Below are positions 1-64,000 of a stretch of DNA of 64,000 bases, in pieces. The translations under genes were made by a program, and so were the position numbers. Under the pieces are notes generated by a model. The model did not search any database, was not told the origin of the DNA, and saw only the letters and a list, made by a program, of their open reading frames with translations. Position 1 is the first letter of the stretch, and each line of letters opens with the position of its first letter. Source of the stretch: Paramacrobiotus metropolitanus (Eukaryota > Tardigrada > Eutardigrada > Parachela > Macrobiotidae); assembly GCF_019649055.1 (NCBI RefSeq), contig NW_026570255.1, positions 62,001 to 126,000 on the forward strand, written 5' to 3'.

Positions 1-1
1 A

Positions 2-568
2 CCCGGAATCCGCCTGCGAAACGTGGTGCTCCGCGGTTTCCAGTTCAGTGTGCAAGTGGACTGGTCCGCCAACGTGTCCGGATGTCCAGTACATCCGCCG
101 GATCCTCCCGGGTTCCCGCGGAATGGAATGCATCTGTATCGGCTGCAGGATTTGATTGCAGCGTGCAGTCGTCTCCCGTGTAATACCATTCTCATGTCAA
201 ACTGTATGGTTCGTTTGGTCTGCTGTAATTATGTTTCAGAATTGCGGCGCCGGCAGCTGACAGCCCGGATTCCGCAACTGCCCATACGTGGGGAATTCGG
301 CTGCTTTGTGTGGGACGCGTTGGAGGCGGCGGTGCCGATGGTGAGCGAATGGAAGCTGCAAGAGCTCTCGCGCTGGATGAAAGGCATTACGGATGGACGC
401 AAGAAATCGTTATGCGCCATGCTGTATGCCACACAATCCTGTGATCCGCGTCCGTCCTCGCATTATAACGGCAAGAAGTGGATGGTGGATGACCTGCAAG
501 ATTTACAGGTAGAGTATCTGTCGCCTGTCTGCCGGTATTTCCTTTTGCAGCTGCAGAAGACGTTTTGA
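2..568 (+). CDS. F-box family protein, 3' part (cut by window edge)
   Basis: This is the C-terminal part of a member of the local FMRP-like/F-box family; the frame is open to base 2, so the 5' part lies outside the window. It begins in the LRR-like segment (GIRLRNVVLRGFQF) and continues to the family's C-terminal box (QSCDPRPSSHYNGKKW) and a TGA. It is closest to the intact gene at 5580-7238, which gives a residue-by-residue match through the same region. Like that gene, it has no intron before the C-terminal box, although most other copies here do. No internal stop or frameshift is visible. The family would act as a substrate adaptor of SCF ubiquitin ligases if the F-box outside the window is intact; that is inference. 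Confidence 0.8.
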   Translation, partial: PGIRLRNVVLRGFQFSVQVDWSANVSGCPVHPPDPPGFPRNGMHLYRLQDLIAACSRLPCNTILMSNCMVRLVCCNYVSELRRRQLTARIPQLPIRGEFGCFVWDALEAAVPMVSEWKLQELSRWMKGITDGRKKSLCAMLYATQSCDPRPSSHYNGKKWMVDDLQDLQVEYLSPVCRYFLLQLQKTF

Positions 569-1140
569 TAGACTGATGATTTCGAAGCCAGCTGTGGATG
601 ACAGCTTGATAATGGTGCTTCAGGTATTTTATGGTTGATAGCTGATGCGCTTTCTCATTTTTTTCATGCAGTAATACCAAAATTGGACATCGGTCTGTTA
701 TTCGCCTGTTTTTGCTGGACAATATTTTAGGATCGTTTTTGCTGATTGTAACATCTTTCGTATGGAACTTCACGCTAAGTGGGTGAAAATGGTGCCAGAT
801 CCGGGACTGAAGTGGCAGGAGCATCGATAGCTGCTGAAATTGTAAGCTTCTGAATAGTTTTCATAGTGAAAACTTCGCTCGTGAATTTCTAAGCGTTAAC
901 TTAAGAAAGTGTACCGGGTGCAATGTAAAAGCTAAAACTTTTAGCTTTTACATAGCTGCTGATCGCACAATCTTTTAGCCTAGAAGAGTTTGCGATCCGC
1001 AGCTATTCTTCCAGCGCGCCACCTGGAAGAGGTGTAGGTGACCCAAATTTGAAACCGCATAATTTAAGTGGCTGAAATAAGAGAAATATCGAACTACTGA
1101 ATGGTTAGATGCAACTGGTGTCTTACAAGGTTATTTGTAT
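569..1140. other. no gene seen
   Basis: This is the 3' flank of the preceding F-box family gene. I see AT-rich non-coding sequence and no supported feature. Confidence 0.5.
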
Positions 1141-1340
1141 GCTGCAGCTACGGAACATACGAAGCCCTAAACGTAGACGATTCTGGCGATTTTGGCGGAA
1201 ACAAGACGTGAGGCACTTGGATGGAGTTGTCCCGGGGAATCTGCAGCTGACCATCCTGGTGCGGGATTATCCAGACGACGCTGAACTGGCGCCCATCCGC
1301 GCGCCCACTCCAATCGATTTCGTGTGTTATGACAAGGGGC
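1141..1340 (+). pseudogene. tyrosine-kinase C-lobe fragment (decayed)
   Basis: A short block is shared with 15750-15925 on the other strand. In one frame both read DGVVxGNLQLTILxRDYP. In a shifted frame the other copy reads as a tyrosine-kinase subdomain IX (EMWTFGV...GICS) followed by LTxLAR.YPG, the usual start of subdomain X. The kinase signal is therefore spread over two frames, as in a frame-broken fossil. Here stops and mismatches interrupt it further. Too short to assign a kinase subfamily, and the kinase identity itself is tentative. Confidence 0.35.
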
Positions 1341-2303
1341 TGCTACCACTGTGGTTGGTCCGAATGCGCCGATACTCGGATTTCTAAGCTGTCTTTCTTT
1401 TCCTCGGATTGCTGACAAGTCAACAAGTGTACAAGTATACAAGTACAGCAACTTTATGTGTTCTTGGTTGATTTTTTGCTTCCGAGTTAAAAAACTCTTT
1501 GGATTTACTCTTTTAATTTCGAATCTGACCTATTGGTGTTTCATACTGGGGTGTCTTTTGATGTTTCTCATTTTAGGTTGTATAATCACGTAATACATTG
1601 CATAACTGTGGAATTTTATAACGAAAATAGCTTGAAAATGGGTGAATTGATTCTGAAATTTTCAAGTACCCCAAGAAGAGCAAACTGTCCGGAATTTACG
1701 AAAAATAAGCAGCTGGATAATCGGATACGACAGTATCATATACCGGCCCACCTAAACATCTTTACGAGTCAAGAAGTACAGGTTGATTTAATTTGTTTCT
1801 CTTGATTTGGCTAATGTGCACTTAATTAGATGATGGCTAACAACGCCGGCAACGACTGCACGTGGTTAAAGCTTTTGTTTGGTGCGCTTGTATGAGTTGT
1901 ATGTACATGCGTGGACAGTCGCATGCCACTGATTGGCTGTCTCTTTCCATTGGGCGGATTAGAGTTAGTTTTGCCGGATAGATAACCGCGTATTCTTTAG
2001 GCCGAGTGAAAATTGGACAGTTCTACCATACGATCTGTATAAACATTTTAATTGTCAAAATTAATGAAGCAGTGTGCGCTGGGCAATACTAACGAGTTTC
2101 TATTAATACAGCCAAAACACGCTGCTGCTGTTCGCCGTTGTTTTCCTGTGCTTGGTTCACGTTTTCCCCATATATATTTACGACCGGCTGCGTTGTGTTT
2201 TAATTTTTGTACTCGTAAATCTAGAACTATTCTACTGTTATTTGGAATTTAGATCTGCATTGCAGTATTAACAGGCAGACCTTCGTGCCAAGACATCACC
2301 AGC
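1341..2303. other. no gene seen
   Basis: AT-rich sequence without a supported coding region, RNA gene or clear repeat. Confidence 0.5.
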
Positions 2304-2640
2304 ATGATCAGCAGACTGCAACATCCTAACAGCGTGGAGTTCTGGGCGACGACGGGATAGTGCGGCGCGGACTCGTGGTAGACGTGGCCGACCACGGATT
2401 ATTCGTCGATCTGCTCTGTCCTAATCGGCGCCGTGAGTACACTCCCTTCGAACGGCTCTTCCCGGCCCAGACCAACTCTTTGGAGCTTTTCGACACGCGT
2501 TACGAAGAGTTTTCCACTACTCCCGTGGAAGTCCTCGTGCCGGAGACAGCGCAGGGTCCCTGGGTGTGGCTCGCGGGTGAGGTACCGGCAGTTCCGTTCG
2601 TTGTACCGACAGACAAATATGTTTGCCAGGGATTTTCGTG
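2304..2640 (+). pseudogene. F-box family N-terminal fragment
   Basis: This is an isolated fragment of the family's N-terminal module. After an ATG at 2304 the frame reads HPNSVE and then loses register: one base is missing around 2337, so the typical NSVDVLGDDG becomes a shifted frame with a stop. In the shifted frame the match resumes (LVVDVADHGLFVDLLCPNRRREY) and runs through the second barrel-like segment (VEVLVPETAQGPWVWLAGE). The homology ends near 2600 and a TGA follows. The KH0-like segment, F-box and C-terminal box are absent. It is most like the 5580-7238 gene, of which it could be an abandoned 5' duplicate. Confidence 0.7.
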
Positions 2641-5579
2641 AATTAAAATCCGCACCCATGCACATGCTGTTGTTCGCCTTACAGTTTTCATTAGTCGGCA
2701 ATAGTTTATTAGTCATCCAATTACAATGCCTGCGAAAGTTAACATTGCGTAGAATTTTCTGATAAAGCTTCAATGTACCCAGTTCTTAGCTGAGACTATG
2801 CCTCGCATCGTTGCAATATCGATTTAATGATTCGACGGTAAACCTGCAGCCTGATGCAGTATTTGCCAATACACGCCTCGCTGGTTCGAAGTGTCTCTGC
2901 ATCGCAGCTGCGGAAGACTCTAAAGTAGCGTACGAGTTCAGTGCTCGTACTCCGCTGGCGCATCGTGGATAGATTGTTACCGATATCCGTACAAGTACCG
3001 TAACTCTACCACTGTTGCCGCTGCTGGTATACTACGTGATAAAAGTCGGTGTTGTGATCAGTTGCACCCGGTGAACGCTTATACACTGTATTACATTCTA
3101 ATTAGCGTTCCCGTAATAAGCACAGGAGAGAGTATCAAACGACCGGCGATGCTGCATAGCTTGAAGCAGCCACAAAGCGATTGATCCGGACTCCGGAGTG
3201 AGTAACGCCTTTTGTAAAATTCGAAAATGGCAATCGATTGCCCCAGTTCAGCTATACATGCTACTGGAGATATCACGCGGCTGAATAAAACGATCACAGA
3301 AACACTCAACGGTAAAGCATTTGACGTGACTCTCGTGAGCCATCAAATGCACTCCGAAATTATCGATCGACTGGCCCGCACGACTTTCATCGATTAAAAC
3401 TGTGGTACTTAGTAGCAGTTGCATTCGGCGTTGCTTTCGGCGTTGCTTCCAAGTGTCAACTCATCGGCCGCGGTTAGGATCCCGTCGCGCTTTCGATATG
3501 CTTGTGCCTTCATTATTGCCGTTTCCCCCTTCATTATTGCCGTTTTCTCCATTGCGTGCTGTGCATCTCAGCCGACAATTATTGTGACAATAATTGATCT
3601 TTAACTGGAAGCAATGATGATCGGCTGCAATTCACAGCATCGGTCACGGTATCGGCGAATACCGTCCAGCATTACGCTCGCAGCGACTGCCACAGCGCCA
3701 CGACTGGTGCGCCTTCTCTAGATACAGATTTTCGGGTAGCTAGCAATTATCTTTCGACTACCTACTCGATGCGTCGCCTGGAGTTCTGCATCAGCTACAA
3801 GCCTTACATGCCGCCAGAAGAAGGACAGCAAGGAAACAGCTGTCCGTCTTCAGCTAACATGTCAGTATTGTGGGTACACTAAGGTTTCCAAACATCTGGC
3901 TATATAGTTCGGCAACCCTTCTACATCTAAACCGGTCCAAGCGAGTAATGACAATCGTTATTGTGGCGTAGTGCAGTGGCACTGATGTCACGATAATGTT
4001 GTGTCCGCTGTGACCTCTATGCGGTGTGTTGTCCAGCACGGCAACTGCGGTTGCAGTGTGCCATTGTTGTCCTGATGACAACGATCAGTTGGTTGTTTGC
4101 GCCCTCAGTGGCGGTTCATAATATATGAAAGTTAAGTTTACTTTTTTTTGCACTTTATTTCCATGGCTCGATGACAATATCTAGGTCTATTTACGATTAA
4201 ACGAAAAAGTTTACTCAGCAAATGTTAAATTGGCGCAATCTCAGTATCCCTGTACAGTTGTTTCCCTGTTCATCCCGGCGCCGGCAGCACGGCGCCGTGT
4301 GCATCTTGCCTTTCGTGCGTTACAGCTCAATATCACTCGCATTCGTGTTCTTACTGATTAATGCTGTTGCGTTGTTGAAATTACCACCCACCCGCCCTAC
4401 AGGGCAAACGCTGACTGTTACTTTCTCTGACATGTTGCCGCAAGTTGTACGTATTCTGCTATGCGTATTGCACAGGTCTTTATAAATAAAAGGGGGGCGA
4501 AGGGACCGGGCACAGGCACCGGGCACAGGTCATGCCGGCACTTCTTCAAACCTCAGTTACCGCACGGGAAGTCTGCAATCTCACAGCCTACCGGGTTCCA
4601 GGATACGGAATTCGCATACAATTTAAATACGTATTGTGCCGCCACCTCAAGTCGTGACAGTTATTGACAACGGTTAATGCTGTTTTAAGAAGATTAATTT
4701 TCCCAGCTCCAGTAACTGACTCGGAACGCTCTCTCGCTTTCCTTTTCAATCTCCGGTGATGAAGTTGCCGCAAAGTGTACCGGCCACACCACGAACGAAG
4801 CGCCAAAACTGAGAGCTGAAATCAGAAATCTAGTAGCTAATTCCATGGAGTTACTGAAATTATGATTTCAGTAATTCCATGCAGTTCTCAGCTCTTCATT
4901 TGTAAACTTTTTAGCGGTGCAAAGCGTCTGTGTGATAGCGTTATGAGTGAAACAACTTAACCTTTTTTATTTAAACTTTGATACAGTTAAAGACTTAATA
5001 CCTTGTCGCACGTCTCGCACCTTTCTCTGAAATTTTTTTCTTTATTTGATGGAAATGCGTCGTTCGGCCTCTTTTCGGCAATTTCAGAGGGACAACTGAA
5101 GAGAAATTAAGCAGATGCGACTACAGAAAGGAAGGAACTACTCTTCGACGGAATTTTAGTGATTTGCAATTATTATCGACAATTATTTTCAGCCGGGTGT
5201 CTCTATGCCGTTATTGCAGACTTCAGGAGAAATCGTTATCGAGATTTGAATAATTTTAGCATTGACAATGTATCAGAGAACAATAAGACACAACAGTTAG
5301 AGCGCTCGATAATCGGAATTCACGTTCAATGCTAATCAGTAATCGGCAACTACATGGCAAATGAAAGGATCATTAACGTAAAAAACTGAACGCTACGAAA
5401 GGTATTACAATCTACAAAAAGGTTGCTAAAATATTGTCCAGAACACAACAGAAAAAAAACGAGAGCGAAGTCATAAGTTGCGTGAAGAAAAAAGAAAGCG
5501 CAACTCTCAACCCCAAAATCCCAGGGCGTCATTTAACAATCTGTCATCCACGAGCCATGGCTCCAAAATCGTCAGTCCT
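2641..5579. other. no gene seen; one imperfect palindrome
   Basis: Nearly 3 kb without a supported gene. An imperfect ~85-bp palindrome lies at 4811-4895 (inner arms GGAGTTACTGAAAT and ATTTCAGTAATTCC, outer arms AGAGCTGA and TCAGCTCT). Open frames here are short and show no recognisable motif. Confidence 0.5.
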
Positions 5580-7238
5580 TCAACACCTCTTCTGAACCTG
5601 CAAGAGAAAATACCGGCAGATACGCGACAGAGTCTCTACCTGTAATTCATGCAGCTCATCCACCACCCACTTCTTTCCATGGTAATGCGCCGACGGACGC
5701 GGATCAGAGGATTGTGTGCCATACAGCATCGCACATAACTTTTCCTTGTGTCCATTCGTAGTGCCTTTCATCCAGCGGGACAGCTCTTGCAGGAACCATT
5801 CGCTCGCTACCGGTGCCGCCGTCTCCAACGCGTCCCATACAACGCAGCCAAAATCCTGACGTACTGGCAATAGCGGAACCTTGGCTGTGAGCTGCACACG
5901 CCTATTTTCAAAAACATAATTACAGCAGACCAAACGAAGCTCGCAGTTTGACAAGAAAATGGTGTTACACGGGAGACGACTACATGCGGTGATGAAATCC
6001 TGCAGACGATACAGAGGCGTTCCATTTCGCGGGAACTCGGAAGGAAGAGGCGGATGCACCAGACATGCGGATACGTTGGCCGACCAATCCACTTGCAGGT
6101 TGAACTGGAAACCGCGGAGCACCACGTTTCGCAGGCGGATTCCGGGTCGCTGCTGAGCGACATAGCCGATCATCTTGCACAGCCGCATCATGCCTGTAAT
6201 GCGCTGGTCAGTGGTCACGCTTTTCTCGTGTACCAGTATCACGTGCTGCGCGCCAGGATGCAAGCGTTTGAACACGGTTGCCATGTCCACGAACCCTCGC
6301 CCCCATAAGTACTCAGCGACATCTCTGATCATGATACAAGCACACAGCGTCGGCGCGTCCATTATCGAGTTCCACGCTGCACAGACCCTGCGCAGCTCGG
6401 TCTGCTTCGCGGTTTCCAAGTACGAAAACACTTCCACCAGCAAATCCAACGGAAGCGATTCTATCTTTACGTTGTTTGTAGGATCCTCGCTTGGAACTTT
6501 CGATTTTCTGCTGCGCTCGCCATGAAGTTCCGCATCGACGGTCCAGAAAGCGCGCAACACATCTGACCGAGCCGAATCCCGATCCGCAGGTCCATAATGC
6601 CAGTCCGGCGGGCCGGAAAAATCCCGCCACGGAATGAAATCCAACCGGGCGTCAACGAAACTCACCACATTAATCGTAGAACGAAAGAGACGGTTGTTCA
6701 CTTCAAAATTCACTCGCTGAATGAGCGTCTCGGCATTCTCCGCTGACATGGAGCGAAATTGATCGTCCAGCTGCACGCTGTCCTTAACAAACATCCCGGG
6801 ACGAATCGGTTCGCGCGATCCTTTCCGGCGGATTCGATTCCCGGGGACGATCTCGGTGCACGGCGTTCCGCTGGGCGAACGGCGAACATGGACCACGGGG
6901 CCGATACTCTGCTCGTCCCGCGGCACACCGGTTCCAAAAACCACCGCTTCACACGGGAGCCAGATCCACGGACCCATCGGTGATTCTGGAACGAGGGCTT
7001 CAAAGGTTACAGTGGAAAGCTCGTTATAAACAGTGCGAGGCCGATTACCGTTTCCCTTCTTGTATGGTTTGTAAGGCGGGAAGAGCCTGTCGAATGGGAC
7101 GAATTCTCGGTGTCGAGTGGGACAGAGGAAATCGACGAAGAGCCCGTCGAACGCCAGGTCCACCACGCGTCCGCGCCGCATCATCCCATCGTCACCCAGG
7201 ACGTCCACACTGTTGCCGTAATGCAGTCTCTTGGACAT
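5580..7238 (-). CDS. FMRP-like/F-box family protein, intact, single exon
   Basis: An uninterrupted 552-codon frame. Residues ~9-55 form the first Agenet/Tudor-like unit (NSVDVLG...GLFVDFLCPTRHREF.PFDRLF). The second unit follows (FEALVPESPMGPWIWLPCE ... CTEIVPGNRIR), then a KH0-like stretch (AETLIQRVN ... VVSFVDARLDFIPW). The F-box is near 255-295 (SLPLDLLVEVFSYLE, LRRVCAAWNSI). An LRR-like part (PGIRLRNVVLRGFQF) and the C-terminal box (QSSDPRPSAHYHGKKW) follow. The start is the only ATG just before the conserved NSVDVLG. It lacks both introns that interrupt most other copies here, which suggests a retrocopy or intron loss. Predicted role: substrate adaptor of an SCF (SKP1-CUL1-F-box) ubiquitin ligase; substrate unknown. 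The F-box call is firm, the FMRP-type reading of the N-terminus is inference. Confidence 0.85.
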   Translation of the reverse strand: MSKRLHYGNSVDVLGDDGMMRRGRVVDLAFDGLFVDFLCPTRHREFVPFDRLFPPYKPYKKGNGNRPRTVYNELSTVTFEALVPESPMGPWIWLPCEAVVFGTGVPRDEQSIGPVVHVRRSPSGTPCTEIVPGNRIRRKGSREPIRPGMFVKDSVQLDDQFRSMSAENAETLIQRVNFEVNNRLFRSTINVVSFVDARLDFIPWRDFSGPPDWHYGPADRDSARSDVLRAFWTVDAELHGERSRKSKVPSEDPTNNVKIESLPLDLLVEVFSYLETAKQTELRRVCAAWNSIMDAPTLCACIMIRDVAEYLWGRGFVDMATVFKRLHPGAQHVILVHEKSVTTDQRITGMMRLCKMIGYVAQQRPGIRLRNVVLRGFQFNLQVDWSANVSACLVHPPLPSEFPRNGTPLYRLQDFITACSRLPCNTIFLSNCELRLVCCNYVFENRRVQLTAKVPLLPVRQDFGCVVWDALETAAPVASEWFLQELSRWMKGTTNGHKEKLCAMLYGTQSSDPRPSAHYHGKKWVVDELHELQVETLSRICRYFLLQVQKRC

Positions 7239-8656
7239 GGTTGAGAAGATCAGGAGTTCAAGTTTCCCGCCTGAAACAACAGTTCAGATGTGGAGTTCAG
7301 TAGACGTAGCCGAGTTGAGTGCTTAACTCGCGTAACGGAAGGTTAGTGGGCAATAAAACCGATCAAGGATAATTCATAAAATGGAGATAATATACTTCTG
7401 GAAAGGAAAATAATTAGCGAAGAAATTCCAAACCCTAAATCGATTCCTAATTTTCCATGCAGCAAACGATAAATAAAGCAAGTGAGCACAGCCGCTGCCG
7501 CGGCGCCAGCAGTCAGTGGAATGAATAGAGCAAGATGGCGTCCGGTTTAAAGGTCAACCAATCACTGGCCGTGTGGTCCGGTGTGGATGGCTCTGTGGAT
7601 AAATCGGCAGCTTTGTCGAAAGGAGGCCGGCGCTTCTCTAAGCGGCTAAATGACGGCCTTAACCTAATTTAGCGATGAATTGTTTTACTTCTTCTAGTAA
7701 GTATTTGCACTGCACTGGCCACATTGGCTTTAAACCAAACAGAAAATCGTGTGTTGAACTGTCTATAATATGTCTCGTTTTCTGTGTTGTAACAAGCAAT
7801 TGGGAAAAGGACGATTTAATCAAAAAGAGCCCATTCGCTTTGTGTGTCTGTGCAACGAAAATCTAGATACGCTGTGCTTTCGGAGAGTGTTACTGCTATG
7901 CCATACTCAAAAACTCCATATTCCTCGTGTGCTTCCGTGACTTTCATAACGTTTTCCTCCGGAAAACTGTTGAAAATAACGTCGGTGATGGCGCTGGTAG
8001 ATGGTTGAAATTGATGCCGAAAACACAGTACAGTGTACACAGCATTACTGTGTAATCGAAAGGCGAAAGGGTACAAGAAGTTCTAAATTATGGACTAAAA
8101 TTAGATTAATTTATAATATGCAAAGTCAGCGGTGACCAGATACACGATAATCAGTTGCCAGGATTTTCAAAATTCCTTATGTTCATGGCTCTCAGGGATG
8201 TCAGGACGAGGTTCTCGTATAGCAACAGGTTAGGCAGCGTTCTAGCGCTGTGTGTGTTTTGGCATTGTACGGAAGAACATTTTCAGGCGTGCTGTTTTTT
8301 TGACAAGTCCTAGAGTCCCATTCACAGCTGATATTAGCATATACACTCGATACTGATTATTCGTATTAGTGATCTATCGCAGTTTCTGTTGATTTTGTGG
8401 TTTCTCTTGCCTATATCCGCGTGTATCTGCTGCTGAACCGTTCGTTGGCGCACATTTCGGTTGTCCAATTGCTGCACTTTCTCGTGTCTTTTTTTACGAG
8501 TACAGCACGTTTCCCGTTTATTTGTAAACAATTGTAGAAAATCATTGAACAACAGTATACAGATTCAGGTCAGACAGCATTCCTATCACAACTCAAACGT
8601 TAACGAACGTACAGCGCTTCAGTGAAGAACTCCCATGCGGCTGCTTTAGTGGGTCT
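7239..8656. other. no gene confirmed
   Basis: Upstream flank of the preceding minus-strand gene. An 86-codon open frame on the minus strand (7816-8076) has no recognisable motif, signal peptide or supporting splice site, so I do not call it. Confidence 0.5.
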
Positions 8657-8958
8657 CTAGTCCTTATTCTTGCCCAAGTGCTTCTGCACCACGCCCTTGA
8701 CAACATTGGCCGCCGCGCCCACCTTCGCGCCATCGCCGGCACTGACACCGGGCGCCAGCGCTCCGATCACGGCTCCCACTACTCCGCCCTTTCCGGCATC
8801 GGTCAGAACATTGCGACGACTTCTCTCCAAGGAATACGCATCTACACGACACAGCACAAGGGTTAAACTAAATAATCGCAATACAACTATATTCAAATAC
8901 ACTTACTGGCTGACACGACGAGGAAGACGAGGAAAAAACATGCTACGCGTGCCGACAT
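8657..8958 (-). CDS. secreted glycine-rich peptide precursor, two exons
   Basis: Joining 8907-8958 to 8657-8841 across a 65-bp GTAAGT...TAG intron gives a 78-residue precursor in frame. Exon 1 encodes a textbook signal peptide (MSARVACFFLVFLVVSANA). A short propiece ends in the basic site RSRR (residues 24-27), a likely furin-type cleavage. The predicted mature peptide has 51 residues. It starts NVLTDAGKGG, has a run of small residues with regular glycines (GGVVGAVIGALAPG) and a lysine-rich end (KGVVQKHLGKNKD). It has no cysteine, so it is not a defensin-type peptide. The cationic, glycine-zipper-like make-up is compatible with a membrane-active antimicrobial peptide or a neuropeptide-like factor; neither is shown. 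I do not recognise a family. Confidence 0.75.
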
Positions 8959-10431
8959 TTTACAGACTGTTCAGGATTTTGCACGAGTAAAAAGTAAAGA
9001 AAAATTAATGTGTAATAATTATGATTAAGTAAAAAGCAGTTAGCTTCGCTTTTATACGCGCGTGTGATTGTTAAGCGGCAAAGAAATTTAGCCCCAAGCT
9101 GCATGATAGTGCGCAAGGTGTTATTCCGCTTAGTTTTTCGGTGTTGACGGAAATGTCCCATATAGTGAGTACGGTACTTAATTTAATCGGTTCTTTTGCA
9201 GCGACTGGTTTTGTCGAGCAGTTTAATTCGCCATGCGTTATGAGCATGCACCGTGGTTGCTGTGGCTGAATCACGTAGCGCCCGCGGCGCGGTAACAGCT
9301 CACTTTCTGCGGTTGTTTCCAGCGCAGCGGCGTTTAATTAAATCGCATATAAAATTAATTAAGAATATTGTATCGTGAAACTGGAAAACACCGCAAGAGG
9401 CTAATCTTCTCTGGCTGGCACCTAGAGAAAAAAATTGTGAATATTTATGAAGGGATGGTTGGGTGTTTCGGTCCTGCAAACCGAGCGAATATTATGATAC
9501 AGTTTCACTGCGATATTTTTTATATGTGAATGTACTGTATTACCGAATAAGGTAATAATCGTCTGGAGAAACCCTGGGCGAACGTTAAAATGTCTCTTTG
9601 CACAAAACTGTCGCGCAAACTTCTTAAACTTCGCGGCACCGTAGTGGGCGACCAAGTTAGGAATATTTTATCGAAAAATCCAAATACTATAATAAAGGAA
9701 CTGCAATGATTTTATACAGGTAGAATACATTAGCTGCACATTGGATAATTATTAGTTAACTCCTAAATTAACACAATTCAGAATAGCCACATTATGTACG
9801 TTCCTGCCGGGTTAGTACTATCGATATAGTCATATAGTTGTAAAACCGACATCTGTACCCGCAAATGTCATTACGATTTGTGATAAACCGTTATAATAAT
9901 CATTATGACTTGCACTGCACATGTACAATTACTACAGTATACAACGATACAGTCGCTGTAAGCAGCGGCAATGGTGCAGCCGGTACATGTACAGTATATG
10001 ACTGTATGTACCTAGAGCAGTACATGATGTACTTGCTCTATGTACATACCATTGTACTTGTACATAGTCCGCATGTGTGTGAGACATGGAAATGCCTTAT
10101 GCGTCAGTGCACAACGATACAACTTCCGCCTGTACCGACATCAGGCACACATCACGCAAACCTTGCATGATACTACATTAGGACATGTGAGTTCGGTACA
10201 TATTTGCATGCATTTTGCCTGATGAGACAATTTAATGCAGTTTGAAGCCATGTTTGTACTGAATACGTACAAATTCCAGCACAGTATCAGAGCTAACACA
10301 TTACAGCAGATACGTACTAACCTTAGATAAAAATACACGCAGACACCTGTACGGAGCTATCAGTATTCTTTTTTACAATTTCGACTGGAAGCGGCTTGTA
10401 TAAGACATCACGTTGCTCCACTATTTTGACC
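8959..10431. other. no gene seen; TGTACA-rich palindromic stretch
   Basis: No supported gene. Between about 9910 and 10080 the motif TGTACA/GTAC recurs many times, often as short palindromes, which looks like simple-sequence DNA with hairpin potential. Confidence 0.5.
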
Positions 10432-11822
10432 ATGACCTGCCGCACTGTAACGCAGCACAGCGGCGTCCTGTATCCGATCGTCCTATTATACGAAATTCCT
10501 ACGGAGCGCTTCGAGAAGAGCTCCAACGGCTGCGGCTACTGGATCTACACGGCTGATATCAGTGTGGAGGAGCAGCCGCAGCACACCGGCATTCCGCCGA
10601 CCGTCTGGTGCATCACCATCACCGTCAACCAGACCAACGGCGTCGCCTCCGCCAAGATCGAGCCCTGCATCGAGCGCACACAACTGACCAGCCCGGAAAC
10701 GATACGCGTGGAGTGCGCGGTCAGCGGAACCGTGAGGTAATTATTCAGCCATTTATGCCAATAATTTTAACATTATGTTTTTATTGTACCAGTCACAACA
10801 GTACTTAGATCATTTTTGCCTCCTTCTTGTTGCTTAATTTTCCAGGTTTCATGAGTGATTTTTTTGCAGTCTTTCTTCCTTATGCTTCGAAATTCGTAAG
10901 CGAAGTTTTAACTATGTATACACCAGTGTTTACTTAAATGTACATTATACTCAAGAAATAAATTATGTATCCATACTAAAATTTATATATACTTTTACTA
11001 TGTATACGTATCGTTAAATGTACTGTATGCTTAAAGTGATCAAACTACCGTACGAGACGAAACGAAATAAGTTACTGTAGTTCAAATAAACTTGATTTAC
11101 AAAAAGAATTTTAGGAGAGAACGCAGCAACGTAAATTAATTATATTATGTCTTGGTTATAGTGCAGGTTACGGTGACAAATTCGAGGTAACGATCGGGCC
11201 GGACGGCTGGGCCAGCCAGGAGACCGCCCGCTCCGTCTCCGTCCCCATCGACTCCGACTACTACGCCCTGTGCCGCACCAGCCACTGTCGCCTACGCAGC
11301 CGCGCCACCGTCTACGCCAGCCTGGCGTTCTACACCCAACCCGACCGCGGACGCACCGCCGCCCACCAGCGTCAGCTGCTCCACAGCCTGGGCCACCTGT
11401 TGGACAGCGGCCGGTCCGCCGACTGCACCGTAGTCTCCCGCGAGGGCAAAGAGTTCCCGGCGCATCGCGCATTGCTCGCCGCGCAGTCCCCGGTGTTCGA
11501 TGCCATGTTCCACGCCGAGATGAAGGAGCGGGCATCCGGGGTGTGTCGGGTGGAGGAGAGCGCGGAGATCGTGGCGGCGCTGCTGCGGTTTGCGTACACG
11601 TGTTGCGGAACCCTGGAGCAAGGGGAGCGGATGGAGGAGCTGCTGGAGGCGGCGGATAAGTATGATATGCGGGAGTGGCGAGCGCACTGCGAGGATGTTA
11701 TGGCGGATGGTCTCAATGTGGAGAATGCGCTCCGGTATCTGGTCTTTGCCAAGGAACGCGGGCTGAAGAAGCTGAAGGTCAAGGCGGCGCAGTTTATCGG
11801 GGAGAACTGCGTTGAAATTTAA
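10432..11822 (+). CDS. MATH-like/BTB domain protein (speckle-type POZ-like)
   Basis: Two exons, 10432-10736 and 11162-11822, joined in phase 2 across a 425-bp GT-AG intron, give 321 residues. The first ~170 residues look like a beta-rich MATH-type domain (CGYWIYTADISV, VWCITITVNQ, FEVTIGPDGW). A clear BTB/POZ domain follows at about 180-290 (SADCTVVSREGKEFPAHRALLAAQSPVFDAMF, then EIVAALLRFAYT and LLEAADKYDM), ending in a short BACK-like helix region (ENALRYLVFAKERG). Proteins of this kind bring substrates to CUL3 ubiquitin ligases through the BTB. The start is the first ATG of the open frame. The MATH assignment is weaker than the BTB. Codon use is GC-rich, especially in the BTB part. Confidence 0.8.
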
Positions 11823-12501
11823 ATGTCAAGCCATTCCATGACAGGAAAACACCGGCTTTTTGTATCATAGTTATTGGTATAACCAATTTCCAGCGATAAT
11901 AGTAATTCTACGCTTGCTGTGTGAAGCAGTTTGTAGGTTTCGGCACGTTTCGTATCGACAACTTCGATTTTTTGAAGGCAACCGTGCAAAGCTGGTATAA
12001 ACTCGTAGATTAGTCATTTCGGAAGTTGGGTTAAGAAAGCGCGACGATCGAACAAAATTTAATGGGTTCGTTACGAACAGCGATACTACTAAATGTTGGT
12101 GAAATGGAAAGTACTGAATGTTAGGCTTACGAAACAGTCAGACCAAGAAGTTGTCTGTTACAAAAAGCAGTGAAATAAATCCCAATCACTGCCCGTACAT
12201 CCCGATTGGGCGAAATGCTGTGCGATATATTTTTCCGAAAATTCTCGTTCACTTTTGGGGTATAAGGAAACGTCGTGCCCAAACTTTAAACAGATCCATC
12301 GAATCCAAATACAAATGTAGTAACAATGAAATAGCATAAGAGATGCAGTGAATCGGATCGAAACAGGAAAGTTGCATAGCACAAACGAATTAGTTTCATG
12401 CGTCTAGTATCACTGAACCACAACCTAAGACTAGTAGCGCACGGTGGACTCGGCCGATAAATGAAATAACGTGGAGCAGAATTTGCTGGCCTTCACGCAG
12501 A
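11823..12501. other. no gene seen
   Basis: Intergenic stretch between the 3' ends of two convergent genes (BTB on plus, F-box family on minus). No supported feature. Confidence 0.5.
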
Positions 12502-14308
12502 TCACCATCCAATCCGAGCTGCCCACTTTTGCAGTTGAACGAGGAAGTGCAGGCACAGCAGCGACAACTTCTGCAGATGCACATCTTCCAATCCGTCCAC
12601 GCACCACTTCGTCCCGTTGTAATGCGCCGACGGATGCGGACCGGCCAACTGCAGTACGCCCAGCATCTGTAAAACCAATCGGCACTTCAACGTCGTCCAC
12701 GTCGTAATAGAAACTGGATGTAAAACACGCATGTCTACCTTGCAGAAGACTTTCTTCACTTCTTCCTCGCGTCTCGGATTCCCGTCCACTTGCAACCGCT
12801 GCAGCAGATTCGACAGCAACTGCAGCTTCTTCTTACTTGGCCGCGACACTGCCGCCTCCATCGCTTCCAAGAATGCGCTGTGGAAAGCACCACCGAGCGG
12901 CAATCGAGCGCTGGCAACGTTGATGGACATGGAAGCACCATAGTCAGGCTTCCAGTTCAGCGACACATCCCCGTTAACGATGTGGAGGGAATCGCACGGC
13001 AGGCTGCCGCTGATGGCGAGGAAATCCTCCAGCCAATAAAAATGCAGTTCCGGCTTGGGCAGACCTTCCCAGGTATGAGCGGTTCTCGTAGTGCCGTGTA
13101 TCAACAAGCGAAGTTGGACGTTAAGCAGATGAAGGCAACGCAGGCGGATGCCGGGCTGATGGTCCGCCACGTACTGGATCATGTCGCACACCAGCATCGC
13201 GTAGTCCGTACTCATCCGCTTGTCAGACAAACACTTAGCGACCACTCGCTGCGTGCCGGGGCGTAGGCAGTGGTATAGAGTCGCAAAGCCAAGAAACGCT
13301 TCGCGTGTGGTGGTGCGGATGACGATCGTTGAACGTAGCACTGGCGCATCCACGATGCAGTTCCATGTTCCGCAGACAGAACGCAGTTTATTCTGTTCCA
13401 CAGTGTCCAATAGGGAGAAGGCTTCCTGCCACAGTTCGGTTGGCAGCGCCACCTGCGTCATCTCGCAGTTGATGGCAGGGGTTGTGTCCGGAGGCCTCAT
13501 GGCTGCGCGGATAAAATTGGTATGGAAAATGTCGTTTTCACTCTGAAAAGCACAGCGACACACGGTAGTAGAAGGAGTGCTTCGGCCCAGAAACCAGTTT
13601 ACCACAGACTTGGGGCGAATCGCTACTTGGTGGGATAATAATGACTTTCATTTGTCTGGGATCAAAAACACAACGATCTCTTACCGACTCTTCTTCGGGT
13701 TCTTCAATCTGGTAGATGTATTGCAGCTTGCCGTTCACGAGGTCCACCGCCACGACGAAAGAGTAGCGTTGAATCCATTTGTCGTCATTCAATCGTTTGA
13801 TCAGCGCCTCGGTTTCTTCCGCCGACGGCGAGCGAAATTCTTCGCCCAGGTCCACAATGCCCTGCTTTAACACGCCTGGCGTAACGGAAGCGAATTGGTG
13901 GCAGTCTTGCTGATATCCGCGAACGCGCTGGATCGGGACGATGTCGGTGTGCGGTGTTCCCGTGTCTGGACTTTTCCAATGGACGATAGCTGCGTTGAAA
14001 TACTTAGTGGTCAGACCGCGTCCAATCTGCAGCAATTCTCCGGCCACCCAGACCCAGGGACCGGCTGGCGTCTCCGGCACCAGAACCTTCCCCGGGTTGA
14101 AAGAGCGGTGACGAGCATTACGAAGCTCTGTAAGCCAGCAAGAAGACGTTTGTTCTGCAAAATAGACGCGCTCGAATGGCGCGTATTCACGTCGCCGATT
14201 GAGACAGTGCAGGTCGATGACGAGGCCATCCTTCGCTACTCCCACCACGTGCCCGTAGCGTAGCCGCTGATCATTGCCCCGCACGAAAACGGCGTTGAAA
14301 TCAGCCAT
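12502..14308 (-). CDS. FMRP-like/F-box family protein, three exons, open
   Basis: Exons 13685-14308, 12739-13542 and 12502-12666 join in phase 0 across introns of 142 and 72 bp (GTAAGA...CAG; GTAGAC...CAG) to give 530 residues. The N-terminal module has both barrel-like units (AVFVRGNDQRLRYGHVVGV, GLVIDLHCLNRRREY; then VLVPETPAGPWVWVAGE ... HTDIVPIQRVR) and the KH0-like segment (VVAVDLVNGKLQYIYQ). Exon 2 carries the F-box (ALPTELWQEAFSLLDT, LRSVCGTWN) and LRR-like part (PGIRLRCLHL). Exon 3 has the C-terminal box (AGPHPSAHYNGTKWCVDG). The 72-bp intron is a multiple of three without stops, so the genomic frame stays open through it; splicing is inferred from the paralogues. Start at 14308 matches the paralogues; ATGs also lie upstream at 14320 and 14353. 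Confidence 0.82.
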
Positions 14309-15749
14309 TCCGCTGGGCATGATGGCTGACGTTCTGCACAAAATCAGATACACCGAAGATGGCTACAACGGTTGTCAATTTACCGACTAACAATCATTCG
14401 AGCTTGTAATACACAGACTGTGACAGACAGGTCAGAATCGCAATGATCTGGTTGGTAGAAAAGCGAATAACTTTATAGTACAAGAAACCAACACGTCATG
14501 GTGCACTTGCAGATTTGGATGCCAATGGATGGAGTGAAAAGCACCTGAGTAAAATGAACCGCTGCACTGAATGCAAGGCCGCTAGCTACGGTCTTTGCAT
14601 TTTAAAGACGCACTCCAGAACGGACCAGAAGTACGAAGAAATGGTGACTGTGAGAGTACTTCGCCGGACAACAATATCGGTACAGTACCTCTCCGTCGTT
14701 TAAGAGCGCATCCGGCTTAAGACGTTACATGATGCAAGTACAATACTATTTCCTCAGTTAAAAACAGCTTAAGCGTCCATCAGTTTTTAAGACCTACGTA
14801 TAAAGTATAGTGTATGACGCACTCGTACAAATGATGAACGAGTATCTTGTGGATCAAGATGATGTCCTATGGATAATTCGCCGTAGCAGCGGAATAGCAA
14901 TGTCCAGGGTTGTTGGTGTATTTAACATTTAGTTGTCTGGTTGGCACCATAGCGAGCATCGTATTCATAAAACATATTTCGCCGCTACATATACGACATG
15001 TAGTGCAGTGTTTTTGCGAGAAGAAGCTTACTTTCTAGTCATCACTGAAAAGAGGGAACAGCTAGCACCGGAACTGAATCCACGGCTGGGTATAACCGCA
15101 GTAGCCCACTGATGGCGTCATACGGAAGCAGGGTGGCCGTAGCAGATCCTGTCGATATTTTTATATATGTGCGAGGTTATTCCGTTAAGCAGTACTAACG
15201 CGAGGTATACTTTCCGCCAAGAGACACGTCTCAACACCGTCGGGAGGCCACGAATTAAAAAAAGAACCTTATCCATGAGACCGACAACATTGCTAGATTA
15301 AATTACAGTATATCGCTCACTCGATCCGCTAGTCAAGATCGAGTGAGCGGTTAGAAATCAAGTCAATCAAATACAATTTAAATACTCAACATACTCCTGT
15401 TGTGCTCCAGTCAATAAAATTCGTGTTTATTATACTTTCAGATCCGCTCTTGCGCAAGAACGAAGCCACATATGGAAGATGCAAATCTGCCGAATTTCTG
15501 AGCGGGGTTAGATAGTGAACAATGTAAAAGCATAACAAGCGGCGCTCGTAATGAATGCAGCACACAGAGAACGGAGTTTGCTTGAAAGCACCAATAAATC
15601 GAAAAGCACGGAAAGCAGCTGTATGTTAGTTGTTAAAAATCCGGGGACAAGAAAACCTCTTCAGAAATACGAATATCAGTGCATTCCGAGCGTTTTGAAC
15701 CAGCCGCAGCGACAGCCAACACCTTTTTCTTGGCAGACGAAATCGACTT
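14309..15749. other. no gene seen; one perfect hairpin
   Basis: No supported gene. A perfect 13-bp stem (CGCTCACTCGATC at 15314-15326, complement at 15337-15349) with a 10-base loop lies in the stretch. Confidence 0.5.
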
Positions 15750-15925
15750 GAGTAGGCGCGCAGTACGCGTCCGTTCAGCGCCGCCTGGGTAATCCCGGGC
15801 CAGGATGGTCAACTGCAGATTCCCCAGAACAACCCCATCCAAACGCCGAACGTCCACATCTCGCCAAAAGCGGCAAAGTTCAGGGCTCTCATATGTTCCG
15901 TAGCTGCAACATACGAAATAAAATT
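15750..15925 (-). pseudogene. tyrosine-kinase C-lobe fragment (second copy)
   Basis: On the minus strand, after an acceptor-like TGTTGCAG, the sequence encodes YESPELCRF. In a shifted frame it gives EMWTFGVWMGLFWGICS and then LTILARDYPGGAERT...RLLKS. This resembles the APE motif, subdomain IX (DVW.FGV.LWE) and subdomain X (L...ARPYPG...V...L..G) of tyrosine kinases. The pieces sit in different frames, so it is a fossil. It shares sequence with 1141-1340, so both come from one source gene or a repeat that captured it. Confidence 0.4.
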
Positions 15926-16388
15926 GGGAAGCAAAAGGAACAGATTCAACGCAGCATATCAGATTCATAGCAGTTTTTCCGATTTAAAATAAACTTCAAA
16001 ATTTCAAAATTCATTCGAGAATTGCGGAAAAGCGCTACGAACTTGAAATTGATTTACTTCCGACTTTATGGCCATGTGTCTTTTACAGTTAAGTTTGAAC
16101 AAGATCGGGTAATAACCAGACTTTTGGTACACAACAATGCATTTAAACTTTTCGCCCATTTCAGTTCGTCATATCTCGACAACCGGATGTTGCGCGAGCA
16201 AACCGTTTTCAGAACAGTGTATACAAATCGTTTATCTTCAGAATGACATAAGGTGTTTCTAGAGGATGACATAAAGTGCTAGTACTAAAACGTCATTCGG
16301 AGTGCGCAACGTAAAGTTTAAGTGTGTGTAAACCATTTTTAACACCTTGTACCGGCTACTACCGGGCTACGCTCCTTAATCAGCAAGC
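15926..16388. other. no gene seen
   Basis: No supported coding region or repeat. Confidence 0.5.
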
Positions 16389-16603
16389 TTACAATTTAAG
16401 CAGATGTCGAAGCTCGCGCCACTGCGGCTTCCGATATGGCACCGTTTTCACCCATTGGGCATGGAGAGCCATGACGCGCTGCTTTACCGCGGGATCCACC
16501 GGAGGACAGTTGGCCTCTAACGCCAATTTGAACTGCTGCATACATTCTGCTTTTTCCTCTTTACTTTCGGCATACGGAAAGCTCATCGCGGGAATCCTAA
16601 TGC

Positions 16604-19242
16604 TCATAAAGAAAGACCCTTAGATTCGACAACTCCCGGCATTGGATGCTGAAATGCACTACCGACAATGTCCGTCGAGTAAGACGAACAGTCAAAATCC
16701 ACCGTGTAATTTCGGATGAACAACCGTTGGCAGACGTTCGTGAAATCCAGCGGATAGAAATACATAACACTCAAACGGTCATCTTCGGGATCTTGTTCTT
16801 TTCTGGGATTGGCTCGGCTCACACGCACCCGCAGATTCATCAGCATGATCAGCCGGAGTATGCATCGGATTTGTAACAGCTGTACAATAAGGGTCAGATA
16901 ATTGAGAGGGATGCCATCTGTATTGCGGTGGAAGAGATTGTACAAAACCAGTGCGTGAGTGTTGACGTTAACGGTGTGGTGCAGCAAGCGCGCTAGCAGG
17001 TACCCTTCCGTAGTTCGTTGCAGCGGCCATTGCGAACTGAGATTGGCCAAGTCCAGGATGATGCACGCGTCGGCTGCGGGATCCGGCAGCAAAAAATCCC
17101 ACAGTGCACAGGTTCTGTAACAGTTAATTAGCGGTATTGTGAACAAATTGCTTATTATTGTGCACGAGATTCTGAAACGAGTGGTCACGAACACTGCATC
17201 CGAAGGACGTAAGATTAATACGTATTAGTGTTGGTCCGTTATACGTGATCGCACGTAGTAGATAAAAATCCTTTAAATACACCTGCGGAATATGCACTCA
17301 CCGTTTCGCTCTGACTTTAGAGTGGATATCGAGGGATTCCAGGACGAGCGACATGACTTCAGGCGGCAGGCCCTCGAACAATTCATGATCTGCTGTACAG
17401 CCTATACCATATGAATCGAATTTTATGTGCACTTGCATATAATGCATCTACATGGTTACAATTGACATATACATAGATCAGCATATACATATACATAACC
17501 GGGGAAGCATGCTCGCAATATTATTTAAGCGCTTGTCGATAAAAGTTCAACGGGGTAGCGCGGCGTCTGCGCTGGGCACGATGGAAGGGATTGATAAACC
17601 GAATAAAATTTTCTTGTTGCAGTTTTTGTGGTCCTTTCATTATTTTGTCTTAAGTTTGATTTGGCCAACAAAGTTTTGTATATACATAATAGGGAATTTG
17701 CATTTAAATATAGATATAGATATATATTTGGTCATATACATATTACAATACATTACGTACAGATATACATATACCGTACATAAACAGTTACTAACATAAT
17801 TATGCATATACCTAATAATTACATATAAATAATATAGACATGTATTTACACAAGTTTAAGAGCCACAAAAAGACCGGGTGCGCGCAGAATATCCGACGGC
17901 TTTTTTGAACTTCAAAGAAGCCGCGCTATTGTTTACGGCTTCCGCCATTTTGGTGGCTCTTAAACTTGTGTAAATACAGTACACATACACACATATATAC
18001 ATATATACACATATACACATATCTATACACTTATACAAATACATATGCATTAATGCATATACTCATAAAAGTACAAATACAACTGCATATTATACACATG
18101 CATGTACATATCCATTTTATATATATACGTATACAAACACGATATTGCATGTACTGTATTTACACAAGTTTAAGAGCCACAAAAAAGACCGCGCGCAGAA
18201 TATCCGACGGCTTTTTTGAACTTCAAAGAAGCCGCGCTATTGTTTACGGCTTCCGCCATTTTGGTGGCTCTTTAACTTGTGTAAATACAGTACAATTTCT
18301 GTATACATATGCAGTCACATTTCGGTAAATTAGGTTTCTCCTTATTTTGCAATCGCAAAGAATGCTATGTTAAATGTTTCGGTAATTCTGTGAATGTCCC
18401 CTACCGGATATCGTATACCGGCCATCAGGGCATCGCTCTGGCCTTCCATAGTACTGAGACAGATAATGTTCCACACCAGCGGAAATTCTCTCCGCAGTAT
18501 TAATTGTCCACGACATCGGTTCCCATCCGTTTGGGCAGGCGAACGGCGCTATGTGCGAGCACTGCATGTGCCCAATCAAGAAATATATAGTTGTCGCATC
18601 TATGCGCACAAACAACCAGTCCTTCATCTGATACTCTCTCTCCCGTTTTCCCCCTCGGAACACCATATCCAGCATCCGCGTAAGACGATATTCGTCAATA
18701 TTCAACAGTTCCAAGGTCTTGGCAGGGATGATCACTTTCTTTAGGCGGAGCGACTCGTCTACTTCGTCCGTTGGAAACCGCGGGATGCTTTCAATATCGA
18801 CCATTTGCCAGCGATGTACAATGTGAAACTCTTGCCCGTGATCCAAAGAATTCACAACGACGCAACTGAGTAGCAGATTCGCCTCCATACTGTTCTGCAC
18901 CAGTTTCCCTGGGCGGTATACATAGGGACCAGTGGGAGTGTTACGCAGTGCAACATACACCGGTTTGTCCCTCATTATTTTATGGAGAAGATCGTACGGT
19001 TTCCAAGGAAAGGTCTGCGCTTTCTTAACAGGAACCCAGCACGGCGGAATATCGGCACAATCGAAATCTATAAAGAGACGATAGCCGTCCGCGTCTTGAC
19101 ATGTATCTTCGTCCGTGTCTTGTACGAATCCCAGGTAGAGTTCGTCGGCAATCAAATTAACCATCACCACATTGCCGAGGTTAAAAAGTCCACGACGTCG
19201 TCCCGTCGAGAAATACGCGTTAAGAGCAGGCTGAAACGCCAT
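16604..19242 (-). CDS. divergent F-box family member, three exons
   Basis: Exons 18405-19242, 17302-17392 and 16604-17114 join in consistent phases (1, then 2) across introns of 1012 and 187 bp, giving 479 residues. Exon 1 has the family's N-terminal layout but is strongly diverged: GNVVMVNLIADELYLGFV / YRLFIDFDC, then VYVALRNTPTGPYVYRPGK, and a KH0-like stretch ending DWLFVRIDATTIYFLIG. The F-box is split across exons 2 and 3 (GLPPEVMSLVLESLD / VRAKR / TCALWDFLL). The usual DPRPS-type C-terminal box is not found. A downstream open frame on the same strand (16390-16607; YRKPQWRELRHLLKL) could be a further 3' exon, but no phase-compatible splice was found. The first intron holds two MITE copies and a TACATA-type microsatellite. 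The organisation supports common origin of the three N-terminal units. Confidence 0.68.
17841..17978. mobile_element. MITE copy 1 (~138 bp)
   Basis: Starts TGTATTTACACAAGTTTAAG and ends in its inverted complement, giving ~26-bp terminal inverted repeats; the inside is the same as the copy at 18155-18289 apart from a few changes. No coding capacity. Flanks GACA and GTAC do not form an obvious target duplication. Confidence 0.8.
18155..18289. mobile_element. MITE copy 2 (~135 bp)
   Basis: Second copy of the element at 17841-17978 with the same ~26-bp terminal inverted repeats, same orientation. Directly flanked on both sides by GTAC, a possible 4-bp target-site duplication. The superfamily is unclear. 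Confidence 0.8.
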
Positions 19243-20913
19243 TTGTGGATTGAATGGGGCACTTGCAAAGTGTGCGAATTTGCAGGATTAACTTTCTGGA
19301 TACAGGAGCCCAAGTTTAAGTGCACTGCGCTGAGTTGAAATAGCACACTGAGCAGAGCACAAAGCAGGCTTTCTAAACGATAATCCAGCAAGAGAAAATC
19401 AATAGGCTGTATCGTCTAGACTCTTCTTCATAACGCAGTAGGTAGTGCTGACTACACCATATAATGTGCTTTCGCAGACGGTGACGTATGGGGAGAAGTA
19501 CACATCGGTTCTCGGTACGTACGTTTGAACTCCTGTACCCCTTTACCTGCAACTCATGGGAAGTTATCTAGCCATCTCTATCTGTGATTCGTTACTACAG
19601 ACTCTGTACTTGTACATAGCCATGTATATGATGCGGTCATAAGACAAAGTCTATATAAGCATAAAGCAGATAATAGGCTACGGTTTTCCCTAGTATCGGA
19701 TTACGGTCGGATTTAGTCTTACTCTTTCTGATTTCCTTGAGTTGTGAAATGCGTTGTGAGTTAATAAGGGGCAGCATCTTCCGAGTTGATTGACATTCAT
19801 AGTCATATTTACGGATTATAGCGTAACTGCCGCATGGTTTGCTCGTGGCTTAACTGGTTACTCATGCCTAACCCACGTAGTAAACGCAGTACCCGCGACC
19901 GGAAGTTAGACTCGTGTTCCTGAAGGGTCCCGGCTTAGGGATTCCTGACCGTTCTACCCATCATATTCCGCATCGTTCAGAATCACCATAACCCAGTTGA
20001 AATAGGAGTGTTCTTCTTATTGAGTCGTGGATGGGAATTGGATGAAACTCTACCTTGCCGTAGCTAGTCTTATTCTACCACGACTACGGAATACTCTGCA
20101 CAGACAAAGCATAGCTCTGAAACGCTTTTTAATACTATTATGAGTTGCAGTCGCATAACAATACCATATGCACACTTGCAGCAACACTGTTACGCCGCAA
20201 ATGTGAGTACAGTTTGTGCTAATACCGGTATACATAGATAGATATTATATTTCTACGTTCTGTCGCTCTGTACGTCGTACCTGTAATCATCCACCGGACG
20301 TGCTCGAATCGAACAGAAAATCAGTAATGCAATAAAGAATGTAAAAATCAAAGGGGATGAAATAAAACTTATAAAGCAAACGAATTTGTCCTTACAATTC
20401 TGAAAAGGGAGCGTTCAACATAACCACGAACACGGCAAATATAATGTACAATATTAGCATACTTGTGCATGCGAATGCATAGAGAGAGACTCCGTTCCGT
20501 CTACTCTAAAGGTCAGACACCGTCGTACCTTAAATGGCAGCGTAAACTCTAATAAAAATGCTTGCCACCGAAATCTGACTGCGAGATTTTCGCCGTAGCC
20601 TTTGATGTCGACACTTTTTCGGAAGCAGTTTAGAAGCAAAGTAGTTTTGGCAAAACCGAGAAAGAATCTACAAGATCGGTTGCATCATTAACGACTCAAA
20701 AGGACCGCTTTCGCGGGAGCATGCTAATGGCTGCAACACGTTTTCAATAACTTTCCGCTGTTTTCGTAATAGCCTTGTTTTAAGCAGTTTTGAAGTACCG
20801 TTAGCGCATTGCACTGGGTCCAACCGGAAGGCAGTTGAGTGCATCCTGAACGTGCAAAGCGTAGTGCGTGCATCCCTGCGTAGTGCGACTAGCGAACTGT
20901 AGTGCAGTGCATT

Positions 20914-21071
20914 ACAAGCTTGTCCGGTAATTTCTGCCGGTTCAAAACAGCGAGATACACAAATTTGCGTGTTACGCCAAACGTAATGTAGTGGCAATCG
21001 CTATAGCGCAAATTCCGCGCTAAATATGTGCTATCTGTACCTTTACGACAGAAATTACCGGACAAGCTTGT
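20914..21071. repeat. 23-bp perfect inverted repeat
   Basis: ACAAGCTTGTCCGGTAATTT at 20914 is repeated in reverse complement ending at 21071, 112 bp apart. It may be the ends of a very small MITE; no target duplication is evident. Confidence 0.6.
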
Positions 21072-21357
21072 ACAAGCCGGACTACAAACTGAGCATATAA
21101 AGGTAAAGGTTGAGCGAAAAGCGCACTTAGAATGATGCCACCACATTACATTTAACGCAACAACAGGTTACACTCCGTAGTTAGATCGCCAGTGTACTGC
21201 ATCGACTTTAATTAGCCACTACCCTCTAGGCGACTCCGGTTAATCTATTAAAATATTTGGTGTGCACTGGCAAATTCCACGCCAAATGCTTGTTACGGGC
21301 CTAAATGGTGCAGGGTAGCGTGCAGTGGTATGAAGTTAGTCAAGTTTGGCGCAACAC

Positions 21358-21502
21358 GAAATTTGTTACTCTCGCTTTATCAGTTTATGGTCAATTTGTT
21401 GCCTGGATTTTAAACAAAATTTCTAGTAAAAAGTAAATTTGTTATTCTCGCTGTATCAGTTTATCATCAGTTTGTTGCCTGGCTTGTAAACAAAATTTCT
21501 AG
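21358..21502. repeat. two-copy tandem duplication, ~76 bp
   Basis: The unit AAATTTGTTA(C/T)TCTCGCT... ending ACAAAATTTCTAGT occurs twice in a row with about 90% identity by eye. Confidence 0.7.
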
Positions 21503-21609
21503 TGGACTGTAGCGACGCTAGCGGTAAATGACCCTTCTAGGCGCTTTTGCTGTCTCTATTTAAATCGCACCGCAAAAGCAGGTGATTAAAACAGATACAG
21601 CAAACGCAG

Positions 21610-21948
21610 CTTATATCGCTTCAGTGCCGACAGAATTGTACACGGAGGTCTTTTCGTATCTGGATACTGTAACGCAGATGAAGATCGCCAGCACCCGGAA
21701 CACGCTGCGTCACAGGGATCGGGAAGTTCGGGATGAGTTCACGGCGGATCTCCGTGGGTGACACCCTCACACTCCAACGTGATAGTGTACCGCGTTAAGT
21801 GGATATCTCCACACTGCAGATTGCCGCACGTGCTGATGAAATCCGCAAGGTTAATGCTGACGTTACGAGACGGTGCACGTAGCCGATGCAGCGCAAAAGC
21901 GGAGGTCTCCGTATCGGATTCTGTATCGTAGCGGATACCGATCCTCAA
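21610..21948. pseudogene. rearranged F-box family fragments, two orientations
   Basis: On plus, 21625-21685 encodes the F-box core VPTELYTEVFSYLDTVTQMK. On minus, 21948 downward encodes the LRR-like part (RLRAPSRNVSINLADFIS, then QCGDIHLTRYTITLECE and IPVTQR). The latter matches the gene at 58947-61003. In a normal gene both lie on one strand, so this is an inverted, truncated remnant with a head-on junction near 21690-21710. Confidence 0.65.
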
Positions 21949-22522
21949 ATACAGTTTTTTTGTACAGCATGTTCAGCCAACTTGGTCTTTACATAGTACT
22001 TGAAAATTTTAGAATCGGTTGAACCGTTATTCACGTTGTAAAGACCCAGTGTCGAAACGCTGAAGCCACGCCACAAGACCCACTACACTACGCCAACTTA
22101 TTTCACTCATCAACCACACATGTGCGGTTGCAGCAAAAACTCGCTTTATGTGTGCGAATATGATCACACAAGTAACCGGGATCAAACTACGTTAAAAAAA
22201 CCATTAAAATTAACAGTTAAATCACAAACCAAAGCATTAAAAATCACAAGTTAGCGAGCATGCAAAAAAATTTCAGATTATTCACAGGTTTATACTTGCG
22301 CAATAGTTCTGCACACACTTCTTCATCGATTTTCGAAACCAGCTGATTGCTTCCACTGGCTGGCTGGCGGGCTAAATCTAGCTCCGTCGAGCCAGCATAG
22401 ATTTCTTACTTTTTCTTCTGTAAATGCATGAAAATGGGTTCGTTTTTGGTACCAAATTAATTCTAAATTTTTCCTCTTTCTTATGAGTGTAAACTTGTAG
22501 GGATAGTGTATGTTTTCGAAAA
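21949..22522. other. no gene seen; probable LINE 5' region
   Basis: Non-coding sequence just upstream of the LINE frame. It may be the element's 5' untranslated region; no ORF1 is visible. Confidence 0.4.
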
Positions 22523-25459
22523 ATGCGCTCCAAAAAATCCGCTCCGCTTGCGACCGTTGTATATAACCACCTGAACATACAACGCATGAACAGCGAAAAA
22601 CTCGACGTTGTACAACAGTTACTCTTGTCCGATGATAATTTAGTTAAAGTGCTTTGTATTACTGAATCACATTTGTCTGAAAAGGATCCTTCGCAGCTAT
22701 ATGAGATTCCAGATTATGTGTTGATCAGAAAGGATCGTTCGCCTCTATATCGTAAACGCAGTGGTGGTGGCATTCTGAACTATATACCTTCCCATATTCC
22801 ACATTCGGTTATTGATATTTCCTCGGATAATACTGATGTCGAAAGCCTTTGGGTACACCTTCGTTTTGGAAAAAGAAAAGTCCTCCTGGTGACCGTATAC
22901 AGAGCTCCTGACACCAATGCATACAACACGGAGTGCCTTTTCGACCATATCCGTGATGTTCTCTGTAAGTGCCCTGACAGCGACTACGTGATTACAGGGG
23001 ATTTGAACATTAGCGCCAGTAACGCCAATTCGCCGTTCCATCGCCGTTATAATGAGTTATGCAGCGAATTCGACCTGCAAGATATGGTAATCGGAGACAC
23101 TCGGGTGTGTAAACGTCGCAAAAAGTCCGAAAATATTCCCTTCTTCACCAGCTCCAAAATCGATGTCCTGTTATGCCATTCGCCCGCTAATTACACCAAG
23201 TGCAACGCAGAAGACATCGACATATCAGACCACCGCGTATGCCAAACAACCGCGTCTTATAAATATCCTGTCCCCCGCCACAGGACTGTCTCGTATCGTT
23301 TATGGAAACATACGAAAGAAGAAGATTTTGCGGCGAAGTTGAAATGTTTCACGATGCGAGACGAATTCCAAGTTGAAAGCGCCGATGTAAATTCACAAGT
23401 GAGCAGTTTTGTGCAAGGTGTTTCGAAGTTAATTGATGACTGCTACCCTGTCCGTACAAAGCGATTCAGACAAAAAGAAGCCCCATGGATTACCGGAGAA
23501 ATTCGCGTCCTTATTAAAAAGAAAAACGAAATTTACCGTCGCAGATGCGAAGCAAAAAATACTCAAGAATATGATGTTCTACACAGAGAATACTGCTCCA
23601 CACGCAACATGTTACGTACCCAGATTGCAGCCGCTAAGCAGCAGTATTTTTATCTCAACCGCAAAAAAACAGCAGTAGTGTGGAAAGAAATGTCTCGCCT
23701 TTTACGAAAAACGAAAGACTCTTCCAAATGCGCAGTGAACCTAGACGCCCTTAATCAGCACTTTGCATCCATGGGCCAGCATGGATTTCCGCATGTCGTA
23801 CCACCACCACCCACCGGGAGCGTACTCCCGTCGGGTGACGGCAACGCTAATAATTTGTTTTGTAGGTTGAGCGTAGTCACACCTGCAGTCGTGATGTCCG
23901 TAATTCAGAGCATAAGAGCGAAAAAGAAAGCATCTGGTCCTTTTGGCATCCCAGCGGGCTTACTCGGCTCAGTGGCTTCGATTCTTGTTCCACCATTGAC
24001 CTGCATGATCAACAACTCGTTACGGTCAGGCATTTCCCCCTCAGTTTTCAAGATGGCAGATATTTGCCCGATCCCGAAAGTGATCAACGCACAGCACCCA
24101 GATGACTTCCGCCCAATATCGTTGTTGTGCAATATGTCCAAAGTTTTTGAACGTTGTGCCCAAATTCAACTGAATAATCACTTGCAAGCGTGTGAGTATT
24201 TATCCCATCGCCAGTCCGGCTTTCGCAAAGGGCATTCATGCGAGACACTGCTGGTGAAAGTAACAGAAACGTGGAAGTGTGCGATGGACGACGGTGATGT
24301 GATTGCAGTAGCCTTTCTTGACCTTGAGAAAGCCTTCGACTCGGTTAACCACCAGCGGCTAATGCTAATGTTGGAAAAAGCCGGCATTAATGGCAGTGCA
24401 CTGCATTGGTTTTACTCTTATCTCACTGGCCGTCAGCAGCGTGTGAAGACAAACAGAAGGACCTCGAAGTATTTACCGGTGATTTCCGGTGTACCGCAAG
24501 GTACTGTGCTTGGTCCAATTTTGTTCATCATCTACCTGAATGACTTGTTACGAAACAGCGGCATTTGGTTTGAAATCGACGCGTTCGCCGATGATACCAT
24601 CGTTTATTGCCGTGGGAAAACAAAAGCTATAGCGGCTGAGAAATTGAATACCGCATTGGAGGAAGTCGCAACCTGGTTTAATGACAACAGTCTGGCACTG
24701 AACGTGAAAAAATGCGCCGCAATGATTATATGCATCAATACCAAATCCAAAGAAAGTGACCCAGTGGTAATGCTGAACGGTCAAGCGCTGACCGTAAAAC
24801 AGCATGTGACGTACCTGGGAGTTGAAGTCGACCATCAGCTGAAATGGGATAAGCAGTTCCAGAAAGCGAAATAAAACATTAATTTCGGTATCCAGAAGAT
24901 TAAGCGAGTCAGAACCGGTCTCAGCATCCCTCAGCGAGCCACCCTTCACCACGCCTTCGTCGAGCCGTACATAGATTGCTGTGCACTGGCTTGGTCGACG
25001 GCGTCTTCGGGAGAGCAGAAGGAGCTGAAGAAACGGCAAGACGCGGCCTTGCGGACCATCACCGGCGGCAGTTGTCGGGTAGCACCGCAACTGTACGAGC
25101 AGCTGGGCATCACACCAGCGACCGACCGATGGCGGCAAAAGGAAGCGGTATGGCTGTACAAGATACGTAACCGGAGCAGTTTTAATGTGCCGTCTTACAT
25201 GACCAACCTGCTGCCATTCAAGGAAACGAGTGCGAGGTACGAGCTTCGCCGTACAGAGCGGATCGATGCCACAACGCGGCTGTGCATCGGGAAGACAACC
25301 CTGAAGATGAGGCTGAAACAGTTGTATGATAAAATAACGGGAAAAATGTTTACTAAAATTGTTGATGGTAAGACTAAAAAACTACGTGGGGAAGAGGTGT
25401 TCGGTTGTGGTTCTATTGAACTTTACCTGGCTACTTTACGTTCAAATGATCTGCTGTAG
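22523..25459 (+). pseudogene. LINE A endonuclease-reverse transcriptase, one nonsense codon
   Basis: Residues ~10-240 are an apurinic-type endonuclease with the expected catalytic landmarks (YNHLNI, ITESHL, VTVYRAPD, GDLN, ISDHR). The reverse transcriptase spans ~460-760 (DDFRPISLL, FLDLEKAFDSVNH, SGVPQGTVLGP and the catalytic FADDT). A single TAA at 24872-24874 stops the frame after 783 residues. The same frame then continues open for 195 codons through the thumb/C-terminal part (EPYIDCCALAWS, QLYEQLGI, VPSYMTNLLPF). Apart from this one stop no frameshift is seen, so it is a very young or recently silenced copy. It would copy its own RNA into the genome by target-primed reverse transcription. 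Confidence 0.88.
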
Positions 25460-25594
25460 TATTATGTGACCTCGACTGTTCTACCATCTGAATGTTGTTA
25501 TGTATTTGTTATTTTTCTATTATTATCTGACCAGACTAGCGAGTGCCTCAGGGTTTGTCTGCTCTTGAATAAACTAAACTAAACTAAACTAAAC
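22523..25594 (+). mobile_element. non-LTR retrotransposon (LINE A), near intact ORF2
   Basis: One coding frame for endonuclease plus reverse transcriptase is followed by a short 3' UTR and a (TAAAC)5 tail at 25570-25594. Such tails are typical of CR1/Jockey-like non-LTR elements. No ORF1 is present in the window, so the copy is 5' truncated or of a single-ORF type. Target duplications were not found. Confidence 0.85.
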
Positions 25595-25682
25595 CATGCG
25601 GGTCTGGCATCGGGTTGTTTAGACGTACTTTTATTAGCGCAAGCCAGTCATATTACAAATTTTGTTACAAAAAGCGATTTTA

Positions 25683-27060
25683 TCACAACAACAAAATTTC
25701 TGTTAAATTATCCGTTCCGTCCATGGTTCCAAGAACGGACGTAGCGCTGCCTCGTTGAATTGCGATTGACAGAGGCTGGCGGACGTATTCGTGTGAGCGA
25801 GGTTCACCAGTGTGCCGCTGCAGACGCAGTGACAGACGCTTACCGATTTCCTTCACTAAGATAGATGCCGACTTTCCCCAGGGCCCAAGTGTTTCAAATT
25901 CAAAGGCTAGTGGTGCAAAATGTATCTGCCGTCAAGATACGCGTACAGCCTGGTTTTCTTGTCCTCGGCCAGGGCAGCGGCTAATCCCGCGGCTGACGAA
26001 ATAGACTTGATATGCGATGATGCGACGTTCCCAAGCTAAGCACATGCCACGTTTCCAAGCAAACGTAGTGCATCCGTCCGGGCGGTGATCGGATGTATGG
26101 GGTGTGCCGCGGGGTTCAAGCTTCGCTAGGATGCCCGTTGGAACTAGTGATCGGCAAACTATCCCGTTCAAACCGCTGTGGCGGGCATGTCTTCCAGCGG
26201 AGAACGAGCATGACAATCCGTGGTGGCCGTACATGTCGACTGGTTTGTAGCATTTTGCGCACGAGTGTGCTTCGCAAATAACTGCATCCAACCTTAGCCC
26301 GACAAATAATTTCAGTGTTTCGCCATCAAGAAGGTTGCCGATATGCGCTGAAGGTAGAGCATTCAGCCAGATACCGGCTTCCAGTCTGGACTGAGCGAGT
26401 AGACGGGCTTTGTTGATTTCGTCGTCTCGAAAGACTTCCAGCAGTGTTGCAAGCGATGCACTGCAGATCGGTATGTCCCACGCTCGCTGTGACGTTGGAA
26501 AGCTCAGCTCGGGGAGGTCTGGCAAGCTGCTTTTAGCTTTCCACAGTTCCTGAGCGCTAGTGACATCCATGGCCGCGTGACCAGGGAGCACAAGCGACAC
26601 CAGTCTGGATGCGGAATGAATCGAAGCCAAACACGATGGGAGAGCTAACTCTTCCGCACGACGAATGCCGATGCCGCCTCTGTTCGCAGAGAGGGTTGCC
26701 TGACGCCAACAAGGGTAGTCTATTCTGTTGGTCTGGACATTGCACAATGTTTGAAAACACTCCCGCATTACTGCGTCAATCTGGTATAGAAGTTGTGGCT
26801 GTTTCCAAGCGTTAGAACACCACAGCATGTATATATTCTTTGGGGCACCAAGACAACTCTTCAGAAGGAACAGCGCGTGGTGACGTGGTAAAAACTCCAG
26901 TCTCGCTGATACCGTCTTTAAAGAGACAGTTTTCGCCGCAATTGTGGTTCGATAGCGTCATCAGAAACGGGAGAGCCTAACAGACCGTCTGCGTAAAGTT
27001 GTCGCGGGAAGACGTAGATTTTCGCGGTGTCGCTTACAGAAACACCGTTTTCTTTACATC
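25683..27060 (-). mobile_element. retroelement fossil with nuclease-like C-terminal domain
   Basis: On minus, a decayed coding region runs from ~27060 to a TGA at 25683. Its longest frame (25932-26828) contains a block of the reverse-transcriptase thumb region (LEFLPRHHALFLLKS just upstream, then WRQATLSANRGGIGIRRAEE), ARLLAQSRLEAGIWLNALPS, a Cys/His pair region (CAKCYKPVDMYGHHGLSC) and RPDG...GMCLAW. The frame shifts near 26033; the next frame continues SSHIKSISSAAGLAAALAED with one stop. A final part (KEIGKRLSLRLQRHTGEPRS, LSIAIQRGSA) follows in another frame. I know this domain order from reverse-transcriptase proteins of corals and sponges; RPD...W resembles a PD-(D/E)XK nuclease core. 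Family name not asserted. It lies 88 bp from the LINE A tail. Confidence 0.65.
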
Positions 27061-27508
27061 AGTGCAAGCTCGTAGAATACGTTTTCCATTGTACTGCTTT
27101 GTTTTCGCTTGTTACTCTCACAGTTCTCAATACAATAGTGCACCATGGGCGTGAACGCATAAAATATCTCTATATGAAAACAAGTTTGAGTACTCGCTAC
27201 AGCCGCACACATGTGGGTGGTGCGTGAAATAAGCTGGCGTAGTGTAGTGGCTCTTGTGCCGTGACTTAAACGCTTCGTCACTGTGTTTTACAACGTAAAT
27301 AACTAAAAACAACCGATTCTAAAATTTTAAAGTACTCTGTAAAGAGCAACTTGTGCTGAACATGCTATACAAAAAACTGGAGGAAAATCGGTTCTGGGGC
27401 AAAATCACTGATGAAGTTGAAGGTATGTCGCCCATTGACTTAACATAGGTGGCCACTTGAAGGTCTCTACGGATACATAATGAAGAAAAAGCTGAGAATC
27501 ATATTCCA
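27061..27508. other. no gene seen
   Basis: No supported coding region or repeat. Confidence 0.5.
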
Positions 27509-28999
27509 TTAACATTGTCGTGCCCTAATCACACATTTATACGAAATACAGACAAAAATCATGGAAGGCTGCCACATGCCCATCTTACTTGACGAAACAG
27601 AAAAAAAAGGCGTACGCCAACTGGAAAACAAGCACGCAATTTGGCAAATCTCGACGAGATGACTACTAATTCTAACGCTACCGTCAGTCGTCCAGATCCG
27701 CCATTCCCCGATGGTAGCGCCGGTTCCCGATGGAAGTGCCACCTGCAGAAAGTGCAGCGTCGTACGCGACAGCTTCACCAACTGCCAACCTTGCAGTCCG
27801 TCATGGCACCATCTCTTCCCGCGGTAGTGAGTTGACGGACGCGGATCGCTCGACTGGACAGCACACATCATCTGCCAAAAAACAACCATTAGCCCCTATC
27901 GTGATATTGCCGGGCTAATGCCTATTGGAGAATTCGTTGCCTACTATTGTTCGACAACAATAAAGAGAATCATAGACCACATGGCTGCACGAATGCGAGC
28001 TCCAATACCGCTGGCAGATTGTCTTGGATTTGTGAAATTAAAAATAGGCTTCGTGTTGCTCTTCGTTGGTCGAGTCGTACAAATTTTACGACCATGACGA
28101 AGGCAACCTACGAAATCCTTACCTTGCACACGGCATCGTAGAATGGCTCGTTCTCATCCTTACCGGCCACCCTTTCGGACCACTGGACAAGCACTTGCAG
28201 CTTCGCATCACTCAGCGCCGGCAACACCGCTTCGCAAGCATTCCACAACGTGCAGCCAAAATCCCCTTTCAACTCCAGACGGGTATCCATAAACAGCATC
28301 TCCACAACAGGACCCTTTGTGCATTAGTCCATGTTGTCAGCCTTAAATGGGCAGTACCATTTAGTCGTACAGTTGACCATACGCAGCGATTCACACGGCA
28401 AAGCGCCGTAGATTCCAATGAAATCCTTCAGACGGCAATGACCACCCTTCCGGCACGGTGTATACGGCTCCTTGTGCGATGCCTCCGTGCCGTGCAATAC
28501 GCACGCGCTGCGGGAAAAAAAGTGATCGGTGGCGCGGTTGACCAGGAAGGACATCCGCCAGCCGACCAGGTACAGCGTGGTTAGACGGATGCCGGGTCGG
28601 TGCTTGGCCATGAAGGGCAGCACGTCGACAAGATGCAGCACGTCCTCAGTGCACATCTTTCCCTTTCGATCAACCAGCGCCACACGGCGCGTGCCAGGCC
28701 GGAGACACTTAAAGAGCGCCGTCGAGGAGAGGAAATGCCAGTGTCGTTTAGAATACCATTTGCAACGGACGAAGCGTTCAAGGACGATGCAGGCAGCGAG
28801 CACCGGCGAATCCAGGATCAGGTTCCAGGTGGCGCAGACGGCACGCAGCCGCGTCTGCGTCACCGTGTCCAACTGGCAAAATGCTTCCCGCCACAGTTCC
28901 GTCGGCAACGCACGATAGTCTTCCTTTTCAACCGCCTCTAACGCGCTTCTGCGCAAATAGTTAGATCGTCTCACTTCTCTTAATATGTCCTGAAAATTG

Positions 29000-30994
29000 G
29001 TAAAACCGCAATATAGGGATATGGCCAGTTTTGCAAAAAATGGGCTGATTATCGACGTATCCTACTCAGAATTTTTTTCTGAGTCGAATGGACCGGGACA
29101 ACGATGGTTCCGAAGTCACGTGACCGAGCTATGGGCTAATTTGCATATGGGCTTACCATAGTAAAGTAAGCAAATACCATACAAAAAGACGGTGCATTAC
29201 TTGTTTTGTTCAGAAAAAATTCTGAGTCGAACAGTACCCATCTCAGGTGAATAATAAATCACGTGACCAAATTCTAAATTTTTTTAAATTTCGTCAATTT
29301 TCGGGCCTTTTTTAAACTAAGGCAGAAGAAGGAACAACTAAACGCAACGCTACTCCTTTCTCTAAACGATACATGAATAACTGACACCCCAGAATTGATT
29401 TGGTTTCGTTCACTGTTTCGCAGTTTAGGTTACCTCTTTCTTATGTTTCCTCGTTATATTTCTTATGATTTCTTATAACTTTTGTGTTGTCTTATGCTTC
29501 TTGTAATTCGTATATTTCGTTGTTTTTACGATATCCTGTACTTCTTAGATTTTATTTTTTAATGATTCGCCAAAATAGATGTTAGCTTGTGACCTTCAGA
29601 TGACCTTACCCAAAGGTCACGACGATTCATTTCAGAGGAACGGAGTCGTTGACGTCATCAGCGTGTCCTGCTTTCGTGGGTCATTTTACCATTTTGTACG
29701 TCACCGTGGTTAAATAGCACGAGAATGACTACTTCTGCGCATAACATTGCTGTGAGTTGTTACTTTTCCTGTCTCGTTTAAAAAAACGAGTAACATTGCT
29801 GTGGGGTGTTGTCACTTCTGTCTCGTTTAAAGAAAGAATTAACACTGCTTTGGGGTGTCACCAGTTCTTTCTCGTTTAAAGAAAGGAATAACATTGCTAA
29901 TGGGTGTTATTAGTTCTGTCTCGTTTAAAGAAAGGAGTAACATTGCTGTGGGGTGTTACCACTTCTGTCTCGTTTAAAGAAAGGAGTGATACTGCTGTAA
30001 GGTGCTACCTCTTCTGTTTTGCTTAAGGAAAGGAGTAACGTTAGTTTGAGGTTCTACTTCCTCTGTTTCGTTTAAAGAAAGGAGTAACACTGCTGTGGGG
30101 TGTTACCACTTCTGTCTCGTTTAAGAAAGGAGTAATACTGCTGTGAGGTGCTACTTCTTCTGTTTTGCTTAAAGGAAGGTATAACATTGCTGTGAGTTAT
30201 TACTTTTCCTGTCTCGTTTAAAGAAAGGAGTAACATTACTGAGGGTGTTACCACTGTCTCTGTTTGAAGAAAGGAGTAATACTGCTGTGAGGTGCTACTT
30301 CTTCACTTCTTCTGTTTTGCTTAAAGAAAGGAGTAACATTAGTTCGAAGTTCTACTCCTGTCTCGTTTAAAGAAAGGAGTAACGCTGCTGGTAGCTGTAA
30401 CCAGCCCATATGTCTCTTTTAAAGAAACCAGTCACCTAGCTGTGAAAACACAAATTGTCTGAGAAATTACGCGAAAATAAGTTGGCTAAATAATAGCATT
30501 ACCGCTAAGCAACTATTATTTAATTGTAACTGTTTTCAGTATTTCAGTCAAGTGACCTTTGTGACCTAGTTTGACCTTTACGAGTGGAAAAAAATATGAG
30601 TCGAACGTGTCATTTATGACGTATATATGACGTCATCAGCAAGAAGGAGTATTAAACTCCTTAAATCCAGAAATGATTGAATAAATTTCATAACTTGGTC
30701 ATGCGATCTCTGATCGACGTGATTCACGTATCATTCGACTCAGAATTTTTTTCTGAGTCGAATTTTTTTTTTTCATTCGACTCAAACTAGCTATAAAACG
30801 TGTGTTTATCACAGGTATTACATAAAAAACTATGACGAAGCACCTAATATGCAAATTGACCCATAGCTCAGTCACGTGACTTCGGATCTGCTCCTGTCCC
30901 GGCACATTCGATTCAGAAAAAAATTCTGAGTAAGGAGCATCATCAATCTTGCCATTTGAACCTTTTTTGGCCGTATCCCTATCTTGCGGTATTG
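29000..30994. mobile_element. long-TIR element, 11-bp target duplication, in intron
   Basis: CCTGAAAATTG occurs directly on both sides (28989-28999 and 30995-31005). The ends are inverted: ACCGCAATATAGGGATATGG on the left and ACCGCAAGATAGGGATACGG on the complement of the right. Similarity continues inward for 150 bp or more (ACTCAGAATTTTTTTCTGA, GAAGTCACGTGAC, ATTTGCATAT). The middle is a minisatellite. No transposase frame. Long TIRs and an 11-bp duplication fit Mutator-like or fold-back elements. The duplicated site, read on minus, is a splice acceptor (CAATTTTCAG/G). Confidence 0.75.
29736..30440. repeat. minisatellite, ~50-bp unit, about a dozen copies
   Basis: Imperfect tandem repeats of a unit such as GGAGTAACATTGCTGTGGGG...TTCTGTCTCGTTTAAAGAAA fill the middle of the intron element. 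Unit length varies from 48 to about 55 bp. Confidence 0.9.
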
Positions 30995-31827
30995 CCTGAA
31001 AATTGCACAACAACGCACGATTTCAAGTACGGATTCGTTTAGTTTCGTAGGAGCATCGTTTTTATAATTACCGAAAGGAATAGATCCATAAAGTCGTAGC
31101 GCATGCCGCGATCGTCCGCTTTGTAAGTGCAGACCAACTGGTCAGCGACGCAATCGACCACGCAAACATCCGACCAGGGTTTATACGGCTCACAATTAAA
31201 CCAAAGCTGAATGAGTCCTTGTACTTCCTCCGCTGACAGCTGACGCAGCTGTTCCTTCAACGGCTCACCGCGACGGATGAACTCGCCGGAAGTCATCGGT
31301 CGGTGCAGTGCAGTGTAGATCGTGGGAGATGCCGCGCGTCGTTTGAGCTCACCTGTCACCATCGCATGCAGTTGATCCCGTCCCGGAAGCATATAATGCT
31401 TATCGAGGTAATCCTGAAATAGCGGGCAGACGATGCGCTCGATGGGGACTACTTCGGTGCAGGAAAGTCCCGTCACAGCATCCTGCCACTGGACAACCGG
31501 GGCTTCATAGAGCGCGCAACGCACACGGCGGCCGTGACAGGATATTTCCCCCGGGACCCACATCCACGGAGCGGAGGGCCTCTCCCGCACCAGGACAAGC
31601 ACGGGAATGCTCGGCAATTGGGATGCCTAGAGTGCGGCTAGAAGATCTCCGGGAAGAACGCGCGGCAAGAAGCAGTTTTCGATCGAGTAACATTCGCGTC
31701 GCCGGCCGGGACACATCAGATCGACCAAGAACCCCGTCTCATGGACGCCCACCAGGCGGCCGAAGCGCAGTCGGCCGTCGCGGCCCAGAACATGCACGCT
31801 ATTTTTCTGTTGAAACCCTCCGCACAT

Positions 31828-32530
31828 GGTTGGCTAGGATGGGGGATTAATCAAGGAACACTCTAAGAAAGGAAAAAAATCACTCGAAACAGAAAACTGA
31901 GACTGGAAAATGTTGAATATGGTGATCGGCTCACGCTGTCGATATGAAAGTTTATGTCGCTAGATCGTAGCAATTCAGTGACTTACTTACTAAACAGAGC
32001 ATTTAGATTGTACCGATGTCGAGGTAATTAATGTGTTGCGAATTTGTTCGCCACAGTACTGACAGCAGCGAACACTGCTCACTGAACAGCAGGTTGTCAG
32101 CAACCAATGAGCGGTGGCTAAAAAAACAACTCAGAAACTGGAGGACGGCATCTCAGTGGGACTGTACGTCCTCGTAAAAATAGCATAGTAGTACTGTAGT
32201 AAAAACGAAAGTTGAAAGTATGATGAAAGTATGATTTGGTGCAGAAGGGCAGGCACGACAGTCTCCTCACGTCATCGTACAGCTGCTTCGCGTCTCCTTA
32301 AACTGCAGTACAACACTAACCAATGAGCGAAGCCCACTAACCAATGAGCGAAGTCTTTGCAGTTTGCCTCTCTTTTGCTGCACAACAGTTAACGCGTAGT
32401 CGCTTTTGCTCTTTACTATTAGTCACTAATATACTATTAGTCACTAATACCGTAGTATTATCGTTACGTTTGACTGCACCTGAATTTTATTTCCCTTTTT
32501 CTACGTTCCACTGGAATTAAGGCTTTACAT
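31828..32530. other. no gene seen; divergent upstream region
   Basis: Lies between the 5' ends of two divergently arranged F-box family copies. It contains short direct repeats (CTAACCAATGAGCGAAG twice near 32318-32350; ACTAATA repeats near 32425-32450). No gene. Confidence 0.5.
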
Positions 32531-32539
32531 TTTGCAGCA

Positions 32540-33672
32540 AGGCCAACGGGATCTGCATGTGGAACAGCGTAGACGTAATGGGCCACGACGACATTCTAGG
32601 TTACGGGCACGTCGTGGACGTGGGCGAATTCGGGCTTTTCGTCGACCTCCTCGGCCCGCAGCCTCGCCCCGAATTCATCCCCTTTGGCCGCGCTTTCCTG
32701 ATCGATTATCATCACTACCTGGATCCGCAGAAACTAGCTACGGCTTGTCGCCGCTTCGCCAGCTCCCGCCGGTAGAGGTCCTGATGCGGGAGAGTGCATC
32801 TCTCCCGTGGACATGGTTCCCGGGGAGATTTCCAGCTTCCCACCAGATTTCCATCCATTGTTCTTGGTACAAGGAGGTGGTGGTCTGCGTGGAACTAGCC
32901 ATGGAACACACCAATGTCGTCCCGTTGGCGCGGGTTCGCTGGGACAGCCTGTTGACGGGGTATTGCCCCAATGCGTGAGGCAGTCGATGTTTGTTAGACG
33001 CTGTCTGCCGTTGCCGGATAACACTTCCCAGGCGGCGATATCCGACGCGCTCGAGCAGCGAAACCGTAGGTCCATCCATTCGCCTGCGCAAGCCGCCAGC
33101 GTGGATGTGGTGAACGGTTGTGTCGTCTACATTCAGCGCCGATCCGACACCGACAAGGAACTCGTAAGCAAATAACTCCGGGTTGTTGAATTCTGTAATT
33201 GTGCAACACTTTGGCTAATTATAACACTATTTTACAGGAAGCTCTATACATCTTCCACCGCAAGTTTGGCGACTACACTTCCCAGATGCCAGACAAGACG
33301 CCGGTCATCCCACCAAAGAGCAAAACTTCGGCACTTTACGAGGTCATCCCGTTGCCAATGGAGATTTATCTGGAAGTCTTCTAGCATTTGGACACTTTAA
33401 CGCAGACGAAACTGCGCGCTGTGTGCGTAACGTGGAACGCTATTGCGGGTTCGCCTTCCTTAACTGCCACCCTCGTTCTGGACAGCGCGGCCGTTGGCCC
33501 GATCCGTGCAAACAAGGAATCGGGACTGACCTGTTCTATCCTTGCTCCCGTTTACAAAAGCTTCTTATCGTCCACGCAACGCATTGCCCTCACTGACGAC
33601 GGACGCTGCCTCGAAGGCAACACAACACCGAAACTGGAAAAGGCTCACGGCTGTTTTGAACTGGCGGTATGA
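32540..33672 (+). pseudogene. F-box family gene, degraded
   Basis: Closest to the copies at 40933 and 58947. The expected start ATGGCCAACGG is AAGGCCAACGG at 32540; a later ATG (32557) leads into NSVDVMGHDDILGYGHVVDV. A base is lost near 32760, throwing LPPVEVLMRES out of frame, and further shifts follow near 32825 and 32870. The KH0-like end (SVDVVNGCVVYIQRRS) is still readable. A 74-bp intron (33164-33237) leads to the F-box exon, where the F-box itself has a TAG stop (LEVF*HLDTLTQTKLRAVCVTWN; 33382-33384). The homology ends at 33640 inside the LRR-like part, just before a repeat field. It cannot encode the family protein. Confidence 0.78.
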
Positions 33673-33699
33673 AATGCCGTTCTCTCCATAGATTAACCC

Positions 33700-34430
33700 G
33701 TTTATGGTAAGAAGGCGGTTCCTCTAGAGTTCCAATGGTTCCACAAGTTCCACTGGTTCCATAAGTTCCACCAGTTCCATCCAGTCCAACTAAATACCTA
33801 CGCTAGTATCCGATGAAACCGCAACAGAAGTTCATGTTACGTCTCCTTATGATACCAATGGAACGTATGGAACCCTATTGGAACCCATTGGAACGGTCGG
33901 AACTGTCGGAACTACTGTACATTTCTCATTGCGCCCTTTACGTGATACATGGAACCAATGGAACTCTATTGGAACCCTTTGCAACGTATTAACAATACTT
34001 CCTTTGGTTCCAACGAGTTCCAGTGGAGTTCCATAAGTTCCACTGGAATCAAATAAAGGCGCATTGAGACGATTTACAGAAGTTCTAACAGTTCCAAAGG
34101 AGTTCCATAGGTTCCATTGGTATCACATATCTGTAACAGCGCAATGACACGATGTACAGACGATGACGACGACGAGACGATGTTCCAACGGTTCCAGTGG
34201 GATACAGTAGAGTCCATAGGTTCCATTGGTACTACGCAAGGGCGCAATAAGACATGTACAAGTACAGATAGTAGTTCCAACAGTTCCAACGGGTTCCAGT
34301 AGAGTTCCATAGATTCCATTGGTACCACACAAGGGCGCAATAAGACATGTACAGATAGTAGTTCCAACGGGATCCAGTAGAGTTCCATTGGTTCCATTGG
34401 TGTCTCTTGAGGGCGCAACGACTTTTTGTG
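33700..34430. repeat. degenerate GTTCCA/TGGAAC repeat field
   Basis: About 700 bp made largely of GGTTCCA, AGTTCCA and their complements in irregular spacing, e.g. TTCCACTGGTTCCATAAGTT. It follows directly on the truncated F-box family copy. Open frames here are by-products of the repeat. Confidence 0.85.
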
Positions 34431-35100
34431 TTTCGGCTATAGCGGCCGGTACAGGGAAACTATGTCTTAGTTACCCTAAACGGGTTAAACTCTCAGAATG
34501 CCGTAAGATCATGATTACTGAAAATATGTACAGCATTAATATTGTAGACATACCGAGGTTATCACCGTGAAGCCACCATACCATTCACAAAATCAGCCAT
34601 ACCAATCGACCAGTCAGCAAAGGTTTTGAAATACAACCCGGAAATTCCAAAAAAAAGTTTGCTAAATTGGGCTGGACTTTACCGCCTGTCTTGACGTTAT
34701 CGTGTTGTGTCCACTGCTCTGCGGAGAGCACGGTGTTGCAACGTAGCCCGTCACTGAATTTTCTTTGCTCACTTCTGATACGGTGACTGCCATCAGTGTA
34801 AGATAAAATTGCACCTAGTAATTATCGCAGCTGTTTACCTTTCGTAGCATCGCTCTGCAAGTCCTAAATTCATTCTCTTAACTGCTCACATCAGAGTTCA
34901 TTCGAATTGTAGCATTAAACTCTTTCGCTTTGATCCTATAGGTTCCCAGCATGGCCAACGGGATCTGCATGTGGCTTCGTTCTTCGCGTTTTGTATGGCG
35001 GAAGTGCAAAAGTGTACCCAGTTTTCTCATTTGTTTTAATAATTTCTTCTTAGGTTAAGTTAGTATAATCCTCGGCACATTGAAAATATAATGTTGCTAA
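34431..35100. other. no gene seen; 24-bp copy of an F-box gene start
   Basis: At 34951-34974 the sequence ATGGCCAACGGGATCTGCAT(GTGG) repeats the start of the copy at 32540 with one difference (ATG here, AAG there); homology stops at once on both sides. Confidence 0.5.
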
Positions 35101-35825
35101 CCAGGGCAGCGTCACGGGCTCCGCTCTCAGAAAAATTTCATTTTTCTGCAGGATGATGGAGCAACAATAGAGTATAATTAAAAACATTGTTTCATCTGAC
35201 ATGGTCCACAGGGTGTAGCCAAACTAAATTTAAACGTAAACGTGCGCTATGTTACTGCGATTGCTTCGTACGTTATTAAGTACAGTTTGAGTATATCGCC
35301 TAAAACGATCTGCTTTGTAATGACAAACTATCGTAAGAGACTCATATGGTTCTCATCCGTTTCCGAAACAGGCTTGTGGATGCAATAAAATACCATTTTA
35401 GAGATAGACCTGTATGTCCTTCTTATTTCGGTTTTCGTGCTAGCAGTTTTTATGCTAACAACTGCTAACGCAAATTCAAATGGAAGTACCGTATTAACAC
35501 GTACGGATCTATCTATTAGTAATAAGTTAACTACCAGCGACAAGCACGCTTCAGAAACAAAAACGGTTTATCAAAAAAATATGTTAACACGTACGCCTCC
35601 TACGACAGCGTGTGATTTGGCTGGTATATTCGTTAACTCGTATGCTTAATGCTTACGAAGCCGTGCATTGGCTATAGCATGGTATATTTGTAACTTATGT
35701 TTTTTTCCCACCGCCCTGTGAATCATGGCAGTTGAAACTATTTTTGTAAGCACACTCTATTGTTACTTTATCACCCTGCAAAAAATGAAATTTTTCTGAG
35801 AGCGCAGCCCGTGACGCTGCCCTGG
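35101..35825. mobile_element. 725-bp TIR element, TAA duplication (PIF/Harbinger-like)
   Basis: Inverted ends of ~50 bp start CCAGGGCAGCGTCACGGGCT and differ at only a few positions. TAA flanks both ends (35098-35100 and 35826-35828); a 3-bp TWA duplication is the mark of PIF/Harbinger elements. No transposase is encoded, so it is non-autonomous. Inside, a plus-strand open stretch at ~35389-35649 without a suitable ATG reads like a signal peptide (VLLISVFVLAVFMLTTANA) and could be captured host sequence. Confidence 0.8.
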
Positions 35826-35828
35826 TAA

Positions 35829-37419
35829 GTTGGTCGCCTTGTAAAATTTAAAAATGATGTAGTCTTGCAAATAAAACCACAATGACTGCCAAAAATATCA
35901 TGGCTAATCTTTTGATCAACCGAAACAAATCACATAAACGGAGCTTAGGTTTCCTAGCGAAATACACACATAAAGCACATTTGAAATATACTTTGGGATG
36001 CAGCAGTTATGGTTCCTCGTAGGCTAGAATACGATGCCGGCCAGCGCCTCCTCGCACTAACCCATGCTGTGTCTACGACTACGTGAAACCAATATAAAAA
36101 AATTGTGAATTTTCTCTATCTTCCGATCTGTGGGTTAGTGGGTACGCTGAGAAGCAAGCGAACAAGAGTGGTGAAATTTTCAGATCGGTTACTTGTTTGT
36201 GTGCGAAGAAGCAACAAGCATGGAACACCCAACCTCGTTCAAACACTTTATGTGCCATTAGCCCATTTCCTGCGGTATGGCATATAACTGACGATACCAG
36301 CCGCACAGCCCCAAGTAAGCTAATTTTAGATACAACCTGGCGTAAACGAGAACATACGCCACAAGGAGAGCATTTTGTTATATGTATCATCTAGTTCTTT
36401 TATCATTTATGATATATAAGTATATCATTTATAATCATTTATGATTTCGTCATCAGGGAAAATATCATTTAGTTATGTATTTGAGCATGAACTGATAAGA
36501 TCTGAAACGCCAGGTTTCTGGTCTTGTTCCTCTTATTTTTATGTCGTTTTAATATTCGTACTGAATGATCTAAGATTTGCGAGTTTCTTAATGTGGTTGT
36601 TTATCCGAATATGGATATACAAGCGCCAAGCTTGCAAATTCTAGATGGTCCACTCTGGATTAGTCTACTGGAAGTCATCGAGCAGTCACTTGAATTGTGT
36701 TCTTTAATAAAGTCTCAAAATCCACGCCGGGATTTTTACGTTAGACTTGGCTACGTACAAGGCCTGGGGCAGTACATAACGCTAGTGGTGTTTATAACGT
36801 GATTCTCGTCGGGACTGCAAACTGGCAGTGTGTCATTTCGACGTCACTCACAAACAGGGATTTTACGGTGCGCCAACAAGAGAACTACGCATTCGCTCTG
36901 TTTCTGTTCATGTGCTGTCATATGGGCGGTGGTGTAATAGCGTGGCCATAGCACTGTCGCTTAATTTAGGGAAACTATAAATATTTTTATCACGCATTTG
37001 TCGCCTCGTTTGCAGAGGATGGTTTTTTGTAAATTTTTATGTATCTGGCCAATTAACAAACAGCATGGTTTGGGAACGCGCGCTGTTTAAAAAGTGCCGG
37101 GATGAGCAGTTATCGTTATGGGCCTACGATGACTTCCCGGCGTAGCTTAGGCATACGGCTCGCAACCGCCACAGGGCGCCATCCGGGCGAGATTCGTCAA
37201 TACCGATACGACTACGAGTATCGGCAGCTACGCGCTTCGCGGACCGTTGTGGCCTTATAATCACAATCACCAAGGTTGCTGATTGCAGACTACCTGAACC
37301 GAATCACATTAATACAAATACATTAATCAAGAAAAAATAAAAGAGAAAACATAATTATGAGCACTATTTCATATCTGACAGCAGCATGCCACAAAACGAC
37401 CCCTGCCCTATAGCAATTG
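35829..37419. other. no gene seen
   Basis: AT-rich, with ATCATTTATGAT-type short repeats near 36400-36470. Open frames on both strands are short and unlike any family I know. Confidence 0.5.
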
Positions 37420-39729
37420 CTAAAAGCAGAATTCCATCCAAAGATTGGTCTTTAGAAGGTCAGCAAGAACGTGCAGGGTAAGGCGAGACAGCTTCTCCAG
37501 TTGCAGTTCTCCCAGCCCGTCCAAGCACCACTTCTTCCCGCGGTAATGCGTCGACGGACGCGGATCAGCCGACTGTACCCCGCAAAGTGTCTGCAAAACA
37601 AATCCCAGTTGAGGTATTTTTTTTTTCGAAATCGCATCAGAATCGGTAGAATAGCATGACTTCTTCTTACCCAGCAGATGACTTTTTTCAGCACTTTCTG
37701 TTCATGACAAATATCCTCGTCACCCACTTTCAGCCGCTGGAGTAGTTTGTGCAGTTTCTCCGCAGGCGGCTTTGGTAGCGCCGCCTCCAACACATTCCAC
37801 AACGCGCTAGCAAAGTCCCCACCAAGCTGTAAACGAAGGCTGTGGATAGTGTTCGCGGTCCGTGCATTAAACTCCCGACGATTGATGTCGAAGGAGCAGA
37901 CCAGTTCAACTACACCCTTCGTTATGAGGATCTCATCGCAGGGGAAGCGGCGGCATACGGCAATGAAATCCTTCAGCCAACCATAACCGAATTCCGCGTC
38001 ATGCGTCGACTGGGTTGGAGAGTGATGCATGGCGTTTGTACAGTATGTGTTGTTAATCATCGAGTGATATAGAATGCGGTGTAGATGCATGGTACGCAGT
38101 CGCATTCCGGTCTGGCGAGCAGCCACATACTGCATCACGTCGCTCATCGACCACGCGCAAGCCTTGAAGGACCATAGTGCTTTATCCAAGCCGATGGTCA
38201 GACGATGCGTACTGGGGCGTAAGCAGTGGTAAAGAGTGGTCATGATGAATAGCTGTCGAATTTCGTTGCGGATGGCAATCCTGGAACGCAGCGCTGGCGT
38301 CTCCATGATGCGGTCCCACATTGCGCACACGGCACGCAGCTTCGTCTGGTTCAGGGTGTCCAAGTGCGAGAAGACCTCCTGCCACAATTCCGCCGGCAGC
38401 GCCACCTGCACGATACCGTCATGGACCGGGGTTTCCTCCGACTTCTCGTTATGAACATCCTTCACCTTCTTTGGCAAGTCTTTGTGGATCCAGTTATCGT
38501 CGTCTGTTATCTGCAAATCGTGCATCACGTTATTACTGTAGCAAAGTTCGAATGGTCAGCGTTCTTGTCGCGACTAAGCAGTCAACAAATGTTTTGTTAC
38601 TGACAAAACGTCCTTGGAATACAACAAACATTGACAGACGATATTTTTTAACACATTGTACCCGATAAATGTATCTCAGCTCGCCGTCCACAAAGTCCAC
38701 CATAAATACTGTAGCCGCTAGATGAAGTGGCTCCACAGAGTCTGGTATACGGGAAAATGCAGGCCCAATATACACACACTGCTCCGTGCTGAATTGTGTT
38801 TGATTTCAAACCATTTTCACTCTTCTGCTGACGTTCTACATGTTTTACTGAGTTTCTTAATTTTAGCAACGTACGATTATTATTGTAAGAGCATAATGTC
38901 ACAGCTCTGATAGTTTTCGATTTATGAATCTGGTTTGTTGTGGTTTTTGGGGTGCCCCTGGCAGGGGCAGAGAACAGTTAGCAACAGTACTAATATCGAG
39001 AAGCAAAGTGCGCGCCTCCCGGTGGCAGGAAGGCTCGTGCTCAATGCCCGGCCAGGTGCAGGCAGCGGGCGGATCTAAACGTGGAGCCACTTCATCTAGC
39101 GGCTACAGTATCTTCCAGTGCCGAAGCTCGCTGTTATTCACGTGCTTAATGAGCGCTGCAGCTTTATCAGTAGAGAGCAAGCGACATTCTTGGCCCAGTT
39201 GCACGCTGTGCATGGAAAAGGTGCCTGGACGGACGCAATGGCGCAGTAAAGGGTCGTCATTAGCTGCCTGACTTCCAAACCGACACGAATCTATTTCTGT
39301 CAGCGGTTTAAAACGTCTTGCCTCATTTAGCCAAGTGGATACATCCAAAAGAGGGCGGACGCGCTGAGCGGAAACGAAATCGGTGCATAGCACTCCCATG
39401 TCTGGACTCAGCCAATGAACAACGGCCCCGGTGTATGTTTCCCGCGGTGGTAGACTCATTTCGCCATTCTGCCAAATCCACGGACCCGATGTTGTTTCCG
39501 GCACCAGAACCTCAACCGGAAAGACGGACTGCTGCTGAGAACGAAAGTGGTAGAGATCGCTGTGCTCCATTCTGCGCTTAAGGAATATGCTGCCAAATGG
39601 CGCGAATTCGCGTCGCCGATGGGGACAGCGCAGATCAACGAAGAGGCCATCTTCTGCCACATCCACTACGAGCCCGTAACGCATCCGTTGATCGCTGCCC
39701 AGAACGTCCACGGCGTTATCGCGGTCCAT
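37420..39729 (-). pseudogene. F-box family gene disrupted by a MITE in exon 1
   Basis: Exons 38662-39729, 37671-38510 and 37420-37590 join in phase 0 (introns 151 and 80 bp). Exon 1 starts MDRDNAVDVLGSDQRMRYG like the intact gene at 61938 and carries both barrel-like units (VEVLVPETTSGPWIWQNGE, CTDFVSAQRVRP). At 39108 the frame runs into a 400-bp MITE with TA target duplication, giving a stop within three codons. Immediately beyond it the frame resumes with FMVDFVDGELRYIYR, the end of the KH0-like segment. Leaving out the MITE and one TA gives 222 + 280 + 57 codons without another lesion. The F-box (ALPAELWQEVFSHLDT, LRAVCAMWD) and C-terminal box (QSADPRPSTHYRGKKW) are intact. The MITE is thus the only visible cause of inactivation. 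Confidence 0.85.
38709..39108. mobile_element. 400-bp MITE with TA duplication (Tc1/mariner-like)
   Basis: Perfect 28-bp terminal inverted repeats beginning CTGTAGCCGCTAGATGAAGT, flanked by TA on each side (38707-38708 and 39109-39110). No coding capacity. TA duplication points to Tc1/mariner-type mobilisation. It interrupts exon 1 of the F-box family gene. Confidence 0.88.
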
Positions 39730-40010
39730 TTACAGTAGTTGGGTACGAATGGAAAAGGAGGTTCAGCTGCTGCAAAGTGCAAAGCACAACGGGCTACGGA
39801 GTACAGTTCAGTGCGAAAAGGTATGCAGTGTCTTTCTACAGACCACGGGTTCGTAAATTACCATATCTGCTACTCCGACAGAAACACGAAAGTTAGCAGA
39901 AAACCTGCCGCAATGAACAGAGTAACAAAACAATGACTGATAAAAAAGTGTAACGCAACTCTGAGCGCTGGTGCCGTTGGCCCCGGTATCACAAGACGCT
40001 AACCCTGCGC
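39730..40010. other. upstream region, no gene seen
   Basis: Short intergenic stretch upstream of the minus-strand F-box gene; it ends at the fold-back element. Confidence 0.5.
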
Positions 40011-40350
40011 GGCCCAGACTCCAACTCTGACTCTGATTCTGACCACTCAAACTCTGACTCTGACTACTCAAAGTCTGACTCTGACCGCTTAAAGTCTGAC
40101 TCTGACTCTGAAGGTTTCTTAGGATTCTTAATAGGTTTCTTAGGTTTATTAATAGGTTTCTTAATAGGTTTCTTAATAGGTTTCTTAACAGGTTTCTTAG
40201 GTTTCTTAAATGTCTTAGGTTTCAAAAGTTATTCTTAGGTTATTCAGTCAGATCAGAGTCAGAATTTGGACAGTCAGAGTCAGACTTTGAGTAGTCAGAG
40301 TCAGAGTGTGAGCGGTCAGAGGCTGAGTCACAGCTTGATCGCGGGCCACC
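40011..40350. mobile_element. fold-back hexamer element, copy 1
   Basis: Left arm of GACTCT-type hexamers (ACTCTGACTCTGATTCTGAC...), a centre of TTTCTTAGG/AATAGG units and an inverted right arm (AGAGTCAG...). Starts GGCCCAGACTCC, ends GCGCGGGCC-like (GATCGCGGGCCACC). Flanked by CTGCGC and CTGGGC, a 6-bp duplication with one mismatch. No coding capacity. Confidence 0.8.
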
Positions 40351-40932
40351 CTGGGCCCATCTTGCTTAGCGTTTGCTTGCTTCACTTGTTGGCACGCGAA
40401 ATTTCTATAAGTTGTGGTGACGAGTCGAGTTACGCCAATGGCGGTTGCCCTTCCATACAACGGATGGAACCGGATGAAGGTTGTTTGTACACGGACCAAT
40501 GAGCACTGCTCGGATAGTAATATACTGCCACTGTGGCACCCACTGCTAAGCTGCAACCGACTAACTGTAACAGCGATAACACTAATTGAACGTCAACCGA
40601 TGTTTGTCGTTCGTTATTGGGCAGCCGTTGGTTTTTCATCGATCGTGCTCGTCTTGGCATTCCGGAATGTGTTAAAACATTGAACTTCAAGACGAATTCG
40701 AATTTGCTAACTGTTGCTTAAGGTTTGTCAGAAAATCACAAAATTCTAATATACGACGGACGACTTTTTCGCTGTAAGTTAGACGGAGAGCGGTAGACTG
40801 TCTTTGGCGTTTGCTTCTGAGAACAACGTAGCGGTTCTGAATGTTAATCGATTCATTCTCTGTGTTCATCAGGTTCTTCGGAATTTCGACACGATCTGCC
40901 AACCTCCACCATCGCACCACTCGACGCCCGGA
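40351..40932. other. upstream region, no gene seen
   Basis: Presumed promoter and 5' UTR of the following plus-strand F-box gene. No motif can be assigned. Confidence 0.4.
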
Positions 40933-42808
40933 ATGGCCAACGGCGTTTCCCAATGGAACAGCGTGGACGTCATGGGCCACGACGCCCGACTCCGTTACGG
41001 GCATGTGGTGGGCGTGGCCGATGTCGGGCTCCTTATCGACTTTCTGTGTCCCAACCGTCGCCGCGAACTGGTCCCGTTCGATCGGGTTTTCCTGAGCGAT
41101 CGCAGGCGCTGCCTGGACGCGCACAAACTGGCCGCGGCCTGTCACCGCTTCGGAACGCTCCCGCCGGTGGACATCCTGATGCGGGAAAGCGCAGCCGAAC
41201 CGTGGACCTGGTACCCCGGGGAGATCTGCAGTCTGGTCCGCAGTCTCCACTACTCATGGTACCGTGAGGTGGTGGTTCGTTGGCATCACGGCGCGGAACA
41301 TGCGGATGTCGTTCCGCTGACGCGCATCCGCTGGCGCCTGCCTGTGTACTGGTGGAAGGGGACCGCGACCGAGGACGAGTACGGGAATTTGCCCGAACGC
41401 GTGAGGAAAGGGATGTTTGCTGCGCGCAGTATTGTATTGCGGACAGATCGCTTCCCATTGGTTAGCGCAGCGCTCAAACACCGTAACACGGAGGCAGCTC
41501 ATTCCGCGGCGCAAGCAGCTGGGGTTCGTGTTACGCATGACCGTGTAGAGTACGTCCAGCGCCAGTATGCCCCGGTTGCACAGCGCCGAGAGATGACCAC
41601 TGTTGAACCGGTAAAAAGCGTTTCTTGTGGCAGTAACGATCATCATTCTGTCATGTATCTTATGACCTATCATGTCTCCTATCATGGGTTTCCTATCATG
41701 TCTCTTGTGGCGCTAAATTGCAGGAACCTCTCATCATCTTCCATCGCCAACTGATGGATTACGTTTCGCTGATGCCGGAGCCTGCGCCGCCGCCGACTGT
41801 AGACATGTATGAAGGTGCTGTGTTACCGGATGAACTGCAAATCTTCTCCTTCCTTGACACACTAACGCAAACGAAGCTGCGCGCTGTGTGCACAGCGTGG
41901 AACTATGTAACGGAATCGCAGTTTTTAGCTGCCAATCTCGTTCTCGATACTGCGGCCGTCCGCAAGACCCGACCATGCAAAGATTTCTGGCTGACGTACT
42001 CGCTCCTTGCTCCGCTATTCAAACGCTTGTCTTTGTCCACGCAACGGGTCCTTCTCACTGATCGCGGACGCTGCCTCGAAGGTAGCCACGTGATTAAGGT
42101 CTTGGACATGATCCACTTCGTCGCACAGCGCATTCCCGCAATCCGACTGAAAACGATTCGTTTGCATCGATTAGATTTCAGTCTGATGATCGCCACGCGC
42201 TACGACACGGTGACATCCGACGGCGAACCATCCGCCTGTGTGCTGCATCAGCCGCGTGATCCGTCCCGCAACTTTAGCATCAATCTGGCCGGTTTCATCA
42301 GCGCCTGCAGCAACCTCCCTGTGGAAGTCTCTATTTGACAAACTGCACCATCACGTTGGAGTACATGGTATCGCTCATCGAGAGACAGAGTGAACTGGTG
42401 TTGCACGTCCCGACCCGCGTGACGCAGCGGGTTGCGGGCGACGGGGATGTCGAATGCGCGGTGTGGAGGGCGCTGGAGTCGGGGCTAACGGCACCCACTC
42501 AGGAGCAACTGCATCGGTTGGTGGAGTGTCGGACCGCCATGATAGCCGCCGTCACGGCGGGTGAAGACTGTCGGGAATTTATGGCCACTGTCTGCAAGGT
42601 GAGGTCTACCGATACGAAGAAACCTGCCAAGTATTAATTTTCTTTTTGGCAGATGCTGTGTGCAGCGCAGTCGGCTGATCCGCGACCCTCGACGCATTGC
42701 CGCGGGAAGAAGTTTTGCTTGGACGGTATGGAGCGTATTCGTACGAAGAAGTTGTCGGTAGTGGCGCTGCGGTTCCTGCGCCAGTTGGCGTTGTGCTGGG
42801 TAATTTAG
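40933..42808 (+). pseudogene. F-box family gene with a single 1-nt frameshift
   Basis: Exons 40933-41610, 41724-42598 and 42653-42808 (introns 113 and 54 bp). Exon 1 (226 codons) is complete: NSVDVMGHDARLRYGHVVGV, LLIDFLCPNRRRELVPFDRV, VDILMRESAAEPWTWYPGE, HADVVPLTRIRW and the KH0-like end VRVTHDRVEYVQR. Exon 2 has a divergent F-box (VLPDELQIFSFLDTLTQTK, LRAVCTAWN) and LRR-like part (PAIRLKTIRLHRLDF). Near 42321 one base is missing: CSNLP is followed by a stop, while the next frame continues LYLTNCTITLEY and PTRVTQRVAGDG. Exon 3 has the C-terminal box (QSADPRPSTHCRGKKF). Exon 2 is 875 nt instead of a multiple of three, in line with one lost base. A sequencing error would also explain it. Confidence 0.82.
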
Positions 42809-43290
42809 GGTCCGTTTGCCGGACCATGGAACATCGTGAATTTTTTTGCACATTGGTCGAGTCAACAGCAATGAGCGGAAGTTTGTCTGTAATTAAGAAG
42901 AATGGCAGTTTATCGAACCAGCTGTCTGGTACTTTCCTTGGCAAGTCCTGAACGATTGTATTGAATTAATATTTAATGCTCGCTGGGCCAGCGTTGTTTG
43001 TATGATTACTGTACGTTTTAAATCGAAACGAAAATGCTCAGATGTACAATTTTATGAAATCCTTTCAAATTTCACCTTTAATTTTGTGCATATTCCTATT
43101 GTAAGGGTCTTAGTAAAATTAACCGTTATCAACTTATCATAAATCTTTGGTTTTATTATCAGCAAAGTGAGTATTAATAATAATACAGTTTTGGGGTTGA
43201 TTTTATTAGGGAATTTCGCGTTGGTTTTAATCTGCAGCAGCCACCAAATTAAGACAAGGCGCAAGTGCGGTCATACTAATCAAAATTTAA
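42809..43290. other. no gene seen
   Basis: 3' flank of the F-box gene, AT-rich, without a supported feature. Confidence 0.5.
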
Positions 43291-43570
43291 TCAACCAAAG
43301 TGAAAACCAACCAAAATCTCCTCCCGTTGGTTAAAGGTAGCGTACCTAACACCGCCCGTTTCTTTTAAGTCAGTATTTCTGTTAAGAACAAGCAAACTAA
43401 ACCGTTGCTTAAGAAAAGCAGTGTAACGTGGCAAACGTGCTTCTCCAGTCAGCTCACAAATTTTGCGACCCATAAAATGCAATATCCCGCTGAAAGCCGG
43501 TCCAGAAACACCCAGCGTTTCAACCACTATTGGATAAAAATGGCATCGATTAAAATTCGGGTGTTCTACA
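43291..43570 (-). mobile_element. second fossil of the nuclease-tailed retroelement
   Basis: Minus-strand frame reading VVETLGVSGPAFSGILHFMG then RKICELTGEARLPRYTAFL and KQRFSLLVLNRN. This is the extreme C-terminus of the element family seen at 25683-27060 (there KEIGKRLSLRLQRHTGEPRS, LSIAIQRGSA). Only this end is left, in line with 5' truncation on insertion. Confidence 0.55.
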
Positions 43571-43849
43571 AAATTATAATAAAGTTAATTCACTGTCGTA
43601 TAGATTTCCTCATTTTTCGCACCGATAGAGCCGGCTGAAGTCAATGTGAGCGTTTGAAACGGCGCGTCAGCGCTCACCACGCTCAACCGGTAAAAAATGG
43701 CCTTAGGCGATAAATAGTGTGAGTAATCTAGAATTGCAGAAGTGTAACAACACAATTTATCCGAAAACCGGAAATGTCGTGATATACAGCGTTTAAAGTA
43801 AAATGCACCAAACACCGTTTCATTACAGTTGCTCAGGCAAAACCACAAC
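43571..43849. other. presumed promoter of astacin-like gene
   Basis: No coding signal; lies directly upstream of the astacin-like gene. Confidence 0.3.
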
Positions 43850-45984
43850 ATGCATCAGCAAGAGCTGCATTTTTTCCATTCCACGCTCTCCGTCTCTGTC
43901 CATGTTCTCGTACTGCTTTCCATTAGCCCATCATCGTCTTTTAGTGAGAATATCGGTAAATTCTTTCTTTTTGCGAGAAAACAAACAGGCACAATTACAT
44001 TCTCTCTAACTGCAGATTTTGCGCAGTACATTCCCGCCGATGACTTACAAGCCATCCAAAGCGCGGAGATTAGTGTCGCGCTGTCAAGCGGGACGCCGTT
44101 GTACCAGGATGATCTGATTGGGTGCACGGCCGGGGTACATCCGCCCTGTCCGCTGCAGACGTCCAGGGCGCCGTATTATCGGCTGCCGGATGGGAATCTG
44201 GCCATTCCCTACATGGTGGAGCCGGATGTCGACGGTACGCTACCAATACGAACACTTTAACGAATTACGGAGATCTTCGCTACGTTCCGGTACATGGTAC
44301 CGTGTTCAACTATAGAACGAGCTTATAATTTTACTAAAACGAGAGGCCAGGTTTCAGCTAACGCTATATACATTATACAGTAACTACATAAACGCGTGCA
44401 TAAATAGACACGGAAGGTTCGTTTTGCTTAAATGCATAAGCCTGTGAAAAAATAAACAGTTTAAGAAACCAGAGAAACCCTAGATATAGGCTCTGAGTTA
44501 GCAGGATTTTTGTCCGGGCCAATTTGCAGAAGAAAACCTGCAAGGGAAACTGAAAAAAATTAATTCTATCATATACAATTCAGTGAGTGCTTGATTTATG
44601 AGTAGGAACGCTATGAAAATACTACTAGTCGAGTTCACTAGAAATTTTTATCTGCGAATTGTGTGGAGTAGATGCGCTGATGGATGACATTGTCGCCGCC
44701 CTGGACGACATCACCAACCAGACGCAGTGCCTGCGGTTTCTCTCGGTGGACGACGCTGACGCGCTGAAAGTGCCCAACAACCCAACGATCCGCTTCGCCA
44801 GTGGCCAGAGTGGTACCTGCGCCGCGGAGTTTGGGGGCGTGCGTAGTCCCATGCACAAAGTGTACCTCAGTACCCAATGCATCAGTGCCGGCGAACTCGG
44901 CCGCATCCAGCAGCTGCTCATGCTGGCCATGGGATTCCCACATGAACACGTCCGCAGCGACCGGGATGAGCATATTATTGTCAACTGGGATAACGTCATC
45001 CCAGGTAATAACCGAACATCTATTAGACCGAAACAGAAATGAATCTCTGCTGTAGAAAGGAGAAATGAACTGGATAAAAACGATCCGGGAATATTCGACA
45101 CGCTACCCTACGATTACGACTCGCTTCTACATCCGGGATATGTCTTCCTGGCGCAGGTGGCTAGTATACCGACGCTGATGGCTAAAAATAAAGCGAAAAT
45201 TGGTCAACGCCAGCAGCTGAGTGCCGACGACGTGAAGAAGCTGAAAACTGTTATTTGCCAAGGTATCCAATACGTTCTGTACTGATGCACGTGGAGAAGC
45301 AACATAAAGTTTTTGTAGGTTCTACGCAGCAAGCCGCGCCCAGACCAACGCCCACACCCACAAGCAAACCGCCATCACAACAGGATTTCAAGTCCGCCAG
45401 CATTGTCACGGTGACCGTCGTCGCCACGAAACCGCAGCCAGGAACCACATGCGATAGGTAACTAAGAACCCAAAGAACCCTAACGAACCCTACATTTAAA
45501 TGCTGTATTTACAGTGGGGATCCCTCCTGCGCAACGACCAGCGTTGGCGAGGAACCCATCCAGCCCTCGCTGAGCCTGCCCGTGCACCACTGCGCCTTCC
45601 GGCAGGTGGTCACCCTGCACAACACCCAGACCATGTCGCGCACCACCCTGTACCCGATGAAGAAGCGCTTCCAGCACTCCACCAAGTTCTCCACGTGGTG
45701 GTTCGGCCAGACCGAAGCCGGTAAACCGACGGTCTTGTGTTTTCTGCGTTGTCGAATCATTTGATGTGGAATGTGCAGGTGCGACCAAGGATTACCTGGC
45801 GCAGCCGGTGGAGTACCCGCAATTCCTAGGTGCCGTTAAAGGCGTGTCCACGCAACTGGCCAATGAGTACACGCGCATCTTCCAGACGGATTATGAGCCG
45901 AGTGTGATGGAGGATGGGGGAACGAGGTTGCAGCAGAAGATCGAGACGCGCATCATGGAGTGCAGAGATCGGCCGTCGTCTTGA
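43850..45984 (+). CDS. astacin-like protein with destroyed zinc site, six exons
   Basis: Exons 43850-44234, 44642-45004, 45056-45262, 45319-45457, 45515-45720 and 45779-45984 join in consistent phases to 501 residues. A signal peptide starts at MHQQELHFFHS. The astacin domain begins LPDGNLAIPYMVEP and includes the loop GFPHEHVRSDRDEHI, YDYDSLLHP and IGQRQQLSADDVKKL. The zinc motif HExxHxxGFxH is QLLMLAMGFPH: the first two histidines and the catalytic glutamate are gone, only the third histidine stays. The Met-turn is SLLHP instead of SVMHY, so its methionine and the switch tyrosine are lost too. It should be secreted but not proteolytic. A Pro/Thr linker (PRPTPTPTSKPP) joins a C-terminal part of ~190 residues that I do not recognise. 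Within exon 1 a 60-bp in-frame intron (43956-44015) is possible. Confidence 0.8.
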
Positions 45985-46759
45985 ATTAATGATGTGGGAA
46001 CTTGTCAGCGCCGCGCGTTTGTAGTGCCAATTTTGTCAGAGCCACTCTTGGCTGTAGTTACTACACTGATTATCAGTCCTTAAACGGGTCTGCTTGATTT
46101 TTTGATCTGTCAGTTATTGCTGCTGTCAAACAGCTCGAATAAGTCAGAAAAACATTGACCGAATAGTGGTAGCAATAAACTGTCATCTTTTTTTTATTCA
46201 CTAAGGAAGGTTATGCTTAGCTTCTCGAGAAAACCGTTCCTAAACAGTAACCGGTACCTCTATCTGTTAAAAACTTAGCAAATGGCTTGGAAAACGTTGC
46301 TATTCAACGTAGCTCATACTGTGCAAATCACTGGTAAGAAAGACTCGAAGCTACATGTGTAGCTGCATCTGACTGCAGAGAAAGCGCAAAATGAAATGAC
46401 AAATCAAGCCTGGAAAGAGTGTGGATCCTGCACCCGAAAAATGCCACGAACGACGGTTCTTAATAGGCAATAGCCACCCAAAACAACATTATGGCAAAAC
46501 GTAGTAACAATACTTCAGGACGTGTGACAACAATTCACTTTAAGTCCAAATCCAACGGAAGCCCAATCCATGAACAAACGGAATCCAATGCAAACCGAGT
46601 TTAACGGTACCCGGCATAATTACAAACTGCCGCAGCATCGCTGAGCTAAATCGGTTATGACAAACAAATCGTATATTCTCTTTCATCTTTCTTTTAGAGT
46701 TGCCTGACTAATTAACCGCTGTCCACTGCATGACTTCCGGTAGTCCACAGGAGGGGAAG
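45985..46759. other. no gene seen
   Basis: Intergenic between convergent genes; no supported feature. Confidence 0.5.
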
Positions 46760-46951
46760 TCACCAAAAAGTGGGCCAGGTCATTTCGAAAACGGCATTTG
46801 TGTGGGAAATTGCGCAGTACATTAAGTACTGTGACATCCGCGTCAGCGGGATCACTTCCGACTCAAGTGGATCGTATCCTGTTGGAACGTTGCCTAGATC
46901 ACTGTAATTCTTCCGTGAAGAAGTGGCCAGCACCTAAGGAAAACCAGTCTC

Positions 46952-48115
46952 TCAAAAGTAAAAACAAACCGTAAATCGCAAATTCATCTTGCGCTCGTGA
47001 AGGATGATCCGTACCGCATCTAGCAACCCATTCCGTTTTGGATCCATAATCGCGTCAAACACAAGGTCCGCTTGTTGCTCATCCAACACAGGACAACTTC
47101 GTTCGAGCATGTCCCACCAATCTGCAACGTTCAGACGCCGATCGTGGCGCATCCGTCCGAACGGCACGCGGATCGTTATCACCACACATCCCTCCGCCCA
47201 AAACCAGAAAATCTCACAGCCGAAGTTTATCACAGTGAGCTTGTGACAGATCGCCGCTAGCGAGTCAAAAACGCCGTGAAGAGTAGACACGTAATCCTCG
47301 GATAGTCCGGACGAATAGCAGCAGTTGATATCCTTCATAACGAGATTCTCCGGAATTTCTCGGCCTCTCTTGCATAACTTCGCGGAGAAAGTCTCCATCA
47401 CACAACGGCCAGTGCACTTTAGAAGAATCGCTGACGGGCGCGCCCACAATGACCACCGCCCGCGGGCTCCAGCAGCGATGTGCACAGGCCACAGCGACGT
47501 AAACATCTCCCGCGGAGGATGATCCTCTTTCAGTAGGAATCTGGATATGCAGCCGCTTTCTTACAGCGGCCGATGTGAGGATGTGGTCCCAGCCGGCGCA
47601 GACTGCCCGCAGGCGGCACTGATCGACCGTGTGCAAAAACTGGAAGATCGCGGTCATTATATCCGCTGGTAAGAAGCGGAGAGCTTTTCCGTCATCAGGG
47701 ATCGCGGAATTCATCACGAACGAAGTTAGGCGACCGCTGCAAGCGAATTCCGTCTTCTGGCGTTTTACCGCAGCTTGGAATACGGGCTCGCGTCCACGCT
47801 TTCTTAAGTTGACGGCATCTGCGCTGCATTGTTCGAGTCGGTCAGGTCGGAGCAGGGATTTACTCTGCAACAGTCAAAAAGGTGTATTTCCCTTCAGTTA
47901 CATCGCAACGTCGCTTAGTCTGTGAAGTTTCTTACATAAAAGCGCATTGCTTTCGCCACATCACTGATCGGGATGGCCTTTTCCAGTTCGTGGGCCAGCG
48001 AAAGCCTCTGCATCGGGCTTCTAATGCGCTCCAGTGGAACGACGGTTTTGACGTCGCCGCCCGGCAAATGGATGGCAACCCATGCAAACTGCTGATCTCC
48101 CTTTCAATGATACAG
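46952..48115 (-). pseudogene. divergent F-box family gene, 5' end lost next to LINE B
   Basis: Three coding segments: 47936-~48115 (end of the second barrel-like unit, KTVVPLERIRSP), 47418-47864 (F-box: FLPADIMTAIFQFLHTVDQ, LRAVCAGWD) and 46952-47368 (rest). A 71-bp GTAAGA...CAG intron joins the first two in phase 0. Between the second and third the frame changes; a 49-nt intron (GTGCAC...AAG, 47369-47417) would join them in phase 0, otherwise it is a frameshift. The usual DPRPS box is not recognisable; a possible last exon lies at 46760-46933. A basic segment (VKRQKTEF, LRKRGRE) precedes the F-box. Coding homology stops near 48115, close to a 25-bp direct repeat and LINE B, so the first ~120 residues are missing. 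Confidence 0.6.
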
Positions 48116-48156
48116 TTGATCGCCCGAGTAAATCTCCCTTTCAATGATACAGTTGA
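48095..48156. repeat. 25-bp direct repeat at gene/LINE junction
   Basis: ATCTCCCTTTCAATGATACA(GTTGA) occurs at 48095-48119 and again at 48132-48156. It lies exactly where F-box gene homology ends and LINE B begins, so it may mark the insertion event. Confidence 0.75.
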
Positions 48157-48205
48157 CCAGATTTACGGCCCTGACCGTGTGGCGGTAGGAAATCGAGTAC
48201 TATAG

Positions 48206-51200
48206 CAACCATCTCATTTAAATGTTAGTTATTGGAACGTTAATGGTATTGAACGCGCTTTTTCTTTTCCTCTTTTCATTAACGATTTTATTACAAAATT
48301 TGATATTATAATATTTTCCGAAACGCATCATAAAGGTACTGACAAATTACCAGTTTTGCCTAACTACATTACCTTTTCCTTTCCCTTCTACTCGCGTACT
48401 CATAAATCGCGCGGAGGTTTTATTGTATTTCACAAAAGCTGTATCAAACTAACAGTAATTACTAATGATTACGAAGAAATTTTACATCTTATGATTCACA
48501 ATTTTAACTCATCTGATGTTGCCCTTCATATTCTCTGTGTTTACATTCCGCCATACAATTCTACTTACATCAATGCTGACAGAATGGAACAACTGTACGA
48601 TGAACTGCTAACAATTTCGTCATCTGTGTCAAATTCTAAGCTGATCGTTTGCGGAGATTTCAACGCGCACATATCGAACACACCATTACCCATAATGGAT
48701 CCTGCCTCCGCTGAAGAAGTGTTTACGTACGAAAGATACGAGAACCCTGACAACGCCAATGACCCCGACGGACGCGGCGACAAACTTCTACAGTTATCAG
48801 TTGCAGCCGAAATGCCTATTCTCAATGGTCTACGTGATCTTAACCACAACTTCCCCTACGAGTTTACATTCCAACGAGCTCAATCCACTTCTGTCATCGA
48901 CTACGCTCTTGCCAACATCAACGTTATTAATAACATCGTAAAGTTCAAGATCATCCAAGAATGTTTCCGATACTCCGACCACGCTGCGATACACCTCCAA
49001 CTCAATGTCAACTCTAACGACCAAATCATCAAAAAGAGCACACTACACAACAAGCCCAACACAAACAGCCGGCAAATTAATTACGATCAACTAACTGTCC
49101 GTGTTAATCAATACTACACTACGATCGCTACCAATATACCCCTGCACGATGTAGCTGCCGACATACAGTGTCTCGTACGGGAATGTTCACAACCATCTAA
49201 AGAAATACCCGAAGATTCGCAACTTCAAAACTTGAAACGACAATGGACCGATACAAAACACAAAAAATAAATTCGCTGCCCCCGAAGATCCAAGTTCAAG
49301 CAAGTCTACCCTCCACACCCGCCTTCGCCGCCTATTAAAGTCTATTCGCAAACGTGAAAGCGAACTGTTCCTCCTCCAACTGAATAACGACCGAAAATTC
49401 TCACCCGCCAAATTTTGGGAGCGTTTCAAACATCAAGACTCATCAAACAACCAACTATCGATAACGGACCTGTATACGCACTTCAAGAGTAAAGCCCAAA
49501 GCGACATAATGCAACCTTTCACCCCTTCTACTTTTACTAAAGACGCTATTCCACCAGTAACCGAAGCTGAATTACTGAATGCCTTTAACTCCATTTCGAG
49601 CACGTCCTCCGCCGGACCAGACAACATTCAAACCGCTACATACAAGAAGCTACTGGACATTGCATGCTACCGACAACATATTACTACCTTTGTTAATCAA
49701 GCACTCGCCGGCGAACGCCCTCTACCAAGACAATGGACCGTCAGCGCCTTAACTCCCATTCCAAAGCGCGGCAAGCCAACCAGCCTCGCCAACTTGCGTC
49801 CAATTAGTGTAACCTCTCCACCCAGCCGTATGTACAGCAAAATCATTTTAAACCGACTCAAGAATTTTGTTCAACCCAACCAACTCCAGTTTGCCTACTC
49901 CCCTGCTACATCAACAACTGATGCGCATATCGCTCTACACGCCATCGTAGAAGAAAACCTTAAACATCGTAAATCAACTTTTGCATGTTTCATGGATCTA
50001 ACTGCCGCTTTCGATAATGTACAACACTCCACTCTCTACAAAATCCTTTCCCGACGAAATGTACCGGCCTACCTCATATCAGCTATATACCACCTTTACC
50101 GCAACTCAACCTCTTATGTCAAAACACGCACTGAAAGATCTGCCGAATTTCCACTCCAGAAAGGTGTACGCCAAGGAGATCCGTTATCCACATTACTTTT
50201 CAACATTTATTTGGATGACCTTTTCACCAAACTGCAACACCGCCGACCACCTGATGTCATGCTGTCTGACATTCGTATTGATGCGATTCTCTTCGCTGAT
50301 GATGTCACCCTTATCGCCTCCTCACCAACTTACCTTCAAGAAAGCATACACATTACCACCAACTTTATGAATGAGATCGGAATGACAATTAACAAGCAAA
50401 AAACTGTAATAATGGAAATCCATGGCCGACTTAAATCCAAGCTCAACACCACCTTTGCCTTATCACCGACTGATAACCAGCCAATTACTGTTGTTACCGA
50501 AACTACTTTCCTTGGAATTACGATTTTCTCAAACTGGAGTATTACATCATCAACCAAGCGTAACCTTCAGAAATCTGAGACTGCATGTAATGTACTTAAA
50601 GCAAAGATACTAACGAAAGCCAAGACCGCCCCGTGGAACATTGTTAAACAACTTTACAAAACCTTCGTAATATCAGTCGCAACTTTCGGAATCGAAGTAA
50701 ATGGATCTCTCCTCACCCCGTCTGACAACCTTACTCACCACTCTCCCATGGACACCCTTGAAATCAAATTTACTAAATGGTTTAACCAAATTAAACGCAA
50801 CGCTCCTAACTTGTCGCTACAGTGCCTTTTTACTATTACTCCTTCAACGTCATTGCCGCAGAAAGAAACTACATTTATGTTCAACATACTTTACGAAAAA
50901 ATCCTAATAACGTATCAAGAATCAGCCTACTGCAATTAATTTCAACAGGAATGACCAGCCGCAAGTTAAATTCCTACTACGAAAGAATCTTCAAGTCGCT
51001 TTTCTATTATAACGAACCACCGCCAGAATATCACGATGAAAATGATATTGTCCGAAACGTACTCCAATTCAACTTACCTGCCTACTTGCAACAACTGACC
51101 GATGCATTCCTTTCCCAACTAAAGTCCACCGTGTTATCAGATGATCACCCACGAATGTGTCCAATTGCTCCAGTTACAAACCTCAACTTTTCATCAATGC

Positions 51201-51565
51201 CAGCCTTCCTCACGTTTCCCAACTTTCCCACGCATTTACGTACCGCTGTATTACAATACTTCACGTCAACTCATAACTTGTACGAAGAAAGAGGCCGATA
51301 CACACGGCCAAAGACCCCAAGACATGACCGACTGTGCAATTTTTGTAACCAAGATGTCCAAAATCTTAAACATATCTTCACGGACTGCCCTGAATACTCT
51401 CCGATGTCCGACCTCCTCCGTTTTAACCTCGATATTCCAAAGCATCATGATCTTTTTTCTGTCTGCATACAACTCTTGATTTACGGAAATTTCAGTCAGT
51501 GTGTTCACATCGCTAAAGCCATCCGCTCTGTTTTTAACGACGACCGTCTTCGAAGCCTTCCTTAA
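48206..51565 (+). pseudogene. LINE B endonuclease-RT-CCHC, two 1-nt frame breaks
   Basis: Endonuclease part (to 49270): YWNVNGIE, IIFSETHH, CVYIPPYN, GDFNAH and SDHAAIHL give the catalytic set. At an A6 run (49259-49264) the frame changes by +1; the next frame leads into the reverse transcriptase (SSAGPDNIQTATYKKL, LANLRPISV, CFMDLTAAFDNVQH, GVRQGDPLSTLLFN, catalytic FADDV). Near 50821 one base appears lost and the frame shifts back, giving VPFYYYSFNVIAAERNY and a terminal knuckle CNFC...H....C before the stop at 51565. No in-frame ATG is seen ahead of the endonuclease. Only two single-base breaks in ~3.3 kb indicate a young copy. The A-run shift could be a programmed site, but a simple indel is more likely. 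Confidence 0.82.
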
Positions 51566-51608
51566 CTCTGTGACCTTTATCACTTTACCTTATTCACACC
51601 TATTCAAC

Positions 51609-52487
51609 ATGTCTGCTACCGTTTATTTTCTGACTGCCTTACTTGTTTGCACCTTTCTACATCCATTACTCCCTGCCCCCGTTCCTGAACATCGACCGAA
51701 GCGTTTTGTCGCCGGAATCTCCAAAATCCTTGCCAACCCAATTGTCCAGAACGGCATAAAGTACGCCACCTACGCTGCCGTTGGAGGCTCAGCCATCGCC
51801 AATGCCGTTGGACAACCAGCTATCGCCGCTCCACCAGCTCCCCCAAGAAGTGACACCACCATCCTCGGATCAAACAACGTTCCTTTCCTAAAGCAAGTAC
51901 TGACTGATACAGCGAATAACATTGTACTTCTCAGTGAACATCACCAGTACCTGAACAACATAACCGCCAACTTCGCCAGCCTGTATCAACAATTTGCCCG
52001 ACAACCTGCCAACCTGCAAACGGCTGCCAACGTCATTTCCCAATACTATCTCCGTAATGTGGAAGATTTGAACTCAACCATCCTCGTCCTACAGAATAAC
52101 ATCGCCTCCATGCCAACCTACTTTCAGCGACCGTTAACAGAATTCTCCCGAAAATCCGATGCCACCATTAAAGTTTTCAACAATGCCATCCGCAATCTCC
52201 GAAGTCTAACCCAACAACTTAATGTCAGTTCCTTACAAAGCGCTACTCCAGCCCAGCTTCCTCCAGTCTGTACCTGTGCTAACGAATCTTCACCTATACT
52301 GTCCTTCCTTCCACCCTTCCTAACTCTTGCCGTTATAATTACCGCCACTGCCATCCTGACAATCCGCAAGTGCCGCCAGCCAAAACAACTACCGAACGCC
52401 AACTTCAACGTACATTACGATACACTGCAATGGGAACGCCACGTATCCGATGCCATTCAGCAACACCTCGAAGCCAACAACCATTAG
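51609..52487 (+). CDS. envelope/fusion-glycoprotein-like ORF of LINE B
   Basis: An intact 292-residue frame starting 43 bp after the reverse-transcriptase stop. Residues 1-22 are a signal peptide (MSATVYFLTALLVCTF). A furin-type site RPKR lies at 29-32 and is followed at once by a Gly/Ala-rich hydrophobic stretch (FVAGISKIL ... AAVGGSAIANAVG). A long helical region with four N-glycosylation sequons (NIT, NST, NVS, NES) follows, then a short CTC motif, one membrane span (~231-252, LPPFLTLAVIITATAIL) and a 40-residue tail. This is the layout of the fusion subunit of class I viral/retroviral envelope proteins, without a receptor-binding subunit. I recognise no family by sequence. It could also be a host membrane protein next to the LINE; spacing, strand and equal preservation argue for the element. 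Confidence 0.6.
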   Translation: MSATVYFLTALLVCTFLHPLLPAPVPEHRPKRFVAGISKILANPIVQNGIKYATYAAVGGSAIANAVGQPAIAAPPAPPRSDTTILGSNNVPFLKQVLTDTANNIVLLSEHHQYLNNITANFASLYQQFARQPANLQTAANVISQYYLRNVEDLNSTILVLQNNIASMPTYFQRPLTEFSRKSDATIKVFNNAIRNLRSLTQQLNVSSLQSATPAQLPPVCTCANESSPILSFLPPFLTLAVIITATAILTIRKCRQPKQLPNANFNVHYDTLQWERHVSDAIQQHLEANNH

Positions 52488-52797
52488 ATTCAACCATTCC
52501 GCATCTCCAGCCTCTTACTCGTCATTTCTAACATGCTAATAATAATTCAGATCTTTTCTGATTTCTTAACTTTCAACCGCCGTTTTACTCCTTCTTTAAA
52601 ACATATGTAATTGCCCGCTTGTCATATTACAGAACCATGTGTTTTTATCAACATTTATAGCTATTACGACTTATGCCCAAACTCCACTTTGCTGATTTAT
52701 ATTCTCTCTGTTGCTGCCCTATTATTTTGTGAGCAAACTTACTAACAATCTGTGTGACTATTTGTCGCCTAGAACAACATTAAAGTTAAGTTAAAGG

Positions 52798-53544
52798 CCT
52801 ATTGAGGCATGCTAAGTATCGCGCCCGAGGCGTCAGCATGGTGTGACGCAGGATGTGAGGCGCGATGTGAGGCGCGTTGTGACCACTACGGTGCCTTATT
52901 GCTAGCGTGCCACAGGGTGTGACGCTGGATGTGCCGCGTCAGCGGCACAGTGCGGTTACGCCCTTATTTCTGGCGTGCTATACGGCGTAGTACGGTGACC
53001 TTTCGTTGGTGTCAGGCTGGATGTGACCCGCCAAAGGCGCCTTACGATGACCAGTACAGTGCCCTATTGCTGGCTGTGTGTCTGTGACGCGCCCGAATGC
53101 ATTTCGGTGTCGCTAAAACTTCTGACAATGTTTTTTGGAAACATGATTCAACAAATATTCTGGTCGATGTAAAATTAAAATGACCAACTGTAACAACAGC
53201 GGATACCAAAAAACTACCGCAACAAATCCCAAGAAAACGAAATAAATCGGAATCAACTTTTAAAGGATTAATCATTCTAGACCAAACAAAAATTTTCAAA
53301 AAAATAGCTAGTACTTGAAGATCCAGCAAATCATTAACACACCAGTAGAACGTCATCAGTTATTAACAAAGTAATGCTTTTTTTCGGTGCCGCAAAAGAA
53401 ATAACTTGGACAAAACCAAACTGCTGCAATCTTTCAGGCCGTCCACGCACCACCTCATACCGCAATAAATCTCCACCGCGTCATACTCCACAATACAAAA
53501 TCATAAACCATGAAGTTTTGCGTACAACGAAATGGGCCGTCAAT
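52798..53544. other. no gene seen; degenerate GC-rich repeats at left
   Basis: From 52830 to 53060 variants of GGTGTGACGC(A/T)GGATGTG recur with drifting spacing, looking like a decayed minisatellite. The remainder to 53544 has no supported feature. Confidence 0.55.
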
Positions 53545-54062
53545 GGCCTGTGCTCAAGTTCGGACTTGGACTCGGACTCGGACTACTAAAACTTGGACTC
53601 GGACCACATTTGGACTTAGCTCGGACTTCTAAACTTGGACTTGGACTCTTCAACTTGGACTTTTCTTAGGTTTCTTAAGTATCTCAGGTTCTTAGGTTTC
53701 TTAGATATCTAAGCGTTATTAGGTTTCTTGGGATTCTAAGGTTTCTTAGGTTTCTTAGGTTTCTTAAGTTGTTTAGGTTTTTCAGGTTTTCAGGTTTCTT
53801 AGTTGTCTTAGATTACTCAGATTTCTTAGGTTTGTTGGGCATAGGTTTAAACTAGTTTTTTAAACTAGTGTTTTTTGGTTTAAACTAGTTTTGGTTGGGT
53901 TTGGTTTTTTAAAAGGAAAACTCCAGGTTCGAAGTCCAGGTCTCTAATTCGAAGTTAAGAAGGTCAATTTAGAAGTCCAAGTTACGAAGTCCAAGTGCGG
54001 TCCAAGTCCGAGTTTTAGTAGTCCAAGTCCGAGTCCAAGTCCGAGCATGAGCGCGGGCCAAT
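53545..54062. mobile_element. fold-back hexamer element, copy 2
   Basis: Arms of GGACTT/GGACTC hexamers (left GGACTTGGACTCGGACTCGG; right the inverted GTCCAAGTCCGAGTCC) around a centre of TTTCTTAGG units. Starts GGCCTGTGCTC, ends GAGCGCGGGCCAAT. Flanked by perfect 6-bp duplications GTCAAT (53539-53544 and 54063-54068). Arms differ from copies 1 and 3 by a consistent base change, so it is a separate subfamily. Confidence 0.85.
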
Positions 54063-54117
54063 GTCAATAAATAATAACTATAAAAACACATTAATGAACT
54101 GTCAGCCCACCCACCGT

Positions 54118-54907
54118 TTAAATGCTCTTGCCGGCCGTCGGCTCGACGTTTTCCTTCTCATCGCTTCCCTCGTCAGAGAAGTCGATGATATCCGCTCTAA
54201 ACCCGCGATACATGGGCTCCTCTTGCTTCCAGGTCGGAGCAACGCCGTGCAGGATACCGTGGCGACGAATGGGCTGGACCAGACGCATATCCTCTGGAAT
54301 CGGATAGGTGCGTCCTTGCTTCGCTGCCTCCATCACCAGCGACCATACATCGAGCAGATTTTGCGCGATCTGCGGCTGTTAAAAAACAGTGTAACGTTAG
54401 CGAAGTGCCACAGAACACTAGTTGTAATTTACCAATAAATGAAACACGTCGTCGCCGAGACCGCGTCGCCGTTCTGGGTTGTGTGAAAACAACCAGTCCT
54501 CGCCCGAAATAACCCGATTGAAAAAGGCCGCAAAGTGCAGCACCTGTGAAAAATATTACTTGATATAATTATCCTAGAAAATTACAAAAATCACTTAATA
54601 CTAAAAACAATAAACACTACAAATAAATAGTGATGAATACTAAATAACTAAATTTCCAAAATTACTAAATATATTTTTTATAATTAATAATATTTCTTCT
54701 TACTTCGCATCCCTTGGCGTCGTGAATGGCCGGCGGCAAGTTGACGATCTTCGGGATCGCGGTGTCGTCCACAGCTGCATCGCTCCGTGGACGCTTCGTG
54801 TTGCGTGAAACACCGTTCTGAGCGCCCCTACCACATGCAGCATTGCCACCATCATCAACCACCGCACTTCCAGAACCGCCGGGGCCGCGGCGATGGCCCC
54901 AACCCGG
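54118..54907 (-). CDS. unknown protein, at least three 3' exons
   Basis: Exons 54704-54907, 54433-54543 and 54118-54375 all join in phase 0 with good GT-AG sites (GTAAGA, GTAAAT donors; TTTTTCACAG, TTTTTTAACAG acceptors). The first is Gly-rich then basic (RNTKRPRSD, a likely nuclear signal) and reads on to IPKIVNLPPAIHDAKG. The second reads VLHFAAFFNRVISGEDWLF. The third reads IAQNLLDVWSLVMEAAKQGR and YPIPEDMRLVQPIRRHG, ending in an acidic tail (DFSDEGSDEKENVE). The gene continues upstream, where minus-strand frames at 54944-55434 are acidic and Ala/Gly/Val-rich but not joined with certainty. I do not recognise the family; a nuclear protein is likely from composition alone. Confidence 0.6.
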
Positions 54908-55440
54908 CTGAATTTTCCAGCAGCTTCCAAAAAGCGCGTTGTCTCAGCGGCCGTCTCCTTGCAGTCCACCAACGGCAGCTGCCTCGCCTCCCGCACCGCC
55001 GGCAGCTGCAACGCCTCCCGGACCGCCGTTCACTGCGGCCGCTGCAACGCCACCCGGAACGCCGTCCACCACGACCGCTCCCAGCGCACCACCGCTAGCA
55101 GCCGGCAGACCATCATGCACCTCCACGGCCACCACCTCCTCGCTCTCATCCTCATCCACGACTACCTCGTCGATCTCCACGAAGGCATTGCCCTCGTCCA
55201 TTTCCACGACCGCTCCGTGCACCGCAGCACTGACGGCCTCATATCCACCGCAACAATGATAGCGTCGTCCACCGCAGCCACGAATGCCTCTTCAACCATG
55301 GCTTCAGCGTCCACGGCCAGCATCACATCCTCCGCGACCGGCGCCACCTTACCCACAGCGACAACGCCCGCACCGGCGGCAACTGCGACGCCTTCCGCAT
55401 CGACAGCAGCCGGATCAATTCTCGCGATCAGCAACCGCTA
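54908..55440. other. GC-rich low-complexity region, open on both strands
   Basis: Minus-strand frames encode acidic, Val/Ala/Gly-rich sequence (DEVVVDEDESEEVVAVEV), plausible upstream exons of the unknown gene, with a frame change near 55240. The plus strand is also open (Ala/Ser/Thr-rich, 54893-55441), which I take as the shadow of the biased composition. Confidence 0.4.
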
Positions 55441-55933
55441 GATCCACTTTTTGGTAAAAGCCGCAACACCCTCATTCCCGGCATCCATACCGCAGTCGTC
55501 AATAACAGCAAAATCCGGGCCGTTGGCATGGGAAACACCGCCGGCATCCGCGGCCCCGACAATGGCCACTTAACCGCTGGCCTCGAAAATGACCACCACG
55601 GGGCCACCGGCTACCCCAACATCTCCATCGGTGCGTATCTGCGACATCAATGTCGAAGTCAAACCGTCTTAGATAAACGGCCGATTAACCTGTACTCATC
55701 CCTGCCGTTAATATGCTCTGCACAACATTTTTCTGCGATGCGCCTCAAATACGTTTTTGCGACAAGAGAACGATTGCAGAAACGCTACACAACAACAGCA
55801 AACAAGTAAAATGCAATGGGGGTAGTTTTACTACATAAAAATACTGGCATCCACGGATGCCGGGCGTGCAGCACATCATGATCTATACAAACAGACAAAC
55901 AGGCTAAAGCCCATCCTCCCAACCCCCCAAACG
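55441..55933. other. no gene confirmed
   Basis: Open frames exist on both strands but show no motif. Minus-strand sequence near 55450-55560 (FAVIDDCGMDAGNEG) might belong to the unknown gene but is ended by a stop. Confidence 0.4.
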
Positions 55934-56822
55934 CTAGCTATGCTTTGCCGACCCCACAGCTGATTGCATGGCTTCGCAAAATTTTCGGCGTAGGTCCTCG
56001 ATGCGAGATATGTATTCCTGGAAACAGTCGCTCCGCCAGTTGCCTTGCGCTTAGATGAAGTCTTCGCCAAGTTCAGATGCGGAAGCAAACGTGGTTACTC
56101 CCGGTCGTAGAGAATGCGTCGACCATTTAAGTGGTTCATAGCCGTTGTGTTCCATCATTCTTTTTAATGATTGGTTGAAAACTGCAGCTGTTAGCGGTTT
56201 TACGGTGTTAGCGGTTCGATAGCAAAATAGCGGGTCCGACAGTGATGGTTTGCTTTTATGCAGCATGGCTGAGATTGCTTGGACAGGGCAGAAAATTGCC
56301 CCTCAGTCTGTGGTATTGTGATTTTGATTGTCGCAGCTTGAAAGCGATTATTTTTAGCACTGATACTGAGAGGATAGCAAGATTGTTTTGCAGGGACAAA
56401 TCTTTTACTTGTTGACTCGTCTTTCTGTTGTTAGCAGGGAACATGTTTGCACTACGCAGTTCAGCATAAAATCCCGTTAGACAAGCGGCCCAAAAAGCCT
56501 TGCGGAATGATTTGTTTATAAGTAGCCGGGAGCGGTGTATAATAGCTAAGATATCGAGTGTGATCGCTTCTCGTTTGTTCGCCCGTTCGAGGCGGGATCG
56601 CTGAACAACCGCTAGCGCCTGTTTAATGACGAAGTGCTGTAGGTTCGGGGCATCAACGTTATTATAATTATGAAGGGCAGCAATACTAGCGGCATAATTT
56701 AAAATTGTCTTCATTTCTTCTAGCCTGCGAGCTAAATGGGCAATGAACAAAGCCACTGTTGTCTCGGAAGCGGTAACATCTTGCAGTCTGTAGCGAGAGC
56801 AGAAGCTGCGGTACTGTTTCCA
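55934..56822 (-). pseudogene. tyrosine recombinase of a Crypton/DIRS-like element
   Basis: Minus-strand coding starts WKQYRSFCSRYRLQDVTA, a core-binding domain, then WAACLTGFYAELRSANMFP with the first catalytic arginine. Further on come DPLFCYRTANTVKPLTAAVF, the H-x-x-R box HSLRPGVTTFASASELG, and GNWRSDCFQEYIS with the catalytic tyrosine. So R, HxxR, W and Y of the tyrosine-recombinase fold are all present. A 1-nt shift near 56290 (around CPVQAISAML) and a TAA at 56051-56053, just before GNW, break it. A TAG precedes the first tryptophan. It probably belonged to a Crypton or DIRS-type transposon; no reverse transcriptase is adjacent, which favours Crypton. Confidence 0.72.
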
Positions 56823-56975
56823 CTAGTTCACTCGCGTTCGCCGGGATGAACTGGCATACGAGTTTATCCTAAGCTGGTTGAGCTCGTTGATCGATTTTCC
56901 TGTATTTAAAAATTAGCTTTACGCGTCTCATTTCGAAGTCTTCAGTTACTGTAACCCGGGAACCGGGTAGCACAA

Positions 56976-57822
56976 CGACGAAGAGACCATTGGCTAAAGA
57001 TGGTCTCTTCGTCGATCTCCTCTGTCCCCACCGGCGACGCGAATACGCGCCATTGGGCAGCGTCTTTTTTAAGAGCAAAATGAATGACAACGATCTCTAC
57101 CATTTCCGTGCTCAGCCGCAGTCCGTCGTTCCGGTGGAGGTTTTGCTGCCGCAGACAGCATCGGGTCCGTGGATTTGTAAAAATGGCGAAATGTGCCTAC
57201 CCCCGGGAAACCTACACCGGGGCCGTTGTTCATTGGCAGACTCCGGAAACGGGAGTGCATTAGACCGACTTCGTCACCGATAGGCGCGTTCGACCTCGTT
57301 TGGATTAAATTGGATGTACCCACTTGGCTAAATGAGACAGGACGTTTTAAAGCGCTGACGGAAATAGATTCGAGTCGACTTGGACGTCGGGCCGCTGATG
57401 ACACCCTTTACTCCGCAAATTGCGTCCGTCCAGGCGCTTTTTCCATGCACGGTGTGCAGCGGACCAAGAATTTCGCTTACTCTTTGTTGATAAAGCTGAA
57501 GCGGTCATTACAGCACGTGAATGACAGCTAGCTTCGGCACCGGGGGATATTTGTGGTGCAGTTTATGGACGGCGAGCTGAGATACATTTATCGGGTACGA
57601 TATGTTAAAAAATATCGTTTGCGGTTTGCCCAAAGTTTGTTTTATTTCAAGGACGTTTTGTCGTAACAAAAATTTGCTGAGTCGAGACAAGAACGTTCTT
57701 TATTTGGACTTTGTTATAGTAATAACGTGATGAGCGATTTGCAGAAAACATGCGACGATAACTGGATCCATGAGGACTTACTTAGGAAGGTGAAAGATAA
57801 CCATAACGGGGAGCATGCTTGA
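56976..57822 (+). pseudogene. F-box family gene, 5'-truncated and degraded
   Basis: Starts inside the first barrel-like unit (KDGLFVDLLCPHRRREYAPL). It runs through the second (VEVLLPQTASGPWICKNGE) and the KH0-like end (VVQFMDGELRYIYR), then an intron nearly identical to that of the 37420-39729 gene (GTACGATATGTTAAAAAATA) and 60 bp of exon 2, ending in TGA. Several frameshifts and stops lie within. The 5' junction is a fold-back: CGACGAAGAGACCAT (56976-56990) is the exact inverse of 57000-57014. The F-box and the rest are missing. Confidence 0.78.
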
Positions 57823-58946
57823 CCGGCTGGTTGAGCAGAGCCGTGACCTTAAAGTATTTTGCTCTGCCCTAAAATATGCAACAAAGGGAATGGGTCGTGT
57901 GTGCCGTAATGTTATCAGATAGGAACGAGAGTTCTTTGGTTCGCTCTTTTGTCTTTCCAGACAGCTCTTGACAAAGTAATGTATTTGAAATTTTGTGCGT
58001 TGCTACTACTAAAATTTTGTGATTCGGAGTGCGTTGCTACTAATACTCGTAGTCGGTCGTAGGTAGGTGAATCCATTATACCGTTCAACGCGCAAGTTCG
58101 TCGGCGTAAGTGTCTGAATACATGAAGACATCCGTATACGCTATATACGTTTGCCTGCCACCTCAATCAATGCGTCTGCGATTTATTTCTGCGTCTTCCG
58201 TGGGAACCCCCCGTGCGTCTAAACGGGCGGATTCTTATTTCGCCCAGAATTCTTTAACTAGTTGTTGCTCGCAGTCTCGTACAAGCGGTTTTGACGCTAA
58301 TGATGCATGCAAACCATTTCGCTATAGTATATCACAAAGCAATACAGATAACTGAGATAAGTGCTTGAGAGCGAACGAAAACGAAACTTTTCGCCAATCT
58401 ATTCTATTTGGTGCATTGCCTGGCTCCCACAAACCCCTTAACAACCGGGATTCGCTTCTCTTCATTTTTCAGTGCATGACAATTTGCGAGCAGATGGTTT
58501 CGTAATTAAATTTGTTGCTTTTCGCTTCTGATGTTTCGGTTCGCTAAGCAGATAAATGATTAGCAATGCAAGACCAGTAATCTTGTGCTTGCTTTATATT
58601 TTGAGATCGAAACATGCAAGGCCAAATCATCAATACTAATTTTTATTGTACAACTTCTGATAATACTTCAATTATGCGCTGGCAAATCATGGAAAACAAT
58701 TTATAAGCAAGCCATGGTGTAGACACGGGCAGTGCCGTGACAAGGCAGAATACCGTAGACAAGAGTAAAAAGAAAATAGAAAGAAAACGCTTGGACCAAT
58801 AGTGAATATCTCCAAAAGCTGACGGCAAAACCCAAAATAACATGACAACACATGACGAAGCTGTCGCCAGCCTGTCAAAACAAACATCTCCGAGATCTCC
58901 TTGACGTCTTATGTTGACCTTTGTAGTTAACTATACAGCGGGAACC
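57823..58946. other. no gene seen
   Basis: AT-rich, with short open frames only and no motif. Confidence 0.5.
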
Positions 58947-61003
58947 CTATCGCATCCCGTTCATCGCCAGCCTGTAGAGGAAGTGCAGTGCCAACAAGGA
59001 TAGTTTTTCCAGCCGAACATTCTTTACACTGTCCACACAAAACGTCTTCCCGCGGTAGCGCTGCGACGGACGCGTATCAACCGACTGTGTCGTACACAGC
59101 ACCTACCACGGAACCAACGATTATCGATACGGTTCGTTGGTCGCTAAATTGGTCGGCCGATCGGACTTACCTGACATATAACGCTGACAATTTCCAGGCG
59201 GTCCTGGGTGAACAGCTCGGCCAGACGGCGCCACTGCTCCTTTGTAAATGAAGGCAGTCCGGCCTCCAGTGCAGCCAGCACCGCGAAGCCGACATCGCCG
59301 TCCCCCGCAAAACGCTGCGTAACAGGGATCGGTACGGACAGCAAAAGGTCCCGCCACTTATCCATGGATGCTACGTTGCACTCCACCGTGATAGTGCACC
59401 GCGTTTACTGGATACTTTTGCATGGGAGATTGCTGCAGGCGTTGATGGAATCTCCCAGACAGAGGCGGGAGTCGCGAGACGGTTCACGCAGCCGATGGAA
59501 ATTACTAGCGGATGGCTCCGTATCGGACGCCAGGATGTCGTGGCGGGATCCCATCATCAGGCAGAGTTCCACTCCGTACAGATGAATCGTTCTCAAGCGG
59601 ATCCCGGCAATTCGTTGTGCAGCGAAGTGAACCATGTCCAACACTTTCAGGATGTGGTTATCCTCGAGGGCTTGAGGTCTTAAAATATTTCGCTGCGTGG
59701 ACGATGAAAGGCGTTTGAGGACCTGAACAAGCAGGAAATAGAATAGCCGAGAATGTGTATTGACGTCCGTGGTAACGAGAACGAGGTTTGCTGTTAAAAC
59801 TGGCAGTTCCAGAATAGTGTTCCAGGTTGCGCAAACAATGCGCAGCTTCATCTGCGTTACCGAATCCAGAAACGAGAAGACTTCCGTGGATAACTCGATC
59901 GGCAGCGCAAGGACCTCACCCTCTCCTGTAGTCCCGATATTCGACGGTGGAAATGGTATCCAGGAAATGTACTGGACTAAACGGTTATGGAAACTGTGGA
60001 GTTCCACCTGCCAGTGGTGAAATACTACCGTAAGAGGCCTAGACTCCAACTCTGACTCTGACTCTGATTCTGACCACTCAAACTCTGACTACTCAAAGTC
60101 TGACTCTGACTGCTCAAAGTCTGACTCTGACTCTGAAGGTTTCTTAGGTTTCTTAGGTTTCTTAGGTCTGTTAAGTTATTCTTAGGTTATTCAGTCAGAG
60201 TCAGAGTTTGGACAGTCAGAGTCAGACTTTGAGCAGTCCGAGTCAGAGTTTGAGCGGTCAGAGTCTGAGTCAGAGCTTGAGCGCGGGCCACTGTAAGATG
60301 CGTGCTAGGAGTATTTGGCTAAACCAGGTATTAGTTTACTTACAATTTCGCTTGCATTTCTGGGTTTCTTGTCGCTGTCGGGTCGGAGAATATACAGCAC
60401 ACAGCCATCCACAACGGCCACGCCGACAGCTCTCGCAGCGGCGCACTCTGCGTTTATCTTGTGCTGCTCGAGAGCGGCGGCCACCGCCACCGGGGAACTG
60501 TAATTCGCCAACGGCAAGCAGAGCTTGGCAAAAGTGCCCTTAGTTACGCGTTCCGGCAGTTTCCCGTACTCATCTTCCGCCGCGCCGGTTGTCCACCAGT
60601 TAGCCGGCAGTCTCCAGCGGATTCGCGACAGTGGAACGACATCCGCGTGCTCCACGGTGTGACGCCAGCGGACCACCACCTCGCTGTACCATGAGTGATG
60701 CATGCTGCGTACCAGACTGAAGATCTCGCCGGGGAACCACGACCACGGCTCAGATGCGCTCTCCCGCACCAGAATCTCCACCGGCAGCAGCTGTCCAAAA
60801 CGGCGGTAGGCTGCGTCCAGCTTGTCCGCGTCCAGGCAGCGGCTGCGACTGCTTAAGAATACCCGGTCGAACGGGACCAGTTCGCGCCGTCGGATGGGAG
60901 ACAGAAAGTCGATGAAGAGCCCGACGTCGGCCACGTCCACCACGCGTCCGAAACGGAGTCTCGCGTCGTCTCCAAGCACGTCCACGCTATTCCAGTGATG
61001 CAT
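58947..61003 (-). pseudogene. F-box family gene, single nonsense codon
   Basis: Exons 60344-61003, 59171-60007 and 58947-59102 join in phase 0 (introns 336 and 68 bp) to 551 codons. Exon 1 is complete (NSVDVLGDDARLRFGRVVDV, LFIDFLSPIRRRELVPFDRV, VEILVRESASEPWSWFPGE, HADVVPLSRIRW, KH0-like VAVVDGCVLYIL). Exon 2 has the F-box (ALPIELSTEVFSFLDSVTQM, LRIVCATWN) and LRR-like part. Exon 3 has a diverged C-terminal box (QSVDTRPSQRYRGKTF) and the same 52-codon length as in the 40933 copy. The only lesion is TAA at 59405-59407, where the related fragment at 21.9 kb has a leucine codon (HLTRYTITLE): a single T-to-A change would explain it. Intron 1 holds a fold-back element. Confidence 0.83.
60036..60292. 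mobile_element. fold-back hexamer element, copy 3 (in intron)
   Basis: Arms of ACTCTG hexamers around TTTCTTAGG units, close to copy 1. Starts GGCCTAGACTCC, ends GAGCGCGGGCCACT. Flanked by perfect 6-bp duplications GTAAGA (60030-60035 and 60293-60298). It sits within intron 1 of the F-box family gene. Confidence 0.85.
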
Positions 61004-61937
61004 CGCGTTGGCAATTCTGGAAATCCGGGATTATGATGATGAAGTCTGAAAATCAGTATGTAATGGCTTGTTCAAAACACCCTGATACAACTAAAGAAAG
61101 ACCTGGAAATAGTTTCCAGGCGACGTTCGACACTAGTCAATTGCGGAGATAACTTATCGCGAAGTCTCGTCTGTGGCACTGATTAACGGTCAGCTTATTA
61201 CTCTACTTCAAGTTAGTTCTTGCAGCCAATATTGAGGAAAGATAGCCGTTTTTCGCATGGGAAAAAGGATGTGACTTTTTGTTTTGCAGAAGATGTTGGT
61301 GTTTAACCAAGCTGAAGCGTGAATTTTAAACTGTCAAGTCAACCGCGATCGAAAAATAAATGATGCCCGGCAGTGGACGACAATTGGTTGACTCTTAAAC
61401 CGAGGCTTTGACGGTACAGTCTGTACTGGCAACGGGCTTCAACCGAGTGGGCGGCAATCTAGTACGTCATAGTTATCTAAATTAACTTGATACGATGTAT
61501 CTGCACTGCTGAATGCGGATTGTCCAACAGCGTACGTACAATCTGCATCCGTTAATACTATAATTCGTACGAATACTAAATACACGTGCGACTCGTTCTG
61601 GCCTGGAACTCTCCTTCATTTTTGGCTCGATTCCTGTACCTGTATTGGGCTGTATGTCTCCATCTTATCGTTATTAACAGCAGTCAGCAACCGCAGATTT
61701 TGGATCTTCGCTGCTATTCTTCTCCTGTCCAAATACCGATCTGCATGGCTGCTGATTATAGTCTTACACTAAATTGTGTATTCGATTTTGATCTCAATCA
61801 GTAACGTCTTTATCAGTGGAGGTTCGAAATGGTAATTATTATGATGCTTTAGAACTTCTCGCACTGCACTGTACTCCGTGGTCTGCTGTGCTTTTTATTT
61901 GGCGGCTAAAACTTCTTTTCCATTCCCACCCAACTAA
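61004..61937. other. divergent intergenic region, no gene seen
   Basis: Lies between the starts of two head-to-head F-box family copies, so it should hold both promoters. No motif can be assigned. Confidence 0.5.
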
Positions 61938-63756
61938 ATGGACCGGGATAACGCCATGGACGTTCTGGGCAGCGATCAGCGAATGCGTTACGGGCTCGTC
62001 GTGGATGTGGCTAAAGATGGTCTGTTCGTCGATCTGCGCTGTGCCCACCGGCGACGCGAATACGCGCCGTTCGGCCGCATCTTTTTCAAGCGCAGAATGG
62101 ATGACGACGATCTCTGCCGTTTTCGTGCTCAACAACAGTCCGTCGTTCAGGTAGAGATCCTGGTGCTTGAGACAGCATCGGGTCCGTGGATCTGGCAAAA
62201 CGGTGAAATGAGCCTTCTACCGCGAACCTTGTACGGCAGGGCCGTTGTTCATTGGCAAAGTCCGGACACGGGAATGCCATGCACCGACTTCGTTTCCGTC
62301 GAACGCGTTCGTCCTCGCTTGGATGTATCAACGGAAAGAAACTTGCGGCGCCGTGCCGCTTTTGGCGACCCCTTACTCGGCGATTGCGTCCGTCCAGGCG
62401 ACTTTATGATGGGCAGTGCGCAATTGAGCCGGAAAGTTCGCTCGCTGTCCGCTGAGAAAATCGAAGTGCTCATTAAGCGAGTTAAGGACAGACAGCTTCG
62501 GTCCCAGCGAGCATTTGTGGTGGACGTCGAGGACGGCAAGCTCCAATACATTTACCGGGTACGTTGTGTTGGAAAGTATCGATTGCGCAAACACGTTTCG
62601 ACAGCATCAAAGGTGTCGTTAAATCGATGCGAGAGTTTTGCTCATATCGAATTTGTTACAGTAATTATGTTTTTTACGGTTTACAGAACAACCACAATGG
62701 GAACAGCATCAAACAGGTCTTGCTTAGAACGGTGAAGGATTACCATACCGATAAGCCGGAGGAGGATCCTAACGTTGACCACAGCGCGCTTGTGGCGCTG
62801 CCGTCGATAGTATGGCAAGAGATCTTCTCCCATTTGGACACCGTGCATCAGACGAAGCTACGCGCGGTGTGCGCAAGATGGAACCGCATCCTGGATACGC
62901 CAGCACTGCATTCCACGATTGCTATCCACAACGGTGTTCGGCATTTTCTTAACCTGTCCTGTGTCTACCAATGCTTCCGCCCCAGTACACAGCGCTTGGC
63001 CATCAGCTTCGACATCGCTTTGTGGTGGGTTACCAACGACGCGCTGTCTGTGAGCGAATTGTTGCAGTATCTGGCCGCTCGTCAACCCGCGATCCGACTG
63101 CGCACCATCCATCTGCACGGCGTCCTAGTTTACTCGGCGATTAGCTGCAGATCCGACGAACCTCTCGGTGCCGAGTGCGCCCTGCATCCTTCTCCCTTCG
63201 CGTCCACGCACGATGCGGATTTCAGTTATGGTTGGCTGCAGGATTTCCATGACGTATGCCGCCGTTTTCCGTGCGATGTGGTCCTTATAACAAATGGCGT
63301 CTTCCATTTGGTCGCCTCGTTTGATGCCGGATTGACTTGTCAGACGAGGATCCGTATCCGCAGCGCCCGCTTAGTGCGGCGTGGTGACGACTTCGCTAAC
63401 CCTTTGTGGGATGCGCTGGAGGCGGCGCTGCCCGAGCCGTGTGTGGCGAACCTGCACGAACTACTGCAGCAGTTGAAGATGGGCGGGTATCCCAATGAGA
63501 AAGTGCTGCGGAAACTCTTCTGCACGGTATGAAAGACGGTCAGGCTGTGATAATGCTTCTTTTGCGACTTCGAAAAATCTTTCACGGGGATTCCATTTTG
63601 CAGACACTGTGTGGGGTGCAGTCGGCTGATCCGCGGCCCACGGCTCATTACCGCGACAAGAAGTGGTGCGTGGACGGGCTGGAAGGACTGCGGTTGGATA
63701 AGTTGTCGCGTCTCACCCGACACTTTCTTGTTGAAGTGCTGAAGAGGTCCGCTTGA
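61938..63756 (+). CDS. FMRP-like/F-box family protein, three exons, intact
   Basis: Exons 61938-62558, 62687-63526 and 63604-63756 join in phase 0 (introns 128 and 77 bp) to 537 residues; the best reference copy in the window. Residues ~5-50 are the first Agenet/Tudor-like unit (MDVLGSDQRMRYGLVVDV, GLFVDLRC...RREYAPFGRIF). Residues ~68-126 are the second (VEILVLETASGPWIWQNGE ... CTDFVSVERVRP). Residues ~150-207 are the KH0-like segment (VRPGDFMMGSAQL, AEKIEVLIKRV, FVVDVEDGKLQYIYR). The F-box is at ~244-282 (ALPSIVWQEIFSHLDT, LRAVCARWNRI), an LRR-like part follows (PAIRLRTIHLHG), and exon 3 is the C-terminal box (QSADPRPTAHYRDKKWCVDG). The intron after residue 207 separates the FMRP-like module cleanly from the F-box part. 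Predicted role: SCF ubiquitin-ligase adaptor whose front end binds a methylated protein or RNP; the latter is inference. Confidence 0.87.
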
Positions 63757-64000
63757 ACCATCCGATAAGAAAGAGGCCTGTGCGATTCTCCTCCTTTTTA
63801 TCGGTACTGAGCATGTGTCGTTTTATATCAGACTATTTCAGACAGGAAGTAGCGCACGTGAATTTGCTCTTTCATTTCATTTGAACACTGTATTTATTCT
63901 ATATTTATGTTATTCGTTTCGGTTGATCAAATGCTATGAAGCACATAGTCATTGGGGTTAGGCCACAGCATAATTAAATTTTACAAGCCGGCCACGTTAG
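63757..64000. other. 3' flank, no gene seen
   Basis: AT-rich sequence downstream of the intact F-box gene, to the window edge. Confidence 0.4.

What the first reader, a model, noticed from the sequence alone, without database searches (positions are those of the whole stretch)
61938..63756. FMRP-like N-terminal module fused to an F-box: a possible new ubiquitin-ligase adaptor family
Every well-preserved copy starts with three units in fixed order: a short barrel ending in a PF..(I/V)F-type strand, a second unit with a conserved W-x-W/W-F followed by GE, and a segment ending in a (V/D)xxxGxLxYIY-type strand. This order and strand pattern resemble the tandem Agenet/Tudor plus KH0 module at the N-terminus of FMRP/FXR. 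An intron separates the module exactly from an F-box/LRR-like/C-terminal box part. A fusion of an RNP- or methyl-reader front end with an SCF adaptor would be a new architecture. The F-box is visible directly; the FMRP relation is my inference from pattern memory.
Basis: partly seen in the sequence, partly recalled or inferred. Interest (0 to 1): 0.92.

Follow-up and report, generated by a model that had tools for sequence, protein, structure and literature searches.

The report
Tardigrade F-box proteins with FMRP-like heads
A water-bear genome carries a large family of likely protein-destruction adaptors, undescribed as far as searched, whose front part has the same three-part fold as the fragile-X protein FMRP.

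The parts
61938..62558 (+). exon 1: Tudor1 (model strands 6-50), Tudor2 (69-126), KH0 strands and helix (157-206)
62559..62686 (+). intron 1 (GT-AG), inside the KH0-like unit
62687..63526 (+). exon 2: predicted last helix of KH0 (by comparison with the 552-aa copy), F-box (residues 245-282) and most of the C-terminal part
63527..63603 (+). intron 2 (GT-AG)
63604..63756 (+). exon 3: conserved C-terminal box and stop
5583..7238 (-). intact intronless paralogue, 552 aa; FMRP-like fold over residues 7-245, F-box at 259-298
12517..14317 (-). paralogue: N-module 13694-14317, F-box/C part 12517-13491
16607..19287 (-). divergent relative: open module 18373-19287, F-box-like exon further on, exon 16607-17224; join made by eye
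27746..31815 (-). probably one damaged paralogue: N-module 31207-31815 and C part 28183-29013 each hold a stop
32563..33600 (+). degenerate copy with several stops
37450..39729 (-). close paralogue: N-module 39106-39729 (last KH0 strand missing), C parts 37674-38495 and 37450-37590
40936..42787 (+). divergent paralogue: N-module and C parts
56990..57594 (+). N-module relic in three frames with stops
58977..61003 (-). neighbouring paralogue on the other strand: N-module 60308-61003, C parts downstream
2..568 (+). C-terminal part of a paralogue cut by the window edge (N-module lies upstream, L052)
2339..2596 (+). N-module fragment

Best explanation
The gene encodes an F-box protein whose N-terminal part (exon 1 plus the start of exon 2) is a divergent homologue of the FMRP/FXR N-terminal domain (Tudor1-Tudor2-KH0), without KH1, KH2 or RGG. 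It belongs to a large gene family in this tardigrade genome. Most likely it is a substrate adaptor of an SCF (Skp1-Cul1-F-box) ubiquitin ligase: the F-box binds Skp1, and the FMRP-type front end and/or the faster-evolving C-terminal part binds the target, plausibly an RNP-associated or methylated protein. Shown here: homology, predicted fold, architecture, copy number, constraint. Inferred: Skp1 binding, ubiquitination, nature of the substrate.
Against: No biochemical evidence. The target alone matches no FXR Pfam model. Type-A profiles alone give FXR1 in the PDB only at E 0.38 and 1.0, level with or behind chance-like uL24m hits. KH0 alone is not significant by sequence (3 of 60 shuffles as good). 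One candidate Trp of the Tudor2 pocket is not kept. rmsd values are high (5.8-7.7 A). P0004's F-box is under the cut-off. In 2 of the 14 C-half pairs printed, dN is higher in the F-box than in the C-terminal part. In divergent relatives the F-box is less sure: of 5 joined pieces 2 pass a cut-off, 1 is under it, 1 has E 0.022 and 1 no match.
Confidence: 0.75

Rival explanations
1. The front end is some other tandem Tudor/Agenet pair (plant AGDP, Sgf29, 53BP1, UHRF1 type), not specifically of FMRP descent, fused to an F-box.
Confidence: 0.06
2. The FMRP-like module works by pairing with FXR or FXR complexes, so these F-box proteins control the turnover of the true FXR protein and its RNPs rather than of foreign or chromatin targets.
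For: One place in the genome matches both KH_9 and Tudor_FRX1 over cut-off, the FXR gene at C5. In human cells SCF-Fbxo4 uses Fxr1 as substrate through Fxr1 residues 173-192, and that paper cites published Fxr1-FMRP heterodimerisation (PMC5688124, passages).
Against: So many copies seem too many for one substrate. No interaction data.
Confidence: 0.2
3. The repertoire is an arms-race set (innate defence or toxin-antidote like), as proposed for nematode F-box families, with the FMRP module as a platform that brings members to RNA-protein particles of viruses or retroelements.
For: Many clustered, partly decayed copies; faster C-terminal evolution. Precedents: F-box A2 family with a captured N-terminal domain proposed as binding platform (PMC12062965, passages); F-box antidotes that degrade FARS-3-derived toxins (PMC12680543, passages).
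Against: None of the 25 N-module pairs and 14 C-half pairs printed has dN/dS above 1; site models were not run. No expression or infection data. No cognate partner identified.
Confidence: 0.25
4. The expansion is mostly non-functional duplication driven by mobile elements, with few working genes.
For: Several copies in the window hold stops or frame changes; reverse-transcriptase-like ORFs lie in the cluster (judged by eye).
Against: Most listed matches show no stop inside. The five closest N-module pairs have dN/dS 0.24-0.36. RefSeq lists gene models, one gene with isoforms.
Confidence: 0.1

Closest known systems
FMRP/FXR N-terminal domain (human FMR1 4ova/4qvz, FXR1, FXR2; P. metropolitanus fxr1-like P0005)
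   Same: Tudor1-Tudor2-KH0 in the same order and fold; collinear profile alignment; 193 of 199 FMRP residues aligned in the intronless paralogue
   Different: 16-19% identity in the structure alignments with the FMRP Tudor-Tudor-KH0 entries; no KH1, KH2 or RGG; F-box and another C-terminal part instead; variable linker before KH0; at least 60 matches instead of one FXR gene
Nematode F-box families (A1, A2, B) and KSS/KSL proteins
   Same: large lineage-specific F-box expansions; constrained F-box, faster other part; A2 carries an added N-terminal domain (PMC12062965, PMC12680543, passages)
   Different: their added domain is a transposase HTH, not FMRP-like; no FTH match in the Pfam scans here
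Plant Agenet/Tudor proteins combined with F-box
   Same: a Royal-family domain together with an F-box, per a figure legend (PMC4634149)
   Different: no KH0 with F-box mentioned in the passages seen; not compared directly here
FBXL-type F-box/LRR proteins (FBXL3)
   Different: weak match, LRR nature not established

Membership tests
FMRP-type N-terminal module | two tandem Tudor/Agenet barrels | tested here: met
FMRP-type N-terminal module | KH0 directly after Tudor2 | tested here: met
   by predicted fold: FMRP aligned to target residue 207 and paralogue residue 245; sequence of KH0 alone weak
FMRP-type N-terminal module | Pfam Tudor_FRX1 over cut-off | tested here: not met
   target none; 1 of 24 type-A modules matches at E 0.00095; three family-B exons (L033, L034, L035) are over cut-off
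FMRP-type N-terminal module | Tudor2 methyl-lysine pocket (V66, Y95, E104 and a Trp in FXR1) | tested here: inconclusive
   V/I 22, W 22 and D/E 24 of 24 at the aligned positions; the Trp is invariant if it is FXR1 W78, not kept if W79
FXR/FMRP protein family | KH1 and KH2 (PF00013) and RGG tail | tested here: not met
   Pfam scan of the target shows F-box only; the true FXR P0005 is listed with PF00013
F-box protein | F-box domain over Pfam cut-off | tested here: met
   PF00646 28.9 bits against 20.5; PF12937 27.2 against 24.3
SCF substrate adaptor | binds Skp1 and promotes ubiquitination | not testable with these tools
   no biochemistry
Agenet PF05641 | match to the Pfam model | tested here: not met
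   0 matches in the genome at E<=0.001, 7 candidates scored
FBXL (F-box plus LRR) | LRR solenoid after the F-box | tested here: inconclusive

The most novel reading that the evidence does not exclude
The tardigrade turned the FMRP N-terminal reader into the head of a ligase-adaptor repertoire of hundreds of genes. Each member couples recognition of RNP-type or methylated proteins to SCF-driven destruction, as an innate surveillance or selfish-element control system aimed at ribonucleoprotein particles.
Probability: 0.3. Interest if true: 0.92.

Novelty: new variant of a known kind. Interest (0 to 1): 0.77.

Why it matters
FMRP's N-terminal module is known in animals as part of a conserved, low-copy RNA-binding protein (recalled). 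Here it is detached from the RNA-binding domains, joined to an F-box and multiplied. That gives a natural experiment on what the module binds, and a concrete set of candidate E3 adaptors in an animal group known for stress tolerance. It adds a case, beside nematode and plant families known from the literature, to the question of why F-box adaptors expand, with a front end whose relatives are well studied. The RefSeq models of the family returned here with a name are all called 'uncharacterized'.

Tried and rejected
Pfam and phmmer on the single target N-module gave nothing useful. The 5-sequence and 24-sequence type-A profiles against the PDB put FXR1 only at E 0.38 and 1.0, level with or behind uL24m; only the wider profile A7 reached significance. 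In A7, 7 of 18 rows (6 divergent sequences and L038) had first been found with an FXR-Tudor HMM, so it is not independent; the type-A hhalign test without L038 is.

Family D is linked less directly: 3 modules against FXR give probability 16 over Tudor1 only (no shuffle of 60 as good), against type A 60.6 and against family B 80.6.

My first pairing count was loose: it took part of the rows and gave 48 of 61. One search recounted all 130 rows: 60 N, 55 C (2 rows in both), 17 in neither, 47 of 60 paired.

Homologues outside P. metropolitanus: the profile search returned 10 proteins, 9 named P. metropolitanus and 1 unnamed on a contig of the length of C195. Hypsibius proteins are in that database (P0006), but only the 8000 best candidates were scored and divergent families were not searched there, so absence elsewhere is not shown. 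Foldseek's own scores could not be had. For the C-terminal part no row is firm; that proves nothing.

Literature, open-licence papers only: 'tardigrade + F-box + gene family expansion' and 'Paramacrobiotus + F-box' gave 0 papers; 'tardigrade + F-box' gave 9, none by listing on such a family; 'F-box + Tudor domain + lineage-specific expansion' gave 1, on ARF GTPases; 'FMRP + F-box + Agenet' gave 3.

Full report
WHAT IS THERE. The gene 61938-63756 (+) has exons 61938-62558, 62687-63526 and 63604-63756, with GT-AG introns, and encodes 537 aa. Pfam finds an F-box at residues 245-282 (E 9.5e-07) and nothing in the N-terminus. The window is C35:62001-126000 of a 170 Mb assembly. C35 is 1,253,618 bases long, the length of the longest contig of P0004, a RefSeq protein of Paramacrobiotus metropolitanus, so I take the organism to be that tardigrade.

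THE N-TERMINAL MODULE. I aligned 24 open N-modules of this type (A3). Against an alignment of the true tardigrade FXR proteins (P0005, P0006) and human FMRP, hhalign gives probability 96.6, score 68.5, E 5e-10, with columns 7-178 on FXR 3-145 in one collinear stretch. hhalign E-values of a single comparison are not calibrated, so I shuffled: 150 column shuffles reach at most 21.2, 150 block shuffles at most 34.9, and the reversed profile scores 12.0. A 36-sequence set without L038, the one member of A3 first found with an FXR HMM, gives the same score. In pieces, Tudor1 scores 42.6, Tudor2+KH0 35.6 and Tudor2 22.7, each in the right register and above all 60 shuffles; KH0 alone (15.7) is not distinguishable, with 3 of 60 shuffles as good.

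A database view: a profile of 12 type-A and 6 divergent tardigrade sequences with no true FXR (A7) was searched against 177,635 distinct PDB sequences. FXR1, FMR1 and FXR2 chains are the 6 significant hits (E 3.1e-11 to 3e-8); the next is 0.67. No other Tudor or Agenet protein is among the 10 listed, although such structures are in the PDB. Caveat: 7 of the 18 rows, the 6 divergent ones and L038, entered through a Tudor_FRX1 search. With type A alone, FXR1 is at E 0.38 (5 sequences) or 1.0 (24 sequences), level with or behind uL24m.

POCKET. The paper on FXR1/FXR2 names the Tudor2 pocket residues as Y95, W97, V66 and E104 of FXR1 (PMC2970552, passages). By the alignment the family has V or I (22 of 24), W106 for Y95 (22 of 24) and D or E (24 of 24) at three positions. 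The FXR1 chain printed has no Trp at 97; I read it as W78 or W79. The first aligns with the invariant W86, the second with a variable position. A reader pocket is possible but not shown.

EXTENT. The target protein finds 130 exon matches in the genome (81 of 1787 candidates scored, so a lower bound). Sorting all 130 rows: 60 cover the N-module (at least 50 residues), 55 the F-box/C part, 2 of them both, and 17 are short pieces. 47 of the 60 have an F-box/C match within 3 kb downstream on the same strand. Of the 13 others, the two at C35:806121 and C35:1141654 have a PF12937 match within 2 kb downstream.

DISTANT RELATIVES. The Pfam model Tudor_FRX1 finds the true FXR (7.9e-11) and 26 weaker places, 3 of them over its cut-off; KH_9 finds only the true FXR. 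Loci behind these hits show divergent groups, sorted by eye: B (L040, L041, L042, L044, L048), with Tudor1, Tudor2 and a KH0-like exon; C (L036) and D (L039), with the module in one exon; E (L046, L047, L049). A family-D query has at least 151 matches (150 of 747 candidates scored). Family B aligns with FXR (hhalign 95.2, columns 21-191; 0 of 300 shuffles as good). Family D does so only over Tudor1 (probability 16), but joins type A (60.6) and B (80.6) over about 93 columns, with 0 of 60 shuffles as good each time. So D's FMRP descent is indirect.

F-box in the 13 divergent loci looked at (L036/L043, L039/L070, L040, L041, L042, L044, L046, L047, L048, L049, L071, L072, window 16607-19287): over a Pfam cut-off in 4 (L044, L046, L049, L072). 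Under cut-off or by eye only: the window member (1.1e-04), L071 (0.022), L070, L041 and L048 (no Pfam match to an F-box). In L040 and L043 I saw only a second-half motif; in L042 and L047 no clear F-box. An exon split '...R | xCALW / VCWRW' recurs in L044, L070, L071 and L072. The genome has at least 149 PF12937 matches (150 of 997 candidates scored); how many are FMRP-headed was not counted.

CONSTRAINT. Nei-Gojobori dN/dS is 0.24-0.36 in the five closest N-module pairs. Medians over pairs with dS under 2 (215 of 276) are Tudor1 0.28, Tudor2 0.42, KH0 0.46, linker 0.57 (fewer pairs per segment). In the C half (29 sequences, 23 pairs with dS under 0.7) F-box dN over dS is 0.23 and the rest 0.53; 2 of the 14 pairs printed go the other way. 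Mean identities: Tudor1 0.61, Tudor2 0.48, KH0 0.37, linker 0.26, F-box 0.59, C-terminal part 0.35. So the F-box and first barrel are held, while the linker and C-terminal part drift. No printed pair exceeds 1; site models were not run.

MECHANISM. Steps shown: homology, predicted fold, fusion, multiplication, constraint. Steps inferred: Skp1 binding through the F-box (general knowledge of F-box proteins); target choice by the FMRP-type front end and/or the C-terminal part; ubiquitination. Precedents support the logic: a nematode F-box family with a captured N-terminal domain proposed as binding platform (PMC12062965, passages), F-box antidotes that degrade toxins derived from a host gene (PMC12680543, passages), and human Fxr1 as substrate of SCF-Fbxo4 (PMC5688124, passages).

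COMPARISON AND NOVELTY. It is not an FXR protein (no KH1/KH2/RGG) but carries an FXR-type N-terminal module. It is an F-box protein by Pfam. Agenet/Tudor with F-box is mentioned for plants in a figure legend (PMC4634149), so a Royal-family domain plus F-box is not unheard of. The Tudor-Tudor-KH0 plus F-box architecture was not found in the listings. A tardigrade genome paper and the P. metropolitanus transcriptome paper do not contain the word F-box in their main text (PMC5531438, PMC11191345; term searches).

The odds for the target are unchanged, since none of this touches it.

Noticed in passing
window 22523-24874 (+) and 49509-50939 (+): Long ORFs that look like reverse transcriptases of LINE-type elements lie among the F-box gene copies (judged by eye).
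   Followed up: no
G000:C5:3432252-3434141 (-), L045: The true FXR gene appears as one open frame covering Tudor, KH0, KH1, KH2 and an RGG-like tail (P0005, RefSeq 'RNA-binding protein fxr1-B-like').
   Followed up: partly
G000:C27, C43, C7, C8 and others: Divergent family D has at least 151 matches, many on C27; it may be among the larger gene families of this genome. Its link to FMRP is indirect.
   Followed up: partly
L044, L070-L072: An intron at the same point inside the F-box recurs in divergent families B and D but is absent from the target, whose F-box lies in one exon; it could help to order the families in time.
   Followed up: partly
window 48001-56000: Marked negative GC skew (-0.14 to -0.35 per 2 kb), against values within about 0.11 of zero elsewhere in the window; it overlaps an RT-like ORF.
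   Followed up: no
window 60040-60280: Simple repeats built on GACTCTGA/TCAGAGTC in both orientations, between the N-module and the C part of the minus-strand paralogue.
   Followed up: no
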